From the NCBI GenBank assembly GCA_947465495.1, contig CANIAS010000021.1:1-44105 (forward strand): a DNA stretch of 44,105 nucleotides. The letters run 5' to 3'. The position numbers and the translations under genes are program-made. This document shows positions 1-44,105 of this stretch, piece by piece; the first letter of the stretch is position 1, and the number at the start of each line of letters is the position of its first letter. Source of the DNA: Candidatus Pollutiaquabacter sp. (GTDB lineage Bacteria; Bacteroidota; Bacteroidia; AKYH767-A; 2013-40CM-41-45). The notes under the pieces are model-generated. The model had not been told where the DNA came from. It ran no database searches and worked only from the letters and a program-made list of their open reading frames with translations.

Positions 1-240
1 AAGGCGCCACTTTCGGATTCGTATACCATGGCCGATGAATTAAAAGTCATCGTCTTTAATAGGCATGACTTTGAATGGGCAGAGCAACAAGCTAACCACG
101 TGAAAGAAGCTTGTCGGCTGTTTCTTCAGCCCGAATTCTCCACTTTTTCCAAGGTCATTCATCCTATCATTGATTATGTGAAGCTGCATCAGCGGTGGGC
201 CATTTCCCTCCAGACTCACAAAGTGATGGACATTCCATAG
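1..240 (+). CDS. queE: 7-carboxy-7-deazaguanine synthase QueE, C-terminal part (5' end outside window)
   Basis: The reading frame is open from base 1 and ends in TAG at 238-240, so only about the last 79 residues are present. The frame begins K-A-P-L-S-D-S-Y before the internal Met at 28, which matches the interior of QueE rather than a start. The closing segment (LQPEFS, then ...VKLHQRWAISLQTHKVMDIP) is the typical QueE ending: family members finish with a 'W.vSLQTHK.l.iP' pattern. QueE is a radical-SAM enzyme that makes 7-carboxy-7-deazaguanine in queuosine tRNA-modification synthesis. The CxxxCxxC cluster that would prove the radical-SAM activity lies outside the window. The identification rests on the conserved tail only. 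Confidence 0.85.
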   Translation, partial: KAPLSDSYTMADELKVIVFNRHDFEWAEQQANHVKEACRLFLQPEFSTFSKVIHPIIDYVKLHQRWAISLQTHKVMDIP

Positions 241-320
241 TAGCGGATTTCTGTCTTTTTCCTGCCAGTTGATTGTTTGAAAATAACCTTCATTGCTCCT
301 TCGTTAGTTAGGTTACCGAT

Positions 321-328
321 TATTTTTG
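321..328 (+). promoter_or_regulatory. Bacteroidota -7 promoter element (TATTTTTG)
   Basis: TATTTTTG matches the Bacteroidota sigma-ABfr -7 consensus TAnnTTTG. The expected transcription start is near 333, giving a leader of about 26 nt before the ATG at 359. I see no convincing -33 TTTG at the usual spacing; the nearest TTG (293-295) is about 25 nt away. The element argues against an in-frame start at 326, which would lie inside the promoter. Confidence 0.5.
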
Positions 329-358
329 TGGGTAATCAAACATTTGAATTGTATCACC

Positions 359-2326
359 ATGGGCGCTTCTAATATTCGAAGTATTATTTTTTTTCTATTG
401 ATGTTGCTTTTTTTACCTGCTACCGCGCAGAAGAAGTATAGTTCCAAAGATGCTCGTGCCATCCGTTTGTTCGAATCTGCAATCAGTAATTATAACGCTC
501 ATGAGGATGAACGTGCGTTGCAAGCCATTGAGGAAGCCGTAAAGGCGGATCCGAATTTCGTAGAGCCATACCTGCTCCGAGCCAATATATACACAGACAA
601 TCGTTTGTCTGAAAAAGCCATTGCGGCTTATAAGCAAGCCTTATCAGTGAATCCTGATTTCTTCCCCAATACGTATTACTCCTTGGGGAAATTGGAGTTC
701 CTTTCGCAACAATACGATTCTTCGTATGTTCACTTGGAGAAGTTCGTTTCTTACCCTGCTGCTTCCGCGTCGTTTAAGAGTACCGCACAACGGATAATGG
801 CCAGCTGCCGATTTGCGGAGCAATCGATGCAACACCCAGTTCCGTTTTTCCCGGTAAATATGGGAGTGAACATCAACTCGTCGGAACAAGAATATTTTCC
901 AGCTATTACAGCCGATGGAAATACGTTTCTGTTCACACGACGTATAAAAGCTACATTGCCTTCTGGGAAAGTCAGCGATCAGGAAGATTTTTACATCAGT
1001 AAAAAAGTCAATGGGCAATGGTCGCCGGCTCAACCCGTTTTAGAAATCAACACAACTGGCAACGAAGGGGCACCAACATTATCAGCCGATGGTCAATATT
1101 TATTCTTTACGGCCTGCGAAGAATTGTTTTCGGAAAATGATGCGCGGGCTACCAAAGGTAGTTGTGACCTGTTCATTGCCAAGAAGCTGGGCGACAAGTT
1201 CAATGCACCCCGTAATTTAGAAGAGCCGATCAATACCGGCGCTTGGGAAAGCCAACCGTCTTTTTCCTCTGATGGTAGAACACTTTATTTTGTACGTGCG
1301 GTGAAATCTGCTGATGGTAAAAAGCAGCGTGACATCTTTGTTACTCACATCGATGATTATTCGAATTGGTCGGTACCTCAGCCACTAAGTTCGACGATTA
1401 ATACACCTTTTGATGAGACTTCGGTGTTTATTCACCCGGATGATCAGACGTTGTATTTCTCGTCCGATGGCCATCCGGGAATGGGCGGGCAGGATATTTT
1501 CGTCAGTCGCCGCAAACCTACCGGTGAATGGGGTGAGCCAGTAAATTTGGGCTATCCCATTAATACCTACAACGATGAGAATTCGTTGCTGGTAAGTCCC
1601 GACGGCATGATCGGCTATTTCGCTTCGGACCGAAGCGGAGGTAAAGGCGGGCTCGACCTTTATCAATTTGAATTGGATGCATCTCTTCGTCCCAGAATTG
1701 TTACTTACATGAAAGGCAAGGTATACGATGGAGATACAAAAAAACCACTTTCAGCAAATTTTGAACTGATCGACTTGGCGACTAATAAGCCCGTGGTGAA
1801 TGCAACCTCAAATCCAGGGAACGGCGAGTTCATCGTCTGTCTTCCTGCTGGAAAAAGTTATGCCTTGAATGTTTCGAAGGATGGGTATCTGTTTTATTCG
1901 GAAAATTTTGAATTGAAAGATTCGAAGTCGTCTTCCGACCCGGTTATTCGTGATGTGCCTTTGAAGCCAATCAAAGTGGGAGAGACCGTGGTGCTGAAGA
2001 ACATCTTTTTTGACTTTAATAAATTTGATTTGAAAGATGAATCGAAGACGGAATTGAACAAAGTGGTAGCCTTCCTAACTAAGAACCCTAAGATCAACAT
2101 TGAAATTGGTGGTCATACCGATAATGTAGGAGGGAAAACTTACAATCAACAATTGTCTGAAAAGCGCTCCAAAGCGGTGATGGATTATCTCATTGGGCAT
2201 GGCATTGCTGCCAGTAGATTGTCCAATAAAGGATATGGTGACACTGCACCAATGGCAGATAATGCATCGGAAAGTGGTCGGGCTCAAAACCGACGTACAG
2301 AATTCAAGATTATTGCCGTTAATTAA
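359..2326 (+). CDS. TPR-PD40-OmpA envelope protein (PorE-like domain order)
   Basis: A 655-residue exported protein. The chosen ATG gives a clean signal peptide (hydrophobic stretch IIFFLLMLLFLPATAQ); the in-frame codon at 326 falls in the promoter. Domains in order: TPR repeats (about 35-125); a PD40/WD40-like propeller (about 165-440) with recurrent 'xxADGxxLFFT' and 'SSDGRTLYF' blades; a carboxypeptidase-regulatory-like beta domain (about 450-525, starting MKGKVYDGDTKKPLSANFEL); and a C-terminal OmpA domain (about 545-655) with FFDFNKFDL, GGHTDNVGG and the RAQNRRTEF peptidoglycan-binding signature. TPR, propeller, CRD and OmpA in that order is the known architecture of the T9SS component PorE, but many Bacteroidota paralogues share it, so the T9SS role is inference. 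It lacks a lipobox. The protein probably links the outer membrane to peptidoglycan. Its stop overlaps the convergent gene by four bases. Confidence 0.88.
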   Translation: MGASNIRSIIFFLLMLLFLPATAQKKYSSKDARAIRLFESAISNYNAHEDERALQAIEEAVKADPNFVEPYLLRANIYTDNRLSEKAIAAYKQALSVNPDFFPNTYYSLGKLEFLSQQYDSSYVHLEKFVSYPAASASFKSTAQRIMASCRFAEQSMQHPVPFFPVNMGVNINSSEQEYFPAITADGNTFLFTRRIKATLPSGKVSDQEDFYISKKVNGQWSPAQPVLEINTTGNEGAPTLSADGQYLFFTACEELFSENDARATKGSCDLFIAKKLGDKFNAPRNLEEPINTGAWESQPSFSSDGRTLYFVRAVKSADGKKQRDIFVTHIDDYSNWSVPQPLSSTINTPFDETSVFIHPDDQTLYFSSDGHPGMGGQDIFVSRRKPTGEWGEPVNLGYPINTYNDENSLLVSPDGMIGYFASDRSGGKGGLDLYQFELDASLRPRIVTYMKGKVYDGDTKKPLSANFELIDLATNKPVVNATSNPGNGEFIVCLPAGKSYALNVSKDGYLFYSENFELKDSKSSSDPVIRDVPLKPIKVGETVVLKNIFFDFNKFDLKDESKTELNKVVAFLTKNPKINIEIGGHTDNVGGKTYNQQLSEKRSKAVMDYLIGHGIAASRLSNKGYGDTAPMADNASESGRAQNRRTEFKIIAVN

Positions 2327-3762
2327 TCGTGCTGTACTACGATTTTTCGGCGCAATTGCACACCGTTTTCTTCCAAAAAAAATAAGTAGACTCCATTGGG
2401 TACGGTTGAAAGATCAAGGTTGAGTTCAACTGTCCATTCATTACCTTGATTTACTATGCGACCATCCAAGGAGATTAATTTCCAATTGATCTTTTTCGTG
2501 GAGTTGGCATTAGAATGAATTACTTTCAACGGTCCATTGGTAGGATTCGGAAATATGTTGACTTCTTGACGGTTGGTTGGTTCGTTTACACCTATCACGA
2601 ATGCTCCACCCGTCTGAAAGCTAGAATCGGTACTGATTAATAACATGGACTGTAATCCAGGCCCGAAGGTGGTCGTGGTGCCGAACAATAGAATACGACG
2701 ATTGGAAGTAAGTAGCACATCTTTTCCTACTTCATCTTGTAAATCGCCGAAGGTTGGACCTTCCAGACGTACTCCGTTAGGATCGTAAATGTTTAATTGA
2801 AAATCCAGTTTTCCACCACCATAACTGTTGGTGCTACCCACGCAATACAACGTGTCTCCACTGCGTATCACCTTGTTAAAATACTCTTCGCCGGTGGTTA
2901 AGCCGCCACTTTTCCATTGGAAGATCCCGGAACTATCGATGGAAACAATTAATTGGTCTTGATCCGTGCGGCCAGCGGTAATGGAGTATCCACAAGCGAC
3001 GATATCGCCATTGGATTGACCAACGATGCTCGCGAATTCACCTTCCGGATGATCGGGCAGTTGGAAAGTTAATACCGTGTCTAACGTAGCAAACTCAGTT
3101 TTAATGATAATGGGTTGGTGGATGAGACTGTCCGTGGATTGAATGGAGCCGGCTGATAATACGAATCCGGTAGCGGAAATAGACGATGAATTAAGAAAGA
3201 TGTTGGCATTCGTTTCCAGGACTTTTTGTCGAAGGATATTTCCTGTAGGATCCATCACCACTAACCAACCCGCCGAAAGTCCATTGGACGTTGAATTGGT
3301 TGAGCCGGTAAGCAGGTAGTTGCCATCGTCCAATAATTTAGCGTCATGAATGAAATCCCAGTCAGTTGATCCGATGGAACGTTGCCAGAGTGTATCGCCA
3401 GTTGCATTCAGACGTACGACAAGCCCGTCGTATCCTAGATTTCCTGAATAGCTATTAGAATATCCGCAGAGGAGAAAACCAGAGTCAGGTAATGTTAGGA
3501 TGCATGCCGCACTTTCTATTCCCCAGCTCCCGTATGCATGAGCCCATTGAAAGGTTCCGGAACTGTCGGTGCGAATTACAACGAAATCGGTTTGTCCGCT
3601 TCCTGTTGATGAAAAAGAACCAAGCATGGCGAAACCACCATCCGGTGTTTGGCACATCGAAGGGGCGGTATTGAAAGGACCCCAACCATACGTATGCTTG
3701 AAATACTGTGCATGACTGGTCATACAGAACAACAAACAAATAAAAAAGGCTGAGCGCATCAT
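2323..3762 (-). CDS. T9SS-secreted beta-propeller-like protein with type A sorting domain
   Basis: A 479-residue secreted protein. It starts with a short signal peptide (MMRSAFFICLLFCMTSHAQ). The body (about 25-385) is made of repeated units of the form 'DGGFAMLGS...DFVVIRTDSSGTFQWAHAYG', 'DSGFLLCGYS...LNATGDTLWQRSIGS' and 'DDGNYLLTGST...VVMDPTGNI'. This is the repeat pattern of secreted Bacteroidota propellers with blade motif D-x-G-x-W. The last ~80 residues (VNIFPNPTNGPLKV ... LSTVPNGVYLF ... KIVVQHD) form a T9SS type A sorting domain, so the mature protein is probably exported across the outer membrane and surface-bound or released. It is last in the rarA-to-kdsA gene run, 9 nt after kdsA. 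No enzymatic motif is visible and its ligand is unknown. Confidence 0.85.
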   Translation of the reverse strand: MMRSAFFICLLFCMTSHAQYFKHTYGWGPFNTAPSMCQTPDGGFAMLGSFSSTGSGQTDFVVIRTDSSGTFQWAHAYGSWGIESAACILTLPDSGFLLCGYSNSYSGNLGYDGLVVRLNATGDTLWQRSIGSTDWDFIHDAKLLDDGNYLLTGSTNSTSNGLSAGWLVVMDPTGNILRQKVLETNANIFLNSSSISATGFVLSAGSIQSTDSLIHQPIIIKTEFATLDTVLTFQLPDHPEGEFASIVGQSNGDIVACGYSITAGRTDQDQLIVSIDSSGIFQWKSGGLTTGEEYFNKVIRSGDTLYCVGSTNSYGGGKLDFQLNIYDPNGVRLEGPTFGDLQDEVGKDVLLTSNRRILLFGTTTTFGPGLQSMLLISTDSSFQTGGAFVIGVNEPTNRQEVNIFPNPTNGPLKVIHSNANSTKKINWKLISLDGRIVNQGNEWTVELNLDLSTVPNGVYLFFLEENGVQLRRKIVVQHD

Positions 3763-3771
3763 GGATTTAAA

Positions 3772-4584
3772 TTATCGAATGGCTTCTCGGATGCGTAGTA
3801 ATCGTTGTAGCATTCCTTCTAAATGATCCAGGTGTAACATGTTTGCGCCATCTGATTTAGCATTTGCAGGATCTGGATGAGTTTCAAGAAACAGACCATC
3901 GGTGCCAACGGCAATGGCAGCTTTGGCAACAAGTTCGATAAGATCAGGCCGTCCGCCGGTTACACCACTTGCCTGGTTAGGCTGCTGCAGGGAGTGTGTA
4001 ATGTCCATAATAACCGGAACCTTGTTCAGTTGCATGGCGGCGATAGAACGATAGTCTACGATCAAGTCCTGATATCCGAACATCGTTCCTCGCTCCGTCA
4101 ACATGACATGGTCGTTTCCGGTACTGCGGACTTTATCGACGGCAAATTTCATGGCTTCAGCGGAAAGGAATTGCCCCTTTTTGACATTTACGAATTTCCC
4201 TGTTTTTCCGGCGGCGACTAGTAAATCAGTTTGACGACAAAGAAAGGCTGGGATTTGAAGTATGTCAACATAAGCAGCTGCTTCCGCTGCTTCATGGGAT
4301 TCGTGAATATCTGTCACGATTGGTACTTCAAAACGCTGACGTACTCCTTCCAAAATTTTCAAAGCGGGTTCGTCGCCGATACCTGTGAATGAATCATTAC
4401 GCGTTCGGTTTGCTTTTCGATAACTGGCTTTGAAAACAAATGGAATCTTCAGTCGGTCAGTGATGTCTTTAATCTTTTCAGCGATACGGTAGGTCATGTC
4501 TTCTCCCTCGACCACGCAAGGGCCTGATAGTAAAAAGAAATTTCCAGAGTCCGTATGTTGAATAAATGGCAGTTGGTTAATCAT
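3772..4584 (-). CDS. kdsA: 3-deoxy-8-phosphooctulonate (KDO-8-P) synthase
   Basis: A 270-residue cytosolic enzyme that condenses phosphoenolpyruvate with arabinose-5-phosphate to KDO-8-phosphate for LPS core synthesis. Signature segments: LLSGPCVVEGED (19-30), KASYRKANRTRNDSF, IPAFLCRQTDLL, VNVKKGQF, LTERGTMFGY and ITHSLQQP. The Cys in SGPC (residue 23), the His of THS, the Glu of FLETHP and the Asp of KSDGAN match the four metal ligands of the Aquifex-type enzyme. A metal-dependent class is therefore predicted, unlike E. coli KdsA, which has Asn at the Cys position. The ATG at 4582-4584 is chosen because it gives normal family length and lies 2 nt after the upstream stop; an earlier in-frame start at 4683 would run far into the neighbouring gene. 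The gene is probably co-transcribed with the barrel protein before it and the T9SS protein after it. Confidence 0.96.
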   Translation of the reverse strand: MINQLPFIQHTDSGNFFLLSGPCVVEGEDMTYRIAEKIKDITDRLKIPFVFKASYRKANRTRNDSFTGIGDEPALKILEGVRQRFEVPIVTDIHESHEAAEAAAYVDILQIPAFLCRQTDLLVAAGKTGKFVNVKKGQFLSAEAMKFAVDKVRSTGNDHVMLTERGTMFGYQDLIVDYRSIAAMQLNKVPVIMDITHSLQQPNQASGVTGGRPDLIELVAKAAIAVGTDGLFLETHPDPANAKSDGANMLHLDHLEGMLQRLLRIREAIR

Positions 4585-4586
4585 GG

Positions 4587-5828
4587 TCAGAATGATTTTG
4601 ACAAAGATACAAAAGCTCCCTGTGAACGCCCGTTGCGGCTCATCCAGGCTGATAGGTAATTGCTGGAAATTGATAATTCCCAACCCTGGTAGTTTAATTG
4701 GTAGCCGATACCTGCACTCCAGGCGGTAAAGCCTCCGTATTGTGTATGCAGACGAATTGTATGGTGGTTGTATAGACGATAACTCGCTTCCAGCCAGCCA
4801 ATCGGAACTGCATGATAGGCGAAGTACTGCCGTGTTCCAATCGACAAGGTGAGGGAGGAGTTTAATTCCCGATCTAAGCTTAGATCAAAATGTCCTGGAA
4901 CCCAAACATTAAAACCCTCCTTAGATCGGTTGCTTAGAAATTGCTGTACGATGGCCGAATCGTTGATGATTGTCGATGTCACCGTATCTGAAAAATCAAA
5001 TAGTTCGGTCGCGTCTAGTCCTTCGAACCTAAGTGTTGAGTCAAGCTGTGCATACGAGGATCGCTCAAAGAAATGAATAAATCCCAGATTAGTAACTCCG
5101 GCATGTATGCGAGTATGTGAGCTTAAGGTGGTTGAAAAACCAGCTGTTAATCCGAAGCCAGTGCCATTTACGGCCCCGGGCTGAACGGCGGTTGAATCAC
5201 TGGCGCGGAAAGTAATGTCCAGGTCGGCATCGATGTATTCACCATCGGGTGAAGTGTACAAATATCCGTTTCCAGTTTTTATGTCGAGAAAATCGTGACC
5301 AAGGAAAAAATTGCCAATGGCATACCATTCCGTCCTGCCCGCTTGGCATGTTCCTGAGACGCCGATGCCCGTCTGATAATATTGGATCGATCGAAAATCT
5401 GAATGATCTACATAAGCAGTGTCACCGGCAAATCCTTTGTTGCCTCTGAAATAAAGGTCGAATACATCGTCACGAAATTCACTGGTTGCGAAAAAATTTT
5501 GTTGCAGCGTGAATATATAATGATACTTGCATGAATCAGGCCGATACAAATAGGTGATGGAACCGTTGAAGCCTGTACCGAAACAATTACTTCGTTGTAG
5601 TTTATTGCCAACTTCATCTTTGGTGGAGTTTTCAATAAATCGATGCAGGTAATAATCGGAAGCTAGTCCGTTGGTGATTGCCGTGGAGGCAAAGAAGTAG
5701 GAGCCAGCTACTGCAATGGAATGGTGCTGATTACTATCCAGGTGGAATTCATCACTGTGGTCTGCTGACTGAGCCAGTCCGACCGTAGCAATAAGCCCCC
5801 AAAGAATGACAAGCAGCGTTTGTTTCAT
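4587..5828 (-). CDS. DUF5723-like outer-membrane beta-barrel protein
   Basis: A 413-residue protein with a signal peptide (MKQTLLVILWGLIATVGLAQS). The mature part alternates polar and aromatic residues in beta-strand fashion (for example SITYLYRPDSCKYHYIFTL, HTIRLHTQYGGFTAWSAGIGY) and ends in an aromatic residue (VSLSKSF), as outer-membrane barrels do. The overall pattern, including a DYYLHRFIEN segment near the N-terminus and 'FGLTAGFSTTLSSHTRIHAGV', resembles the DUF5723 family found near T9SS and gliding genes in Bacteroidota. No function is assigned to that family. Its ATG overlaps the stop of the upstream lipoprotein gene (ATGA), so the two are translationally coupled and may form a lipoprotein-barrel pair. 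Family assignment is by eye. Confidence 0.65.
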   Translation of the reverse strand: MKQTLLVILWGLIATVGLAQSADHSDEFHLDSNQHHSIAVAGSYFFASTAITNGLASDYYLHRFIENSTKDEVGNKLQRSNCFGTGFNGSITYLYRPDSCKYHYIFTLQQNFFATSEFRDDVFDLYFRGNKGFAGDTAYVDHSDFRSIQYYQTGIGVSGTCQAGRTEWYAIGNFFLGHDFLDIKTGNGYLYTSPDGEYIDADLDITFRASDSTAVQPGAVNGTGFGLTAGFSTTLSSHTRIHAGVTNLGFIHFFERSSYAQLDSTLRFEGLDATELFDFSDTVTSTIINDSAIVQQFLSNRSKEGFNVWVPGHFDLSLDRELNSSLTLSIGTRQYFAYHAVPIGWLEASYRLYNHHTIRLHTQYGGFTAWSAGIGYQLNYQGWELSISSNYLSAWMSRNGRSQGAFVSLSKSF

Positions 5829-7435
5829 CGAATGGAATAGGTTCCGTCTGCGACGAGCTTAAGTTTCAATGCATAGCTTTCATAAAGTTCGAGCAAAGTG
5901 GGTTGTCCAACTGTACTTACTTTGCCATAGATCGCCATGTATCGTGCATTCAAGATGTTTGATTTACGATCTGCGGATATAGGAATTGAGATTTTAGTAA
6001 TTGTTGGTGATGTAACCACTCGATTAGCATCTGTGCTTCCGGCAGCGATTGAACCTGGAAGCAACAGCGAATCTGTTACATTGTAGTTTTCGTTGAGTGT
6101 GTAAAGTTGAAGTTGCAGGTTGATAGGGAATCCGTTTTCGGCAACAAGCGTAAAGGTGATGGGACCGACCGGATCCAGATTGGTTAAATTTTCGATGGAT
6201 AATGCTTGCGTATCGCGAAGCACCAGCGAATTCATGGACAACCGTAAGGGTATTTCCAGGCGGGTAGACGTTGCAACCAATTTATCACTATAAACGAAGT
6301 CGTTGCTGCCAGATACATTGCCCAGCGGATTTAATTGTAGCCGAAGATCGGATTCAATGCGATCGGGTAGGTTTTGTAGGAAGGCTGGTAAATTGCTGTT
6401 TGAATTGTCTAATCGTAAAATAGTGTTGGAGGGTCGAAGGGGATGATTAGGATCACTGGATTCAGCGGCACGGCTAATGTTGATATTCCTGGAAAGCACA
6501 CCGGGCGCTACCAGCGGGATGGTAGTGGATGTGCGTGTATTCATGCTTCGTAGTCCAGTCAAATACGCCTGCATATCTGCGCCTATGCTATTTTCGATAT
6601 TCAAGGATAGGGATGCACTATCCAACAACAGTTGTCCAGTTTCGAAAATGGATCCAATGTTGTTACTGGTGGTATTGGATTCTTCAAATAATTTTTGGCC
6701 AAGATAACCACGCACATAACTGGGCGAAAGTCCAATCAGGGTGGTGGTCAAGTTTACCATCGTGTCTCCTTGCATTACATTGAAAGAGGGGCCAGCAGAA
6801 TCGGATCGTGCCACCACATTGTAGGCGATTGTATTCACGGTGTTGTTCAATGCTCCTGTAAGGTTCAATGTATAACCGGCAAAGTCGATGTCTTCAGAGA
6901 AATAGGACGGAGCCGCCGCTGATCCGGCGGCAACACTACGACTAATAGAAAGGGATTGTCCGTTTTTCCGGGCTTCCGGCACGGAGTAGGTGAAATAGAC
7001 TCTGGTTGGTAACGTGTTTTTGGCGGATACTCGAATAGTTCCTTCTTGTATTATGGCACGCGTCAATTCTGCCCCGCGAACATTCAATACTAGATTTTTA
7101 TTGTTGGTATAAAAAGGTGTGTTTGGTTGTATGGTCAATGGAAAGAATGGCCAGGTATAGATAGTGGCAATGGAGGTGTCGGGAATGGTATAGACGGAAT
7201 CGGTAGCCAACAAATCTTGTTGCCCTTCGTATATGATTCGAACGCTTCCGTCTGGGTCTATAGTGGTCAAGGAGTCAGCAAATAACTGATGAATTCCGAT
7301 GGTGGCTTTCAATACTGGCCCCAACACTTCAATGTCCCACTGAGGAGCATCCGCTTCCTTTTTACAGCCGGGTAACATGAGCCAGGTGGTCAGTATGATA
7401 CCTGCTAGAAGGACGGAAAAGCGGCGGTAGTTCAC
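5825..7435 (-). CDS. Putative outer-membrane lipoprotein, function unknown
   Basis: A 536-residue protein starting at GTG. The N-terminus has a signal peptide ending in a lipobox, LMLPGC, with the lipidated Cys at residue 24, followed by KKEAD. A lysine-acidic stretch right after the Cys can act as a surface-export signal in Bacteroidota, but the match is loose. The mature protein is rich in beta strands, Ser/Thr and Asn, with two comparable halves each containing long ligand-like loops (SVAAGSAAAPSYFSED; LPGSIAAGSTDANRV). I do not recognise a domain. It is 24 nt downstream of rarA and overlaps the barrel protein by ATGA, which argues that lipoprotein and barrel act together at the outer membrane. 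Confidence 0.75.
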   Translation of the reverse strand: MNYRRFSVLLAGIILTTWLMLPGCKKEADAPQWDIEVLGPVLKATIGIHQLFADSLTTIDPDGSVRIIYEGQQDLLATDSVYTIPDTSIATIYTWPFFPLTIQPNTPFYTNNKNLVLNVRGAELTRAIIQEGTIRVSAKNTLPTRVYFTYSVPEARKNGQSLSISRSVAAGSAAAPSYFSEDIDFAGYTLNLTGALNNTVNTIAYNVVARSDSAGPSFNVMQGDTMVNLTTTLIGLSPSYVRGYLGQKLFEESNTTSNNIGSIFETGQLLLDSASLSLNIENSIGADMQAYLTGLRSMNTRTSTTIPLVAPGVLSRNINISRAAESSDPNHPLRPSNTILRLDNSNSNLPAFLQNLPDRIESDLRLQLNPLGNVSGSNDFVYSDKLVATSTRLEIPLRLSMNSLVLRDTQALSIENLTNLDPVGPITFTLVAENGFPINLQLQLYTLNENYNVTDSLLLPGSIAAGSTDANRVVTSPTITKISIPISADRKSNILNARYMAIYGKVSTVGQPTLLELYESYALKLKLVADGTYSIR

Positions 7436-7459
7436 AAGGGTAGAAGTAAGTGCTCCAAA

Positions 7460-8770
7460 TTACTCTTTTACATTCGAATCAGTGCCGTATCCATATTTGT
7501 CTTTCCACAGCAACCCCAGCCAATTGTTGATTTCTTGTTCACGTGGATTTTTTCCCGGTCGGTAAAACACTGTGCCAATAATTTCATCCGGAAGAAATTC
7601 CTGTCCGGCGAAGTTTAGTTTATTCGAATGATCATAATTATAACCATCACCGTATCCAATGCTTTTTAGTAGTGCAGTTGGTGCATTACGGATGTGCAGA
7701 GGCACTGGCAAATCGCCGGTTTTTCTCACTAACTCTAACGCTTCATCGATGGCTAGGTACGAGGCATTGCTCTTTACGGAACATGCCAGGTAAACAACGG
7801 TCTGCGAAAGGATGATCCTGCATTCCGGGTAACCAATTTTATGGACGGCATCAAAGCACGTTTGGGCGATCACCAAGGCGGTTGGATTTGAATTTCCAAT
7901 GTCTTCGGACGCAAGAATTAGCATTCTTCGTGCAATGAATAATGGGTCTTCTCCGCCGGCAATCATTCGTGCTAACCAATAGACTGCGGCATTTGGGTCG
8001 CTACCTCGAATAGATTTTATAAATGCACTGACAATATCGTAATGCTGCTCACCGCTTTTGTCATACCTGGCCAGGTTTTGCTGGGCCACGGATAAAACGT
8101 AATCATCGGTAATGGAAACTGGGCCTGAGCCAGGTACCGACTGTACAACCAGATCGAGTAGGTTCAGTAATTTTCTGGCGTCACCGCCGCTCAATCGAAG
8201 TAATGCATTGGTTTCGGAAAAGGACACCTCACGGCGACGTAATTCGACATCCTTCGAGATGGCCCGCTGTAATAATTCTTCCAATGATTCCTTGGGAAGA
8301 TCTTTTAAAATATAAACCTGGCAGCGTGATAGGAGTGGGGAAATAACTTCGAACGATGGGTTTTCGGTGGTTGCACCAATCAACGTAATGATGCCTTGTT
8401 CTACCGCACCTAAGAGCGAATCTTGCTGCGACTTGCTGAAACGATGAATCTCATCAATAAATAGAATTGTGTTTCCAGGAGCTTCTTTGAGCTGACCAAC
8501 ATAATTTCGGGCTTTTTCAATTACGTCTCGAACGTCCTTTACACCCGAACTTACCGCACTGAGCACATGAAAGGGGCGTTTTAAGCTTTTAGCGATGATG
8601 CCGGCCAAGGTCGTCTTTCCAACTCCAGGAGGCCCCCACAATATCATGGAAGGCAAGCGATTTGACTCGATCGCTTTTCGGATGACCGCCCCGGGACCTA
8701 TCAGGTGCTCTTGCCCGATATATTCATCCAGCGATTGCGGCCGCAATCGTTCGGCTAAGGGTGCAGACAT
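7460..8770 (-). CDS. rarA: Replication-associated recombination protein A (AAA+ ATPase)
   Basis: A 436-residue AAA+ ATPase of the RarA/MgsA/WRNIP1 family that acts at stalled replication forks. Motifs: N-terminal MSAPLAERLRPQSLDEYIGQ, Walker A GPPGVGKTT, Walker B ILFIDEIHRFSKSQQD, sensor segment GATTENPSFEV, arginine-finger region LLSRCQVY, then the RarA-specific helical C-terminus (SFIKSIRGSDPNAAVYWLARM, ARRMLILASEDIGN). The ATG at 8768-8770 fits the family start; an upstream in-frame start at 8857 would begin inside the promoter element. It heads the gene run rarA, lipoprotein, barrel, kdsA and T9SS protein. A promoter for it is visible at 8855-8885. Confidence 0.96.
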   Translation of the reverse strand: MSAPLAERLRPQSLDEYIGQEHLIGPGAVIRKAIESNRLPSMILWGPPGVGKTTLAGIIAKSLKRPFHVLSAVSSGVKDVRDVIEKARNYVGQLKEAPGNTILFIDEIHRFSKSQQDSLLGAVEQGIITLIGATTENPSFEVISPLLSRCQVYILKDLPKESLEELLQRAISKDVELRRREVSFSETNALLRLSGGDARKLLNLLDLVVQSVPGSGPVSITDDYVLSVAQQNLARYDKSGEQHYDIVSAFIKSIRGSDPNAAVYWLARMIAGGEDPLFIARRMLILASEDIGNSNPTALVIAQTCFDAVHKIGYPECRIILSQTVVYLACSVKSNASYLAIDEALELVRKTGDLPVPLHIRNAPTALLKSIGYGDGYNYDHSNKLNFAGQEFLPDEIIGTVFYRPGKNPREQEINNWLGLLWKDKYGYGTDSNVKE

Positions 8771-8854
8771 AAATGAAGAATTCCTGAAAATAGATGACTT
8801 TGATTTATCATGGGAAGGAAATGGATTGTTTATCCAGTCCAATTGCACATCTTT

Positions 8855-8885
8855 CAAAAGTAATTATTCAATGGCGCTTGGCAAA
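8855..8885 (-). promoter_or_regulatory. Promoter of the rarA-kdsA gene run (-33 and -7)
   Basis: On the minus strand TTTG (8882-8885) is followed after a 19-nt spacer by TACTTTTG (8855-8862), matching the Bacteroidota consensus TTTG - ~19 nt - TAnnTTTG. The expected start near 8850 gives a leader of about 80 nt before the rarA ATG. It is the only site in the window where both elements and the spacing fit well. Confidence 0.65.
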
Positions 8886-8905
8886 ACTGCCGTTGATTAT
8901 CTTTG
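8878..8905 (+). promoter_or_regulatory. Candidate promoter of the TonB-receptor-like gene
   Basis: TTG (8878-8880), a 17-nt spacer and TATCTTTG (8898-8905) match the Bacteroidota promoter consensus, with a slightly short spacer. The expected start falls at about 8909-8912, essentially on the ATG at 8911, so the transcript would be leaderless or nearly so. It overlaps the divergent rarA promoter. If the gene has a normal leader, this match is fortuitous. Confidence 0.4.
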
Positions 8906-8910
8906 TACCG

Positions 8911-11406
8911 ATGCAACTACAAAAATGGTCCTTCGCAGTGTTCGTCATTTTATTGACTACTGTCAGTTATAAGGGTATGGCTCAGGGAAGACCGCAAGGT
9001 GGACCTGGGGGTCCCAACGGAATGCCTAAAATCGGCATGATCAGTGGCTTGGTCGTTGAGGATTCGACGGCAAAGCCAGTTCCTTATGCCTCGGTAGCTG
9101 CCTTCAAATTGCCCGATTCTACTGTTGCAGGCGGTACATTGACCGATGAAAAAGGCAAATTCAAGCTGGAGGAGTTGGCTCCTGGTAATTATGTCTTGCG
9201 TATTTCATCGGTTGGTTTTAAGACGCAAATGATGCCGGTTGGTAGAATAACCCCAGAGAAATTCCACCTCCAAGGATTAGTGATTAAACTCCGTTCATCG
9301 ACCGCCAAGCTGAAAGAGGTCAATATCGTTGCGGATGAACCGGAGTACATCAATTCCATTGACAAAAAAGTGTACAGCGTTGATAAAAACATCGTCAACA
9401 CAGGGGGGACAGTCACTGATGTTTTACAACAGATTCCTTCCGTCGCTGTCGATATCGACGGTAAAGTGGCTTTGCGAGGAAGCGAGAACGTAACCATACT
9501 TGTCGATGGAAAACCGTCCGGTATGTTAGGTAATGATAAACGGGCCGTACTTCAGCAGATCCCTGCCAGTGCAGTGGATCAGATTGAAGTCATCACAAAT
9601 CCCTCCGCCAAATACGACGCAGAAGGAATGGCTGGTATCATTAACATCAAGACCAAGAAAGATAAATTCCAGGGTACGAATGGGAATTTGTCGGTAGGAG
9701 TTGGCACCAATGATAAATACAATCTTTCTTTCAGTGGAAATGATCGGAATGCTCATCGAAATATTTTTGCCAATTATACCTACCGTCATGAGTCCCGTAT
9801 GAACAATGGTGAGGGTGAACAGCAGAATTACTTGCCGGGCATTCCAGAATACGATTGGAGCAGTCAGAGTAACAGCGAAAGCAAGAATAATAGTCAGAAC
9901 CTGCGTGCCGGTGTTGATTTGTATCTTTCACCGAACAACACCTTGAGCATTAGTGGTGGTACATCGTTGCGAAACGATAGCCGTCCTGAAAATGTCAGTT
10001 ACGATTTCTACTATCCTGGTTCCGATAGTAATTTTTACTACTCCAAACTCACCAGCTCTGCCAACGATAATGTCAATCTCGATGGCAATCTTGATTACAA
10101 GCATATCTGGATGAAAAATAAAGGGGAATTAACAGCATCCGTGTCGTATTCCAGCAATGATCGCAAAGAGAATGCTTCTTACATCAGTAGTTTGGAAAAT
10201 TATGGTGAAACACCTTACGAACTAAGTAATAACAGGGGTACTTTTCAGTCGCTGGTGGCTCAGTCGGATCTTTCCTGGCCATTCAAGAATGGTGGTAAAC
10301 TTGAAGGCGGCTTAAAAAGCTCACTCCGACAGTTGGACAATTCACAGGTGGTTTCTTTTTATAATCCTGCTACTTCCACGTATAACGATGATCCAATATT
10401 CGATAACCAGTATAATTACGATGAACAGGTCTTGGCTGCATATTCAATGTACTCTGGACGTTGGAGGAAGTTTGAATATAACGGCGGACTACGAGCGGAG
10501 CAGACATTGATTTCAATTCTCTCGCAGCAAGTAGGAACCCCTTATAAGAACGATTACCTGAATTTATTTCCAAGCGCATTTCTGAAATATAATTTGACGT
10601 CCAAGCAGGAATTGCAAGCAAGTTATAGCCGACGTATTAACCGTCCAGATTCCCGACAGTTGGATCCCTTCCGCGACCTTTCCGATTCCGTGAATGTGCG
10701 TGTTGGAAATCCTTACCTCAGTCCTGAGTTGATTAATTCAATGGAATTGTCTTATGCCCTTAATGTGGAAGGAAGTTCATTTACCACCTCCTTGTATTAT
10801 CGACATACCGATGATTTAATCAGTCGTTATAGAAGCATTGATACGGCTACTGGTGTAACTACAATGACCACTGTCAATTTTAGTTCGTCGGATAACATAG
10901 GACTTGAAACTGTGGCAAGAGTACAGTTTGCCAAGCAGTGGAGCTCGATGCTTAGCTTTAATATTTACCAAAATAAAATTAACGCACAAAATATAAGTCC
11001 GGAGTTGCAAAGTGATGCTACCAACTGGAATCTCCGACTAAATATCAATGGAAAAATTACCCCATCCACGTCGTTACAAGTCACAGCCAATTACGTGTCG
11101 ACTATGAAAAGTCCAGTGGGTGAAGTAAAAGGAATGAGTGGGGTAGATGCTGGTATTCGGCAAGACTTATTTAAAGGAAAAGGCACGCTGAGTTTGAATG
11201 TGACTGACATTTTCAAAACGCGCGTGATGCAGATTTATAACTTCAGCGATTTTCATCAATATCACGGTGAACGCTACCGTGAATCACGGGTGGGCATGTT
11301 GACCTTCTCCTATCGGTTTGGAAAGATGGATAATTCGCAGCGTCGCCGCAATAGGCAGGGGGATCAGCGTTCGGTACCAGATTCGATGGATAATATCGAT
11401 TTCTAA
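8911..11406 (+). CDS. TonB-receptor-like outer-membrane beta-barrel protein with carboxypeptidase-regulatory domain
   Basis: An 831-residue outer-membrane protein. Residues 1-24 are a signal peptide (MQLQKWSFAVFVILLTTVSYKGMAQ). A Gly/Pro-rich linker (GRPQGGPGGPNGMPK) follows, then a carboxypeptidase-regulatory-like domain (about 43-125: SGLVVEDSTAKPVPYASVAAF ... GNYVLRISSVGFKT). Next comes a TonB plug (about 145-245: VTDVLQQIPSVAVDIDG, ILVDGKPSGM, IEVITNPSAKYDAEGMAGII) and a long barrel (260-810) ending in FSYRFGKMDN. This is the 'outer membrane beta-barrel family' arrangement common in Bacteroidota, which may import a ligand or act in assembly; no substrate can be inferred. There is no SusD partner, so it is not an obvious polysaccharide-utilisation receptor. 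The ATG at 8911 is chosen for the signal peptide; an in-frame ATG at 8794 would add 39 residues crossing both promoters. Confidence 0.9.
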   Translation: MQLQKWSFAVFVILLTTVSYKGMAQGRPQGGPGGPNGMPKIGMISGLVVEDSTAKPVPYASVAAFKLPDSTVAGGTLTDEKGKFKLEELAPGNYVLRISSVGFKTQMMPVGRITPEKFHLQGLVIKLRSSTAKLKEVNIVADEPEYINSIDKKVYSVDKNIVNTGGTVTDVLQQIPSVAVDIDGKVALRGSENVTILVDGKPSGMLGNDKRAVLQQIPASAVDQIEVITNPSAKYDAEGMAGIINIKTKKDKFQGTNGNLSVGVGTNDKYNLSFSGNDRNAHRNIFANYTYRHESRMNNGEGEQQNYLPGIPEYDWSSQSNSESKNNSQNLRAGVDLYLSPNNTLSISGGTSLRNDSRPENVSYDFYYPGSDSNFYYSKLTSSANDNVNLDGNLDYKHIWMKNKGELTASVSYSSNDRKENASYISSLENYGETPYELSNNRGTFQSLVAQSDLSWPFKNGGKLEGGLKSSLRQLDNSQVVSFYNPATSTYNDDPIFDNQYNYDEQVLAAYSMYSGRWRKFEYNGGLRAEQTLISILSQQVGTPYKNDYLNLFPSAFLKYNLTSKQELQASYSRRINRPDSRQLDPFRDLSDSVNVRVGNPYLSPELINSMELSYALNVEGSSFTTSLYYRHTDDLISRYRSIDTATGVTTMTTVNFSSSDNIGLETVARVQFAKQWSSMLSFNIYQNKINAQNISPELQSDATNWNLRLNINGKITPSTSLQVTANYVSTMKSPVGEVKGMSGVDAGIRQDLFKGKGTLSLNVTDIFKTRVMQIYNFSDFHQYHGERYRESRVGMLTFSYRFGKMDNSQRRRNRQGDQRSVPDSMDNIDF

Positions 11407-11441
11407 TCCCTTGGTTGTCAACCGTACTGCTAATTGAAGGA

Positions 11442-11900
11442 TTAGCTGGCAAGTTTTGTTTCAGGGGCCGCTTCGACTACAGGTTTAAAGACAATGATTG
11501 ATTTGATGGAGTTGGATATCAGGCAAGCTGCTTCTGATTTAGCAAGAATTCTCAAGGTTCGTTCTTTGTCTCGCTCATGACTAATAACTACATTGGGTTC
11601 TAAAATTATTTCACTCATGGTTAGTTTTCCATCCATCATTTCCAGTTTGCCGGTGGCCTTTGAGTGAAAATCGAGAAATTCCAGTTTGGAATTTTCGGCA
11701 ATTGCCAAAAAGGTCGTCATCAAGCAGCTATTAACAGCTGCGGTGAAAAGATGTTCTGGGGACCAAATGTCAGGAATGCCTTGCGGAAATTCCGGAGGTG
11801 TTGCAACTTGGATGGATTCATGCAGGACGGGAGAAGTTAGTGTACCCCGTCGTTCGGCATCCCATTTAACGTTTACTTCGTAGTGATGTATAGTTTCCAT
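11442..11900 (-). CDS. OsmC/Ohr-family thiol-dependent peroxidase
   Basis: A 152-residue OsmC-superfamily protein. The family's two redox cysteines are visible: AAVNSCLMTTF (first half) and KSEAACLISNSIK (second half), together with the preceding conserved SPEHLFTAAV. OsmC and Ohr proteins reduce organic hydroperoxides with a Cys pair, and related members act on sulfane sulfur. It is last in a run of two rhodaneses and a thioredoxin and starts 2 nt after the thioredoxin stop, so thioredoxin could supply its electrons, although Ohr proteins usually use lipoyl donors. The ATG at 11898-11900 is chosen over an in-frame start at 11963 because the latter would overlap trxA. Confidence 0.88.
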   Translation of the reverse strand: METIHHYEVNVKWDAERRGTLTSPVLHESIQVATPPEFPQGIPDIWSPEHLFTAAVNSCLMTTFLAIAENSKLEFLDFHSKATGKLEMMDGKLTMSEIILEPNVVISHERDKERTLRILAKSEAACLISNSIKSIIVFKPVVEAAPETKLAS

Positions 11901-11902
11901 GA

Positions 11903-12196
11903 TTAATATTTTTCTACTATTCGTTGTAGTTGATCGGCTGGAATGACGCCCGATTGCCGCCATTTAATTTCACCTTCTTTAAAAAGAATCAGTGTTGGTA
12001 CCCCTTGTATTTGGTAAGCTTGCGCAGCTGCTGGGTTCTTATCGACATCTACTTTTAGAATAGTGATTTTGTCGCCCAATTGCTTTTTTACCTGTTCTAA
12101 AATAGGTGCCATCATTTTACATGGTCCGCACCATGTCGCAGTAAAATCTACCAATACTGGCTTTTCTCCGTGTATCAAGGATTGGAAATTGCTCAT
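11903..12196 (-). CDS. trxA: Thioredoxin
   Basis: A 97-residue cytosolic thioredoxin with the redox motif [13 protein letters not shown], the cis-proline segment [11 protein letters not shown], and the conserved VDVDKNP and LVDF strands. The length is slightly short for the family (about 105) but complete. It sits between two rhodanese genes and OsmC (gaps of 11 and 2 nt), suggesting it reduces persulfidated or oxidised cysteines produced by its neighbours rather than serving only as a general thioredoxin. Confidence 0.95.
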
Positions 12197-12207
12197 TGTA
12201 GAATAGA

Positions 12208-12519
12208 TTATAAGTACTTATTCAACGTGTGCCAGCTTCCTCCGTTGTAAACTTCCTGGAATCCTTGTGCGCGAAGGTAGGATTTGGCTGAACCGCTTCG
12301 CATACCAGATGCACAACAAGTAATGATTGGCTTTTCTTTATGAAGTTTTGAAACTTGTTGTGGTAGCTGTTGCAATGGGATGTTCACCGATCCCTTCAGG
12401 TGTCCACTTTGATATTCTCCTCTTGTACGCACATCGATGATAGTAGCACCTGCTTTAATCAATGCGCTATAGTCCGCTTTAGGCCCAATTCCCAATATTC
12501 GCTTTAAAGTATTTAGCAT
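12208..12519 (-). CDS. Single-domain rhodanese (sulfurtransferase), second copy
   Basis: A 103-residue rhodanese-like protein. After a short basic helix ([18 protein letters not shown]) the rhodanese fold follows, with [23 protein letters not shown] and the active-site loop [12 protein letters not shown], in which the second Cys is the expected persulfide-carrying residue. The C-terminal YNGGSW motif is usual for this subgroup. The fold transfers sulfane sulfur between donors and thiols. It lies 11 nt after the first rhodanese, which it resembles (same CCASG loop), so the two probably arose by tandem duplication. The ATG at 12517-12519 is used; an in-frame start at 12567 would overlap the upstream gene. 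Confidence 0.92.
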
Positions 12520-12530
12520 GTATATTTTTT

Positions 12531-12785
12531 TTAATTGTTGTTTATAAGCAGATTTACTCGCATCCAAGGTCCGCCGTTTTCACAGGCTATTCCTTTTGAC
12601 TTTAAATAACGTGTTACTTGTTCACTTCGTGCGCCAGAGGCACAGCATAGCACCAAGTCTTTTTTGTTCTCTAATTCGTGAATCCGAGCTTCGATTTCAT
12701 TAATAGGAATATTGATGCTTCCTGCAACATGACCACTCATGAATTCTTGTGGCGTACGGACATCAACGATATAGTATTTTTTCAT
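12531..12785 (-). CDS. Single-domain rhodanese (sulfurtransferase), first copy
   Basis: An 84-residue rhodanese domain with almost no extra sequence: YYIVDVRTPQEFMSGHVAGSINIP, then the active loop CCASGARSEQV and ENGGPW. The catalytic Cys is the second of the CC pair. MKKYY at 12785 is taken as the start; an ATG two codons earlier (12791) is equally possible. The gene heads the rhodanese, rhodanese, trxA and osmC unit, with a -7 element and a perfect palindrome upstream and the Crp/Fnr gene beyond. It probably moves sulfane sulfur in the cytosol, passing it to or from the neighbouring thioredoxin. Confidence 0.92.
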   Translation of the reverse strand: MKKYYIVDVRTPQEFMSGHVAGSINIPINEIEARIHELENKKDLVLCCASGARSEQVTRYLKSKGIACENGGPWMRVNLLINNN

Positions 12786-12819
12786 AGTCATTTTTGTAAA
12801 TGAATCAATCATGTTACTT

Positions 12820-12827
12820 CAAATGTA
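12820..12827 (-). promoter_or_regulatory. -7 element of the rhodanese-thioredoxin-OsmC unit
   Basis: TACATTTG on the minus strand matches TAnnTTTG. The transcription start would be about 12815, leaving a 24-30 nt leader. No TTTG occurs at the normal -33 spacing; that position is occupied by a palindrome, as expected of an activator-dependent promoter. Confidence 0.55.
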
Positions 12828-12839
12828 TGGTAAGTCACT

Positions 12840-12870
12840 CCGTTTGTCAGGAACAAATGTTCCCAAACGG
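12840..12870. promoter_or_regulatory. Palindromic candidate operator for the adjacent Crp/Fnr regulator
   Basis: GGAACAAATGTTCC (12850-12863) is a perfect 6+2+6 palindrome. Just outside it lie a second pair of inverted arms, CCGTTTG (12840-12846) and CAAACGG (12864-12870), the left separated by TCA. The centre, 12856.5, is about 41 nt upstream of the predicted start at 12815. That is the class II activation position of Crp/Fnr proteins. It lies between the stop of the Crp/Fnr gene and the rhodanese start. As an RNA it could also fold, but no T-run follows on the minus strand, so a simple terminator is less likely. Confidence 0.55.
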
Positions 12871-12878
12871 TATGTTTT

Positions 12879-13484
12879 TTACAGGATTTCAATCGTATTT
12901 CGTCCCAATCGAACTAGATTTTTCTGTTCCATGGTTCGAAGTAGTCGACTAATAGCTTCTCGCTGGGCGTGCATCTCGTCAGCAATTTGCTGATGGGTGA
13001 TGAATAGAGTGGAAGTATTTATGGCTTTGCTGCGCTCCTGCAAATAATGTAACACTTGCTTGTCCATGTTGCTAAAGGCAATCAAATCAATAACATGTAA
13101 TAACTCCGCAAATCGTGACCCATAGGTTTGATGTACAAATAATCTCCATTCTTCAAATTTTTGCAGGTTTTCTAGCTCCTGAATAGGAATCATTAGTAAT
13201 TGGCTTTCATCTTCTGCAATTATTTTAACCATGCTTTGCCTTTTCATCTGGCAGCAGTTCAATGCCAATGCGCATGTCTCGCCTGAATACAAATGATACA
13301 TGAAAACCTCTTTTCCATCATTGTTCTGACGGACAACTCTCAACGCACCATCTAAAACGAACGGGACAAAATAAACTTCGTCACCAGTAGAAATGAGCAA
13401 TTCGTCCCGTTGGATGGTTTTTTTACGGGCAACACGAAAAAGTTCCTGGTTCAATTCATTGTTTTGAAAAATCGAATCCTTCAC
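12879..13484 (-). CDS. Crp/Fnr-family transcriptional regulator
   Basis: A 201-residue regulator, starting at GTG (13482-13484); the next Met is at residue 62. Residues ~15-115 form a cyclic-nucleotide-binding-like beta barrel (ELLISTGDEVYFVPFVLDGALRV). Residues ~120-145 are the dimer helix. The C-terminus is a winged helix (FITHQQIADEMHAQREAISRLLRTMEQ), with R175, E176, S179 and R180 in the recognition helix, a combination of the Crp and Fnr contact residues. The sensor domain contains SGETCALALNCCQMKR, with C71, C77 and C78. The spacing is not that of the Fnr iron-sulfur cluster, and the phosphate-binding signature of cAMP-binding Crp is not obvious. The ligand is unknown; the cysteines and the rhodanese/thioredoxin neighbours suggest a thiol-based sulfur or redox signal. 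It is likely to control the gene run immediately downstream. Confidence 0.9.
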   Translation of the reverse strand: MKDSIFQNNELNQELFRVARKKTIQRDELLISTGDEVYFVPFVLDGALRVVRQNNDGKEVFMYHLYSGETCALALNCCQMKRQSMVKIIAEDESQLLMIPIQELENLQKFEEWRLFVHQTYGSRFAELLHVIDLIAFSNMDKQVLHYLQERSKAINTSTLFITHQQIADEMHAQREAISRLLRTMEQKNLVRLGRNTIEIL

Positions 13485-13536
13485 AATGATTTTATTTGGT
13501 GATGATGTAGCGATTTATTCAACTGGTAGGAAATCA

Positions 13537-14697
13537 TTATTCCTGAACGGTTCCTTGTTTTGACGCCTTTTTAGATCCTGCGTAAATGTCAAATTTAAGA
13601 AAGCGGCATTCTACCGGACCGTTGAACAAATGAAGTTTTCGGCTTGGTCGTAGTCCGATGTGTTTGGCAGCATCCATATTTCCAGTGAAAATCCAGCACG
13701 TCCAACCCTTGCATTGTTGTTTCATGGTGTCTCCCATCTGCTTGTAGAGTTCCATGATATCGTGTGGCTCTAATCTTAAGCCATAAGGAGGATTGGTGAC
13801 GATGGTACCAGATTCTGATGGTGTTTTAAAATGTTCCATCGCTGCTTTACGGATCAAGATAGTGTCGTTCAATCCGGCATTTGTTACATTCTCCCGGGCT
13901 TTGTCAATTACGACTCCGTTGATGTCTGAACCATAGATCTTGATGTCGGAAACAGGGAGTTCACGACTTATTGCTTCATCATAAATTGATTTCCAAAGTG
14001 ACGGATTGTAATCTTTCCAGGTTTGGAATCCGAAATACCGCTTGTGTTTATTGGGAGCGATGTTTCGCAAAATCATGGCTGCTTCAATCAGAATGGTGCC
14101 GCTTCCGCACATGAAATCGGCTAACGGAGTTGTCCGATCCCATCCGCTAAGAAGGACTAATGCAGCAGCCATAGCCTCGTTTAATGGAGCCTGATTGGTT
14201 AGATCGCGGTAACCACGTTTGTGCAGCGATTCACCGGAGCTGTCAAAGGAAAGGGTACATTGGTTTAAATGGATGTGCAGATGGATGCGTAAGTCAGGAT
14301 GCTCAATATCTACGCTTGGTCGTTCTCCAGTCTTGGCTCTAAATTGATCAACAATAGCGTCTTTGGCTTTTTGCGAAACGAATTGGGAATGGGTCAGATT
14401 TGACTGGTTCAACGTGGTATTAATGGCAAACGTACTACTCAAATCAAGGTGCTCACTCCAGTCAATCTTTTGGATTTCCTGGTATAAAATGGTTTCGTTG
14501 CTGGCGTCGAATGACTTGAAGGGTTTTAAAATCCGAAGTGCGGTACGACAGAGTAGGTTGGCCTTGTACAAAATAGCCTGGTCACCGTCGAATTCGGCTG
14601 CTCGAACCAACGGATTTACATCGGTGGCACCGATAGCACGTAGTTCCTCACAAAGGATTTCTTCACAGCCGGCAAACGTTTTTGCGATAAGTTTCAA
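13537..14697 (-). CDS. THUMP-domain SAM-dependent RNA methyltransferase (RlmL-type)
   Basis: A 386-residue class I methyltransferase. The N-terminal ~165 residues are a ferredoxin-like plus THUMP RNA-binding region (MKLIAKTFAGCEEILCEEL ... DLRIHLHIHLNQCTLSFDSSG). The catalytic part has LADFMCGSGTILIEAA (SAM binding) and IVTNPPYGLRLE (the NPPY motif of base-amino methyltransferases). This arrangement matches the N-terminal half of E. coli RlmKL, which makes m2G2445 in 23S rRNA, so the same target is likely but not proven. The C-terminal RlmK half is absent, as is normal outside gammaproteobacteria. The start is TTG at 14695-14697. It follows the response regulator by 11 nt, which may reflect read-through rather than shared function. 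Confidence 0.9.
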   Translation of the reverse strand: MKLIAKTFAGCEEILCEELRAIGATDVNPLVRAAEFDGDQAILYKANLLCRTALRILKPFKSFDASNETILYQEIQKIDWSEHLDLSSTFAINTTLNQSNLTHSQFVSQKAKDAIVDQFRAKTGERPSVDIEHPDLRIHLHIHLNQCTLSFDSSGESLHKRGYRDLTNQAPLNEAMAAALVLLSGWDRTTPLADFMCGSGTILIEAAMILRNIAPNKHKRYFGFQTWKDYNPSLWKSIYDEAISRELPVSDIKIYGSDINGVVIDKARENVTNAGLNDTILIRKAAMEHFKTPSESGTIVTNPPYGLRLEPHDIMELYKQMGDTMKQQCKGWTCWIFTGNMDAAKHIGLRPSRKLHLFNGPVECRFLKFDIYAGSKKASKQGTVQE

Positions 14698-14708
14698 GTG
14701 GTGGGTAA

Positions 14709-15116
14709 TTAGTCGGTTTTTCGCGCTGGAAGTTCTTCGAGTACATCCAGGAGCATTCCAGCGGTCAAAGTCTTGCTTTTGAATCCTTTGACCAATAGGT
14801 TTTTATTGGCTTTCATGCGGTCCCGATCGTCTAGTGAAGAGGTAAGCATGTAAATGCTCATCTGTTTCACTGTTTCAGCCGGATAGGCATTCAGTTGCTC
14901 CAGGAATTCGAACCCGTCCAGTTCGGGCATGCGAATATCTAAAAAAAGAACGTGCGGTAGTGGTTCTTTTGCGTCAAGTTTTTTTTTCAAATAATTCAAG
15001 CCTTCAGTACTGGAGGTAAAGATCTTGATTTTAGCATCTGGCTCCACTTTTTCAATCACTTCTGAATGAATGTAGTTAAAGATGTTGTCGTCATCAATAA
15101 GCAGGTAGTTATGCAT
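14709..15116 (-). CDS. Single-domain response regulator (CheY-like)
   Basis: A 135-residue receiver domain with no output domain. The acidic pocket is LLIDDDN (8-10), the phospho-acceptor D60 lies in VLFLDIRMPELDG, the switch residue in YMLTSS, and the conserved Lys in LLVKGFKSK. It follows the histidine kinase by 3 nt and is presumably phosphorylated by it. As it cannot bind DNA, its output must be a protein-protein interaction, either in a phosphorelay or by acting back on the FIST/kinase partners. Confidence 0.92.
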   Translation of the reverse strand: MHNYLLIDDDNIFNYIHSEVIEKVEPDAKIKIFTSSTEGLNYLKKKLDAKEPLPHVLFLDIRMPELDGFEFLEQLNAYPAETVKQMSIYMLTSSLDDRDRMKANKNLLVKGFKSKTLTAGMLLDVLEELPARKTD

Positions 15117-15119
15117 GAT

Positions 15120-17618
15120 TCAGGTTTTAGGTTTCGCAGGTAATTTGATGGTCATTTCAGTTCCTTCTCCAAGTTTAGAACTGACTCCAATTTCTCCGCT
15201 TAATTTACTAACTATTTCTTTGCAGATATATAATCCGAGACCGGTACCAGGTACGTTGCTAGTGGCCCGGTAAAACATGTCAAAAATCTTTGGTAGATTA
15301 TTTTCGGCAATTCCTTGTCCATTATCCTTCACGGTAATTTCAATGGTTTCGCCATGATGACGGATGTGCACTACTACCGACGGTGCATTTGTGCCGTTAC
15401 GGTAGTACTTTACGGCGTTTGATATGATGTTTTTCAATACGGTATTCAGCCGGTAGCTGTCCGATTCAATCATCGGACTACCTTCACTGGACACTTCAAA
15501 ATACATGTTGGCGGGAGTAGCATATCGCAAGTCTTCAAAAATGTTTGCGATTCGTTCTTTTAGGTTGAATCGGGTTATTTTTAATTCTAATCTAGAATTT
15601 CTGGAGTAGTCAAGAATCTCTTGAATGGTTTCATCCAGGCGATCGGCCGAACTGTTAGCCATCTGAAGGAAGTTTCTTGATTTCTCGGAAATGTCTTCAG
15701 CGTCCTGTACGATACCGAGAATGCCTTTGATGGAGAGCAGGGGAGAACGTAGATCGTGAGAAATACTATAGACGAAATTATCCAGTTCGGCGTTGATCTT
15801 TTGCAATTCTTCGTTTTTATGCAATACATCCCTTTGAACGTTCTTCAAGTCGGTAATGTCAAGATAGATACTGATGAAACCGGTTGTCTCTTGTTGCTGT
15901 CCGAGTACGGCCTCTGTACTAACCAATACATGCATCAAACGACCATCGTTTCGAATTAAGTCAATTTCATAGACGCTTTCATCGACTTTTCGGTACGATT
16001 GCACTTTGCCTTGTTGCTGTCTTGTTGAAAGTTCCAACTCTGCATTTGAAGCAAGTAGAATCGCAGACGCATCAGTGTCTTCAGTCAATGAAACAAATTT
16101 TCGATTCATGAAACGGATCTGGCCCATCGTATCCACTTCTGCCAATCCTAGATTCATGTTGTCGATAATACTACGATATTTTTCTTCGCTGGCTTTTAGT
16201 TTTAATTCAGTATTCTTGGCATCGGTGACGTCCACCGAGGTTCCCACCAATCGAATCAGCTCTTGGTGTTCATCCCGTTCTGCAATAACTAAGCAGTGTA
16301 GTGTACGGGTCTGCTTGTTATTTTTCCTTAGGATTCTGAATTCCTGCTCAATCATTTCTTGTTGACTATTCATCAAGTTTTTCACTTCATTCTCAATTTT
16401 CTCACGATCATCAGGGTGCATCGAGTTAATCCAGAAGTCATACATTTCTGAATCCTTTTTAGGTTGCTCAACGCCATACTGTTTGAGCATTACTTCATTC
16501 CATACTAGTTGTCCAGTAGATGGAATAAATTCCCAGATTCCAATGTTTGATTTGGTAGTAATTATTTCGAAACGGGAGTTGATTTGTAACATCTCTTTTT
16601 GGGAGATAATTTCTTGAGTAATGTCTTTTTGCAGTGAAATAAAATTGATAAGATTTCCGTCTTCATCAAATACCGGCGTTATTTCAAGTAGGTTATAATA
16701 AGGAGTACCTTTCTTCGTGTAATTCATTAAGGTCACTACAACATTTCGCTTGGCCAGTAAAGCCGCACTCAATTCACGTAAAACCTCTGGATCGTTGCTG
16801 TTTTGCAGCAGAAAGTCTTTTGGTTTTTTCCCTTTTATTTCCTCTAATCGATATCCGGAGGTTTGCTCAAAACTCTCGTTGACCCATTCGACCTGTCCCT
16901 TATTGTCTGTAATAACAACCCCATTTTTCGTTCGGGTAGCAATCAGCGATAACTTCTTTAGTTCTCTATCGGAGGATTGAATCTGCGTAATTTGTTGAAT
17001 GATTCTTTTTCTTTTTTGACGATTCGACAACAGTGATTGAACTTGTTGCGCAAAAATTTTAAAAATCGTCGCGTGGCTGGTGTGCTTTTTAGAGTAAAGT
17101 GGCGCTTTTTTAATTGAAATCAATCCAATGAGGAAAATAGAAAATGTTTGTTCGGGATCGGCAATTTGTATGAAAAGTCCGTCACTATATGGAGCAAGAA
17201 ACGGAACAGATTGAAGTACTAATTTCTCTAATACTACCTGCCTTAAAGTGGCCGGTTTCGTGGCCAGGGCTTTCATGGATTGTATCATTTCTTCCTCTTG
17301 ATTGAGTTGATGCACCAATCCTTCACTGTATAGTAATGAGCCGCCTTGTTCCTGCGACCGCTCTAGATAAACGACCGATGATTCTACTTCAAATACATCG
17401 ATAATAGCCTCGGCAATCAGTCGTAGAAAATCGTGTCCGCTTAATTCTTTTAAAGCGTCATTGTTGAATAAATGCAGTCGCTTGTACATTTCTAGCTCGT
17501 GATCCAGTTGATCACGAGTATTGATCAATTCCTGTTCTACCGAGGAGAACCGAGTTACACGGAGTTGTAGCTCCTCATAAGCTGCTTTTAATCGTTCTAG
17601 TTCTGACAGGGCTGTCAT
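15120..17618 (-). CDS. Cytosolic multi-PAS hybrid-free histidine kinase
   Basis: An 832-residue sensor kinase without transmembrane segments. Order: N-terminal coiled coil (about 1-45); a GAF-like region (about 55-200: LRLIAEAIIDVFEVESSVVYLERS); PAS1 (about 225-345: KNGVVITDNKGQVEWVNESF ... LQKDIT); PAS2 of the PAS_3 type (about 350-475: IGIWEFIPSTGQLVWNE ... MHPDDREK); PAS3 (about 480-600: MNLGLAEVDTMGQIRFMN ... YLDITDLKN). It continues with HisKA containing VYSISHDLRSPL (phospho-acceptor H621) and HATPase with NIISNAVKY, DNGQGI and GTGLGLYI. It is flanked by FIST (24 nt before) and the response regulator (3 nt after). The kinase is soluble, so its input is intracellular, and the FIST protein is the best candidate for ligand detection. 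PAS1 resembles a LOV fold but has no photoactive Cys. Confidence 0.93.
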   Translation of the reverse strand: MTALSELERLKAAYEELQLRVTRFSSVEQELINTRDQLDHELEMYKRLHLFNNDALKELSGHDFLRLIAEAIIDVFEVESSVVYLERSQEQGGSLLYSEGLVHQLNQEEEMIQSMKALATKPATLRQVVLEKLVLQSVPFLAPYSDGLFIQIADPEQTFSIFLIGLISIKKAPLYSKKHTSHATIFKIFAQQVQSLLSNRQKRKRIIQQITQIQSSDRELKKLSLIATRTKNGVVITDNKGQVEWVNESFEQTSGYRLEEIKGKKPKDFLLQNSNDPEVLRELSAALLAKRNVVVTLMNYTKKGTPYYNLLEITPVFDEDGNLINFISLQKDITQEIISQKEMLQINSRFEIITTKSNIGIWEFIPSTGQLVWNEVMLKQYGVEQPKKDSEMYDFWINSMHPDDREKIENEVKNLMNSQQEMIEQEFRILRKNNKQTRTLHCLVIAERDEHQELIRLVGTSVDVTDAKNTELKLKASEEKYRSIIDNMNLGLAEVDTMGQIRFMNRKFVSLTEDTDASAILLASNAELELSTRQQQGKVQSYRKVDESVYEIDLIRNDGRLMHVLVSTEAVLGQQQETTGFISIYLDITDLKNVQRDVLHKNEELQKINAELDNFVYSISHDLRSPLLSIKGILGIVQDAEDISEKSRNFLQMANSSADRLDETIQEILDYSRNSRLELKITRFNLKERIANIFEDLRYATPANMYFEVSSEGSPMIESDSYRLNTVLKNIISNAVKYYRNGTNAPSVVVHIRHHGETIEITVKDNGQGIAENNLPKIFDMFYRATSNVPGTGLGLYICKEIVSKLSGEIGVSSKLGEGTEMTIKLPAKPKT

Positions 17619-17642
17619 TCGTTCTTAGTTTGCGCTGCCGAT

Positions 17643-18827
17643 TTATCGGTAGATCACGTACAGCGCTGAAGTATAATTGTGATATGTATTTTTGCCTCCC
17701 AGCTTGGCGAATTCCCCAAACCCGTACATTCCCAGCCAAGGTGGACAGCTACCATTAGCATAAAATGGATGCTGCATAAAGCTCACTAATTCTTCTTTCA
17801 TTATTTTATTGAAAAGGAATCGTCCTCGCGCTAAGCAATCGGCATGAAATACAGCAACCGGTTTCTTTCCTTTTGATCGCTTTAACATGGCATCTACCAT
17901 TTTTTTCATTTCACGAAAAATCAAGTCTTCATCACGAATGGTTAACCATAATTTTGTCCCAACGTTACATTCAGTAGCATAGTACATATTATCTCCATCG
18001 TGTTTGGTGACAACTCGCAAAATGTGGTGATTGCCATATTCAGCAGCTAGTGTATCATTTAGTTCTTCACCTAATGCGCCTACTGGAATACTATCTCCAC
18101 AATTGGCATTTTCAGGCAATCCTAATCGCTTTAGGTATTCGTTCCAAGCAGGTCGGTGGTTTAATTCATGGATAATGTGTCCAGTTGATTTGGTTACTAC
18201 CAATGGTTCGCCCACAGCTACAAATCCGTGTGTAGCTTGTGTATCAATACTCAACGTTGGGTCTGAAAATCCGATGGCAAAAGCACCGTGTTCATACACT
18301 TTCCCTCCAAAAGCTTGATAACTAATAAAGCCTTTCATGTTGTCTGAACTAGTAGCTCCAAAAATTGTCACCTCCGGGCCGAAAATAGTTTCAAAGGCAG
18401 CAATGCAACGATCGTTAGCAATGTCTATGCCTGATGCCATAAAATAGATCATGTTTACATCTTGTCCGCTCGCCTTTAGTTGCTTGGCTATTTCTAAACA
18501 CTTTTCATAGGAATTTTGTCCATATACGTTATCTGTGCCAGCGACTACGAATTCTTTACCAGTAATAGACATCAATGCCAGGTCTTTCATAGATTCACTC
18601 ACACCTTCTCTTCCGATAACGCCACAACACGAAGCTGCTACAATTTGGGCATTGGGTGACAATTGACGGGCTTGGTCAATCAGTTCGTTGAAATTGTGAC
18701 CAATTGACGCATGGATAATTAATAGGTCAGCATCAGCTGAACGATCACCCATGGCGATTTCCATGCATTCAGAGATGCCTCGTCGTGAATTTACGACCCT
18801 TGTACTTGCAGAATGAAAAGTTAACAT
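17643..18827 (-). CDS. FIST domain (N+C) sensory protein
   Basis: A 394-residue soluble protein with the FIST_N (about 25-215) and FIST_C (about 225-370) modules. Recognisable segments are ADLLIIHASIGHNFNELID, VAASCCGVIGREGV, LALMSITGKEFVVAGTDN, TIFGATSSDNM, GAFAIGFSDPTL and PVAVFHADCLARGRFLF ending in GMYGFGEFAKLGG. FIST domains are predicted small-molecule sensors in signal transduction, often in the same operon as PAS kinases; their ligands are largely unknown. Two features could be functional: the Cys pair AASCCG and the AVFHADCLARG segment, which is well conserved in FIST_C. This is the first gene of the FIST, kinase and regulator unit. I see no convincing -7 element in the 109-nt gap upstream. 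Confidence 0.9.
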   Translation of the reverse strand: MLTFHSASTRVVNSRRGISECMEIAMGDRSADADLLIIHASIGHNFNELIDQARQLSPNAQIVAASCCGVIGREGVSESMKDLALMSITGKEFVVAGTDNVYGQNSYEKCLEIAKQLKASGQDVNMIYFMASGIDIANDRCIAAFETIFGPEVTIFGATSSDNMKGFISYQAFGGKVYEHGAFAIGFSDPTLSIDTQATHGFVAVGEPLVVTKSTGHIIHELNHRPAWNEYLKRLGLPENANCGDSIPVGALGEELNDTLAAEYGNHHILRVVTKHDGDNMYYATECNVGTKLWLTIRDEDLIFREMKKMVDAMLKRSKGKKPVAVFHADCLARGRFLFNKIMKEELVSFMQHPFYANGSCPPWLGMYGFGEFAKLGGKNTYHNYTSALYVIYR

Positions 18828-18936
18828 CGTGGAGGTAGTTGTGATGAATTTATTATTTTGTCATGCCGAATGGGACCTGTTCTAACAAGCGCTTTTCGCG
18901 GTACTACAAATCTTCCGAATTTTATTAAACAGAAAC

Positions 18937-21738
18937 ATGATAAAAGTCAGCAAAATCATTTTTTCACTTTTAAATTACCTGTTTAAGCCTGTTTTTACGT
19001 GTAAAAGGTGGAAGGCTATGTTTATTTATTTAGTGATTGGTCATGCATTAAATACACTATATGCACAACCTGTTGATACATTGTCTGGCTTTTCTTCCAA
19101 AAATTCAGGAGAAGAAATTGTCTACTTCTCACCGTTACATCGCTTTGCTACTACAGCGCTACTAACACGTGCCAATGGGCTAATGCCAATTAGTTTTCGA
19201 GCGCCGATCCAGCAAGTTCGGCATGATACTGTGGTCTATGAAATTTTAATCGGCCATTCTACTGGAACCAGTACAGGTAATCGTCGTTTTGATGTAGCAC
19301 TAAATAACCATGTATTATTTACAATAACTACCCCTATGCACCAACATGGATACTATACGTTAGAAGGTCGTTCTAATGAAGGGTGTTCGTATCAATTTGT
19401 ACCGCAAGAATTTGATATCAACGGTGATGCATTTGGTTTCTTATACCTAAAAGTTCCAGCTGGAATTGTTTCTGATAGTGCTGTTTTTAAAATTATTGGA
19501 CAAGATCAACAAAGCCGCGACTGGTTAATGGTTTTTATGTATTCACGTCAACTTAAAATAGAGGCAGAGCCGACGTGCTTGGTAACGCGCAATGAAAAAC
19601 TTCGGCAACTTAATTTGTATGTAGATAATCCATTTGGAGATAGTACTTCTATGCAACTGAATTCGTCAAAAGTGCGACTGGATATATTGCTGAAGAAGGG
19701 GTATAACAAAATTAGTTTACCTGCCTATCCCCCCTCATGGACCGGCATTGATACATTGAATTTTGTGGTACATGGCGCTGATACTTTACGACAAATTGTG
19801 GAGTTAAATTCGGTGCGAAATTTTGAATTTGATATTATTCACCATTCCCATAACGATATTGGTTATTCGCACTTGCAAACTGACGTGGAACGGATTCAGA
19901 CAGAGAATATTCGTACGGCTTTACGTTGGATAATGAAAAGTACCAATACTAAATCACGTCCTATATGGCACATTGAATCCTTATGGGCAGTCGAGAATTT
20001 TCTGTCGAAGGCTACTTATGACGAGAAACAATTGTTTGTTCATGCTGTTAAATCGGGTGGTATTGTTTTATCTGCGAATTACGCAAATGTTTTAACTGGC
20101 TTATGTCAATCTGAAGAACAGTCCTGGAATACCGAGTATGCACGTAGATTGGAACAGCGTTATGGATTTGATATACGCTCAGCCATGATTACGGATATTC
20201 CAGGAATTACTTGGACTGCGCTGGCATCGTATACGCACAACGATGTGGACTATTTGGCATTAGGACCTAATTATGTGCAGCAATTACCTGATCACGGTGA
20301 TCGAGTTGGGAATTTTGTGCTTCAACAAGGCGATCGACCGTTTTACTGGAAACCCGATAGTACTTCAGATCGAAAGTTGCTGGTCTGGACTGCTGGTAAA
20401 GGATATTCTTATTTTCATAACATTTCTGCTTCAGATAAACAAGCTGCTTTTGAGAGTAGGATTTCTGATTATTGCAACGAGTTGACTATGCAATCTTATC
20501 CCTTTGATTTTGTCCAATTGCATTATACCATGAATGCAGACAATGGTCCTGTGGATACTAATCTATGTACGTTTGTGGATTCTTGGAACCAAAAGTATTC
20601 ATCTCCCCAATTAGTGATAGCCAACGTGAATAACTTGTTTCAGCGTTTACAACGAGAACACGAAACTAAACTTCCTGTCTGTTATGGCGAAGTAAGTCCC
20701 TATTGGGAAGATGGGGCTTATTCGACCTCGTCGGAAGAGATTCGCAACCGTGAATTGGCTAAGCGAACTTTGCAAATGGAAGTATGGGCTCGACAGCAGG
20801 ATGTATACACGAAAAATGCAGATGCTTTTTATGAATTGCATCGTGATATTGTCATGTTTCATGAACATACCTGGGGATCATGGTGTAGTATTTCAGATCC
20901 GGATTTATCGTTTACTACCGATCAATGGTCCTACAAGAAAGCCTTTTTGGATTCTGCAGAAGTGCATTATGCTACTTTAGCACATACCATTGGTTATTCT
21001 GATGTAGTACATCAAGAAGTATTTCCCGCTACGAAAGTATCACAATTTGACTTTGAAATAGATCCAAATAATGGCGGGTTGAAATCGATTCTAGTAAATG
21101 GTCAAGAGTTACGTGATACAACAGCGATGTTTTCCTTTTTCCAGATGATTTACAAATACAAGGTTGATTCCATGCAATTGTTTGGTCCAAAAATAGTACG
21201 AGTAAAAGGATATCGAGATGATCGTACGAGAAAAAAAATAGAATTGGAACTCGTGCTTGATGGTTGTTCTGCTGTGAGTGTTAAGTATAATCTGGATAAA
21301 TATACAGGAGTACTAACTGCGTCTTGGTCAATCAAAAAAAATCCAGTTCGTGAAAAGGAGTCATTGCACATCGCCATTCCCATGACGCCTCTTGCCAGTA
21401 ATTTGTATTATGGCGATTCCTTACGCACCCTCCGTTTTGGAACTACGGATCAATTGCGTGGATCTAATTATGATTTTATATGCGCAGGTGACAGAATAGG
21501 ATGGAAATTGGATGCTGGAAAAGTCGAGGTATTGACGTCTGGTCCAAATTTATTTGAGGTGGGATCGATGACGGACGAGCAGAAGGTGAAGGGCGCTCGT
21601 ACTTGGAAATCTGAGCCTTCCGTAAATACCTCGACAACCTTTTTGTATGTTTTAAATAATTATTGGCACACCAACTACAAGGCTGATCAAGAAGGCTTAT
21701 TGGAATTCTCGCTGCGTGTTGTCCTGCGGTCTAATTAG
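18937..21738 (+). CDS. Secreted glycoside hydrolase family 38-type alpha-mannosidase
   Basis: A 933-residue exported enzyme. The catalytic domain contains the metal and nucleophile signature of GH38: IIHHSHNDIGYSH (H305 and D307), MITDIPGITW (D420, expected nucleophile and zinc ligand) and MFHEHTWGSW (His pair 642/644). YPFDFVQLHYTMNADNG and YGEVSPYWEDGAYS are further conserved segments. A beta-rich N-terminal domain (about 60-290) precedes it and a large beta C-terminal domain (about 690-930) follows. It would remove alpha-mannosyl residues retaining configuration. The start at 18937 has an A-rich upstream (AAACAGAAAC) typical of Bacteroidota, but the resulting N-terminus is unusual, with two hydrophobic stretches before TLYAQ; a start at 19018 gives a shorter leader with no basic n-region. 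No SusC/SusD pair or other glycosidase is adjacent. Confidence 0.87.
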   Translation: MIKVSKIIFSLLNYLFKPVFTCKRWKAMFIYLVIGHALNTLYAQPVDTLSGFSSKNSGEEIVYFSPLHRFATTALLTRANGLMPISFRAPIQQVRHDTVVYEILIGHSTGTSTGNRRFDVALNNHVLFTITTPMHQHGYYTLEGRSNEGCSYQFVPQEFDINGDAFGFLYLKVPAGIVSDSAVFKIIGQDQQSRDWLMVFMYSRQLKIEAEPTCLVTRNEKLRQLNLYVDNPFGDSTSMQLNSSKVRLDILLKKGYNKISLPAYPPSWTGIDTLNFVVHGADTLRQIVELNSVRNFEFDIIHHSHNDIGYSHLQTDVERIQTENIRTALRWIMKSTNTKSRPIWHIESLWAVENFLSKATYDEKQLFVHAVKSGGIVLSANYANVLTGLCQSEEQSWNTEYARRLEQRYGFDIRSAMITDIPGITWTALASYTHNDVDYLALGPNYVQQLPDHGDRVGNFVLQQGDRPFYWKPDSTSDRKLLVWTAGKGYSYFHNISASDKQAAFESRISDYCNELTMQSYPFDFVQLHYTMNADNGPVDTNLCTFVDSWNQKYSSPQLVIANVNNLFQRLQREHETKLPVCYGEVSPYWEDGAYSTSSEEIRNRELAKRTLQMEVWARQQDVYTKNADAFYELHRDIVMFHEHTWGSWCSISDPDLSFTTDQWSYKKAFLDSAEVHYATLAHTIGYSDVVHQEVFPATKVSQFDFEIDPNNGGLKSILVNGQELRDTTAMFSFFQMIYKYKVDSMQLFGPKIVRVKGYRDDRTRKKIELELVLDGCSAVSVKYNLDKYTGVLTASWSIKKNPVREKESLHIAIPMTPLASNLYYGDSLRTLRFGTTDQLRGSNYDFICAGDRIGWKLDAGKVEVLTSGPNLFEVGSMTDEQKVKGARTWKSEPSVNTSTTFLYVLNNYWHTNYKADQEGLLEFSLRVVLRSN

Positions 21739-21774
21739 AAGTACAATAATGGCTTCTTGATGAAGTAATAGGAC

Positions 21775-22500
21775 CTACAAGCTATTCATCAAATCGCGAA
21801 TTGCCACCGATGCCGTAACAGCGCCAAAGGTTGCTGGCATGTAGGAGATGGTTCCATACGCTGATTTTTTATAGTTTTTTCCGTCTGTTAACATCAAGCT
21901 TTCTTTGATAGGAATTTCATCGCTGAAGACCGCTTTGACACCTTTGATAATTCCGTGGTTACGCAGATTTTTACGTATCTGCTGTGCAAATGGACACTGA
22001 TAGGTCTTCGAGATATCTGCTACCAGAAGTCGGGTAGGGTCAATCTTAGCACCAGCACCCATGCTGCTTACAAGTGGTATTTTACGTTCATAGGCAGCTC
22101 GAATGAATGTGATTTTTGGTGTTATGCTATCAATGGCATCAATGATATAGTCAGGGCTTACACTTAATACTTCGTTTACCATTTCTGGATTTACGAATTC
22201 GTTGATGACGTTTAATTTTAATTCTGGGTTAATCGCCAAAAGTCGTTCGGCCATTATTCCAGCTTTTGATATTCCGTGATTGGTGGATAGTGCTGGAAGC
22301 TGTCGATTGCGATTCGTTGGATCTACTACATCTCCATCGATGATTGTCATTTCACCAATCCCACCACGCGCAATAAATTCCGCTGCAAAAGAGCCAACGC
22401 CGCCCATGCCAACTACCATGACGTGTTTATGGTTTAATTTTTCAAGGGCAGCGTCTCCAATCAATAGACTGGTGCGTGATAACCAGGTTAAATCATTCAT
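21775..22500 (-). CDS. tcdA: tRNA threonylcarbamoyladenosine dehydratase (E1-like)
   Basis: A 241-residue ThiF/E1-like protein. The ATP-binding glycine motif is VVGMGGVGSFAAEFIARGG, followed by IDGDVVDPTNRNRQLPAL, YIIDAIDSI and the late segment ATFGAVTASVAIRDL. The length, the catalytic Cys region (YQCPFAQQIRKNLR) and the KGVKAVFSDE stretch match TcdA (CsdL) rather than ThiF or MoeB, which carry extra zinc cysteines. It cyclises t6A at position 37 of tRNA to ct6A. It is coupled to the TatD-family gene by an ATGA overlap. In other bacteria TcdA works with the sulfur-transfer proteins CsdA and CsdE; the desulfurase here (39513-40646) is far away, so no partnership is claimed. Confidence 0.93.
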   Translation of the reverse strand: MNDLTWLSRTSLLIGDAALEKLNHKHVMVVGMGGVGSFAAEFIARGGIGEMTIIDGDVVDPTNRNRQLPALSTNHGISKAGIMAERLLAINPELKLNVINEFVNPEMVNEVLSVSPDYIIDAIDSITPKITFIRAAYERKIPLVSSMGAGAKIDPTRLLVADISKTYQCPFAQQIRKNLRNHGIIKGVKAVFSDEIPIKESLMLTDGKNYKKSAYGTISYMPATFGAVTASVAIRDLMNSL

Positions 22501-23180
22501 GCTGATTCAAATTTACAGGGTCCAAAGACACGGTCGAAATTATTGGAGATTTTATTTGCAAGTTCGTTTACACTAACACCTTTTATAGAAGCTGCTTTCT
22601 GATAAATTGTTTCAATAGGTATGGGATGATTATCGGATTCCAAAAATAATCGTTCCCATGGAACTAGCTTAAAAACGTCTTCGTTTTTAGTGGACAGTAA
22701 TTGATGTCCAAAGGAGAGATAGTGCCCGGCTTCGAGTATACGGATAGCCAAGGCGGCTCCTTTCTGAAATCCATGAAAAATCACTGATACGTTATTTTGT
22801 TCTTCTTTCAATGCTGAAATTACTTCTTCAAATGCTCTCACGCAATGTATAATCAATGGTTTATGAAGTTGGTTGGCGAGGTGAATTTGTTTTCGAAATT
22901 GAATTTCCTGCAATTTGAAATCTGTCTTGCAACTTTTATCTAATCCGCATTCGCCTATAGCACGCACATTGTTGAGTTCTGCAGCAATTTTTAATTCCTG
23001 AAATTCGGTTTCTGTGTTAATGGAATTAAGGTGCCAGGGGTGAAGCCCGACCGAATAGTAGCTGTTTACGGAAAGTGATTCAAATTTTGAATCTTGGTTG
23101 ATAATAGCTACTACTTCTTTGGAAGACTCGGTGGAGTGCGTATGAATATTGATGTAACCAGTAGGCATGAATTCAGGCAT
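22497..23180 (-). CDS. TatD-family metal-dependent hydrolase (short form)
   Basis: A 227-residue protein of the TatD/amidohydrolase fold. Metal-binding segments visible are YINIHTHST, AIGECGLDKS, KPLIIHCVRAFEEV, SVIFHGF and LFLESDNHPI. The last motif is LESDNHP where most TatD proteins have LETDAP, with the Asp retained. TatD proteins are putative 3'-5' DNA exonucleases. The protein is shorter than E. coli TatD (about 260), as in many Bacteroidota. Its stop overlaps the tcdA start by ATGA, so the two are translated together. A -7 element lies at 23260-23267. Confidence 0.88.
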   Translation of the reverse strand: MPEFMPTGYINIHTHSTESSKEVVAIINQDSKFESLSVNSYYSVGLHPWHLNSINTETEFQELKIAAELNNVRAIGECGLDKSCKTDFKLQEIQFRKQIHLANQLHKPLIIHCVRAFEEVISALKEEQNNVSVIFHGFQKGAALAIRILEAGHYLSFGHQLLSTKNEDVFKLVPWERLFLESDNHPIPIETIYQKAASIKGVSVNELANKISNNFDRVFGPCKFESA

Positions 23181-23259
23181 ATGGCAGCGATGTTTTATAC
23201 GCTGAGGCCACTGTAAATTGCAAGTGAGTTCAATCAGTCCTTGTAGGGAAGTTGTGCGA

Positions 23260-23267
23260 CAAATTTA
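23260..23267 (-). promoter_or_regulatory. -7 element upstream of tatD-tcdA
   Basis: TAAATTTG on the minus strand matches TAnnTTTG. It lies in the 102-nt gap after the giant gene, with a predicted start near 23254 and a ~74-nt leader before the TatD-family ATG. No clear -33 element is seen. Confidence 0.35.
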
Positions 23268-23282
23268 CTCTATTGCTAATGA

Positions 23283-26200
23283 CTAATTTTGAATAAACTT
23301 CTTGCGTAGGAATTCGCCATCCGTAGTTTGGATGTACAGAGAATAGCACCCTGCTGCAACGCCTGGTATGGAGATTTGATACGTCGAGCCTCTAGTTTCT
23401 ACATCCGTAGTAAATACAATGCGCCCTGCTAAATCATAGATAGCTACCCTCTTTAGGTACGTATCATTGTTAAAGGTGATAAACAACTTTTGTTCTTCCG
23501 ACTTGCAATGTGTTAAGGTCAATTCGTTCTGTTGGTTGAATTTTACAACTTCGATTTGACTCACGGTGCTTTTTCCGTCAAAATCGGTTTGTCGTAAGCG
23601 GTAATAACTGATGCCGTCAAAGGGTTCTTCGTCGGTAAAGTCATACGAGTGCACGCTTGACGATGTGCCCGAACCTGAAATTGTACCAACATTATCAAAA
23701 TTAATAGCATCACGACTTCGTTCAACCGTAAAGAAATCGTTATTCAATTCACTCATGGTTACCCAAGAGCAATGCACAACGGTGAGGTCGGCCAGGGCTC
23801 GGAAATAAAGTAGTTCGACTGGCAGTGGTTGTGATGTATTGGCACCAGTGAAGTCGGAAAAAGAGGAGAGGTTGTTCCAAATAAATGTTTTGCTGGCTAC
23901 ATTGTGCGATCCTGATGAGCCGGTGATGTTAATAATACCTGATCCCGGGCAACTGCTCCAAAGTGCAATACCGCTGGAAATACTATATTTTACAGGATAC
24001 AATGTTCCACTACCTATTATCTCGGTCGGATCGAAATAAGTATAAGTTGCATCGTAATCAATTCCTGAAAGTAAACCTGTTGGTTCCATACTCCAATAAC
24101 GATTCAGGTAATTGGTTGCTGCCAGGTTGGGCTGTTTGCCTCGTGTAACTTTAGATCTGATTACAGCTCCAGTTTGAGTGCCACTGTGGATATTCAATTC
24201 GATGGGTGTGTATTGCAAGGAGTCTCCCAGCGGAAACGTATAACTGATGTTGGTGTTGGTATGGCGTATGAAATATCCATTTATACTATTAATGTGCTTT
24301 CCGGTACCAGCACCTGATAAATTACCATTAGATGTGTTTGTTCCCAGAGTCAGTGTTTTTCCGTTTAAGTCGATGATGCCATCGTTGAATGTGATGGCTT
24401 CTGTCACAATAACGTCGGTCATTAGTCGCAGCGAATTGTTGTTCCAGCTGTTACTCATCATAATTGATCCTACTTGCTGCGTTGCTGTTGCAATGATGTG
24501 TTGCAAAACGCTTCCGGAAAAACGCAATGTGCCGCCTCCAAACATAGCGACTCCATTATTGGTAATATCTCCATAAACGCCAAGGTCGAATGCCGGTGTT
24601 ACAGTTACCGAAGCGGTAGGTTGCATGGTCAGATTCCTACACACCGACGTGTTGTTACTTGATACAGTTGGATAATTTCCGCCAATAGGCGTAGTTGGAA
24701 TAGTAACATCGGTGGTAGTTGTTGGAACTGAACGGCATCCCCAGTTTGTTGGTGTATCCCAATTATTAGTATAGCCAAGCCATTGCCCAGGACGTTCGAT
24801 GGTGGCAATTACGGGTACTCTTACACCATTTGAACAACCGTTGTTTACAGCTTCCGCATAATAGGTAGTAGTGGTTGAGATGACTGGAGTTTGAAAGGTG
24901 CTGCCGTTACCGATTAGTGAGCCGCCTGTAGCAGCTGAATACCATTGAACAGTCCCTGCACTAGAGGTAGCTCCCAAGGTTACGCTCGCCGAAGTACATC
25001 CACTCGAATCTTGTGTGGATAATAGACCCGGCATGGCACTTACTGTAATATGTATCGTGTCTGCAGGCCCTGTACATCCGTAGGCAGTTGAAACGGGCAC
25101 GATGCGGTAGAAGACTTGACCTGGAGCAGTATTACCGGTTTGAGTTAGTGTTTGGCTTAACGTACTTCCGTTACCGGAAGATGCTCCAGAAAGGCCACTG
25201 CTTACGCCGAAGGTACTCCAGCTGTAGGTTGATGGAATAGTTGCCGATAGATTCACGATGACCCCTGATCCACTGCAGATGGTATCGTCAGGAATTGCAT
25301 TCATAATCGGCTGCGGGCGAATGGTAACAGTTACCGGTTGTACACTGCTGCAACCATAAACGGATTCAATACCTTGTATGTAATAGGTGGCAGCTGAGTC
25401 AACCGCAGTAGGTGTAGCAAGTGCATTGGTCAATGCGGTGGTTGTCCAATAGGTGTATGTCAATCCGGGAGTGGATCCAGTTGTGACGGCAGGCAATGTT
25501 AGGTTAACAGCACCTGGGGCGCACACTGCTGCAGGTGGGGTAACAGTCACTACAGGATTTGAATGTACGATAACCGTAGCACTTCCTGATTGAGACTGTA
25601 AGCAGAATGACGCATTAGCATAGACTAAGTTTTGCAATTCGTACTGGAAGGTGCCTGGTACATTCGTAGGAGGAGTGACAGTCACACTGTCTGCAGTCGT
25701 TGAAGTGGTAACAGTTGCATTAACACCATTCACGGAATAATAAAAAGTGTAGGGTGGATTTGCACCCACCGCATGGAAGGTGACCTGGGCCGAGCTACCT
25801 TGACAAACGGATGGTGTAGAAACGATGTTTCCCAGACTACTCATGCTGACCGTAAGTTCGGTGCTTTCTACTCTTGGGCATCCGTTGTTTCCCGTAACAG
25901 TTGTTAGGTAAGTAACTGGTGCACTTGGTACCGCTGATGTTGAGTTTGTAGTTGAACCACCAGGCCACCAGGCGTAGGTGAAGGAATTGCTCACAGTTAC
26001 CCCAGATGCAATAAAGTTGGGATTACCTAATGCCGGGCCAGTCCCATAGGCTGTTGTGGTCGAATTGACGACGGTTGGCGAATTGTCCGGCTGATCCATT
26101 TTGTAATAAGCCTTCAGGTTAGCTGTCACCTGAGGGTAGTTGGTGGTCATGTCCGTTGCGATTTGTGCGGCAGGAACAGCGGTGTTAAAAATTCGTAGCT

Positions 26201-29200
26201 CGTCTATCTGGCCATTCCAGAATCGTGTACCACCGGCCCATCGACCGAGGCGCAGTGATTGCGTTCCGTCGTACAAGATGTTGCCCAACGTCCATGCTGT
26301 AGTAGAAATTTGGACACCATTCAAGTAAACAGTTAACGCCGTGCTACTTTTAACAAGAGTTACGTGTTGCCAGGTATTTGCCGTTAAGTTGAACAGCACG
26401 GAAGCGGAACCCAACGGCGTATAACAAGCAAAAGAATACTGATTGGTTACAGCGTTGTTTTGTGCGACCGTCCAGCTTAGTCCGGTAAAAGAGTAATTAT
26501 TATCAATGATCGTAGCATACGGTGATTGAACGGAAGATGGTTTAAGCCAGAATTCAATGGTGAAATTTCGATAGTTGAACCAGTTGCCAAGGTCCGCACT
26601 TTGTGAATTTCCATCCAGCCGTAAGGCATTGTTGAAAGTCGCAGGTACGGCCACCAAATCAACGGATGCACCTTGACAGATTGGAGACGTATTCCCAAGG
26701 ATGCTAACCAATGGTGGATCGATGTTACGGAAGACGACCTGGTTGATGGTGGTCGAGCAATTATAGGCGTCCGTGAAAACCGCATAATACGTACCCGGTT
26801 GACTGACAGTACGGGTAGCACTAACTGAAAAATCGTCCCAACGGAACGCTGAGGAACCAGAAGCTGAAAGTTGCAGACTCGTTGTGTTGCAATTAAGTTC
26901 GGGATTATTGGCAATAATGGAACCGGTTGGAGCTGCACGTATTACTACTGTTACAGGTTTTATGTCGTTGCACGTTCCGAAGCGAGTTGCTTTGATGTAA
27001 TAGGTTCCAGCGCCTACGTCGCGAGGATTGGAAAGCAATACGGTACCAGCTGCATCGGACCAGTACGATATAGTCATGTCCGGTGCTGTTCCGGCAGTAA
27101 TGGCTGCAACAGTGAGATCGATGGTCAGCGGACTGCAAACAGGTGCAGGTGGCGTGATGACGAGAAGTGGTAACTTGACGATAGTGCGGTTGGATGAAAA
27201 CGTAATGGCTGAGCATCCTGTAAGTCCTGGGGTAATTATGCAGGTTACCACATCGTTGTTGGACAGTCCTACATTCGTATAATTAGCTGAGAGTCCATTT
27301 TGCACTGTCACGCCATTCACTTTCCATTCGTAGTTAGCGGCACCTGCATTGGAGGCGCCAGCTACATATCCGCCGTTGTGCGGATTGTATATAATAGCGT
27401 CAGTGATGGTCCCACCTTGATTAAAAATGGAAATATCGGCCATCAATGGTAAAGTAGTCGCTACCGCTACACTGGTAAATAGAATTTGATTGTTTTTGTA
27501 GTAACGTACTTTGTTTTGTCCTGCGACCAACTCAACACTCAAACGCAAAATATCACCGGGAAGGTAGCTGCTCGTGAAGCCCCGATCAACACCTGATTCT
27601 ACAATGCGCAGTTCGCCAGTTGCTAAAAGATGGTAAGCAAAAGCGATACTAGTATAATTGCTATTGGCATTCGTAACACTCAATCCTGCCATTCGTGCTT
27701 TGTTATTTTCGGTAACGGTGAATTGGAACCCACCGTTCATACTTACAGTGTTCCAACTGGCTGCTCCTCCGTCCCAGGAACCATCGGATTGAATCTTTAA
27801 TAAATTGTTGGTAGTGGCCGATACATTGGCGAGGTCGCTGGTCTTCCACTTTACTTCTTCATACAACACGTTGCAAGACGTGGTTACCGGCACCCCTTTA
27901 ACATAAGCATCCACATTGGTAGGAACGATAATGATATTGCGCAGATCGTTGGAGATGAGCGGAGCATTCGATACACAACCCGCTAGGTTAGCGGTCATCT
28001 GACATTTAACCAGATCGTTGTTGTTTAAGGAATTGTTGGTATAAGTAGCCGAAACGCTGTTTTGTACTGTAGCACCGTTCACAGACCATTGGTAGGTGGG
28101 TGAGGCGCCTGCATTCAACGATACAGCTTCAAATTGACCGCCGTTATAATTAACAACTACCGGTGATTGCACGGTGCCGCCTGGTTCAAAAATGGAAACG
28201 TCAACTAATAGGGGTAAAGTCGGAACTAGTAAACTGTTGTAAACGGCAATACTGCTTTTATAGTAACGCACCACGTTGGATTCGACACTGATGCGGAAGG
28301 TGTCACCCGTCGCATAGGTGCCCGTGATACCGACATAGCTACCAGCTTCATAGATACGGTATGAAGAATTGTTTTCCAGCAAAAATCCATACCGTATGGT
28401 CGTTTGGTCAAATCCAGTATTCGTGGTGCTTAATCCGATCATTCTATTCTTATTCGTCTCGGCGGCAATACATTCAAAGTAACCGTTGTTACTCACGGTA
28501 TTCCATGAAGCTGCTCCACCGTCCCAGCCATTTATCGTGCCTGTTTTAACGAGTTGGTTAACGTTAGCAACATTCATGTTGGTGGTTAGATCACTCTTTT
28601 TCCATTTTACATCTTCTCGTACCATGGAGCAGGAGGTAGGTACTGCAATACCGCGAATGGCAAAATCAATATTAGTTACAGCGGTAATTGTATTGATAAT
28701 GATGTTTGATGTAAATGGGCTAGAGCTGCATCCTGAAAGGGCGGAGCTGGCAACACACCGCACAGTATCGTTGTTTTGTAAAGAAAGATTGGTATACGTA
28801 ACAGAAGGGCCCGTTTGAACCGTTACACTATTTACACTCCAAGTGTAATTGAGGCCAGTGCCTAGGTTAAAGGTATTTGCGGTGAAATTGCCACTTCCAA
28901 GATTAGTAATGACGGCATTGCTGACTGTTGCTCCAGCGTCGTAAAGAGAAACATCCACCATTAAAGGCAGAGCAGGTGCCGTTCCGCTGACATATACGAG
29001 TATTCCGTTTTTGTAATACTTGACCACATTGGATTCGACAGCAATCCGGAACACATCGTTCATAGCATACGTTGCACCTGGAATTGCAATGGTATTTCCG
29101 GATTGTCTGATGTCGAAAGTAGCGCTACTGGTAAGGTAAAAGGCAAATTGAATGCTACTCCAGTCAGCATTCGGATTGGTACTGCTAAGTCCAATGATGC

Positions 29201-32200
29201 GAGGCTTATTCGTTTCAAGGGCTTTGAATTCGAAGTATCCATTGTTATGCACTTTATTCCAGGAGAAAGCACCGCAATTCCAACCCGTGTTTTGCATGCG
29301 AATCAACCCATTTCCGTTAACGACTGATGCATCTCTGCTAAGGTCGGATATCTTCCAACGCACCGGTTCTGTCACGAGTGCGCATGTAGCAGTTGCTGGT
29401 TCGGATGTGATGGCGAAATCAGACAAGGCTGGAAGGGTGTTGCTAACCACGACATAGTTCGACTGATAAGCAAACGGAGTACATCCAGGAATTCCACTGG
29501 TTAAGGTGCAGCGTACGGTGTCGCCACGTAACAACGATGTATTAGTATAGGATGACAACGTACTGTTTTGCACGACAACATTGTTGACTTTCCATGAATA
29601 AGTAGCTCCGCTTCCTGCATTGACTGAATAGGCTTGGAATGTTCCGTTGGTGTAATTAGCAACTTCCGCTTTGCCTATGGTGCCGCCGATATCGTATATT
29701 GAAGCATCAACGTATAATGGCGGTGAAGGATTTAGATTACTGATATAGAAAAGTACATTGTTACGGTAATAGCGAACTACTAAATTGTCCACCCAAATTT
29801 TAAAAATATCGCCGGCTACATAATTGCCAAAACCGCCACGATCGTTGTTAGATTCATACACCCTGAAGGCGCCTGTGCTTTGCAATAGAATTCCGAATTG
29901 AACAGTGGCCAGCGAAGCATCCAGATAGGTGTTGGATAAGCCAAGAACTTTTGCTTTGTTGTTTTCAGTAGCGACAAATTCCAGGTAGCCATTATTGTAC
30001 ACTTTGTTCCAGGATGCAGCTCCTCCATTCCAAAGTGCAGGACTTTGAAGTTTCAAAAGGCTATTGTCGGAGCGAACGGTCATGGTAGCAGCGCTGACTT
30101 CACTCGCTTTCCACTTTACTTGTTCAATGGTGAAATGACAACCTGATGCACTGCCATTAGCTCCAATATAGAAATCAGCACTGTCAGATACAGCAGGTCG
30201 ATAGATGATGTAATTGGAATTAATTACTTGCGGTGTGCAGCCCGGCAGATTACTGTTTAGTATACATCTGATGGTGTCGTTGTATTGAAGATTCGATGGG
30301 ATAAAGCTACTTTGATTATTAGTTAGGATGATGTTGCTATTGATCATCCATGTGTAGGTTCCGCCATTTGGAATGTTGGAAACAAAGGTGCCGTTGTTGT
30401 AGTTCACAACAATGGCATTGGTGACTGTTCCGCCAGCTTCGTTGATGGATACATCCGCCATGATTGGTAACGCAGGCGCTACAGTACTGATATAAACCAA
30501 GATACCATCCTTGTAGTATTTCAAGATGCCGTTGTCAATGCCAATTCGGAAAACACTACCTGGTGCATAAGTACCCATTAGCCCACGGTCAGCCCCACTT
30601 TCGTAAATACGGTAGAAGCCGTCGTTCTGCAAGTAGAAGCAGAAATTAATGGAGTTTTGGTCGGCGCCGCTATTGATAGTCGTTAACCCGACAGCACGGA
30701 GCTTGTTGTTCTCTGTGGCCGTGAATTCAAAGTATCCACGGTCTTTTACTTTGTTCAATGAAGCTGCACCTCCATCCCATACTCCGTTGCCAGTGGTTTT
30801 CAATAAGCTGTTTACATTGACAGCAGACATGTTGCCGGTCATGTCGGAATTGCTCCACATCACTTGTTCGATGGCTATGCTGCAAGACGGATAGACGCGC
30901 TGCCCTTCAATAAAGAAATCAGGAGTCAGCTGTGGCGCCGTACTGATAATAATTCGATTGGATAAGTAATTATTTCCTGCTAGACAGCCTCCCAACGAAA
31001 TTTGACAGGTAAGCTGATCTCCTACTGCTAACGAAGTGTTGGTGTAGGAGATGCTACGGCCGGTTTGTACCACAATGCCATTTACCATCCAGGTGTACGT
31101 AACATCATTACCCGTCTGCTGTGCAATGGCAACAAAATCTCCATTGTTATAATTGTACACCATGACGTTGGTGAGTGTAGCACCGATATCGTTCAACGAT
31201 GCATAGACCAGTAACGGTAAGGATGGAGTAATAGTACTTGTGTAAACTAGTGTTCCGTTTTTGTAATACTTGATGGTGCCAATCTGAATGTGAATACGCA
31301 AAATATCACCAGTGGCATAGGTTCCGAAATTTCCGCGACTTACACCGCTTTCATAAATACCAAGTATGCCGCCTGTTTGAAGGTAAAATGCGTATTGTAT
31401 TCCGGTGTAGCTGGAAGTGGTGTAGCTACTGCTCAAACCAAGCATTCGACCTTTGTTGGTTTCGCTGGCTGTGAATTCTACATAGCCGTTGTTGTAGACA
31501 CGGTTAAGACTGGCTGCTCCGCCATCCCATCCTGTAGTTAATTGTTTGGTCAGATTATTACGGCTGCGAACGACGCGTGAAAGGTCTTGGAAATTGGTAA
31601 AATTGTTCCAAACTACTTCTTCGCCTGCCATACGGCAAGAGTTTTGTTCCACTTCACCTCGAATGAAAAAGGATAACGCCGGATTTGGCAAAATGGCTCT
31701 TCGTCTGATAATGTTCGACGTGACGGTGTTGTTCAAACATCCTACTAACTGCAGGTCACATTGTAGTACATCTCCCGCAACCATGGTTGGATTGATGTAC
31801 TGTGAGGTGTTTGGTCCTGAAACTACTCCATTGAGCTTCCATTGGTAATTCGCGGGAAGACTTCCATTGATGACAATCGCATTGAAATAGCCGCGGTTAG
31901 GATTCCAGATGACAGGATCCAAAAGCGTGGAACCTACATCGTAAAAAGTGGCATTAGCACGAAGTGGCAACGAAGGAACCGTATTGCTGGTGTAGAACAA
32001 CACGCTGTTTTTGTAGTAGCGTACTTTGCCTTGTTCAATAGCAATGCGGAAGGTGTCTGTGGCAGTGTAGTTATTAAACGTTCCTCTGTTAACGCCAGCT
32101 TCAATGATGGATAGTGTAGCGCTATTTTGCAAGTAGATGCCGTATTGTATAGCAGCTTGCGCATTTCCAGTATAGGCAGTGCTTAGTCCGATTGTTCGTG

Positions 32201-35200
32201 CTTTGTTGATTTCAGCTACCCTGAATTCAAAATAACCTCCTTCAACTACTTGGTTGTAACTGATGATGGCAGCATCCCAAGCCGTAGAGCTTGTTTTGGT
32301 TACTAGGGTAGGTGTAATCGATAAGCGTTGTTGGTCCGATAATGTGGTGAAACTCCAAACGGCTTGTTCACCGGCCAGCCAGCAAGCCGTAGAATCAGGA
32401 ACTCCTTGAATGTAAAATGCCAAGGATGGATTCGGAGCTGCTGGTTGAATAATTATCTGATTAGACGGTAAAATAGTGCTAAAGCATGTTTGAAATGACA
32501 AATCACATGTTAGAATTGACCCTGTGGCAAGCGAAGGGTTAGTATAAGTTGCCGAATTTCCGCCATTGGCAACGGCGTTCGTCTTCCAGGTATAATTCAG
32601 CGGACTTGTTGTGTTAATAGCATAGGCGTTAAAGGCGCCATTGTTTAGATTCCATACAACCATCTCAGCGGCAGTCGCACCGATTTCATTGAGCGCAGCC
32701 TGCGCCATCATCGGCAAAACAGCAGTTACACTGCTGGTGAAAAACACTACTCCATTCTTGTAGTAGCGAACCACGTTATTATCAACGGCCACCCTGAATA
32801 TATCATTGGCTGCATACGTGCCGAAGTTACCCCTGTTGTTTCCTGATTCATAAATGCCGATGGTGGCACTGCTTTGCAGGTAGATTCCATACTGTACTGT
32901 TGGGTAACTATTTGTAGTGTAAGAGTTGCTTAGGCCAATAATTCTGTTTTTGTTGATTTCAAGGGCTTTGAACTCCAAATAACCGTTGTTGTAAACTTGG
33001 TTGTAGGAAACAGCAACAGCATCCCATCCGTTACTCAAACGTTTTGTAGCGGTATTTGCTGCAAGGGTAAGACGTTCCTGATTGCTCAACGCTGTGAATT
33101 TCCAAACTACTTGCTCGCCCGCTTTTCGACATCCATTCTGATCTGGAACTCCAGCAATGTAAAATGAAATGCTTGGACTGGGTTGTGCCAGTATTGTGGT
33201 AATGGTGTTGGAGGTGTAGGTGTTGGTGAAGCAACCGGTAAGCTGAAGCGTACACGCTACAACGTCGTTGACATTCAGCGTAGGATTACTATAATTTGAG
33301 GATGTGCTTGATTGAACGGATACTCCGTTGACGGTCCAGTTGTAAGTAGGATTAGCCGGACCGTTTAATACAGTTGCTGTGAAAAGGCCTCCAGATCGAT
33401 TATAAATGCTCAGGTTGATGATGGATCCCCCCGGATCCGCAATGCTAACGTGCGCGAATTGTGGAAGGGTGGGTGCAATTGTACTTGTGTAAAATAGAAT
33501 GTTGTTGCGGTAATAATTGACGCGTCCGCCTTCAATAGCTACGCGCATAACATCTCCTACAGCGTAATTTCCAAATGTGCCTTTGTTGGTGCCAGATTCG
33601 AATATCTGCAAGCTTCCGTTATTGGCAAGGTAAATAGCATATTGGATATTGGTATAGCTTATCCCTGTAATAGTATTGCTCAATCCACCCATCAAAGCTT
33701 TTGACGTAAGTGTAGCAGTGAACTGGAAGTAGCCGTTGTTGTTGACTTGGTTTAACGATGCTCCCCCTGCATCCCAAGTCGTTCCTGAAATTTTGGTGAT
33801 ACTCGTTGGCGTTGTCTGAATCCTCGGACCATTGTCCAGGGAAATGAACCTCCAAGCGATTTGTTCCGAGGTCATCTTGCAGTTGCCAGTGTCCGCTAAG
33901 CTGCGTATGTAGAATTGCAACGATGGATTTGGAGCTGAATTGATTAACGTGGCGCTGTTGGAGATTACAGAATTACTGGCGCAACCATCCAGTGTAATGG
34001 AACATGTGAGCAGGTTGGTTGACGTAAGATTTGGGTTGGTATAAGTATTACTATTTGTTCCGGTATTTACTCCGTTGAGTTGCCATTGATAAATAGGGTT
34101 GGGACCGGTATTCGATGCATTGGCCATGAAAGTGCCACTGCACGGATTTGAAACCGTAACCTGGGATACCGTAGCACCGATATCAGCCATCGAAACGTGA
34201 ACTATCATGGGCGCAACAGGCGCAACCAGACTGGTATAGAACAAGACACCGTTTTTGTAATAGCGAATGGTGCCCGATTCAATCGCAATGCGGAATAAAT
34301 CGTTGGCGGAATAGTTTCCGAAACTACCCGAAGGTCCGCGACTTATTCCTGATTCGTACACGTCTACCATCCCATTTGATCGAAGGTAAACGGCAAATTG
34401 GATGTTGAGATAATTGACTCCTGTGAAAGAAGTACTTAATCCAAGCATCCTGGCCTTGTTAGTTTCAACGGCCCTGAACTCTACGTAACCATTATTACTC
34501 ACTGTGTTGAGTGATGCAGCGCCACCGTCCCAGCTAATGGTGTTGATTTTGGTCAGGTTGTTGGTGGCCACTGTTGCGTTAGCTACTGTGGCGCTGTTCC
34601 ACACTACTTTTTCAGAAGAAAGTTTGCAGGAAGTTTGATCGGTTACTGCACCAACGTAAAAATCCAATCCTGCAATAGTTGTAGGGGATCCATAGTAGCT
34701 TCCTTGGTCGCATTGGAGAATTCGTCGTTCGGCAGGTAACAATGCACTCGCAAAAACAATCGCTTCGGAAAGCTCCATTTCGGTGAAATAGTTACTGGTC
34801 TGCGATGGATTATTCAATTGGCCCATAGCTATTCCAGTTGATGGAGTCAATGGAATGTTGGGTAATGTGAAATTGTATTCTACACCGTCTTTAGCCATCG
34901 TCAAGGCACTTCCGACTTGAATGGCATTGTAAGTGTGGATTGCGCCACCCGGATCCGGATTGATAACAGTTCCGGTCACGTCGCATCCCCAAGCCGACCA
35001 GCCTACCATGTTGTTGTTGGATCGGTAGAAGAAACGGCCGCGTCGTGTATCGTTGGTAGTTCCAATTCCGAAAGGCAGATCGGTATTGCCAACTCCCGTA
35101 AGACTTAACCATCGTGTCACCATGTTGATGGTACTGCTAGAAGCTGTGATAGTGGCAGCGTTATTAGTCAGAAAGGAGGAAGCGGTATAGGCGCGATCAC

Positions 35201-36272
35201 CCCAGAAATTCACCGTCACTTTTCCGTTGGGCCCGCGAACAATCACCCCTGTATCGACAATCATGGGTTGATTGTCTTGGTTGATTTGAGTAATATGACG
35301 TGCATTTCCCGTTTGATCAAACCAGGTATGGACGTAGCCGGTAGGTACCACCAATTGTGGTACACCTAATGTGGGGGTATACCCCAGAAAGGTAGAACCT
35401 GGTTGAAGCTGTGCACCCCACAGGGCAGTACTGATTGCCGCATTTCCAGGGTAGACGTTCGCCAATGGATTGTCAACCATGTATTGCACACGAAATACAA
35501 GATCCGTTGCAGCTGGAATCGTTGCCACTGTAGTATAGGTTCCGCGCAGTAAATACCATCCCGAAGGAAGCGCTGTAATGGAAGGATTAATCCATCGACC
35601 TCCAACGGAATTGACATACGTCCCGGTGTTTAGGTTGAATGACATGTAGCTGCTGGAAGTGCCATCAGCAAAAACGCCGCGAATAATTATCAGGCGACTG
35701 GTATTGTCGATTGGTTTCACATACAGGCTCATCGAATACATCGAATTGGCCTGTGGTGTGGTATAATTGTAATCGACAAAATGCTCGTTGTTACTCGCCG
35801 TCTCGTTAAACAGCTCAGCAGTCATTGAACTATTTGGAGCGATGGCGCCATTCGCTGTGATGGTACTTCCAACACCGCTCCAAACGGCTGTGTTGTTCAG
35901 TTGTTCCGAATAAGTAAATAAGTTGGGGCCACCGATAAAGTCTAATAAGGCCACAGTGTTCAAATCCCCAGTAGCGGAGAAACCAATGTCTTGCAGGGCA
36001 TCGTCAGACGTTCTGCGCACACGAATCGCCGGAGCGCTCACTATCGTAGGTACATAGCTGGATCCCGCCACCACCGGGTAACCTGGCGAAATACTGGTAT
36101 AATTAGATTGAAGTTTTCGGAGTGAATAAGCGGCTGATGCTGCAGGCAATACATCCAGTACCTGTGCCAAGGCATTGGTGGATAGTAAAATGAATAAAAA
36201 GCAAAAGTTGATTAGTTGTCGAACCTTTATTCTATTCATGCCCTTGCCAACTACTGGCAGCTTTAATTTCAT
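23283..36272 (-). CDS. Giant T9SS-secreted multidomain protein with ten lectin-like/Ig-like tandem units
   Basis: A 4329-residue protein, about 30% of the window. It starts with a signal peptide (hydrophobic LINFCFLFILLSTNALAQ; ATG at 36270-36272, alternative ATG at 36237-36239). Residues ~38-530 resemble the catalytic-domain fold of fungal AbfB-type arabinofuranosidases, interrupted by a jelly-roll insert. Residues ~536-3034 are ten ~250-residue units. Ig-like domains follow, with a LamG-like domain (about 3210-3395) inserted in one of them. A beta-roll region (~3825-4130) begins with NNWDTPTNWGC and includes VPTTTTDVTIPT. Residues ~4145-4329 hold the Bacteroidota pre-CTD module (VELLYFRALADLTVVHCSW ... 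SYYRLRQTDFDG) and the sorting domain ending GCYSLYIQTTDGEFLRKKFIQN. No stop or frameshift interrupts 13 kb. It is most likely a surface adhesin or carbohydrate-binding protein. No catalytic residues are certain. Confidence 0.93.
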   Translation of the reverse strand: MKLKLPVVGKGMNRIKVRQLINFCFLFILLSTNALAQVLDVLPAASAAYSLRKLQSNYTSISPGYPVVAGSSYVPTIVSAPAIRVRRTSDDALQDIGFSATGDLNTVALLDFIGGPNLFTYSEQLNNTAVWSGVGSTITANGAIAPNSSMTAELFNETASNNEHFVDYNYTTPQANSMYSMSLYVKPIDNTSRLIIIRGVFADGTSSSYMSFNLNTGTYVNSVGGRWINPSITALPSGWYLLRGTYTTVATIPAATDLVFRVQYMVDNPLANVYPGNAAISTALWGAQLQPGSTFLGYTPTLGVPQLVVPTGYVHTWFDQTGNARHITQINQDNQPMIVDTGVIVRGPNGKVTVNFWGDRAYTASSFLTNNAATITASSSTINMVTRWLSLTGVGNTDLPFGIGTTNDTRRGRFFYRSNNNMVGWSAWGCDVTGTVINPDPGGAIHTYNAIQVGSALTMAKDGVEYNFTLPNIPLTPSTGIAMGQLNNPSQTSNYFTEMELSEAIVFASALLPAERRILQCDQGSYYGSPTTIAGLDFYVGAVTDQTSCKLSSEKVVWNSATVANATVATNNLTKINTISWDGGAASLNTVSNNGYVEFRAVETNKARMLGLSTSFTGVNYLNIQFAVYLRSNGMVDVYESGISRGPSGSFGNYSANDLFRIAIESGTIRYYKNGVLFYTSLVAPVAPMIVHVSMADIGATVSQVTVSNPCSGTFMANASNTGPNPIYQWQLNGVNTGTNSNTYTNPNLTSTNLLTCSITLDGCASNSVISNSATLINSAPNPSLQFYIRSLADTGNCKMTSEQIAWRFISLDNGPRIQTTPTSITKISGTTWDAGGASLNQVNNNGYFQFTATLTSKALMGGLSNTITGISYTNIQYAIYLANNGSLQIFESGTNKGTFGNYAVGDVMRVAIEGGRVNYYRNNILFYTSTIAPTLPQFAHVSIADPGGSIINLSIYNRSGGLFTATVLNGPANPTYNWTVNGVSVQSSTSSNYSNPTLNVNDVVACTLQLTGCFTNTYTSNTITTILAQPSPSISFYIAGVPDQNGCRKAGEQVVWKFTALSNQERLTLAANTATKRLSNGWDAVAVSYNQVYNNGYLEFKALEINKNRIIGLSNSYTTNSYPTVQYGIYLQSSATIGIYESGNNRGNFGTYAANDIFRVAVDNNVVRYYKNGVVFFTSSVTAVLPMMAQAALNEIGATAAEMVVWNLNNGAFNAYAINTTSPLNYTWKTNAVANGGNSATYTNPSLATGSILTCDLSFQTCFSTILPSNQIIIQPAAPNPSLAFYIQGVPDSTACWLAGEQAVWSFTTLSDQQRLSITPTLVTKTSSTAWDAAIISYNQVVEGGYFEFRVAEINKARTIGLSTAYTGNAQAAIQYGIYLQNSATLSIIEAGVNRGTFNNYTATDTFRIAIEQGKVRYYKNSVLFYTSNTVPSLPLRANATFYDVGSTLLDPVIWNPNRGYFNAIVINGSLPANYQWKLNGVVSGPNTSQYINPTMVAGDVLQCDLQLVGCLNNTVTSNIIRRRAILPNPALSFFIRGEVEQNSCRMAGEEVVWNNFTNFQDLSRVVRSRNNLTKQLTTGWDGGAASLNRVYNNGYVEFTASETNKGRMLGLSSSYTTSSYTGIQYAFYLQTGGILGIYESGVSRGNFGTYATGDILRIHIQIGTIKYYKNGTLVYTSTITPSLPLLVYASLNDIGATLTNVMVYNYNNGDFVAIAQQTGNDVTYTWMVNGIVVQTGRSISYTNTSLAVGDQLTCQISLGGCLAGNNYLSNRIIISTAPQLTPDFFIEGQRVYPSCSIAIEQVMWSNSDMTGNMSAVNVNSLLKTTGNGVWDGGAASLNKVKDRGYFEFTATENNKLRAVGLTTINSGADQNSINFCFYLQNDGFYRIYESGADRGLMGTYAPGSVFRIGIDNGILKYYKDGILVYISTVAPALPIMADVSINEAGGTVTNAIVVNYNNGTFVSNIPNGGTYTWMINSNIILTNNQSSFIPSNLQYNDTIRCILNSNLPGCTPQVINSNYIIYRPAVSDSADFYIGANGSASGCHFTIEQVKWKASEVSAATMTVRSDNSLLKLQSPALWNGGAASWNKVYNNGYLEFVATENNKAKVLGLSNTYLDASLATVQFGILLQSTGAFRVYESNNDRGGFGNYVAGDIFKIWVDNLVVRYYRNNVLFYISNLNPSPPLYVDASIYDIGGTIGKAEVANYTNGTFQAYSVNAGSGATYSWKVNNVVVQNSTLSSYTNTSLLRGDTVRCTLTSGIPGCTPFAYQSNYVVVSNTLPALSDFAITSEPATATCALVTEPVRWKISDLSRDASVVNGNGLIRMQNTGWNCGAFSWNKVHNNGYFEFKALETNKPRIIGLSSTNPNADWSSIQFAFYLTSSATFDIRQSGNTIAIPGATYAMNDVFRIAVESNVVKYYKNGILVYVSGTAPALPLMVDVSLYDAGATVSNAVITNLGSGNFTANTFNLGTGLNYTWSVNSVTVQTGPSVTYTNLSLQNNDTVRCVASSALSGCSSSPFTSNIIINTITAVTNIDFAIRGIAVPTSCSMVREDVKWKKSDLTTNMNVANVNQLVKTGTINGWDGGAASWNTVSNNGYFECIAAETNKNRMIGLSTTNTGFDQTTIRYGFLLENNSSYRIYEAGSYVGITGTYATGDTFRISVESNVVRYYKSSIAVYNSLLVPTLPLLVDVSIFEPGGTVQSPVVVNYNGGQFEAVSLNAGASPTYQWSVNGATVQNSVSATYTNNSLNNNDLVKCQMTANLAGCVSNAPLISNDLRNIIIVPTNVDAYVKGVPVTTSCNVLYEEVKWKTSDLANVSATTNNLLKIQSDGSWDGGAASWNTVSMNGGFQFTVTENNKARMAGLSVTNANSNYTSIAFAYHLLATGELRIVESGVDRGFTSSYLPGDILRLSVELVAGQNKVRYYKNNQILFTSVAVATTLPLMADISIFNQGGTITDAIIYNPHNGGYVAGASNAGAANYEWKVNGVTVQNGLSANYTNVGLSNNDVVTCIITPGLTGCSAITFSSNRTIVKLPLLVITPPAPVCSPLTIDLTVAAITAGTAPDMTISYWSDAAGTVLLSNPRDVGAGTYYIKATRFGTCNDIKPVTVVIRAAPTGSIIANNPELNCNTTSLQLSASGSSAFRWDDFSVSATRTVSQPGTYYAVFTDAYNCSTTINQVVFRNIDPPLVSILGNTSPICQGASVDLVAVPATFNNALRLDGNSQSADLGNWFNYRNFTIEFWLKPSSVQSPYATIIDNNYSFTGLSWTVAQNNAVTNQYSFACYTPLGSASVLFNLTANTWQHVTLVKSSTALTVYLNGVQISTTAWTLGNILYDGTQSLRLGRWAGGTRFWNGQIDELRIFNTAVPAAQIATDMTTNYPQVTANLKAYYKMDQPDNSPTVVNSTTTAYGTGPALGNPNFIASGVTVSNSFTYAWWPGGSTTNSTSAVPSAPVTYLTTVTGNNGCPRVESTELTVSMSSLGNIVSTPSVCQGSSAQVTFHAVGANPPYTFYYSVNGVNATVTTSTTADSVTVTPPTNVPGTFQYELQNLVYANASFCLQSQSGSATVIVHSNPVVTVTPPAAVCAPGAVNLTLPAVTTGSTPGLTYTYWTTTALTNALATPTAVDSAATYYIQGIESVYGCSSVQPVTVTIRPQPIMNAIPDDTICSGSGVIVNLSATIPSTYSWSTFGVSSGLSGASSGNGSTLSQTLTQTGNTAPGQVFYRIVPVSTAYGCTGPADTIHITVSAMPGLLSTQDSSGCTSASVTLGATSSAGTVQWYSAATGGSLIGNGSTFQTPVISTTTTYYAEAVNNGCSNGVRVPVIATIERPGQWLGYTNNWDTPTNWGCRSVPTTTTDVTIPTTPIGGNYPTVSSNNTSVCRNLTMQPTASVTVTPAFDLGVYGDITNNGVAMFGGGTLRFSGSVLQHIIATATQQVGSIMMSNSWNNNSLRLMTDVIVTEAITFNDGIIDLNGKTLTLGTNTSNGNLSGAGTGKHINSINGYFIRHTNTNISYTFPLGDSLQYTPIELNIHSGTQTGAVIRSKVTRGKQPNLAATNYLNRYWSMEPTGLLSGIDYDATYTYFDPTEIIGSGTLYPVKYSISSGIALWSSCPGSGIINITGSSGSHNVASKTFIWNNLSSFSDFTGANTSQPLPVELLYFRALADLTVVHCSWVTMSELNNDFFTVERSRDAINFDNVGTISGSGTSSSVHSYDFTDEEPFDGISYYRLRQTDFDGKSTVSQIEVVKFNQQNELTLTHCKSEEQKLFITFNNDTYLKRVAIYDLAGRIVFTTDVETRGSTYQISIPGVAAGCYSLYIQTTDGEFLRKKFIQN
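26085..26640 (-). other. LamG-like (concanavalin-type) domain nested in an Ig-like domain of the giant protein
   Basis: Residues ~3210-3395 read LRLDGNSQSADLG..., FTIEFWLKPSS, NTWQHVTLVKSS, LTVYLNGVQIS, LRLGRW and FWNGQIDELRIFN, the standard LamG-like (Laminin_G_3) pattern. It interrupts an Ig-like domain that begins SPICQGASVDLVA before the insert and resumes YAWWPGGSTTNS ... TVTGNNGCPRVES after it. Confidence 0.75.
27170..34667 (-). repeat. Ten tandem ~750-bp coding repeats (lectin-like plus Ig-like unit)
   Basis: Unit starts, minus-strand high coordinate: R1 34667, R2 33920, R3 33170, R4 32423, R5 31676, R6 30923, R7 30179, R8 29423, R9 28670, R10 27914, with the array ending near 27170. 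Spacings are 744-756 bp, all multiples of three. Each unit has a lectin-like half (core pattern 'WDGGAASxNxVxNNGYxEF', 'NKxRMxGLS', 'YESGxxRGxFGxYxxGD', 'RYYKNGVLFYTS') and an Ig-like half ('YxWxVNGVxVQ', 'YTNxSL', 'CxLxxxxxGC'). Each carries one Cys near its start and two in the Ig half. DNA identity is not obvious at a glance, so divergence is old. R1-R5 have C-x6-C in the Ig half and R6-R10 have C-x8-C. Confidence 0.93.
34670..36160 (-). other. N-terminal AbfB-like domain with nested jelly-roll insert
   Basis: Residues ~38-115 (AAYSLRKLQSNY ... IRVRRTSDDALQDIGF) and ~305-530 (YVHTWFDQTGNARHITQ ... GIAMGQLNN, EAIVF) are the two parts of a fold I associate with the AbfB catalytic domain. Fungal AbfB has the comparable VKRGSDGATTDIG and IIYDQSGRGNHLT. 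Residues ~115-300 (NLFTYSEQLNNTAVWSGVG ... YSMSLYVKP ... WYLLRGTY) are a jelly-roll, CBM-like module also known from phage tail proteins, inserted between the halves. The family names are recalled by eye. Confidence 0.55.
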
Positions 36273-36319
36273 GTTTTTTATACCAGCTTCTGAAGGTCTA
36301 AGTGATTGATAACTAGAGG

Positions 36320-36333
36320 CGTCGGAAGCGACG
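36320..36333 (-). other. Short stable hairpin in the giant gene's leader
   Basis: CGTCG (36320-36324), loop GAAG and CGACG (36329-36333) form a perfect 5-bp GC-rich stem. On the transcript (minus strand) the loop reads CUUC. It lies about 19-32 nt after the predicted start of the giant gene's mRNA and 48 nt before its ATG. It may stabilise the mRNA 5' end or be coincidental. Confidence 0.3.
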
Positions 36334-36357
36334 TAAATGTACGAATTTAGAATCGTT

Positions 36358-36365
36358 CAAAGATA
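36358..36365 (-). promoter_or_regulatory. -7 element of the giant gene
   Basis: TATCTTTG on the minus strand matches TAnnTTTG, with a predicted start near 36352 and an 80-nt leader before the ATG at 36272. No -33 element at normal spacing. The rest of the 180-nt gap (36273-36452) holds nothing else recognisable. Confidence 0.45.
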
Positions 36366-36452
36366 GGCGAACACCCCTATAAAGCTAATTATTAGTAGTT
36401 TTTTAATGCATTATTTACTGAATCGTGGCTGCCGTAAAAAGTAGTTGCTGAC

Positions 36453-37907
36453 TTAGAAAACAGGCCGATTTTTACGCATCAGTAAGAGGTACATACAGCC
36501 TGAAACAATGAATCCCACAAACCAGGCGTAATGATATAGTCCTGTGACCCAAGTTCCGAATACCTGCGCATCAATTACTTTGATAGCTGCCAGAAACCCT
36601 GGAATATTTGGTAGTATCCCGATGATCAACGCAATGATGGCATTTCGGTTGAAACCATTCGAATATCCATAGATGCCATCGTGCCGATATAGATCGTTGA
36701 GTAAAAGGTCTTTTTTACGAATGAAAAAATAATCGGAAATCATGATTCCGCCAATTGGTCCAAGCAGGCTGGAGTATGCGATAAGCCAGGTAAAAATGTA
36801 ACCGTCGGGATCAGCAATTAATTTCCAAGGAAAAATCATAACACCAATGATACCAGTGATGTAACCTCCTTTTTTAAAATCAATCTTGGAGGGTGATAGA
36901 TTTGCAAAGTCATTGGCAGGACTCACAATGTTGGCAGCTATGTTGGTAGCCAATGTGGAGATGATGATGCCTAGCATTGCAATTGATACCATCCATTTGC
37001 TGGAAAACATACCCGCCAGTTTCACAATGTCCCATTCCGTATGTCCATATATCAGTGCGGTGGAAGAAGTAACGATAACACCAACAAAAGCGAAAAAAGT
37101 CATGGAAGGAGGCAGCCCTATAATTTGGCCATTCACTTGTGCTTTTTGGGATTTTGCATAACGTGTAAAATCTGGAATATTCAGTGATAACGTAGCCCAA
37201 AATCCTACCATGCCAGTTAATGCCGGAAAAAAGTAATCCAGAAATTCACGGTTGGTGGTGAACTTGGAAGGCTGATCCAAGATGGGCCCTAGTCCGTTTG
37301 CTGCCCAGATGGCCCACACTAACAATGCAAAGGCTGCTGCCGGTAGGAAGAACGCTTTGAATACAAGTAATTTTCGGATACTATCAATGCCTTTCTTGAT
37401 AATGAACATGTTTAACAACCAGAATGCTAGAAAGCATGCCATTGGTAATGCTTGCGGGAAAAGTGTAGTGGTATTAATTTCTTCTAACGAAGGAACCCAG
37501 GCGCGAATAAGATGGTAAAGTGATTCGCCACCAATCCATGTTTGTATGCCAAACCATCCACATGCGACGATAGCGCGTAAGATAGCTGGAATGTTAGCGC
37601 CCTTTGTTCCGAAGCTTGCTCGAACCAATACCGGGAAGGGAATGCCATATTTTGCTCCTGCATGGCCATTCAATATCATAGGCACCAATACAATCGTGTT
37701 GCCCAAAAAGATGGTAAATACTGCCTGGTACCAATTCATACCGCCATTGATCAATGAACTCGCAAGCATATACGTGGGAATACACAAACTCATACTGATC
37801 CAGAGTGCTGCGTAATTCCAGGTGCCCCAACTGCGTGCGTGACTACTAATTGGTGCAAGGTCCTCGCTATACAGTGAATGATTATTCGTTTGGTCAATGT
37901 TTGCCAT
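36453..37907 (-). CDS. NCS1-family nucleobase/hydantoin/allantoin-type permease
   Basis: A 484-residue membrane protein with about 12 hydrophobic segments. The N-terminus carries the NCS1 signature: HARSWGTWNYAALWISMSLCIPTYMLASSLINGGMNWYQA. It also has NGHAGAKYGIPFPVLVRASFG, GWFGIQTWIGGESLYHL and LSLNIPDFTRYAKS, in which the NxPDFTRYAK motif is diagnostic. NCS1 symporters import nucleobases, allantoin, hydantoins or thiamine with Na+ or H+. The IPTYMLASSLI segment resembles the PucI-like allantoin/hydantoin group, but the substrate cannot be fixed. The ATG at 37905-37907 is preferred to an in-frame start at 37964, since it places the N-terminus before the first helix as in relatives. The gene is monocistronic, with no purine-catabolism neighbours and no riboswitch seen in the 191-nt gap upstream. 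Confidence 0.92.
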   Translation of the reverse strand: MANIDQTNNHSLYSEDLAPISSHARSWGTWNYAALWISMSLCIPTYMLASSLINGGMNWYQAVFTIFLGNTIVLVPMILNGHAGAKYGIPFPVLVRASFGTKGANIPAILRAIVACGWFGIQTWIGGESLYHLIRAWVPSLEEINTTTLFPQALPMACFLAFWLLNMFIIKKGIDSIRKLLVFKAFFLPAAAFALLVWAIWAANGLGPILDQPSKFTTNREFLDYFFPALTGMVGFWATLSLNIPDFTRYAKSQKAQVNGQIIGLPPSMTFFAFVGVIVTSSTALIYGHTEWDIVKLAGMFSSKWMVSIAMLGIIISTLATNIAANIVSPANDFANLSPSKIDFKKGGYITGIIGVMIFPWKLIADPDGYIFTWLIAYSSLLGPIGGIMISDYFFIRKKDLLLNDLYRHDGIYGYSNGFNRNAIIALIIGILPNIPGFLAAIKVIDAQVFGTWVTGLYHYAWFVGFIVSGCMYLLLMRKNRPVF

Positions 37908-38060
37908 AATGTTAGAGGTTGGACTATGGTAAATGTGCTGAATTAACATTGCCCATACAATCATTCATTGGGCGAATGCATATTTTTTATACAAGTTGAA
38001 TTTGTTAATTATTAGCAGTCGGTTTGTTCTGTCATCCCATTCCTTAGGTTCAATTTTAGC

Positions 38061-38068
38061 TATATTTG
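38061..38068 (+). promoter_or_regulatory. -7 element of glmM-cysteine desulfurase unit
   Basis: TATATTTG matches TAnnTTTG. The predicted start near 38073 gives a ~26-nt leader before the GTG at 38099, the same leader length as the OmpA and rhodanese promoters here. No close -33 TTTG. Confidence 0.5.
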
Positions 38069-38098
38069 CGGTAAATCAATTGATAATTCATTTTTACT

Positions 38099-39490
38099 GT
38101 GTCACTCATTAAATCCATTTCAGGCATTAGAGGTACCATTGGCGGTAAGCCAGGTGAAGGACTAACCCCTGTAGATATCGTCAAATTCACGGCAGCTTAC
38201 GGAACCTGGTTGTTGAACCGTACCACTACGAAAGAACGGACTTCCGTTGTTATCGGTCGCGATGCCCGTATTTCGGGTATCATGGTACAAAATCTTGTTG
38301 CCGGCACATTGAAAGGGTTAGGCATTGATGTCATTTATCTCGGTTTGGCTACAACGCCTACTGTCGAAATGGCTGTTACCGATTTCAAATCAGCGGGTGG
38401 AATCATCCTTACTGCCAGTCATAATCCTAAGCAATGGAACGCTCTCAAATTATTGAATGAGCGTGGGGAATTTATCTCTGCTGCCGATGGGGAAGAGGTG
38501 CTTCGCTTGGCCGAAAGCGATTCGTTCGTTTTCGCTGAGGTCAATAAAATTGGACTTCATAGCCATGTGTCCGATTATCATCATCAACATATTAAACAGA
38601 TCCTTGCCCTGCCGTTGGTGGATGTAGAAGCCATTAAAGCACGTAATTTCAAAGTCGTTATAGACTGCGTGAATTCTGTTGGTGGCATTGTTCTTCCTGA
38701 ACTGCTGCGCGCCTTGGGAGTCACTGAGATTATAGAACTCTACTGCGAACCTAACGGACAATTTCCACATAACCCTGAACCGTTGCCCGAGCACTTGGGT
38801 GATATTTCACAAGAGGTTCGTAAGCGTAATGCCCACCTCGGGATTGTCGTCGATCCAGATGTTGATCGGCTTGCATTGGTCTGTGAAGATGGCGAGATGT
38901 TCGGTGAAGAATATACGTTAGTAGCTGTTGCGGATTATGTATTAAAGCATCACCCAGGAAATACGGTCTCAAACCTTTCTTCTACGCGTGCATTGCGGGA
39001 TGTGACGGAAAAAGCAGGTGGTGCTTACTTTGCAGCGGCTGTGGGCGAAGTGAATGTTGTTGAAGCCATGAAAGCGCATCAGGCTGTAATCGGCGGTGAA
39101 GGCAATGGCGGAATTATTTATCCTGAACTTCACTATGGACGTGACGCTCTTGTCGGCATTGCGCTATTTCTGACTCATCTCGCTAAGTCGTCCAAAAGCA
39201 TTTCGATGCTTCGTGCAACGTATCCCAACTATTATATTTCAAAAAACAAGATTGAACTCACGCCAGAGATTGATGTGGATGCTATTTTAGAAAGCATTAA
39301 AGAAAAATACAAGAAACAACCTGTCAATACCATTGACGGGGTGAAAATAGAGTTTGACAAGGAGTGGGTACACCTTCGTAAAAGTAACACGGAGCCAATC
39401 ATCCGAATCTATGCCGAGTCGCAGTCTCAGACAACGGCAGGCAATCTTGCCGAGAAAATTATCCGTGATATCAAGGACCTCATCAACTGA
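38099..39490 (+). CDS. glmM: Phosphoglucosamine mutase
   Basis: A 463-residue alpha-D-phosphohexomutase. The start is GTG (38099-38101), reading SLIKSISGIRGTIGGKPGEGLTP. The phospho-serine loop is TASHNPKQWNALKLL, the Mg-binding loop is DPDVDRLALV, the sugar-binding loop is GGEGNGGIIYP and the C-terminal phosphate-binding segment is KSNTEPIIRIYAES. It interconverts glucosamine-6-phosphate and glucosamine-1-phosphate for UDP-GlcNAc, peptidoglycan and lipid A. The ISGIRGTIGGKPGEGLTP start is the usual Bacteroidota form. The cysteine desulfurase gene follows after 22 nt and is probably co-transcribed. Confidence 0.95.
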   Translation: MSLIKSISGIRGTIGGKPGEGLTPVDIVKFTAAYGTWLLNRTTTKERTSVVIGRDARISGIMVQNLVAGTLKGLGIDVIYLGLATTPTVEMAVTDFKSAGGIILTASHNPKQWNALKLLNERGEFISAADGEEVLRLAESDSFVFAEVNKIGLHSHVSDYHHQHIKQILALPLVDVEAIKARNFKVVIDCVNSVGGIVLPELLRALGVTEIIELYCEPNGQFPHNPEPLPEHLGDISQEVRKRNAHLGIVVDPDVDRLALVCEDGEMFGEEYTLVAVADYVLKHHPGNTVSNLSSTRALRDVTEKAGGAYFAAAVGEVNVVEAMKAHQAVIGGEGNGGIIYPELHYGRDALVGIALFLTHLAKSSKSISMLRATYPNYYISKNKIELTPEIDVDAILESIKEKYKKQPVNTIDGVKIEFDKEWVHLRKSNTEPIIRIYAESQSQTTAGNLAEKIIRDIKDLIN

Positions 39491-39512
39491 TAACACGGCA
39501 TCTGTTCTTACC

Positions 39513-40646
39513 ATGAAAATATACCTCGATAACGCCGCTACAACTCCGATGGATCCGGAAGTCATTGAAACGATGGTCACCTACATGCGCCAGCATCATG
39601 GTAATCCATCTTCTATTCATTCCTTCGGTCGTGAGGTACGCGCCGGTATCGAGAAAGCACGGAAGACAGTAGCTACTTTGCTAAACGTTACTCCGTCTGA
39701 GATTTTCTTTACCTCTGGGGGAACGGAAGCAAACAATACAGCACTGTCTTGTTCAGTTCGAGACCTTGGTGTCACTCATATTATTTCTTCTCCAATCGAA
39801 CACCATGCAGTGACTCACACCATTGAAAAAATGGAGAAGGAAGGACGCATTGCCATAAGTTGGGTAAAGCTGGATGAGCATGGATCTGTACGATTGGATC
39901 ATTTGGAAGAATTATTGAGTAAAGGCGGAAAAACACTTGTTTCATTAATGCATGCCAATAATGAAATTGGCAATCTTTTGCCAATTGATCGTGTAGCAGC
40001 CTTGTGTCAACAGTATGGTGCCTACTTTCATTGCGATACGGTGCAGACCATGGGGCATTTCCCGTTGGATTTAGCTGCGGTACCTGTGCATTTCGTTACT
40101 TGTGCAGCCCATAAATTTCACGGCCCGAAAGGGGTCGGCTTCCTGTACATTCGCCACGATGTTAAAATTCATCCTTTTATTTTTGGGGGAGCTCAGGAAC
40201 GTAATATGCGCGGTGGTACGGAGAATGTTTATGGAATTATTGGTCTGGCTAAAGCACTGGAGCTCGCTTGTAGCGCTATGGAAGAACACCGCGAGCATAT
40301 TTCAAGCTTGAAATATTACATGGCCAAACAATTGGAGCAACACATCCCTGGTATTCGATTTAACGGTGGGTGTATGGGCGATAGTTTGTACACGGTTCTT
40401 AACGTAGCGTTCCCGCCAAGTGCTCAGGCGGAAATGTTATTGTTTAACCTAGATATTGCAGGAATTGCCTGCTCGGGTGGTAGCGCGTGTTCATCCGGTA
40501 GCAACGCAGGTTCGCACGTGTTAAAAGCACTTTATGGGAGTGATAATCGTCCGTCCGTGAGATTCTCGTTCAGTAAATACAACACCCATGAAGAAATTGA
40601 TTTCGCCGTGAATAAGCTAAAAGAATTGTACGTCGTGAATGTCTGA
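39513..40646 (+). CDS. Cysteine desulfurase (NifS/IscS family)
   Basis: A 377-residue class V aminotransferase-fold enzyme. N-terminus MKIYLDNAATTPMDPEV; PLP-site segments FTSGGTEANNTAL, SSPIEHHAV, HANNEIGN and HCDTVQTMGH; the PLP lysine in CAAHKFHGPKG; and the catalytic Cys loop GGSACSSGSNAGSHV. RGGTENVYGI is also conserved. It removes sulfur from L-cysteine as enzyme persulfide for Fe-S clusters or tRNA thiolation. The ATG at 39513 starts exactly at the family N-terminus; an upstream in-frame start at 39354 lies inside glmM. No iscU, iscA or suf genes are adjacent, so the acceptor is unknown. Confidence 0.94.
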   Translation: MKIYLDNAATTPMDPEVIETMVTYMRQHHGNPSSIHSFGREVRAGIEKARKTVATLLNVTPSEIFFTSGGTEANNTALSCSVRDLGVTHIISSPIEHHAVTHTIEKMEKEGRIAISWVKLDEHGSVRLDHLEELLSKGGKTLVSLMHANNEIGNLLPIDRVAALCQQYGAYFHCDTVQTMGHFPLDLAAVPVHFVTCAAHKFHGPKGVGFLYIRHDVKIHPFIFGGAQERNMRGGTENVYGIIGLAKALELACSAMEEHREHISSLKYYMAKQLEQHIPGIRFNGGCMGDSLYTVLNVAFPPSAQAEMLLFNLDIAGIACSGGSACSSGSNAGSHVLKALYGSDNRPSVRFSFSKYNTHEEIDFAVNKLKELYVVNV

Positions 40647-40671
40647 AGCGGTTGGATTGCTATAAAATGAA

Positions 40672-40695
40672 AAGGGCTTCCGTTGAGAAGCCCTT
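40672..40695. terminator. Bidirectional rho-independent terminator
   Basis: AAGGGCTTC (40672-40680), loop CGTTGA and GAAGCCCTT (40687-40695) form a perfect 9-bp stem. On the plus strand CTTGTTATT follows; on the minus strand TTTCATTTTATA follows. It separates the cysteine desulfurase gene and the convergent Spy-like gene, whose stop is at 40703-40705. Confidence 0.85.
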
Positions 40696-40702
40696 CTTGT
40701 TA

Positions 40703-41221
40703 TTATCGCGGTCCGCCGGGAGGTGGTCCTGGACGCTTGCCGGATTTACGATTGTCGTCCCGTTTATCTTGCAATTTATTTAGCAGCTCCCGCTTGAATT
40801 CTTCTTCCGCACGGTACAACTTACCCACTTTCTTCATTGGCAGAACTTTCTTGAATTGTGGGTTGTATTTCTTCACCAGGTCAAGTTCAGATTGACGAAA
40901 GGCGATTTCATTGTCGACGAGTTTTTCAACGTCTGAGTCGGAAAGTTCATCAAAGTTAGCCCTGGCATTCAGTAGATTTTCCTTTCGGCTCTTACGCAAT
41001 TTTTCCAGTTCGTCTTGGTATTGATTGTAAACAGGCCAAAAGGCTTGTGCCTCTGTTGGTGTCAATTGGAGCTGATCGGTGATGAAGCCGATTTTCATTG
41101 CTTCTATCCGTTCGCGTTTTTTTCCTTCGGGTGGAGGTCCTCCAGGCCCGGGCTGGGCTAGTGTCAATAAACTAGTTGTTAACAAAAACAAAGTGGCGAT
41201 TGCTAGCTTTTTCATTGTCAT
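40703..41221 (-). CDS. Small exported Spy/CpxP-like protein (ECF-sigma-linked)
   Basis: A 172-residue periplasmic protein: signal peptide (MTMKKLAIATLFLLTTSLLTLAQ), then a Pro/Gly-rich stretch (PGPGGPPPEGKKR) and a helical, charged core: IGFITDQLQLTPTEAQAFWPVYNQYQDELE, with a later repeat-like arm (KYNPQFKKVLPMKKVGKLYRAEEEFKRELL). The 'LxLTPxEAQxFWPVYNxY' motif is the Bacteroidota version of the LTxxQ core of Spy/CpxP envelope chaperones. It ends with a second Gly/Pro tail (KSGKRPGPPPGGPR). It overlaps the anti-sigma-like gene by ATGA and is probably the output or accessory of the ECF-sigma unit. Confidence 0.8.
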   Translation of the reverse strand: MTMKKLAIATLFLLTTSLLTLAQPGPGGPPPEGKKRERIEAMKIGFITDQLQLTPTEAQAFWPVYNQYQDELEKLRKSRKENLLNARANFDELSDSDVEKLVDNEIAFRQSELDLVKKYNPQFKKVLPMKKVGKLYRAEEEFKRELLNKLQDKRDDNRKSGKRPGPPPGGPR

Positions 41222-41769
41222 AGTTCTATATCAAGTTGAGTGAAGTCTATATGATTCTCAATCAAGTATTCTTTGTAGGATTGATCGTCTGTATTTTCGT
41301 CCGAATTTTCGGTGACATACGCTTCACCAAGGGTGAATTCATCCAAGTCTTCCCAGAGGTATGAGTCGCTGATTTCCTGTACGCTTAATTCCTCGTTAGG
41401 TTGATCGGAAAGTATAATTTGTTTGTGGCTTAATCGGTAAATGAAGAAAACAGAAGCTAGCATAGCCGCTAACGCCAATAACCGGACAGGGTATAATGGT
41501 CGAATCACCGGATGGCTGGTAAAATTGGTGGATTTTCCTTTGACGCGATCTAAAATAATTTCGGGAAGCGTCTCAAAATATCCGCTAGGCACAGTAAAAC
41601 CAGTTTCTTTGGCTGTTCCTGATTCGGACGGGATTGAACGAACAGTGTCCATAACAGCGTTGGAAAGCGATTCGAAATAGCCATTGGGAACGGAAAAGGG
41701 GTTTTCTTTCGAAATACTTTTCAGCGATTCATCAATCTTTTCGTTGTGTATATGCTTCCTGTGGTTCAT
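41218..41769 (-). CDS. Single-pass membrane protein, probable anti-sigma factor-like
   Basis: A 183-residue protein with the N-terminal part in the cytosol, one membrane helix (LLALAAMLASVFFIYRL, about residues 95-115) and an acidic periplasmic tail. The N-terminal half carries two copies of a short motif: NPFSVPNGYFESLSNAVMDTV and GFTVPSGYFETLPEIILDRV. Such 'VPxGYFExLP' motifs recur in Bacteroidota genes just downstream of ECF sigma factors. The position (35 nt after the sigma gene) and one transmembrane helix suggest an anti-sigma role. The zinc-finger HxxxCxxC of classical anti-sigmas is absent. ATG at 41767-41769; the first in-frame start (41829) is TTG and overlaps sigma. Confidence 0.7.
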   Translation of the reverse strand: MNHRKHIHNEKIDESLKSISKENPFSVPNGYFESLSNAVMDTVRSIPSESGTAKETGFTVPSGYFETLPEIILDRVKGKSTNFTSHPVIRPLYPVRLLALAAMLASVFFIYRLSHKQIILSDQPNEELSVQEISDSYLWEDLDEFTLGEAYVTENSDENTDDQSYKEYLIENHIDFTQLDIEL

Positions 41770-41803
41770 TTTCAGCGGTATGACAAGGCCCTGACAAACA
41801 AGT

Positions 41804-42352
41804 TTAATGGCCAAGTATGAACTTTTCAATTTTTTTTACGGCGTGGTGATAGGTAGCCTTTAGTCCACCTACCGTCAATCCCATATCAGCAGCCATCTCT
41901 TCGTATTTTTTTCCTTCAAAATACTTCATCGTAAAGACAATCCGCTGTTGTGGCGGGAGCCGCAGGATGGCTTGTTGTAATTTAAGCTGGATTTTATCGC
42001 CTGTAAATAATGGGTCGTGCTCCAACTTATCAGATAACTCCCTCTCAGCATCCTCCAACGACAAAAAATAGCGTCTGTTTCGTCGTTTTAGAAAGGTAAG
42101 GCATTCGTTGGTGGCAATGCGATACATCCAGGTAAATACCTGTGAATCTCCCCGGAAATCCGGAAGGGCTTTCCATACTTTAACAAAGACATTCTGGATA
42201 ATATCGTTCGCATCATCGTGATCCATAACGAGCTTGCGAATATGCCAATAGAGACGATCCTGGTATTTCTGTACCAACTCTGTGAACGCTTCATGCCGTG
42301 TGGCTTCGCGTGCGAACTTCTCCAATAATTCAGCGTCTTCTAGTTCCTGCAT
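41804..42352 (-). CDS. ECF-family RNA polymerase sigma factor (sigma-70)
   Basis: A 182-residue ECF sigma. Region 2 reads FTELVQKYQDRLYWHIRKLV...DANDIIQNVFVKVWKALPDFRGDSQVFTWMYRIATNECLTFLKRR. Region 4 reads LPPQQRIVFTMKYFEGKKYEEMAADMGLTVGGLKATYHHAVKKIEKF. The ATG at 42350-42352 (MQELEDAELLEKF) is chosen over an in-frame TTG at 42400, which would overlap transketolase. It heads a three-gene unit with the anti-sigma-like and Spy-like proteins, 31 nt after the transketolase stop, so it may be co-transcribed with that gene or have its own promoter; no -7 element is seen in the short gap. Confidence 0.94.
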   Translation of the reverse strand: MQELEDAELLEKFAREATRHEAFTELVQKYQDRLYWHIRKLVMDHDDANDIIQNVFVKVWKALPDFRGDSQVFTWMYRIATNECLTFLKRRNRRYFLSLEDAERELSDKLEHDPLFTGDKIQLKLQQAILRLPPQQRIVFTMKYFEGKKYEEMAADMGLTVGGLKATYHHAVKKIEKFILGH

Positions 42353-42383
42353 ACGGGTTGAACGAGCGGAACGGAAGTGTTTT

Positions 42384-43358
42384 TTATACCACTGCTGCAA
42401 CCGATTTTTTGCGATGAATCGCTTTTTGAGCAGCAGCCATGATATTATCGGCTTCCAATCCGTATTTTTTCATCAATTGATCCGGTGTGCCGCTTTCGCC
42501 GAATGTATCCATTACAGCTACGAATTCCTGCGGAGCAGGGTAGAGGGTTGTCAATACGTGTGCAACTGCTTCTCCCAATCCGCCCCACAACTGATGCTCC
42601 TCTGCTGTCACAACACAACCGGTCTTTTTGACGGACGCTAGGACTGCGGCACTGTCCAAAGGTTTAATCGTGTGAATGTTGATGACTTCGGCTGAGATTC
42701 CTTTTTCGGCTAATTGTTCGCAAGCTTCAAGTGCTTTCCATACTAAATGACCAGTAGCTATAATGGTCACATCGGTTCCTTCATTCAACAATACGGCTTT
42801 GCCGATTTCAAACGTCTGGTCAGCTGGGGTGAAATTAGGAACAACCGGACGACCAAAGCGAAGATAGACTGGTCCTTCGTAGTGCGCAATAGCGATGGTG
42901 GCAGCTTTGGTCTGATTGTAGTCACATGGATTAATGACCACCATTCCAGGTAGCATGCGCATCATGCCAATGTCTTCCAGAATTTGATGCGTCGCTCCAT
43001 CCTCTCCTAATGTAATACCAGCGTGTGAAGCACAGATCTTTACATTTTTACCGGAGTAGGCGACAGACTGCCGAATCTGATCATAAACACGTCCGGTAGA
43101 AAAATTGGCAAAGGTTCCGGTGAACGGAATCTTTCCACCAATCGTCATGCCGGCAGCAATACCGATCATGTTGGCTTCAGCAATACCGACCTGAAAAAAA
43201 CGATGTGGAAATTCTTTCTCAAATGCATCCATCTTCAAAGAACCGGTTAGGTCGGCGCATAAGGCAACTACTTCTGGATTAGATTTCCCAAGTTCCAATA
43301 GTCCTGCACCGAATCCGGAACGGGTGTCTTTCTTGTCGGTAAAAGTGAATTTTTTCAT
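42384..43358 (-). CDS. Transketolase, C-terminal subunit
   Basis: A 324-residue protein equal to the pyrimidine-binding and C-terminal domains of transketolase. Segments: DTRSGFGAGLLELGKSN, LCADLTGSLKMDAF, RFFQVGIAEANMIGIAAGMT, HAGITLGEDGATHQILEDIGMMRMLP, VYLRFGRP and VVTAEEHQLWGGLGEAVAHVL. It lacks the thiamine-diphosphate-binding half, which is a separate gene in split transketolases; none lies within this window. The ATG at 43356-43358 (MKKFTFTDKKDTR) is chosen over a far-upstream in-frame start (43529) that would overlap the preceding gene. Role: two-carbon transfer in the pentose phosphate pathway. Confidence 0.93.
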   Translation of the reverse strand: MKKFTFTDKKDTRSGFGAGLLELGKSNPEVVALCADLTGSLKMDAFEKEFPHRFFQVGIAEANMIGIAAGMTIGGKIPFTGTFANFSTGRVYDQIRQSVAYSGKNVKICASHAGITLGEDGATHQILEDIGMMRMLPGMVVINPCDYNQTKAATIAIAHYEGPVYLRFGRPVVPNFTPADQTFEIGKAVLLNEGTDVTIIATGHLVWKALEACEQLAEKGISAEVINIHTIKPLDSAAVLASVKKTGCVVTAEEHQLWGGLGEAVAHVLTTLYPAPQEFVAVMDTFGESGTPDQLMKKYGLEADNIMAAAQKAIHRKKSVAAVV

Positions 43359-43380
43359 GAGGTATATTTCAGTGGTCTTA

Positions 43381-44105
43381 TCAGTTAATGACGATGATGT
43401 TTGAATCTCCGGATATGATGGAAAATTCTTTTTCAATCGTGTAGATGGATTCACGCGAATTCTTTGGACGATAAACAACTTTGTAGCTGCCAGGCTGCAA
43501 TACAATGGTTTCCCGTGTCTGGTTCTCATCTAAGTTGCAGACCCAAGTCAATTCCTGTTTGGCTGTACTGTAAATGCTGCCGTATCCCGTTCCGTTGTTT
43601 ACCAGCGTGATGATTCCAGGTCGTGGAATTTGAATGGTCGTAGTATTGCTTTGATCTACACGTACATCGTACAATAGAATCCGAGGCAAGGTCAATACTT
43701 CCAGATCGTATTTACCGACAAGATATTTTTCGGTGGAACTTAGATCTTGAACGTGTAACGTCTTGGTAGTTCCGGCTTTTCGTACGATTACTTGAGTCTT
43801 TCTGGATTCTGCTGGACCGTCGTATTTGATGGAAAGATATCCCTGTGGAGCGTCGATTCCTACCGTGGTGTGCTTTCCCGGGGTGAGTATTACACTGTCT
43901 TTGGATACCGCTGGCACTGTGTGTGCCACAATGCGGTAGATCGGCAATGGATCAATGACCAAGGTGTCGGGGTTGCCTTTCGAATTTAATGTATGAATGA
44001 AATTGTATTTTTCTTCACCGGTCGCACGATCGTAAAAAGTCATGTTAACGTTCGACTCGGTTGGATTCAATTGATTGTCCAACAAATTGATTTGCATGGT
44101 CGTGT
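43381..44105 (-). CDS. C-terminal part of an unrecognised beta-rich protein (5' end outside window)
   Basis: The minus-strand frame stays open to the window edge (codons Thr-Thr before the Met at 44095-44097), so the start is probably outside and the 238 visible residues are only the C-terminus. The sequence is beta-rich with repeats of similar strands: LTPGKHTTVGIDAPQGYLSI, IPRPGIITLVNNGTGYGSIY and VLQPGSYKVVYRPKNSRESIYTIEKEF. I have the impression that such tails occur in Bacteroidota von Willebrand factor A-type membrane proteins, but the VWA domain itself is not in view, so the assignment is weak. It ends 22 nt before transketolase. Confidence 0.55.
   Translation of the reverse strand, partial: TTMQINLLDNQLNPTESNVNMTFYDRATGEEKYNFIHTLNSKGNPDTLVIDPLPIYRIVAHTVPAVSKDSVILTPGKHTTVGIDAPQGYLSIKYDGPAESRKTQVIVRKAGTTKTLHVQDLSSTEKYLVGKYDLEVLTLPRILLYDVRVDQSNTTTIQIPRPGIITLVNNGTGYGSIYSTAKQELTWVCNLDENQTRETIVLQPGSYKVVYRPKNSRESIYTIEKEFSIISGDSNIIVIN

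Follow-up and report, generated by a model that had tools for sequence, protein, structure and literature searches.

A Crp/Fnr-type regulator as the probable activator of an adjacent sulfane-sulfur operon in Candidatus Pollutiaquabacter and other Bacteroidota

The window, a stretch of 44,105 nucleotides from Candidatus Pollutiaquabacter sp., carries a gene cluster that is probably a compact sulfane-sulfur (persulfide/polysulfide) operon, activated by the adjacent Crp/Fnr-type regulator, with the signal received via Cys71 of that protein. This reading builds on the linkage of the genes among relatives, a shared dyad, its spacing from the promoter and the conservation of Cys71, all of which were observed; what the regulator senses, its binding to DNA and the chemistry of the enzymes are inferred.

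Gene content and linkage of the cluster

A preliminary description of this DNA had placed five genes on the minus strand (regulator, rhodanese, rhodanese, thioredoxin and OsmC), separated by gaps of 93, 11, 11 and 2 nt. All five open reading frames exist and lie as described, and recomputing the gaps returned the same values.

12879 to 13484, minus strand: Crp/Fnr-family regulator, 201 aa, GTG start (Pfam PF00027 and PF13545)
12531 to 12785, minus strand: rhodanese 1, one-domain, 84 aa, loop CCASGARS (Pfam Rhodanese PF00581, 51.3 bits)
12208 to 12519, minus strand: rhodanese 2, one-domain, 103 aa, loop CCASGMRS (Pfam Rhodanese PF00581, 67 bits)
11903 to 12196, minus strand: thioredoxin, 97 aa, WCGPC motif (TIGR01068, 115.9 bits, cut-off 96.8)
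11442 to 11900, minus strand: OsmC-superfamily protein, 152 aa, two Cys contexts, NSCLMTTF and EAACLISNS (Pfam OsmC, 50.8 bits)

All five proteins exceed the Pfam gathering score (cNMP_binding and HTH_Crp_2 for the regulator, Rhodanese twice, Thioredoxin, and OsmC), the thioredoxin being assigned by both its TIGR01068 score and its motif, and the two rhodaneses by both the PF00581 score and the Cys-containing loop. The CCASGxRS loop was present in 49 of the 54 tblastn matches to the rhodanese 1 query in the loci, and the loop in 57 of the 85 matches to the rhodanese 2 query, a set that overlaps the first. Neither rhodanese reached the NCBI curated cut-offs for PspE/GlpE thiosulfate sulfurtransferases (best score, 45.5 versus 102 bits). 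An in-frame ATG at 12812 precedes the start of rhodanese 1 given in the preliminary description, 12785; the latter seems the better one, since it is in closer agreement with both the predicted transcription start at 12815 and the start in a same-genus relative (L031). Three further thioredoxin-fold matches of some strength were found elsewhere in the genome, indicating that the thioredoxin of the operon is not the sole one, and the OsmC-superfamily protein was the sole match of its kind within the genome at an E value of 0.001. In the proposed mechanism, the two rhodaneses would transfer sulfane sulfur as a Cys persulfide, the thioredoxin would reduce persulfides, and the OsmC-superfamily protein would be an accessory thiol enzyme. 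The peroxide function that had been offered for the latter is weak, given that the protein scored below the NCBI curated cut-offs for Ohr (22.5 versus 88.85 bits), OsmC (24 versus 85.8 bits) and SACOL1771 (59.8 versus 166.15 bits) and that OsmC occurs in 7 of 96 loci, making it an optional member.

Among the 96 Bacteroidota loci compared (window included), the regulator adjoins at least two sulfur-gene matches in 66, and the same holds for 63 of the 92 loci that have a regulator open reading frame of more than 150 aa. The linkage was seen in 19 of 22 relatives with an identity of at least 50% (window excluded). The remaining 30 of the 96 loci have fewer than two such matches, and some of their contigs are cut. 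The association of regulator and sulfur genes recurs in Bacteroidota, although the five genes are not conserved as an exact set. The recurrent partners in relatives are rhodanese-like genes and genes that we labelled in this analysis as persulfide dioxygenase (PDO)-, CoA-disulfide-reductase/rhodanese- and TauE-like. The earlier view of a self-contained persulfide-handling unit with its own regulator therefore needs to be divided: the neighbourhood and the dyad, shared at a constant distance from the promoter, both support a unit for sulfur handling that has its own regulator, but the unit is not self-contained, as the clusters of relatives add sulfur genes and the genome itself has, away from the operon, a persulfide-dioxygenase-like gene on contig C68 and a rhodanese-thioredoxin fusion gene on contig C100.

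One-domain rhodaneses are capable of serving detoxification or biosynthesis, and the fusion gene on C100 lies not far from genes that look SufS/SufE-like by their sequence. It might accordingly be proposed that the rhodaneses supply biosynthetic sulfur (for Fe-S clusters, thio-tRNA or molybdopterin) and that the unit delivers sulfur with no part in detoxification. We consider this unlikely, as the operon contains no biosynthetic partner gene and the relatives add dioxygenase-like and CoA-disulfide-reductase-like genes.

The predicted operator and its promoter

Inside the 93-nt gap between the regulator and rhodanese 1 lies a dyad that was absent from the preliminary description, followed by a predicted promoter element.

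12850 to 12863, no strand assigned: predicted operator GGAACATTTGTTCC, a 14-bp dyad (5-N4-5); relatives carry similar dyads downstream of the regulator stop codon
12820 to 12827, minus strand: predicted -7 promoter element TACATTTG (consensus TAnnTTTG), its TTTG 26 nt after the dyad

With a dyad rule that was shaped on the same data that it counts, dyads were found after the regulator gene in 31 of the 96 loci, representing 30 distinct sites. The same 96 regions reversed gave 0 sites, and 200 first-order shuffles gave a mean of 0.38 and a maximum of 3. A search for perfect inverted repeats in the intergenic stretches returned mostly AT-rich noise, in which GTAAC-N4-GTTAC was at first weakly prominent. 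Stretches upstream of the regulators contained 1 dyad site, so that autoregulation is not supported. In close relatives (at least 50% identity), the dyad was present in 15 of 19 loci with sulfur genes versus 0 of 3 without; over all loci, the figures were 26 of 66 with at least two sulfur-gene matches versus 5 of 30 with fewer, and these last five suggest that the regulator family may serve other targets as well. By the rule used, 65 of the 96 post-regulator regions lacked a dyad, including those of 4 of the 19 sulfur-linked close relatives (L031, L032, L120 and L124). A more degenerate dyad is seen in L031 and L120, and the regulator of L124 is split up in the set of open reading frames.

For a class II CRP/FNR activator, a two-fold site centred at -41.5 is a usual position. 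TTTG was found exactly 26 nt downstream of the dyad in 24 of the 30 sites, with other offsets from 0 to 56 represented by at most 2 sites each, and the mean for the 26-nt spacing in shuffles was 0.005. Since the TAnnTTTG box of Bacteroidota promoters occupies -12 to -5 (PMC9723704), the fixed distance puts the centre of the dyad at -41.5 of the predicted promoter, with transcription in the window predicted to start near 12815. The predicted promoter thus places the dyad at the class II activator position in these 24 sites, which suggests that the regulator switches the operon on. Under the proposed mechanism, the regulator gene would be transcribed apart from the sulfur operon; a dimer of the regulator would bind GGAACATTTGTTCC, which directly follows the regulator gene and has its centre 41.5 bp before the operon start, and would act as a class II activator by recruiting RNA polymerase to the TAnnTTTG promoter.

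Two other explanations of the dyad were weighed. It could be the stem of an intrinsic terminator of the regulator gene and no operator at all, considering that it directly follows the regulator stop and that a T-run comes after it in L104 and L107. This is barely credible, as TTTT occurs within the next 10 nt in only 4 of the 30 sites, positions 2 and 13 are often unpaired (GTAAC...GTTCC), and TTTG follows at a constant distance. Alternatively, the dyad could be a repressor site at which the regulator holds the operon down until it is modified by persulfide. Repressor sites tolerate varied positions, and the constant spacing at an activator place argues against this proposal. In its favour, a site spanning -48 to -35 could touch an upstream promoter element, and CstR and SqrR, which it would resemble, are repressors (PMC9774590). 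On balance, repression appears very unlikely, and activation is the reading retained here.

Further sites were sought in the same genome. The joint dyad-TTTG pattern had one exact match, that of the window, and the backward control also had one; with one mismatch allowed, the 44-base joint pattern gave 11 matches versus 12 in the backward control, so that no wider regulon can be read from it. The bare dyad pattern gave 34 sites, the window's own among them. Of the others inspected, the sites in eight opened regions were all inside open reading frames, as were two more within the window; one site precedes the fusion gene on C100 and has no TTTG at 26 nt. Under a looser dyad rule, the promoters of persulfide-dioxygenase-like genes had a site in 3 of 30 loci, with TAACTTTA, TATTTTTG or CACCTTTG at 26 nt, and the persulfide-dioxygenase-like promoter of this genome did not satisfy that rule. 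By eye, the latter promoter reads ATGAC-TAAA-ATCAC followed by TAAATTTA at the same 26-nt spacing, which we note as a lead only.

Regulator cysteines and the candidate signal

The regulator belongs to the CRP/FNR superfamily, with PF00027 and PF13545 scores of 36.6 and 36.3 bits, both above the cut-off. Its AlphaFold2 model (pLDDT 87.3) has CRP/FNR folds as the best PDB matches, and the recognition helix reads REAISR. Cys71, Cys77 and Cys78 are the only cysteines in its 201 aa, and in the secondary structure of the model they adjoin and lie within a helix of the nucleotide-pocket region. Cys71 was kept in 92 of 92 regulator homologues, and Cys77 in 77. In the 41 homologues found by whole-protein search (window included) and not via a cysteine-bearing peptide pattern, a set hence less selected for Cys, Cys71 was present in all 41 and Cys77 in 27. 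Of the 15 homologues without Cys77, 6 still adjoin rhodanese 1, which indicates that a two-cysteine switch is not universal. The regulator is perhaps a thiol-based sensor of sulfur that acts through its conserved cysteine; the signal would be sulfane sulfur reacting with Cys71 (and with Cys77 and Cys78 where present) at the nucleotide-pocket region.

The same operon and activator could instead answer another signal, such as oxidative or disulfide stress, nitrosative stress, oxygen or a pocket ligand, with the rhodaneses and thioredoxin serving thiol repair or sulfur trafficking. Oxidants, too, can be sensed by conserved cysteines, the operon includes a thioredoxin and an OsmC-superfamily protein, and the 30 loci poor in sulfur genes would fit such a role. 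The recurrent partners, however, are sulfur-enzyme-like genes, and OsmC is rare among the loci. FNR ligates a 4Fe-4S cluster with four cysteines, three of them near the N-terminus; with three cysteines in all, this regulator lacks that set, and its NCBIfam Fnr score was 19.1 bits versus a cut-off of 228. Regarding a pocket ligand, Glu72 and Arg82 of CRP contact cAMP and its phosphate, respectively. Glu72 is not kept, being Ala in the window regulator; 1 of the 92 homologues carries an acidic residue at 72 or 73, and the NCBIfam CRP score was 39.3 bits versus a cut-off of 266. The window regulator does have Arg at 82, where the profile alignment places Arg82 of CRP, which makes a pocket ligand possible, but Arg at 82 or 83 occurs in only 8 of the 92 homologues. 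Another signal is thus a lesser, though real, prospect, and sulfane sulfur remains the preferred one.

Relation to known reactive-sulfur sensors

FisR controls sulfide and sulfane-sulfur genes in answer to reactive sulfur, and the genes of the cst operon include those for a rhodanese, a persulfide dioxygenase and a TauE-type protein. CstR, SqrR and FisR are of CsoR, ArsR or sigma54-activator type; by its domains and fold, the window regulator is of none of these. CstR of Staphylococcus aureus responds to persulfides through a pair of cysteines and regulates the genes beside it (PMC9774590), and the repressor SqrR (PMC9774590) and BigR (PMC5823870) place sulfide/sulfane-sulfur genes under reactive-sulfur control. 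The likeness to CstR would lie in a regulator that senses persulfide and controls adjacent sulfur genes, both being predictions for the window regulator. In contrast, CstR is an all-helical tetrameric repressor, whereas the window regulator has a CRP/FNR fold and a predicted activator-type site placement; SqrR, BigR and FisR have other folds and control other enzymes, SqrR and BigR as repressors. NtcA and CRP share the fold but respond to 2-oxoglutarate or cAMP. The closest solved sequence, the Crp/Fnr regulator EUBREC_1222 of Eubacterium rectale (PDB 3dv8), has a Cys at both the Cys71 and the Cys77 position, but belongs to another phylum, and its entry title gives no role. Among the papers listed in a search of the open literature to limited depth, none described such a regulator or dealt with reactive-sulfur sensing in Bacteroidota.

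It is tempting, if tentative, to suggest that sulfane-sulfur homeostasis in Bacteroidota may be under a sensor class of its own. Its members, activators of CRP/FNR fold, would read persulfide via Cys71, in many cases together with Cys77, at the nucleotide-pocket region, bind G[TG]RAC-N4-GTY[AC]C, and activate operons of rhodanese, thioredoxin and persulfide dioxygenase genes from a site centred exactly at -41.5 relative to TAnnTTTG promoters. A variant site at an identical distance may, in this genus, also bring the persulfide dioxygenase gene that lies apart from the operon under such control. The predicted site, spacing and residue make the sensor idea testable. If true, a cysteine-based activator of CRP/FNR fold would add both a fold and a mode of activation to the known persulfide sensors, among which CstR and SqrR act by repression.

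The five-gene unit and its variation among relatives

Recomputation placed five minus-strand genes where the preliminary description had put them, separated by gaps of 93, 11, 11 and 2 nt. Family searches assigned them as follows:

12879-13484, minus strand: Crp/Fnr-type regulator
12531-12785, minus strand: rhodanese 1, one domain
12208-12519, minus strand: rhodanese 2, one domain
11903-12196, minus strand: thioredoxin
11442-11900, minus strand: OsmC-superfamily protein

The thioredoxin reached its NCBI equivalogue cut-off, neither rhodanese reached the NCBI cut-offs for PspE and GlpE, and the OsmC protein fell below those for the Ohr, OsmC and SACOL1771 peroxiredoxins, which makes "peroxidase" an unsafe label for it. 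In the organism's own genome (2.72 Mb, 117 contigs), the regulator and the OsmC protein were each the sole match of their kind (E 0.001). The named relatives of the regulator belong mostly to metagenome genomes, Chitinophagaceae and Flavipsychrobacter among them.

A search for the regulator in 61 genomes gave a match in 47, with 63 matches outside its own genome, and longer stretches were extracted around 40 of these. Together with a second, named set of 57 loci found via two peptide patterns, and after removal of two duplicate contigs, a total of 96 loci was obtained, the window counted; some are near-alike (L104/L107, L116/L117, L102/L118). The loci were scored by tblastn with the five window proteins and thirteen others, twelve of them from relatives; the neighbour labels PDO, TauE and SQRrhd are presumptive, assigned from resemblance and recall.

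At least two sulfur-gene matches lay beside the regulator in 66/96 loci (63/92 where the regulator ORF exceeds 150 aa) and in 19 of the 22 loci, window excluded, with at least 50% regulator identity; the three exceptions were L103, whose contig ends at the regulator gene, L108 and L114. Near the regulator, rhodanese 1 was matched in 29/96 loci and OsmC in 7/96, while rhodanese 2, thioredoxin and OsmC were all found in four (the window, L032, L043 and L105). The same-genus locus L031 comprises regulator, rhodanese, rhodanese and thioredoxin, without OsmC. The five genes had been proposed to form a self-contained persulfide-handling unit with its own regulator; the linkage of regulator and sulfur genes held in most loci, but the exact set did not. 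Given this variable membership, the set is one form of a larger, changeable cluster.

The stretch 14709-17618, which lies upstream of both RlmL and the regulator, encodes a kinase-like protein of 832 aa and a response regulator made up of a receiver alone. In L031, a kinase end and receiver immediately precede the regulator (3 nt), so the two-component genes may be co-read with it. Elsewhere in the window, 23283-36272 on the minus strand is one ORF of 4329 aa.

A candidate control dyad and its distance to the predicted promoter

Two candidate control elements lie in the 93-nt gap:

12850-12863: dyad GGAACATTTGTTCC, a predicted operator, from sequence pattern
12820-12827: predicted -7 element TACATTTG, from the 26-nt TTTG spacing

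Relatives carry the same or a similar dyad 3' of the regulator gene, G[GT]AAC-N4-GTT[AC]C or GTRAC-N4-GTYAC. One rule (pattern plus at least 4/5 arm pairs, at most 250 nt past the stop) was applied to all 96 post-regulator regions, two of which are shorter than 100 nt. Dyads were found at 31/96 loci; collapsing identical copies leaves 30 distinct sites. The same regions reversed yielded none, and regions upstream of the regulators yielded one site; 200 first-order shuffles averaged 0.38 sites and never exceeded 3, a figure that serves as a guide, since the rule was shaped on the same data. Among close relatives, the dyad was present in 15/19 loci with sulfur genes (none by rule at L031, L032, L120 and L124) and in 0/3 without; over all loci the counts were 26/66 versus 5/30.

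In L056, L063 and L069, the regulator homologue is followed by a small DUF2892-like gene, with no rhodanese matches. The dyad is retained in L056 and L069, so the regulator family may have other targets. A second, off-centre inverted repeat, CCGTTTG...CAAACGG, surrounds the window dyad (12840-12870) and by eye is absent from the relatives' dyad sites compared.

The spacing to TTTG is independent of the dyad rule, of which TTTG is not part. TTTG starts exactly 26 nt past the dyad in 24/30 sites and at any other offset from 0 to 56 in at most two sites each; dyad and TTTG at 26 nt occurred jointly in shuffles with a mean of 0.005 and a maximum of 1. A Flavobacterium psychrophilum study (PMC9723704) gives the sigma-A -7 box as TAnnTTTG at -12 to -5, which would centre the dyad at -41.5 and put the predicted start at about 12815. 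On both strands of the own genome, the joint dyad-TTTG pattern had one exact match, that of the window, as did the backward control; the pattern alone is therefore no proof, and what matters is its position after the regulator. The predicted dyad centre at -41.5 coincides with the class II activator position of CRP and FNR.

Rhodaneses and related genes elsewhere

Both window rhodaneses contain the double-cysteine loop CCASGxRS, which was found in 49/54 tblastn hits of rhodanese 1 and 57/85 of rhodanese 2 (overlapping sets). The rhodanese persulfide would likely come first in the chain and thioredoxin next. Some relatives have a rhodanese-thioredoxin fusion inside the cluster. The own genome also encodes such a fusion on contig C100 (L212:2853-3641), which carries SufS/SufE-like genes as well; dyad GTGACGGATGTCCC lies upstream of the fusion gene, with no TTTG 26 nt past it.

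On contig C68 (L091:10040-10175), a dioxygenase-rhodanese-like gene is preceded, as judged by eye, by a variant dyad ATGACTAAAATCAC with TAAATTTA at the same spacing of 26 nt; the copy in the same-genus genome G002 has ATGACTTACATCAT with TAACTTTA. A looser dyad rule is satisfied by 3/30 promoters of such dioxygenase-like genes, so the C68 site is a lead only, and the gene is a possible second target of the regulator.

The regulator as a candidate sensor

The structure model of the regulator (pLDDT 87.3, pTM 0.62) has a CRP/FNR fold, with Thermus thermophilus CAP and 3dv8 (the Crp/Fnr regulator EUBREC_1222 of Eubacterium rectale) as best PDB matches. In the model, Cys71 lies just before a helix (72-79) of the nucleotide-pocket region, and Cys77 and Cys78 inside it. 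Among homologues, Cys71 is present in 92/92, Cys77 in 77/92 and Cys78 in 43/92. Since 51 of the 92 were recruited via peptide patterns, one of which includes Cys71 and Cys77, the remaining 41 (window included) give fairer figures: 41/41 for Cys71 and 27/41 for Cys77. Equivalents of both are present in 3dv8, as in the window regulator. CRP's cAMP-contacting Glu is not retained (acidic residue at 72 or 73 in 1/92 homologues). The cAMP-binding Arg is present in the window regulator (Arg82) but at 82 or 83 in only 8/92 homologues. The FNR-type four-cysteine set is absent, the window regulator having three cysteines in total. The regulator is likely a thiol-based sensor, and its sulfur-gene neighbours point to sulfane sulfur as the likeliest signal.

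Among the papers listed by searches of the open literature, none connects Bacteroidota persulfide or rhodanese genes with a regulator of the Crp/Fnr type. The component genes and families of the unit are ordinary; the new part would be the regulator together with its predicted fixed-distance site, and the regulator as sensor is a well-posed idea.

Follow-up and report, generated by a model that had tools for sequence, protein, structure and literature searches.

What is the function of the short palindrome that separates a Crp/Fnr-family regulator gene from the rhodanese genes downstream of it in Candidatus Pollutiaquabacter sp.? We addressed this question in a stretch of 44,105 nt (contig CANIAS010000021.1, hereafter the window), in which the palindrome lies in the 93-nt gap between the two minus-strand genes. 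The sequence GGAACAAATGTTCC is a perfect 14-base palindrome, as the initial annotation had described it, and the exact form GGAACANNTGTTCC has a single match in the window, which is also the only one in the 2.72-Mb genome. When two mismatches were allowed, the window held two copies for 2.07 expected from shuffles, an unremarkable number. Since such matches are no commoner than in shuffles, the sequence alone is no proof of function, and the significance of the palindrome comes from its position, conservation and spacing rather than from a sequence improbable by chance. On these grounds, we consider it highly likely that the palindrome is the operator of the adjacent regulator, which would act at -41.5 as a class II activator of the rhodanese operon, with sulfane sulfur as the likeliest signal.

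As presented in Table 1, the palindrome precedes a putative promoter, and the order of the elements on the minus strand is GGAACATTTGTTCC-TGACAAACGGAGTGACTTACCA-TACATTTG-AAGT-A(+1). In flavobacterial sigma-A promoters, the -7 element occupies -12 to -5 (PMC9723704). Placing TACATTTG accordingly gives A12815 as the predicted +1 and puts the palindrome centre (12856.5) at -41.5, the position of the activator site in class II promoters and in agreement with the distance of about 41 nt proposed beforehand. The last G of TACATTTG is the 37th base after the palindrome centre (36.5 nt from the centre). The lack of a -33 element had also been pointed out, and no TTTG was found near -33 either in the window or in an alignment of 37 + 11 promoters; a weak or absent -33/-35 element is likewise a property of class II promoters. 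A composite pattern made of RACANNTGTY, 22 nt and TNNNTTTG had a single match in the genome and none with the reversed control. Regarding a wider regulon in this genome, none of the 12 one-mismatch copies of the palindrome has a -7 element at the right distance.

Table 1. Features of the regulator–rhodanese locus (positions in the window).
Feature	Position	Strand	Basis or remark
Crp/Fnr-family regulator, 201 aa; proposed to bind the box	12879..13484	-	recognition helix AQREAISR; Cys71 and Cys77/Cys78
Rhodanese A, first gene of the putatively controlled operon	12531..12785	-	likeliest start at 12785
Rhodanese B	12208..12519	-	
Thioredoxin	11903..12196	-	above the TIGR01068 cut-off
OsmC-family protein	11442..11903	-	
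Core palindrome GGAACAAATGTTCC (minus strand GGAACATTTGTTCC), proposed operator, centre -41.5	12850..12863	.	sequence; conserved in orthologues
Box in Crp register, GGGAA-CATTTG-TTCCT, equivalent to TGTRA-N6-TYACN of distant homologues	12849..12864	-	homologue comparison
-7 promoter element TACATTTG, -12 to -5	12820..12827	-	element position from PMC9723704
Predicted transcription start A, +1	12815	-	inferred from the position in PMC9723704; A in 73-82% of aligned relatives
Left outer arm CCGTTTG, not conserved, outside the operator	12840..12846	.	sequence; relatives' flanks
Right outer arm CAAACGG, not conserved	12864..12870	.	sequence; relatives' flanks

Orthologues of the regulator were gathered from whole genomes and from named genome contigs, the latter all from Bacteroidota (e.g., Mucilaginibacter, Sediminibacterium and Chitinophagaceae), and yielded a set of 53 non-redundant proteins, 52-65% identical to the adjacent Crp/Fnr protein. 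Conservation upstream of orthologous rhodanese units, the lack of which the initial annotation had named in advance as refuting its proposal, was observed: 34 of the 53 orthologues have AACANNTGTT no more than 250 nt beyond the crp stop codon, compared to a mean of 0.6 and a maximum of 3 in dinucleotide shuffles. The exact form GGAACANNTGTTCC, whose recurrence had been predicted, was found again in at least nine other loci. Counted from the box centre, TTTG ended at 37 nt in 35 boxes, and any other offset was seen at most three times. Boxes without TTTG mostly show TTTA at the same position, and the aligned promoters read ANNTTT(G/A), with an A at +1 and without the -33 motif. Because dozens of related Bacteroidota have kept this site at an identical distance, the palindrome is very probably a real and dedicated regulatory switch for sulfur-handling genes. 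The strict form AACANNTGTT was absent within 700 nt after crp in 15 of the 53 orthologues, some of which carry variant boxes. Some upstream half-sites are CCAAC instead of GGAAC, which often makes the site asymmetric. Many orthologous loci (at least ten) also have, about 270-600 nt after the crp stop codon and ahead of a second, rhodanese transcription unit, another box, TTAT-CCAACAAATGTTCC, which likewise lies 37 nt from TTTG. The upstream half of this box is CCAAC, consistently unlike the GGAAC/GTAAC of the first box.

We then compared the site with those of more distant homologues (30-45% identical, n = 83). These carry Crp-like boxes of the form TGTRA-N6-TYACN (for example TGTGACTAAAGTCACT at L018), with an offset of 37 in 42 cases and of 38 in 11, the others occurring typically 1-6 times. 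The window box shares the Crp register (GGGAACATTTGTTCCT) and, given the same register and offset, can be regarded as the subfamily version of the Crp site. The window sequence GGGAA-N6-TTCCT departs from the TGTGA-N6-TCACA of Crp itself; base for base, the box is a Crp site in which the third base of both halves has changed from T to G, turning TGTGA into gGGAA. The initial impression that the palindrome does not resemble the Crp half-site was thus correct superficially, but, being in register with TGTRA-N6-TYACN, the box is better regarded as derived from that site. A search of the genome with plain TGTRA-N6-TYAC was uninformative, since this pattern was as frequent (54 + 50) as its reversed control (52 + 53). 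In many homologues (at least eight), crp runs into the box: its stop codon is the TAA or TGA within TGTAAC or TGTGAT, so that the regulator gene and the operator have bases in common.

The sequence had been suspected to be specific to this subfamily, and the half-sites agree with this: of the boxes whose regulator carries His or Gln as residue 174, 42 of 55 have the promoter-proximal half-site GTTCC, as against none of the 25 boxes where this residue is Ser, Ala, Thr, Pro or Asn. Residue 174 is the one immediately before the recognition-helix Arg-Glu and corresponds, in an ungapped alignment with Vfr, to the Ser of the Crp Cys-Ser-Arg-Glu. The class of this residue changes three times on the tree and offers 1-2 independent contrasts; with so few independent pairs, the association between helix and half-site is not significant once ancestry is considered. 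We therefore did not retain the co-change as independent evidence, its strong raw association being confounded by ancestry. The change of half-site together with His/Gln before Arg-Glu is suggestive, and rests on two or three evolutionary events.

The box also accompanies the rhodanese operon where crp lies elsewhere. In G193 and G239, no box lies alongside crp. The sole genome-wide composite match (GGAACAAATGTTCC in G193, CCAACAAATGTTAC in G239) is located 12.5 kb from the regulator gene in the former and on another contig in the latter, and directly precedes rhodanese-rhodanese-thioredoxin or DUF6132-rhodanese-rhodanese-thioredoxin genes. This persistence with the rhodanese operon and the invariant spacing support the initial proposal of a site at the class II position tied to the Crp/Fnr subfamily. 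In a 395-genome sample of the class, the composite of AACAWWTGTTCC (whose W-W centre was picked after the alignment had been seen) and the -7 element matched in eight genomes, including G193 and the genome of the window (G000). All eight hold a His/Gln-type regulator, and in all eight the match lies beside crp or the rhodanese operon. In G152, a GTAACAAATGTTAC box with the same 37-nt spacing (L204, contig C32) was observed before an outer-membrane efflux operon, possibly the target of a paralogous Crp regulator.

The regulator scored above the PF00027 and PF13545 cut-offs, which assigns it to the family with a cNMP-binding-like domain and a Crp-type helix-turn-helix. Its score against the NCBIfam model of the cAMP-dependent Crp equivalog was 39.1 bits, far below the cut-off of 266. 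Within the sensor domain (GETCALALNCC), Cys71 is invariant in 30 of 30 aligned regulators and Cys77/Cys78 is found in most of them; this motif is a candidate thiol or persulfide sensor. The operons of relatives add YgaP-like membrane proteins and DUF6132. At L067, the regulated cluster includes, 366-1782 nt after the crp stop codon, a metallo-beta-lactamase protein that carries two rhodanese domains, a fusion that we take to resemble persulfide dioxygenases. No homologue of the regulator was found on plasmids. The only other HTH_Crp_2 protein of the genome is a 355-aa response-regulator receiver-Crp fusion (L205, G000:C2 ~19.1-20.2 kb), whose gene lies near heat-shock (Hsp20-like) and universal-stress-like genes and whose recognition helix, TATESVIR, is unlike that of the adjacent regulator.

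A palindrome at the end of a gene could also act as RNA, as a terminator or stability hairpin ending the crp transcript and extended by outer arms. The minus-strand RNA from 12872 to 12836 does fold (-14.4 kcal/mol, z -3.4) with core and outer arms paired, but a T run is absent downstream and a terminator scan found none there. The outer arms CCGTTTG/CAAACGG noticed in the initial annotation are present; one of them is nevertheless shifted by 3 nt, so that they are no symmetric extension of the palindrome, and they do not belong to the conserved site. Arms of at least 7 bp were found once in 47 boxes, for 0.11 expected from re-paired flanks, and no relative has kept arms of 7, so that we rejected them as part of the operator. 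The stable 12-bp bulged hairpin formed by these arms is found in this genome only, with a chance of about 0.2% per box. Many orthologous boxes (CCAAC...GTTCC, CCAAC...GTTAC) are unable to pair although they keep the core and the spacing, and a terminator fits poorly with a constant distance of 37 nt to a promoter element and with boxes present where crp is not alongside. A hairpin function is therefore very unlikely. The same letters also bring to mind an SOS box, as GAAC-N4-GTTC resembles the Gram-positive LexA site and the palindrome matches GAACNNNNGTTC exactly. Here we found no canonical LexA (TIGR00498) in the genome, and the site departs from the motifs of the phylum: for Bacteroidetes LexA, GGA-N5-TCC and CTAA-N5-TTAG have been published (PMC8565304), whereas the window site is GGA-N8-TCC. 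The missing canonical LexA and the different spacing make a LexA box improbable; in addition, the genes under putative control are rhodaneses and not repair genes, and distant homologues have Crp-type sites at the same place. Taken together, these observations leave the SOS reading scarcely credible.

A closer alternative accepts a Crp-type operator but supposes that the protein represses, or that another member of the family, such as the receiver-Crp fusion, is the binder. A position at -41.5 is typical of activation without proving it, and a second Crp-family gene does exist on contig C2. However, in the helix of the fusion the Arg-Glu pair is without its Arg, the distribution of the box and its half-site follow the subfamily of the adjacent regulator, and the conserved absence of a -33 element fits activation. 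We consider this alternative unlikely. We infer instead that the adjacent regulator binds the palindrome, activates rather than represses, and probably responds to sulfane sulfur.

In the mechanism that we propose for this activator, a dimer of the regulator encoded immediately upstream would bind the palindrome, centred at -41.5, in front of a Bacteroidota sigma-A promoter with a good -7 element and no -33 element. Acting in class II fashion, the bound dimer would recruit RNA polymerase and thereby switch on the rhodanese-rhodanese-thioredoxin-OsmC operon. The half-site GGAAC (gGGAA in Crp register) would be the subfamily variant of the TGTGA/TGTAA of more distant homologues, and the likeliest signal would be sulfane sulfur (persulfide or polysulfide), sensed via the conserved cysteines. 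A broader proposal, which we put forward only tentatively, is that a Crp-fold, cysteine-based sensor of sulfane sulfur, devoted to the class II activation of rhodanese/YgaP/thioredoxin operons, is present across Bacteroidota, and that in one lineage its specificity moved from TGTGA to GGAAC along with a change from Ser/Ala to His/Gln beside Arg-Glu. Few activator sites are defined in Bacteroidota, and promoters in this phylum are unlike the E. coli ones. With its -41.5 geometry invariant across many families, the pair of regulator and site could serve to model how class II activators work at TAnnTTTG promoters, and it defines a predicted sulfur-stress regulon. It would also show, in nature, a Crp site altered in sequence and unmoved in place.

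With regard to known systems, the literature searched contained no report of a Crp-family activator or sensor of sulfane sulfur, and nothing relevant on class II sites in Bacteroidota. Sulfane-sulfur regulators of the MarR family, OxyR and the YrkD-type repressors are reported to control rhodanese and persulfide detoxification genes, but differ in protein family from the Crp-family regulator described here. With Fnr (TTGAT-N4-ATCAA), the regulator shares the family fold and the Ser-Arg closing the recognition helix, whereas the half-site differs and the NCBIfam Fnr match reaches 19 bits for a cut-off of 228. Crp class II promoters (TGTGA-N6-TCACA, centre -41.5) have in common with the window site the register, the 6-nt spacer, the -41.5 centre, the missing upstream promoter element and the Arg-Glu-x-x-x-Arg helix. 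The present system differs from Crp in its half-site, GGAAC (gGGAA in register), in a cysteine-bearing sensor domain of weak relatedness, in a regulator that serves one operon, and in a Bacteroidota promoter of the TAnnTTTG type. The closest solved sequence is PDB 3dv8 (E 1e-20), an uncharacterised regulator of the Crp/Fnr family whose aligned stretch also has Cys at the sensor motif, and a His before Arg-Glu.
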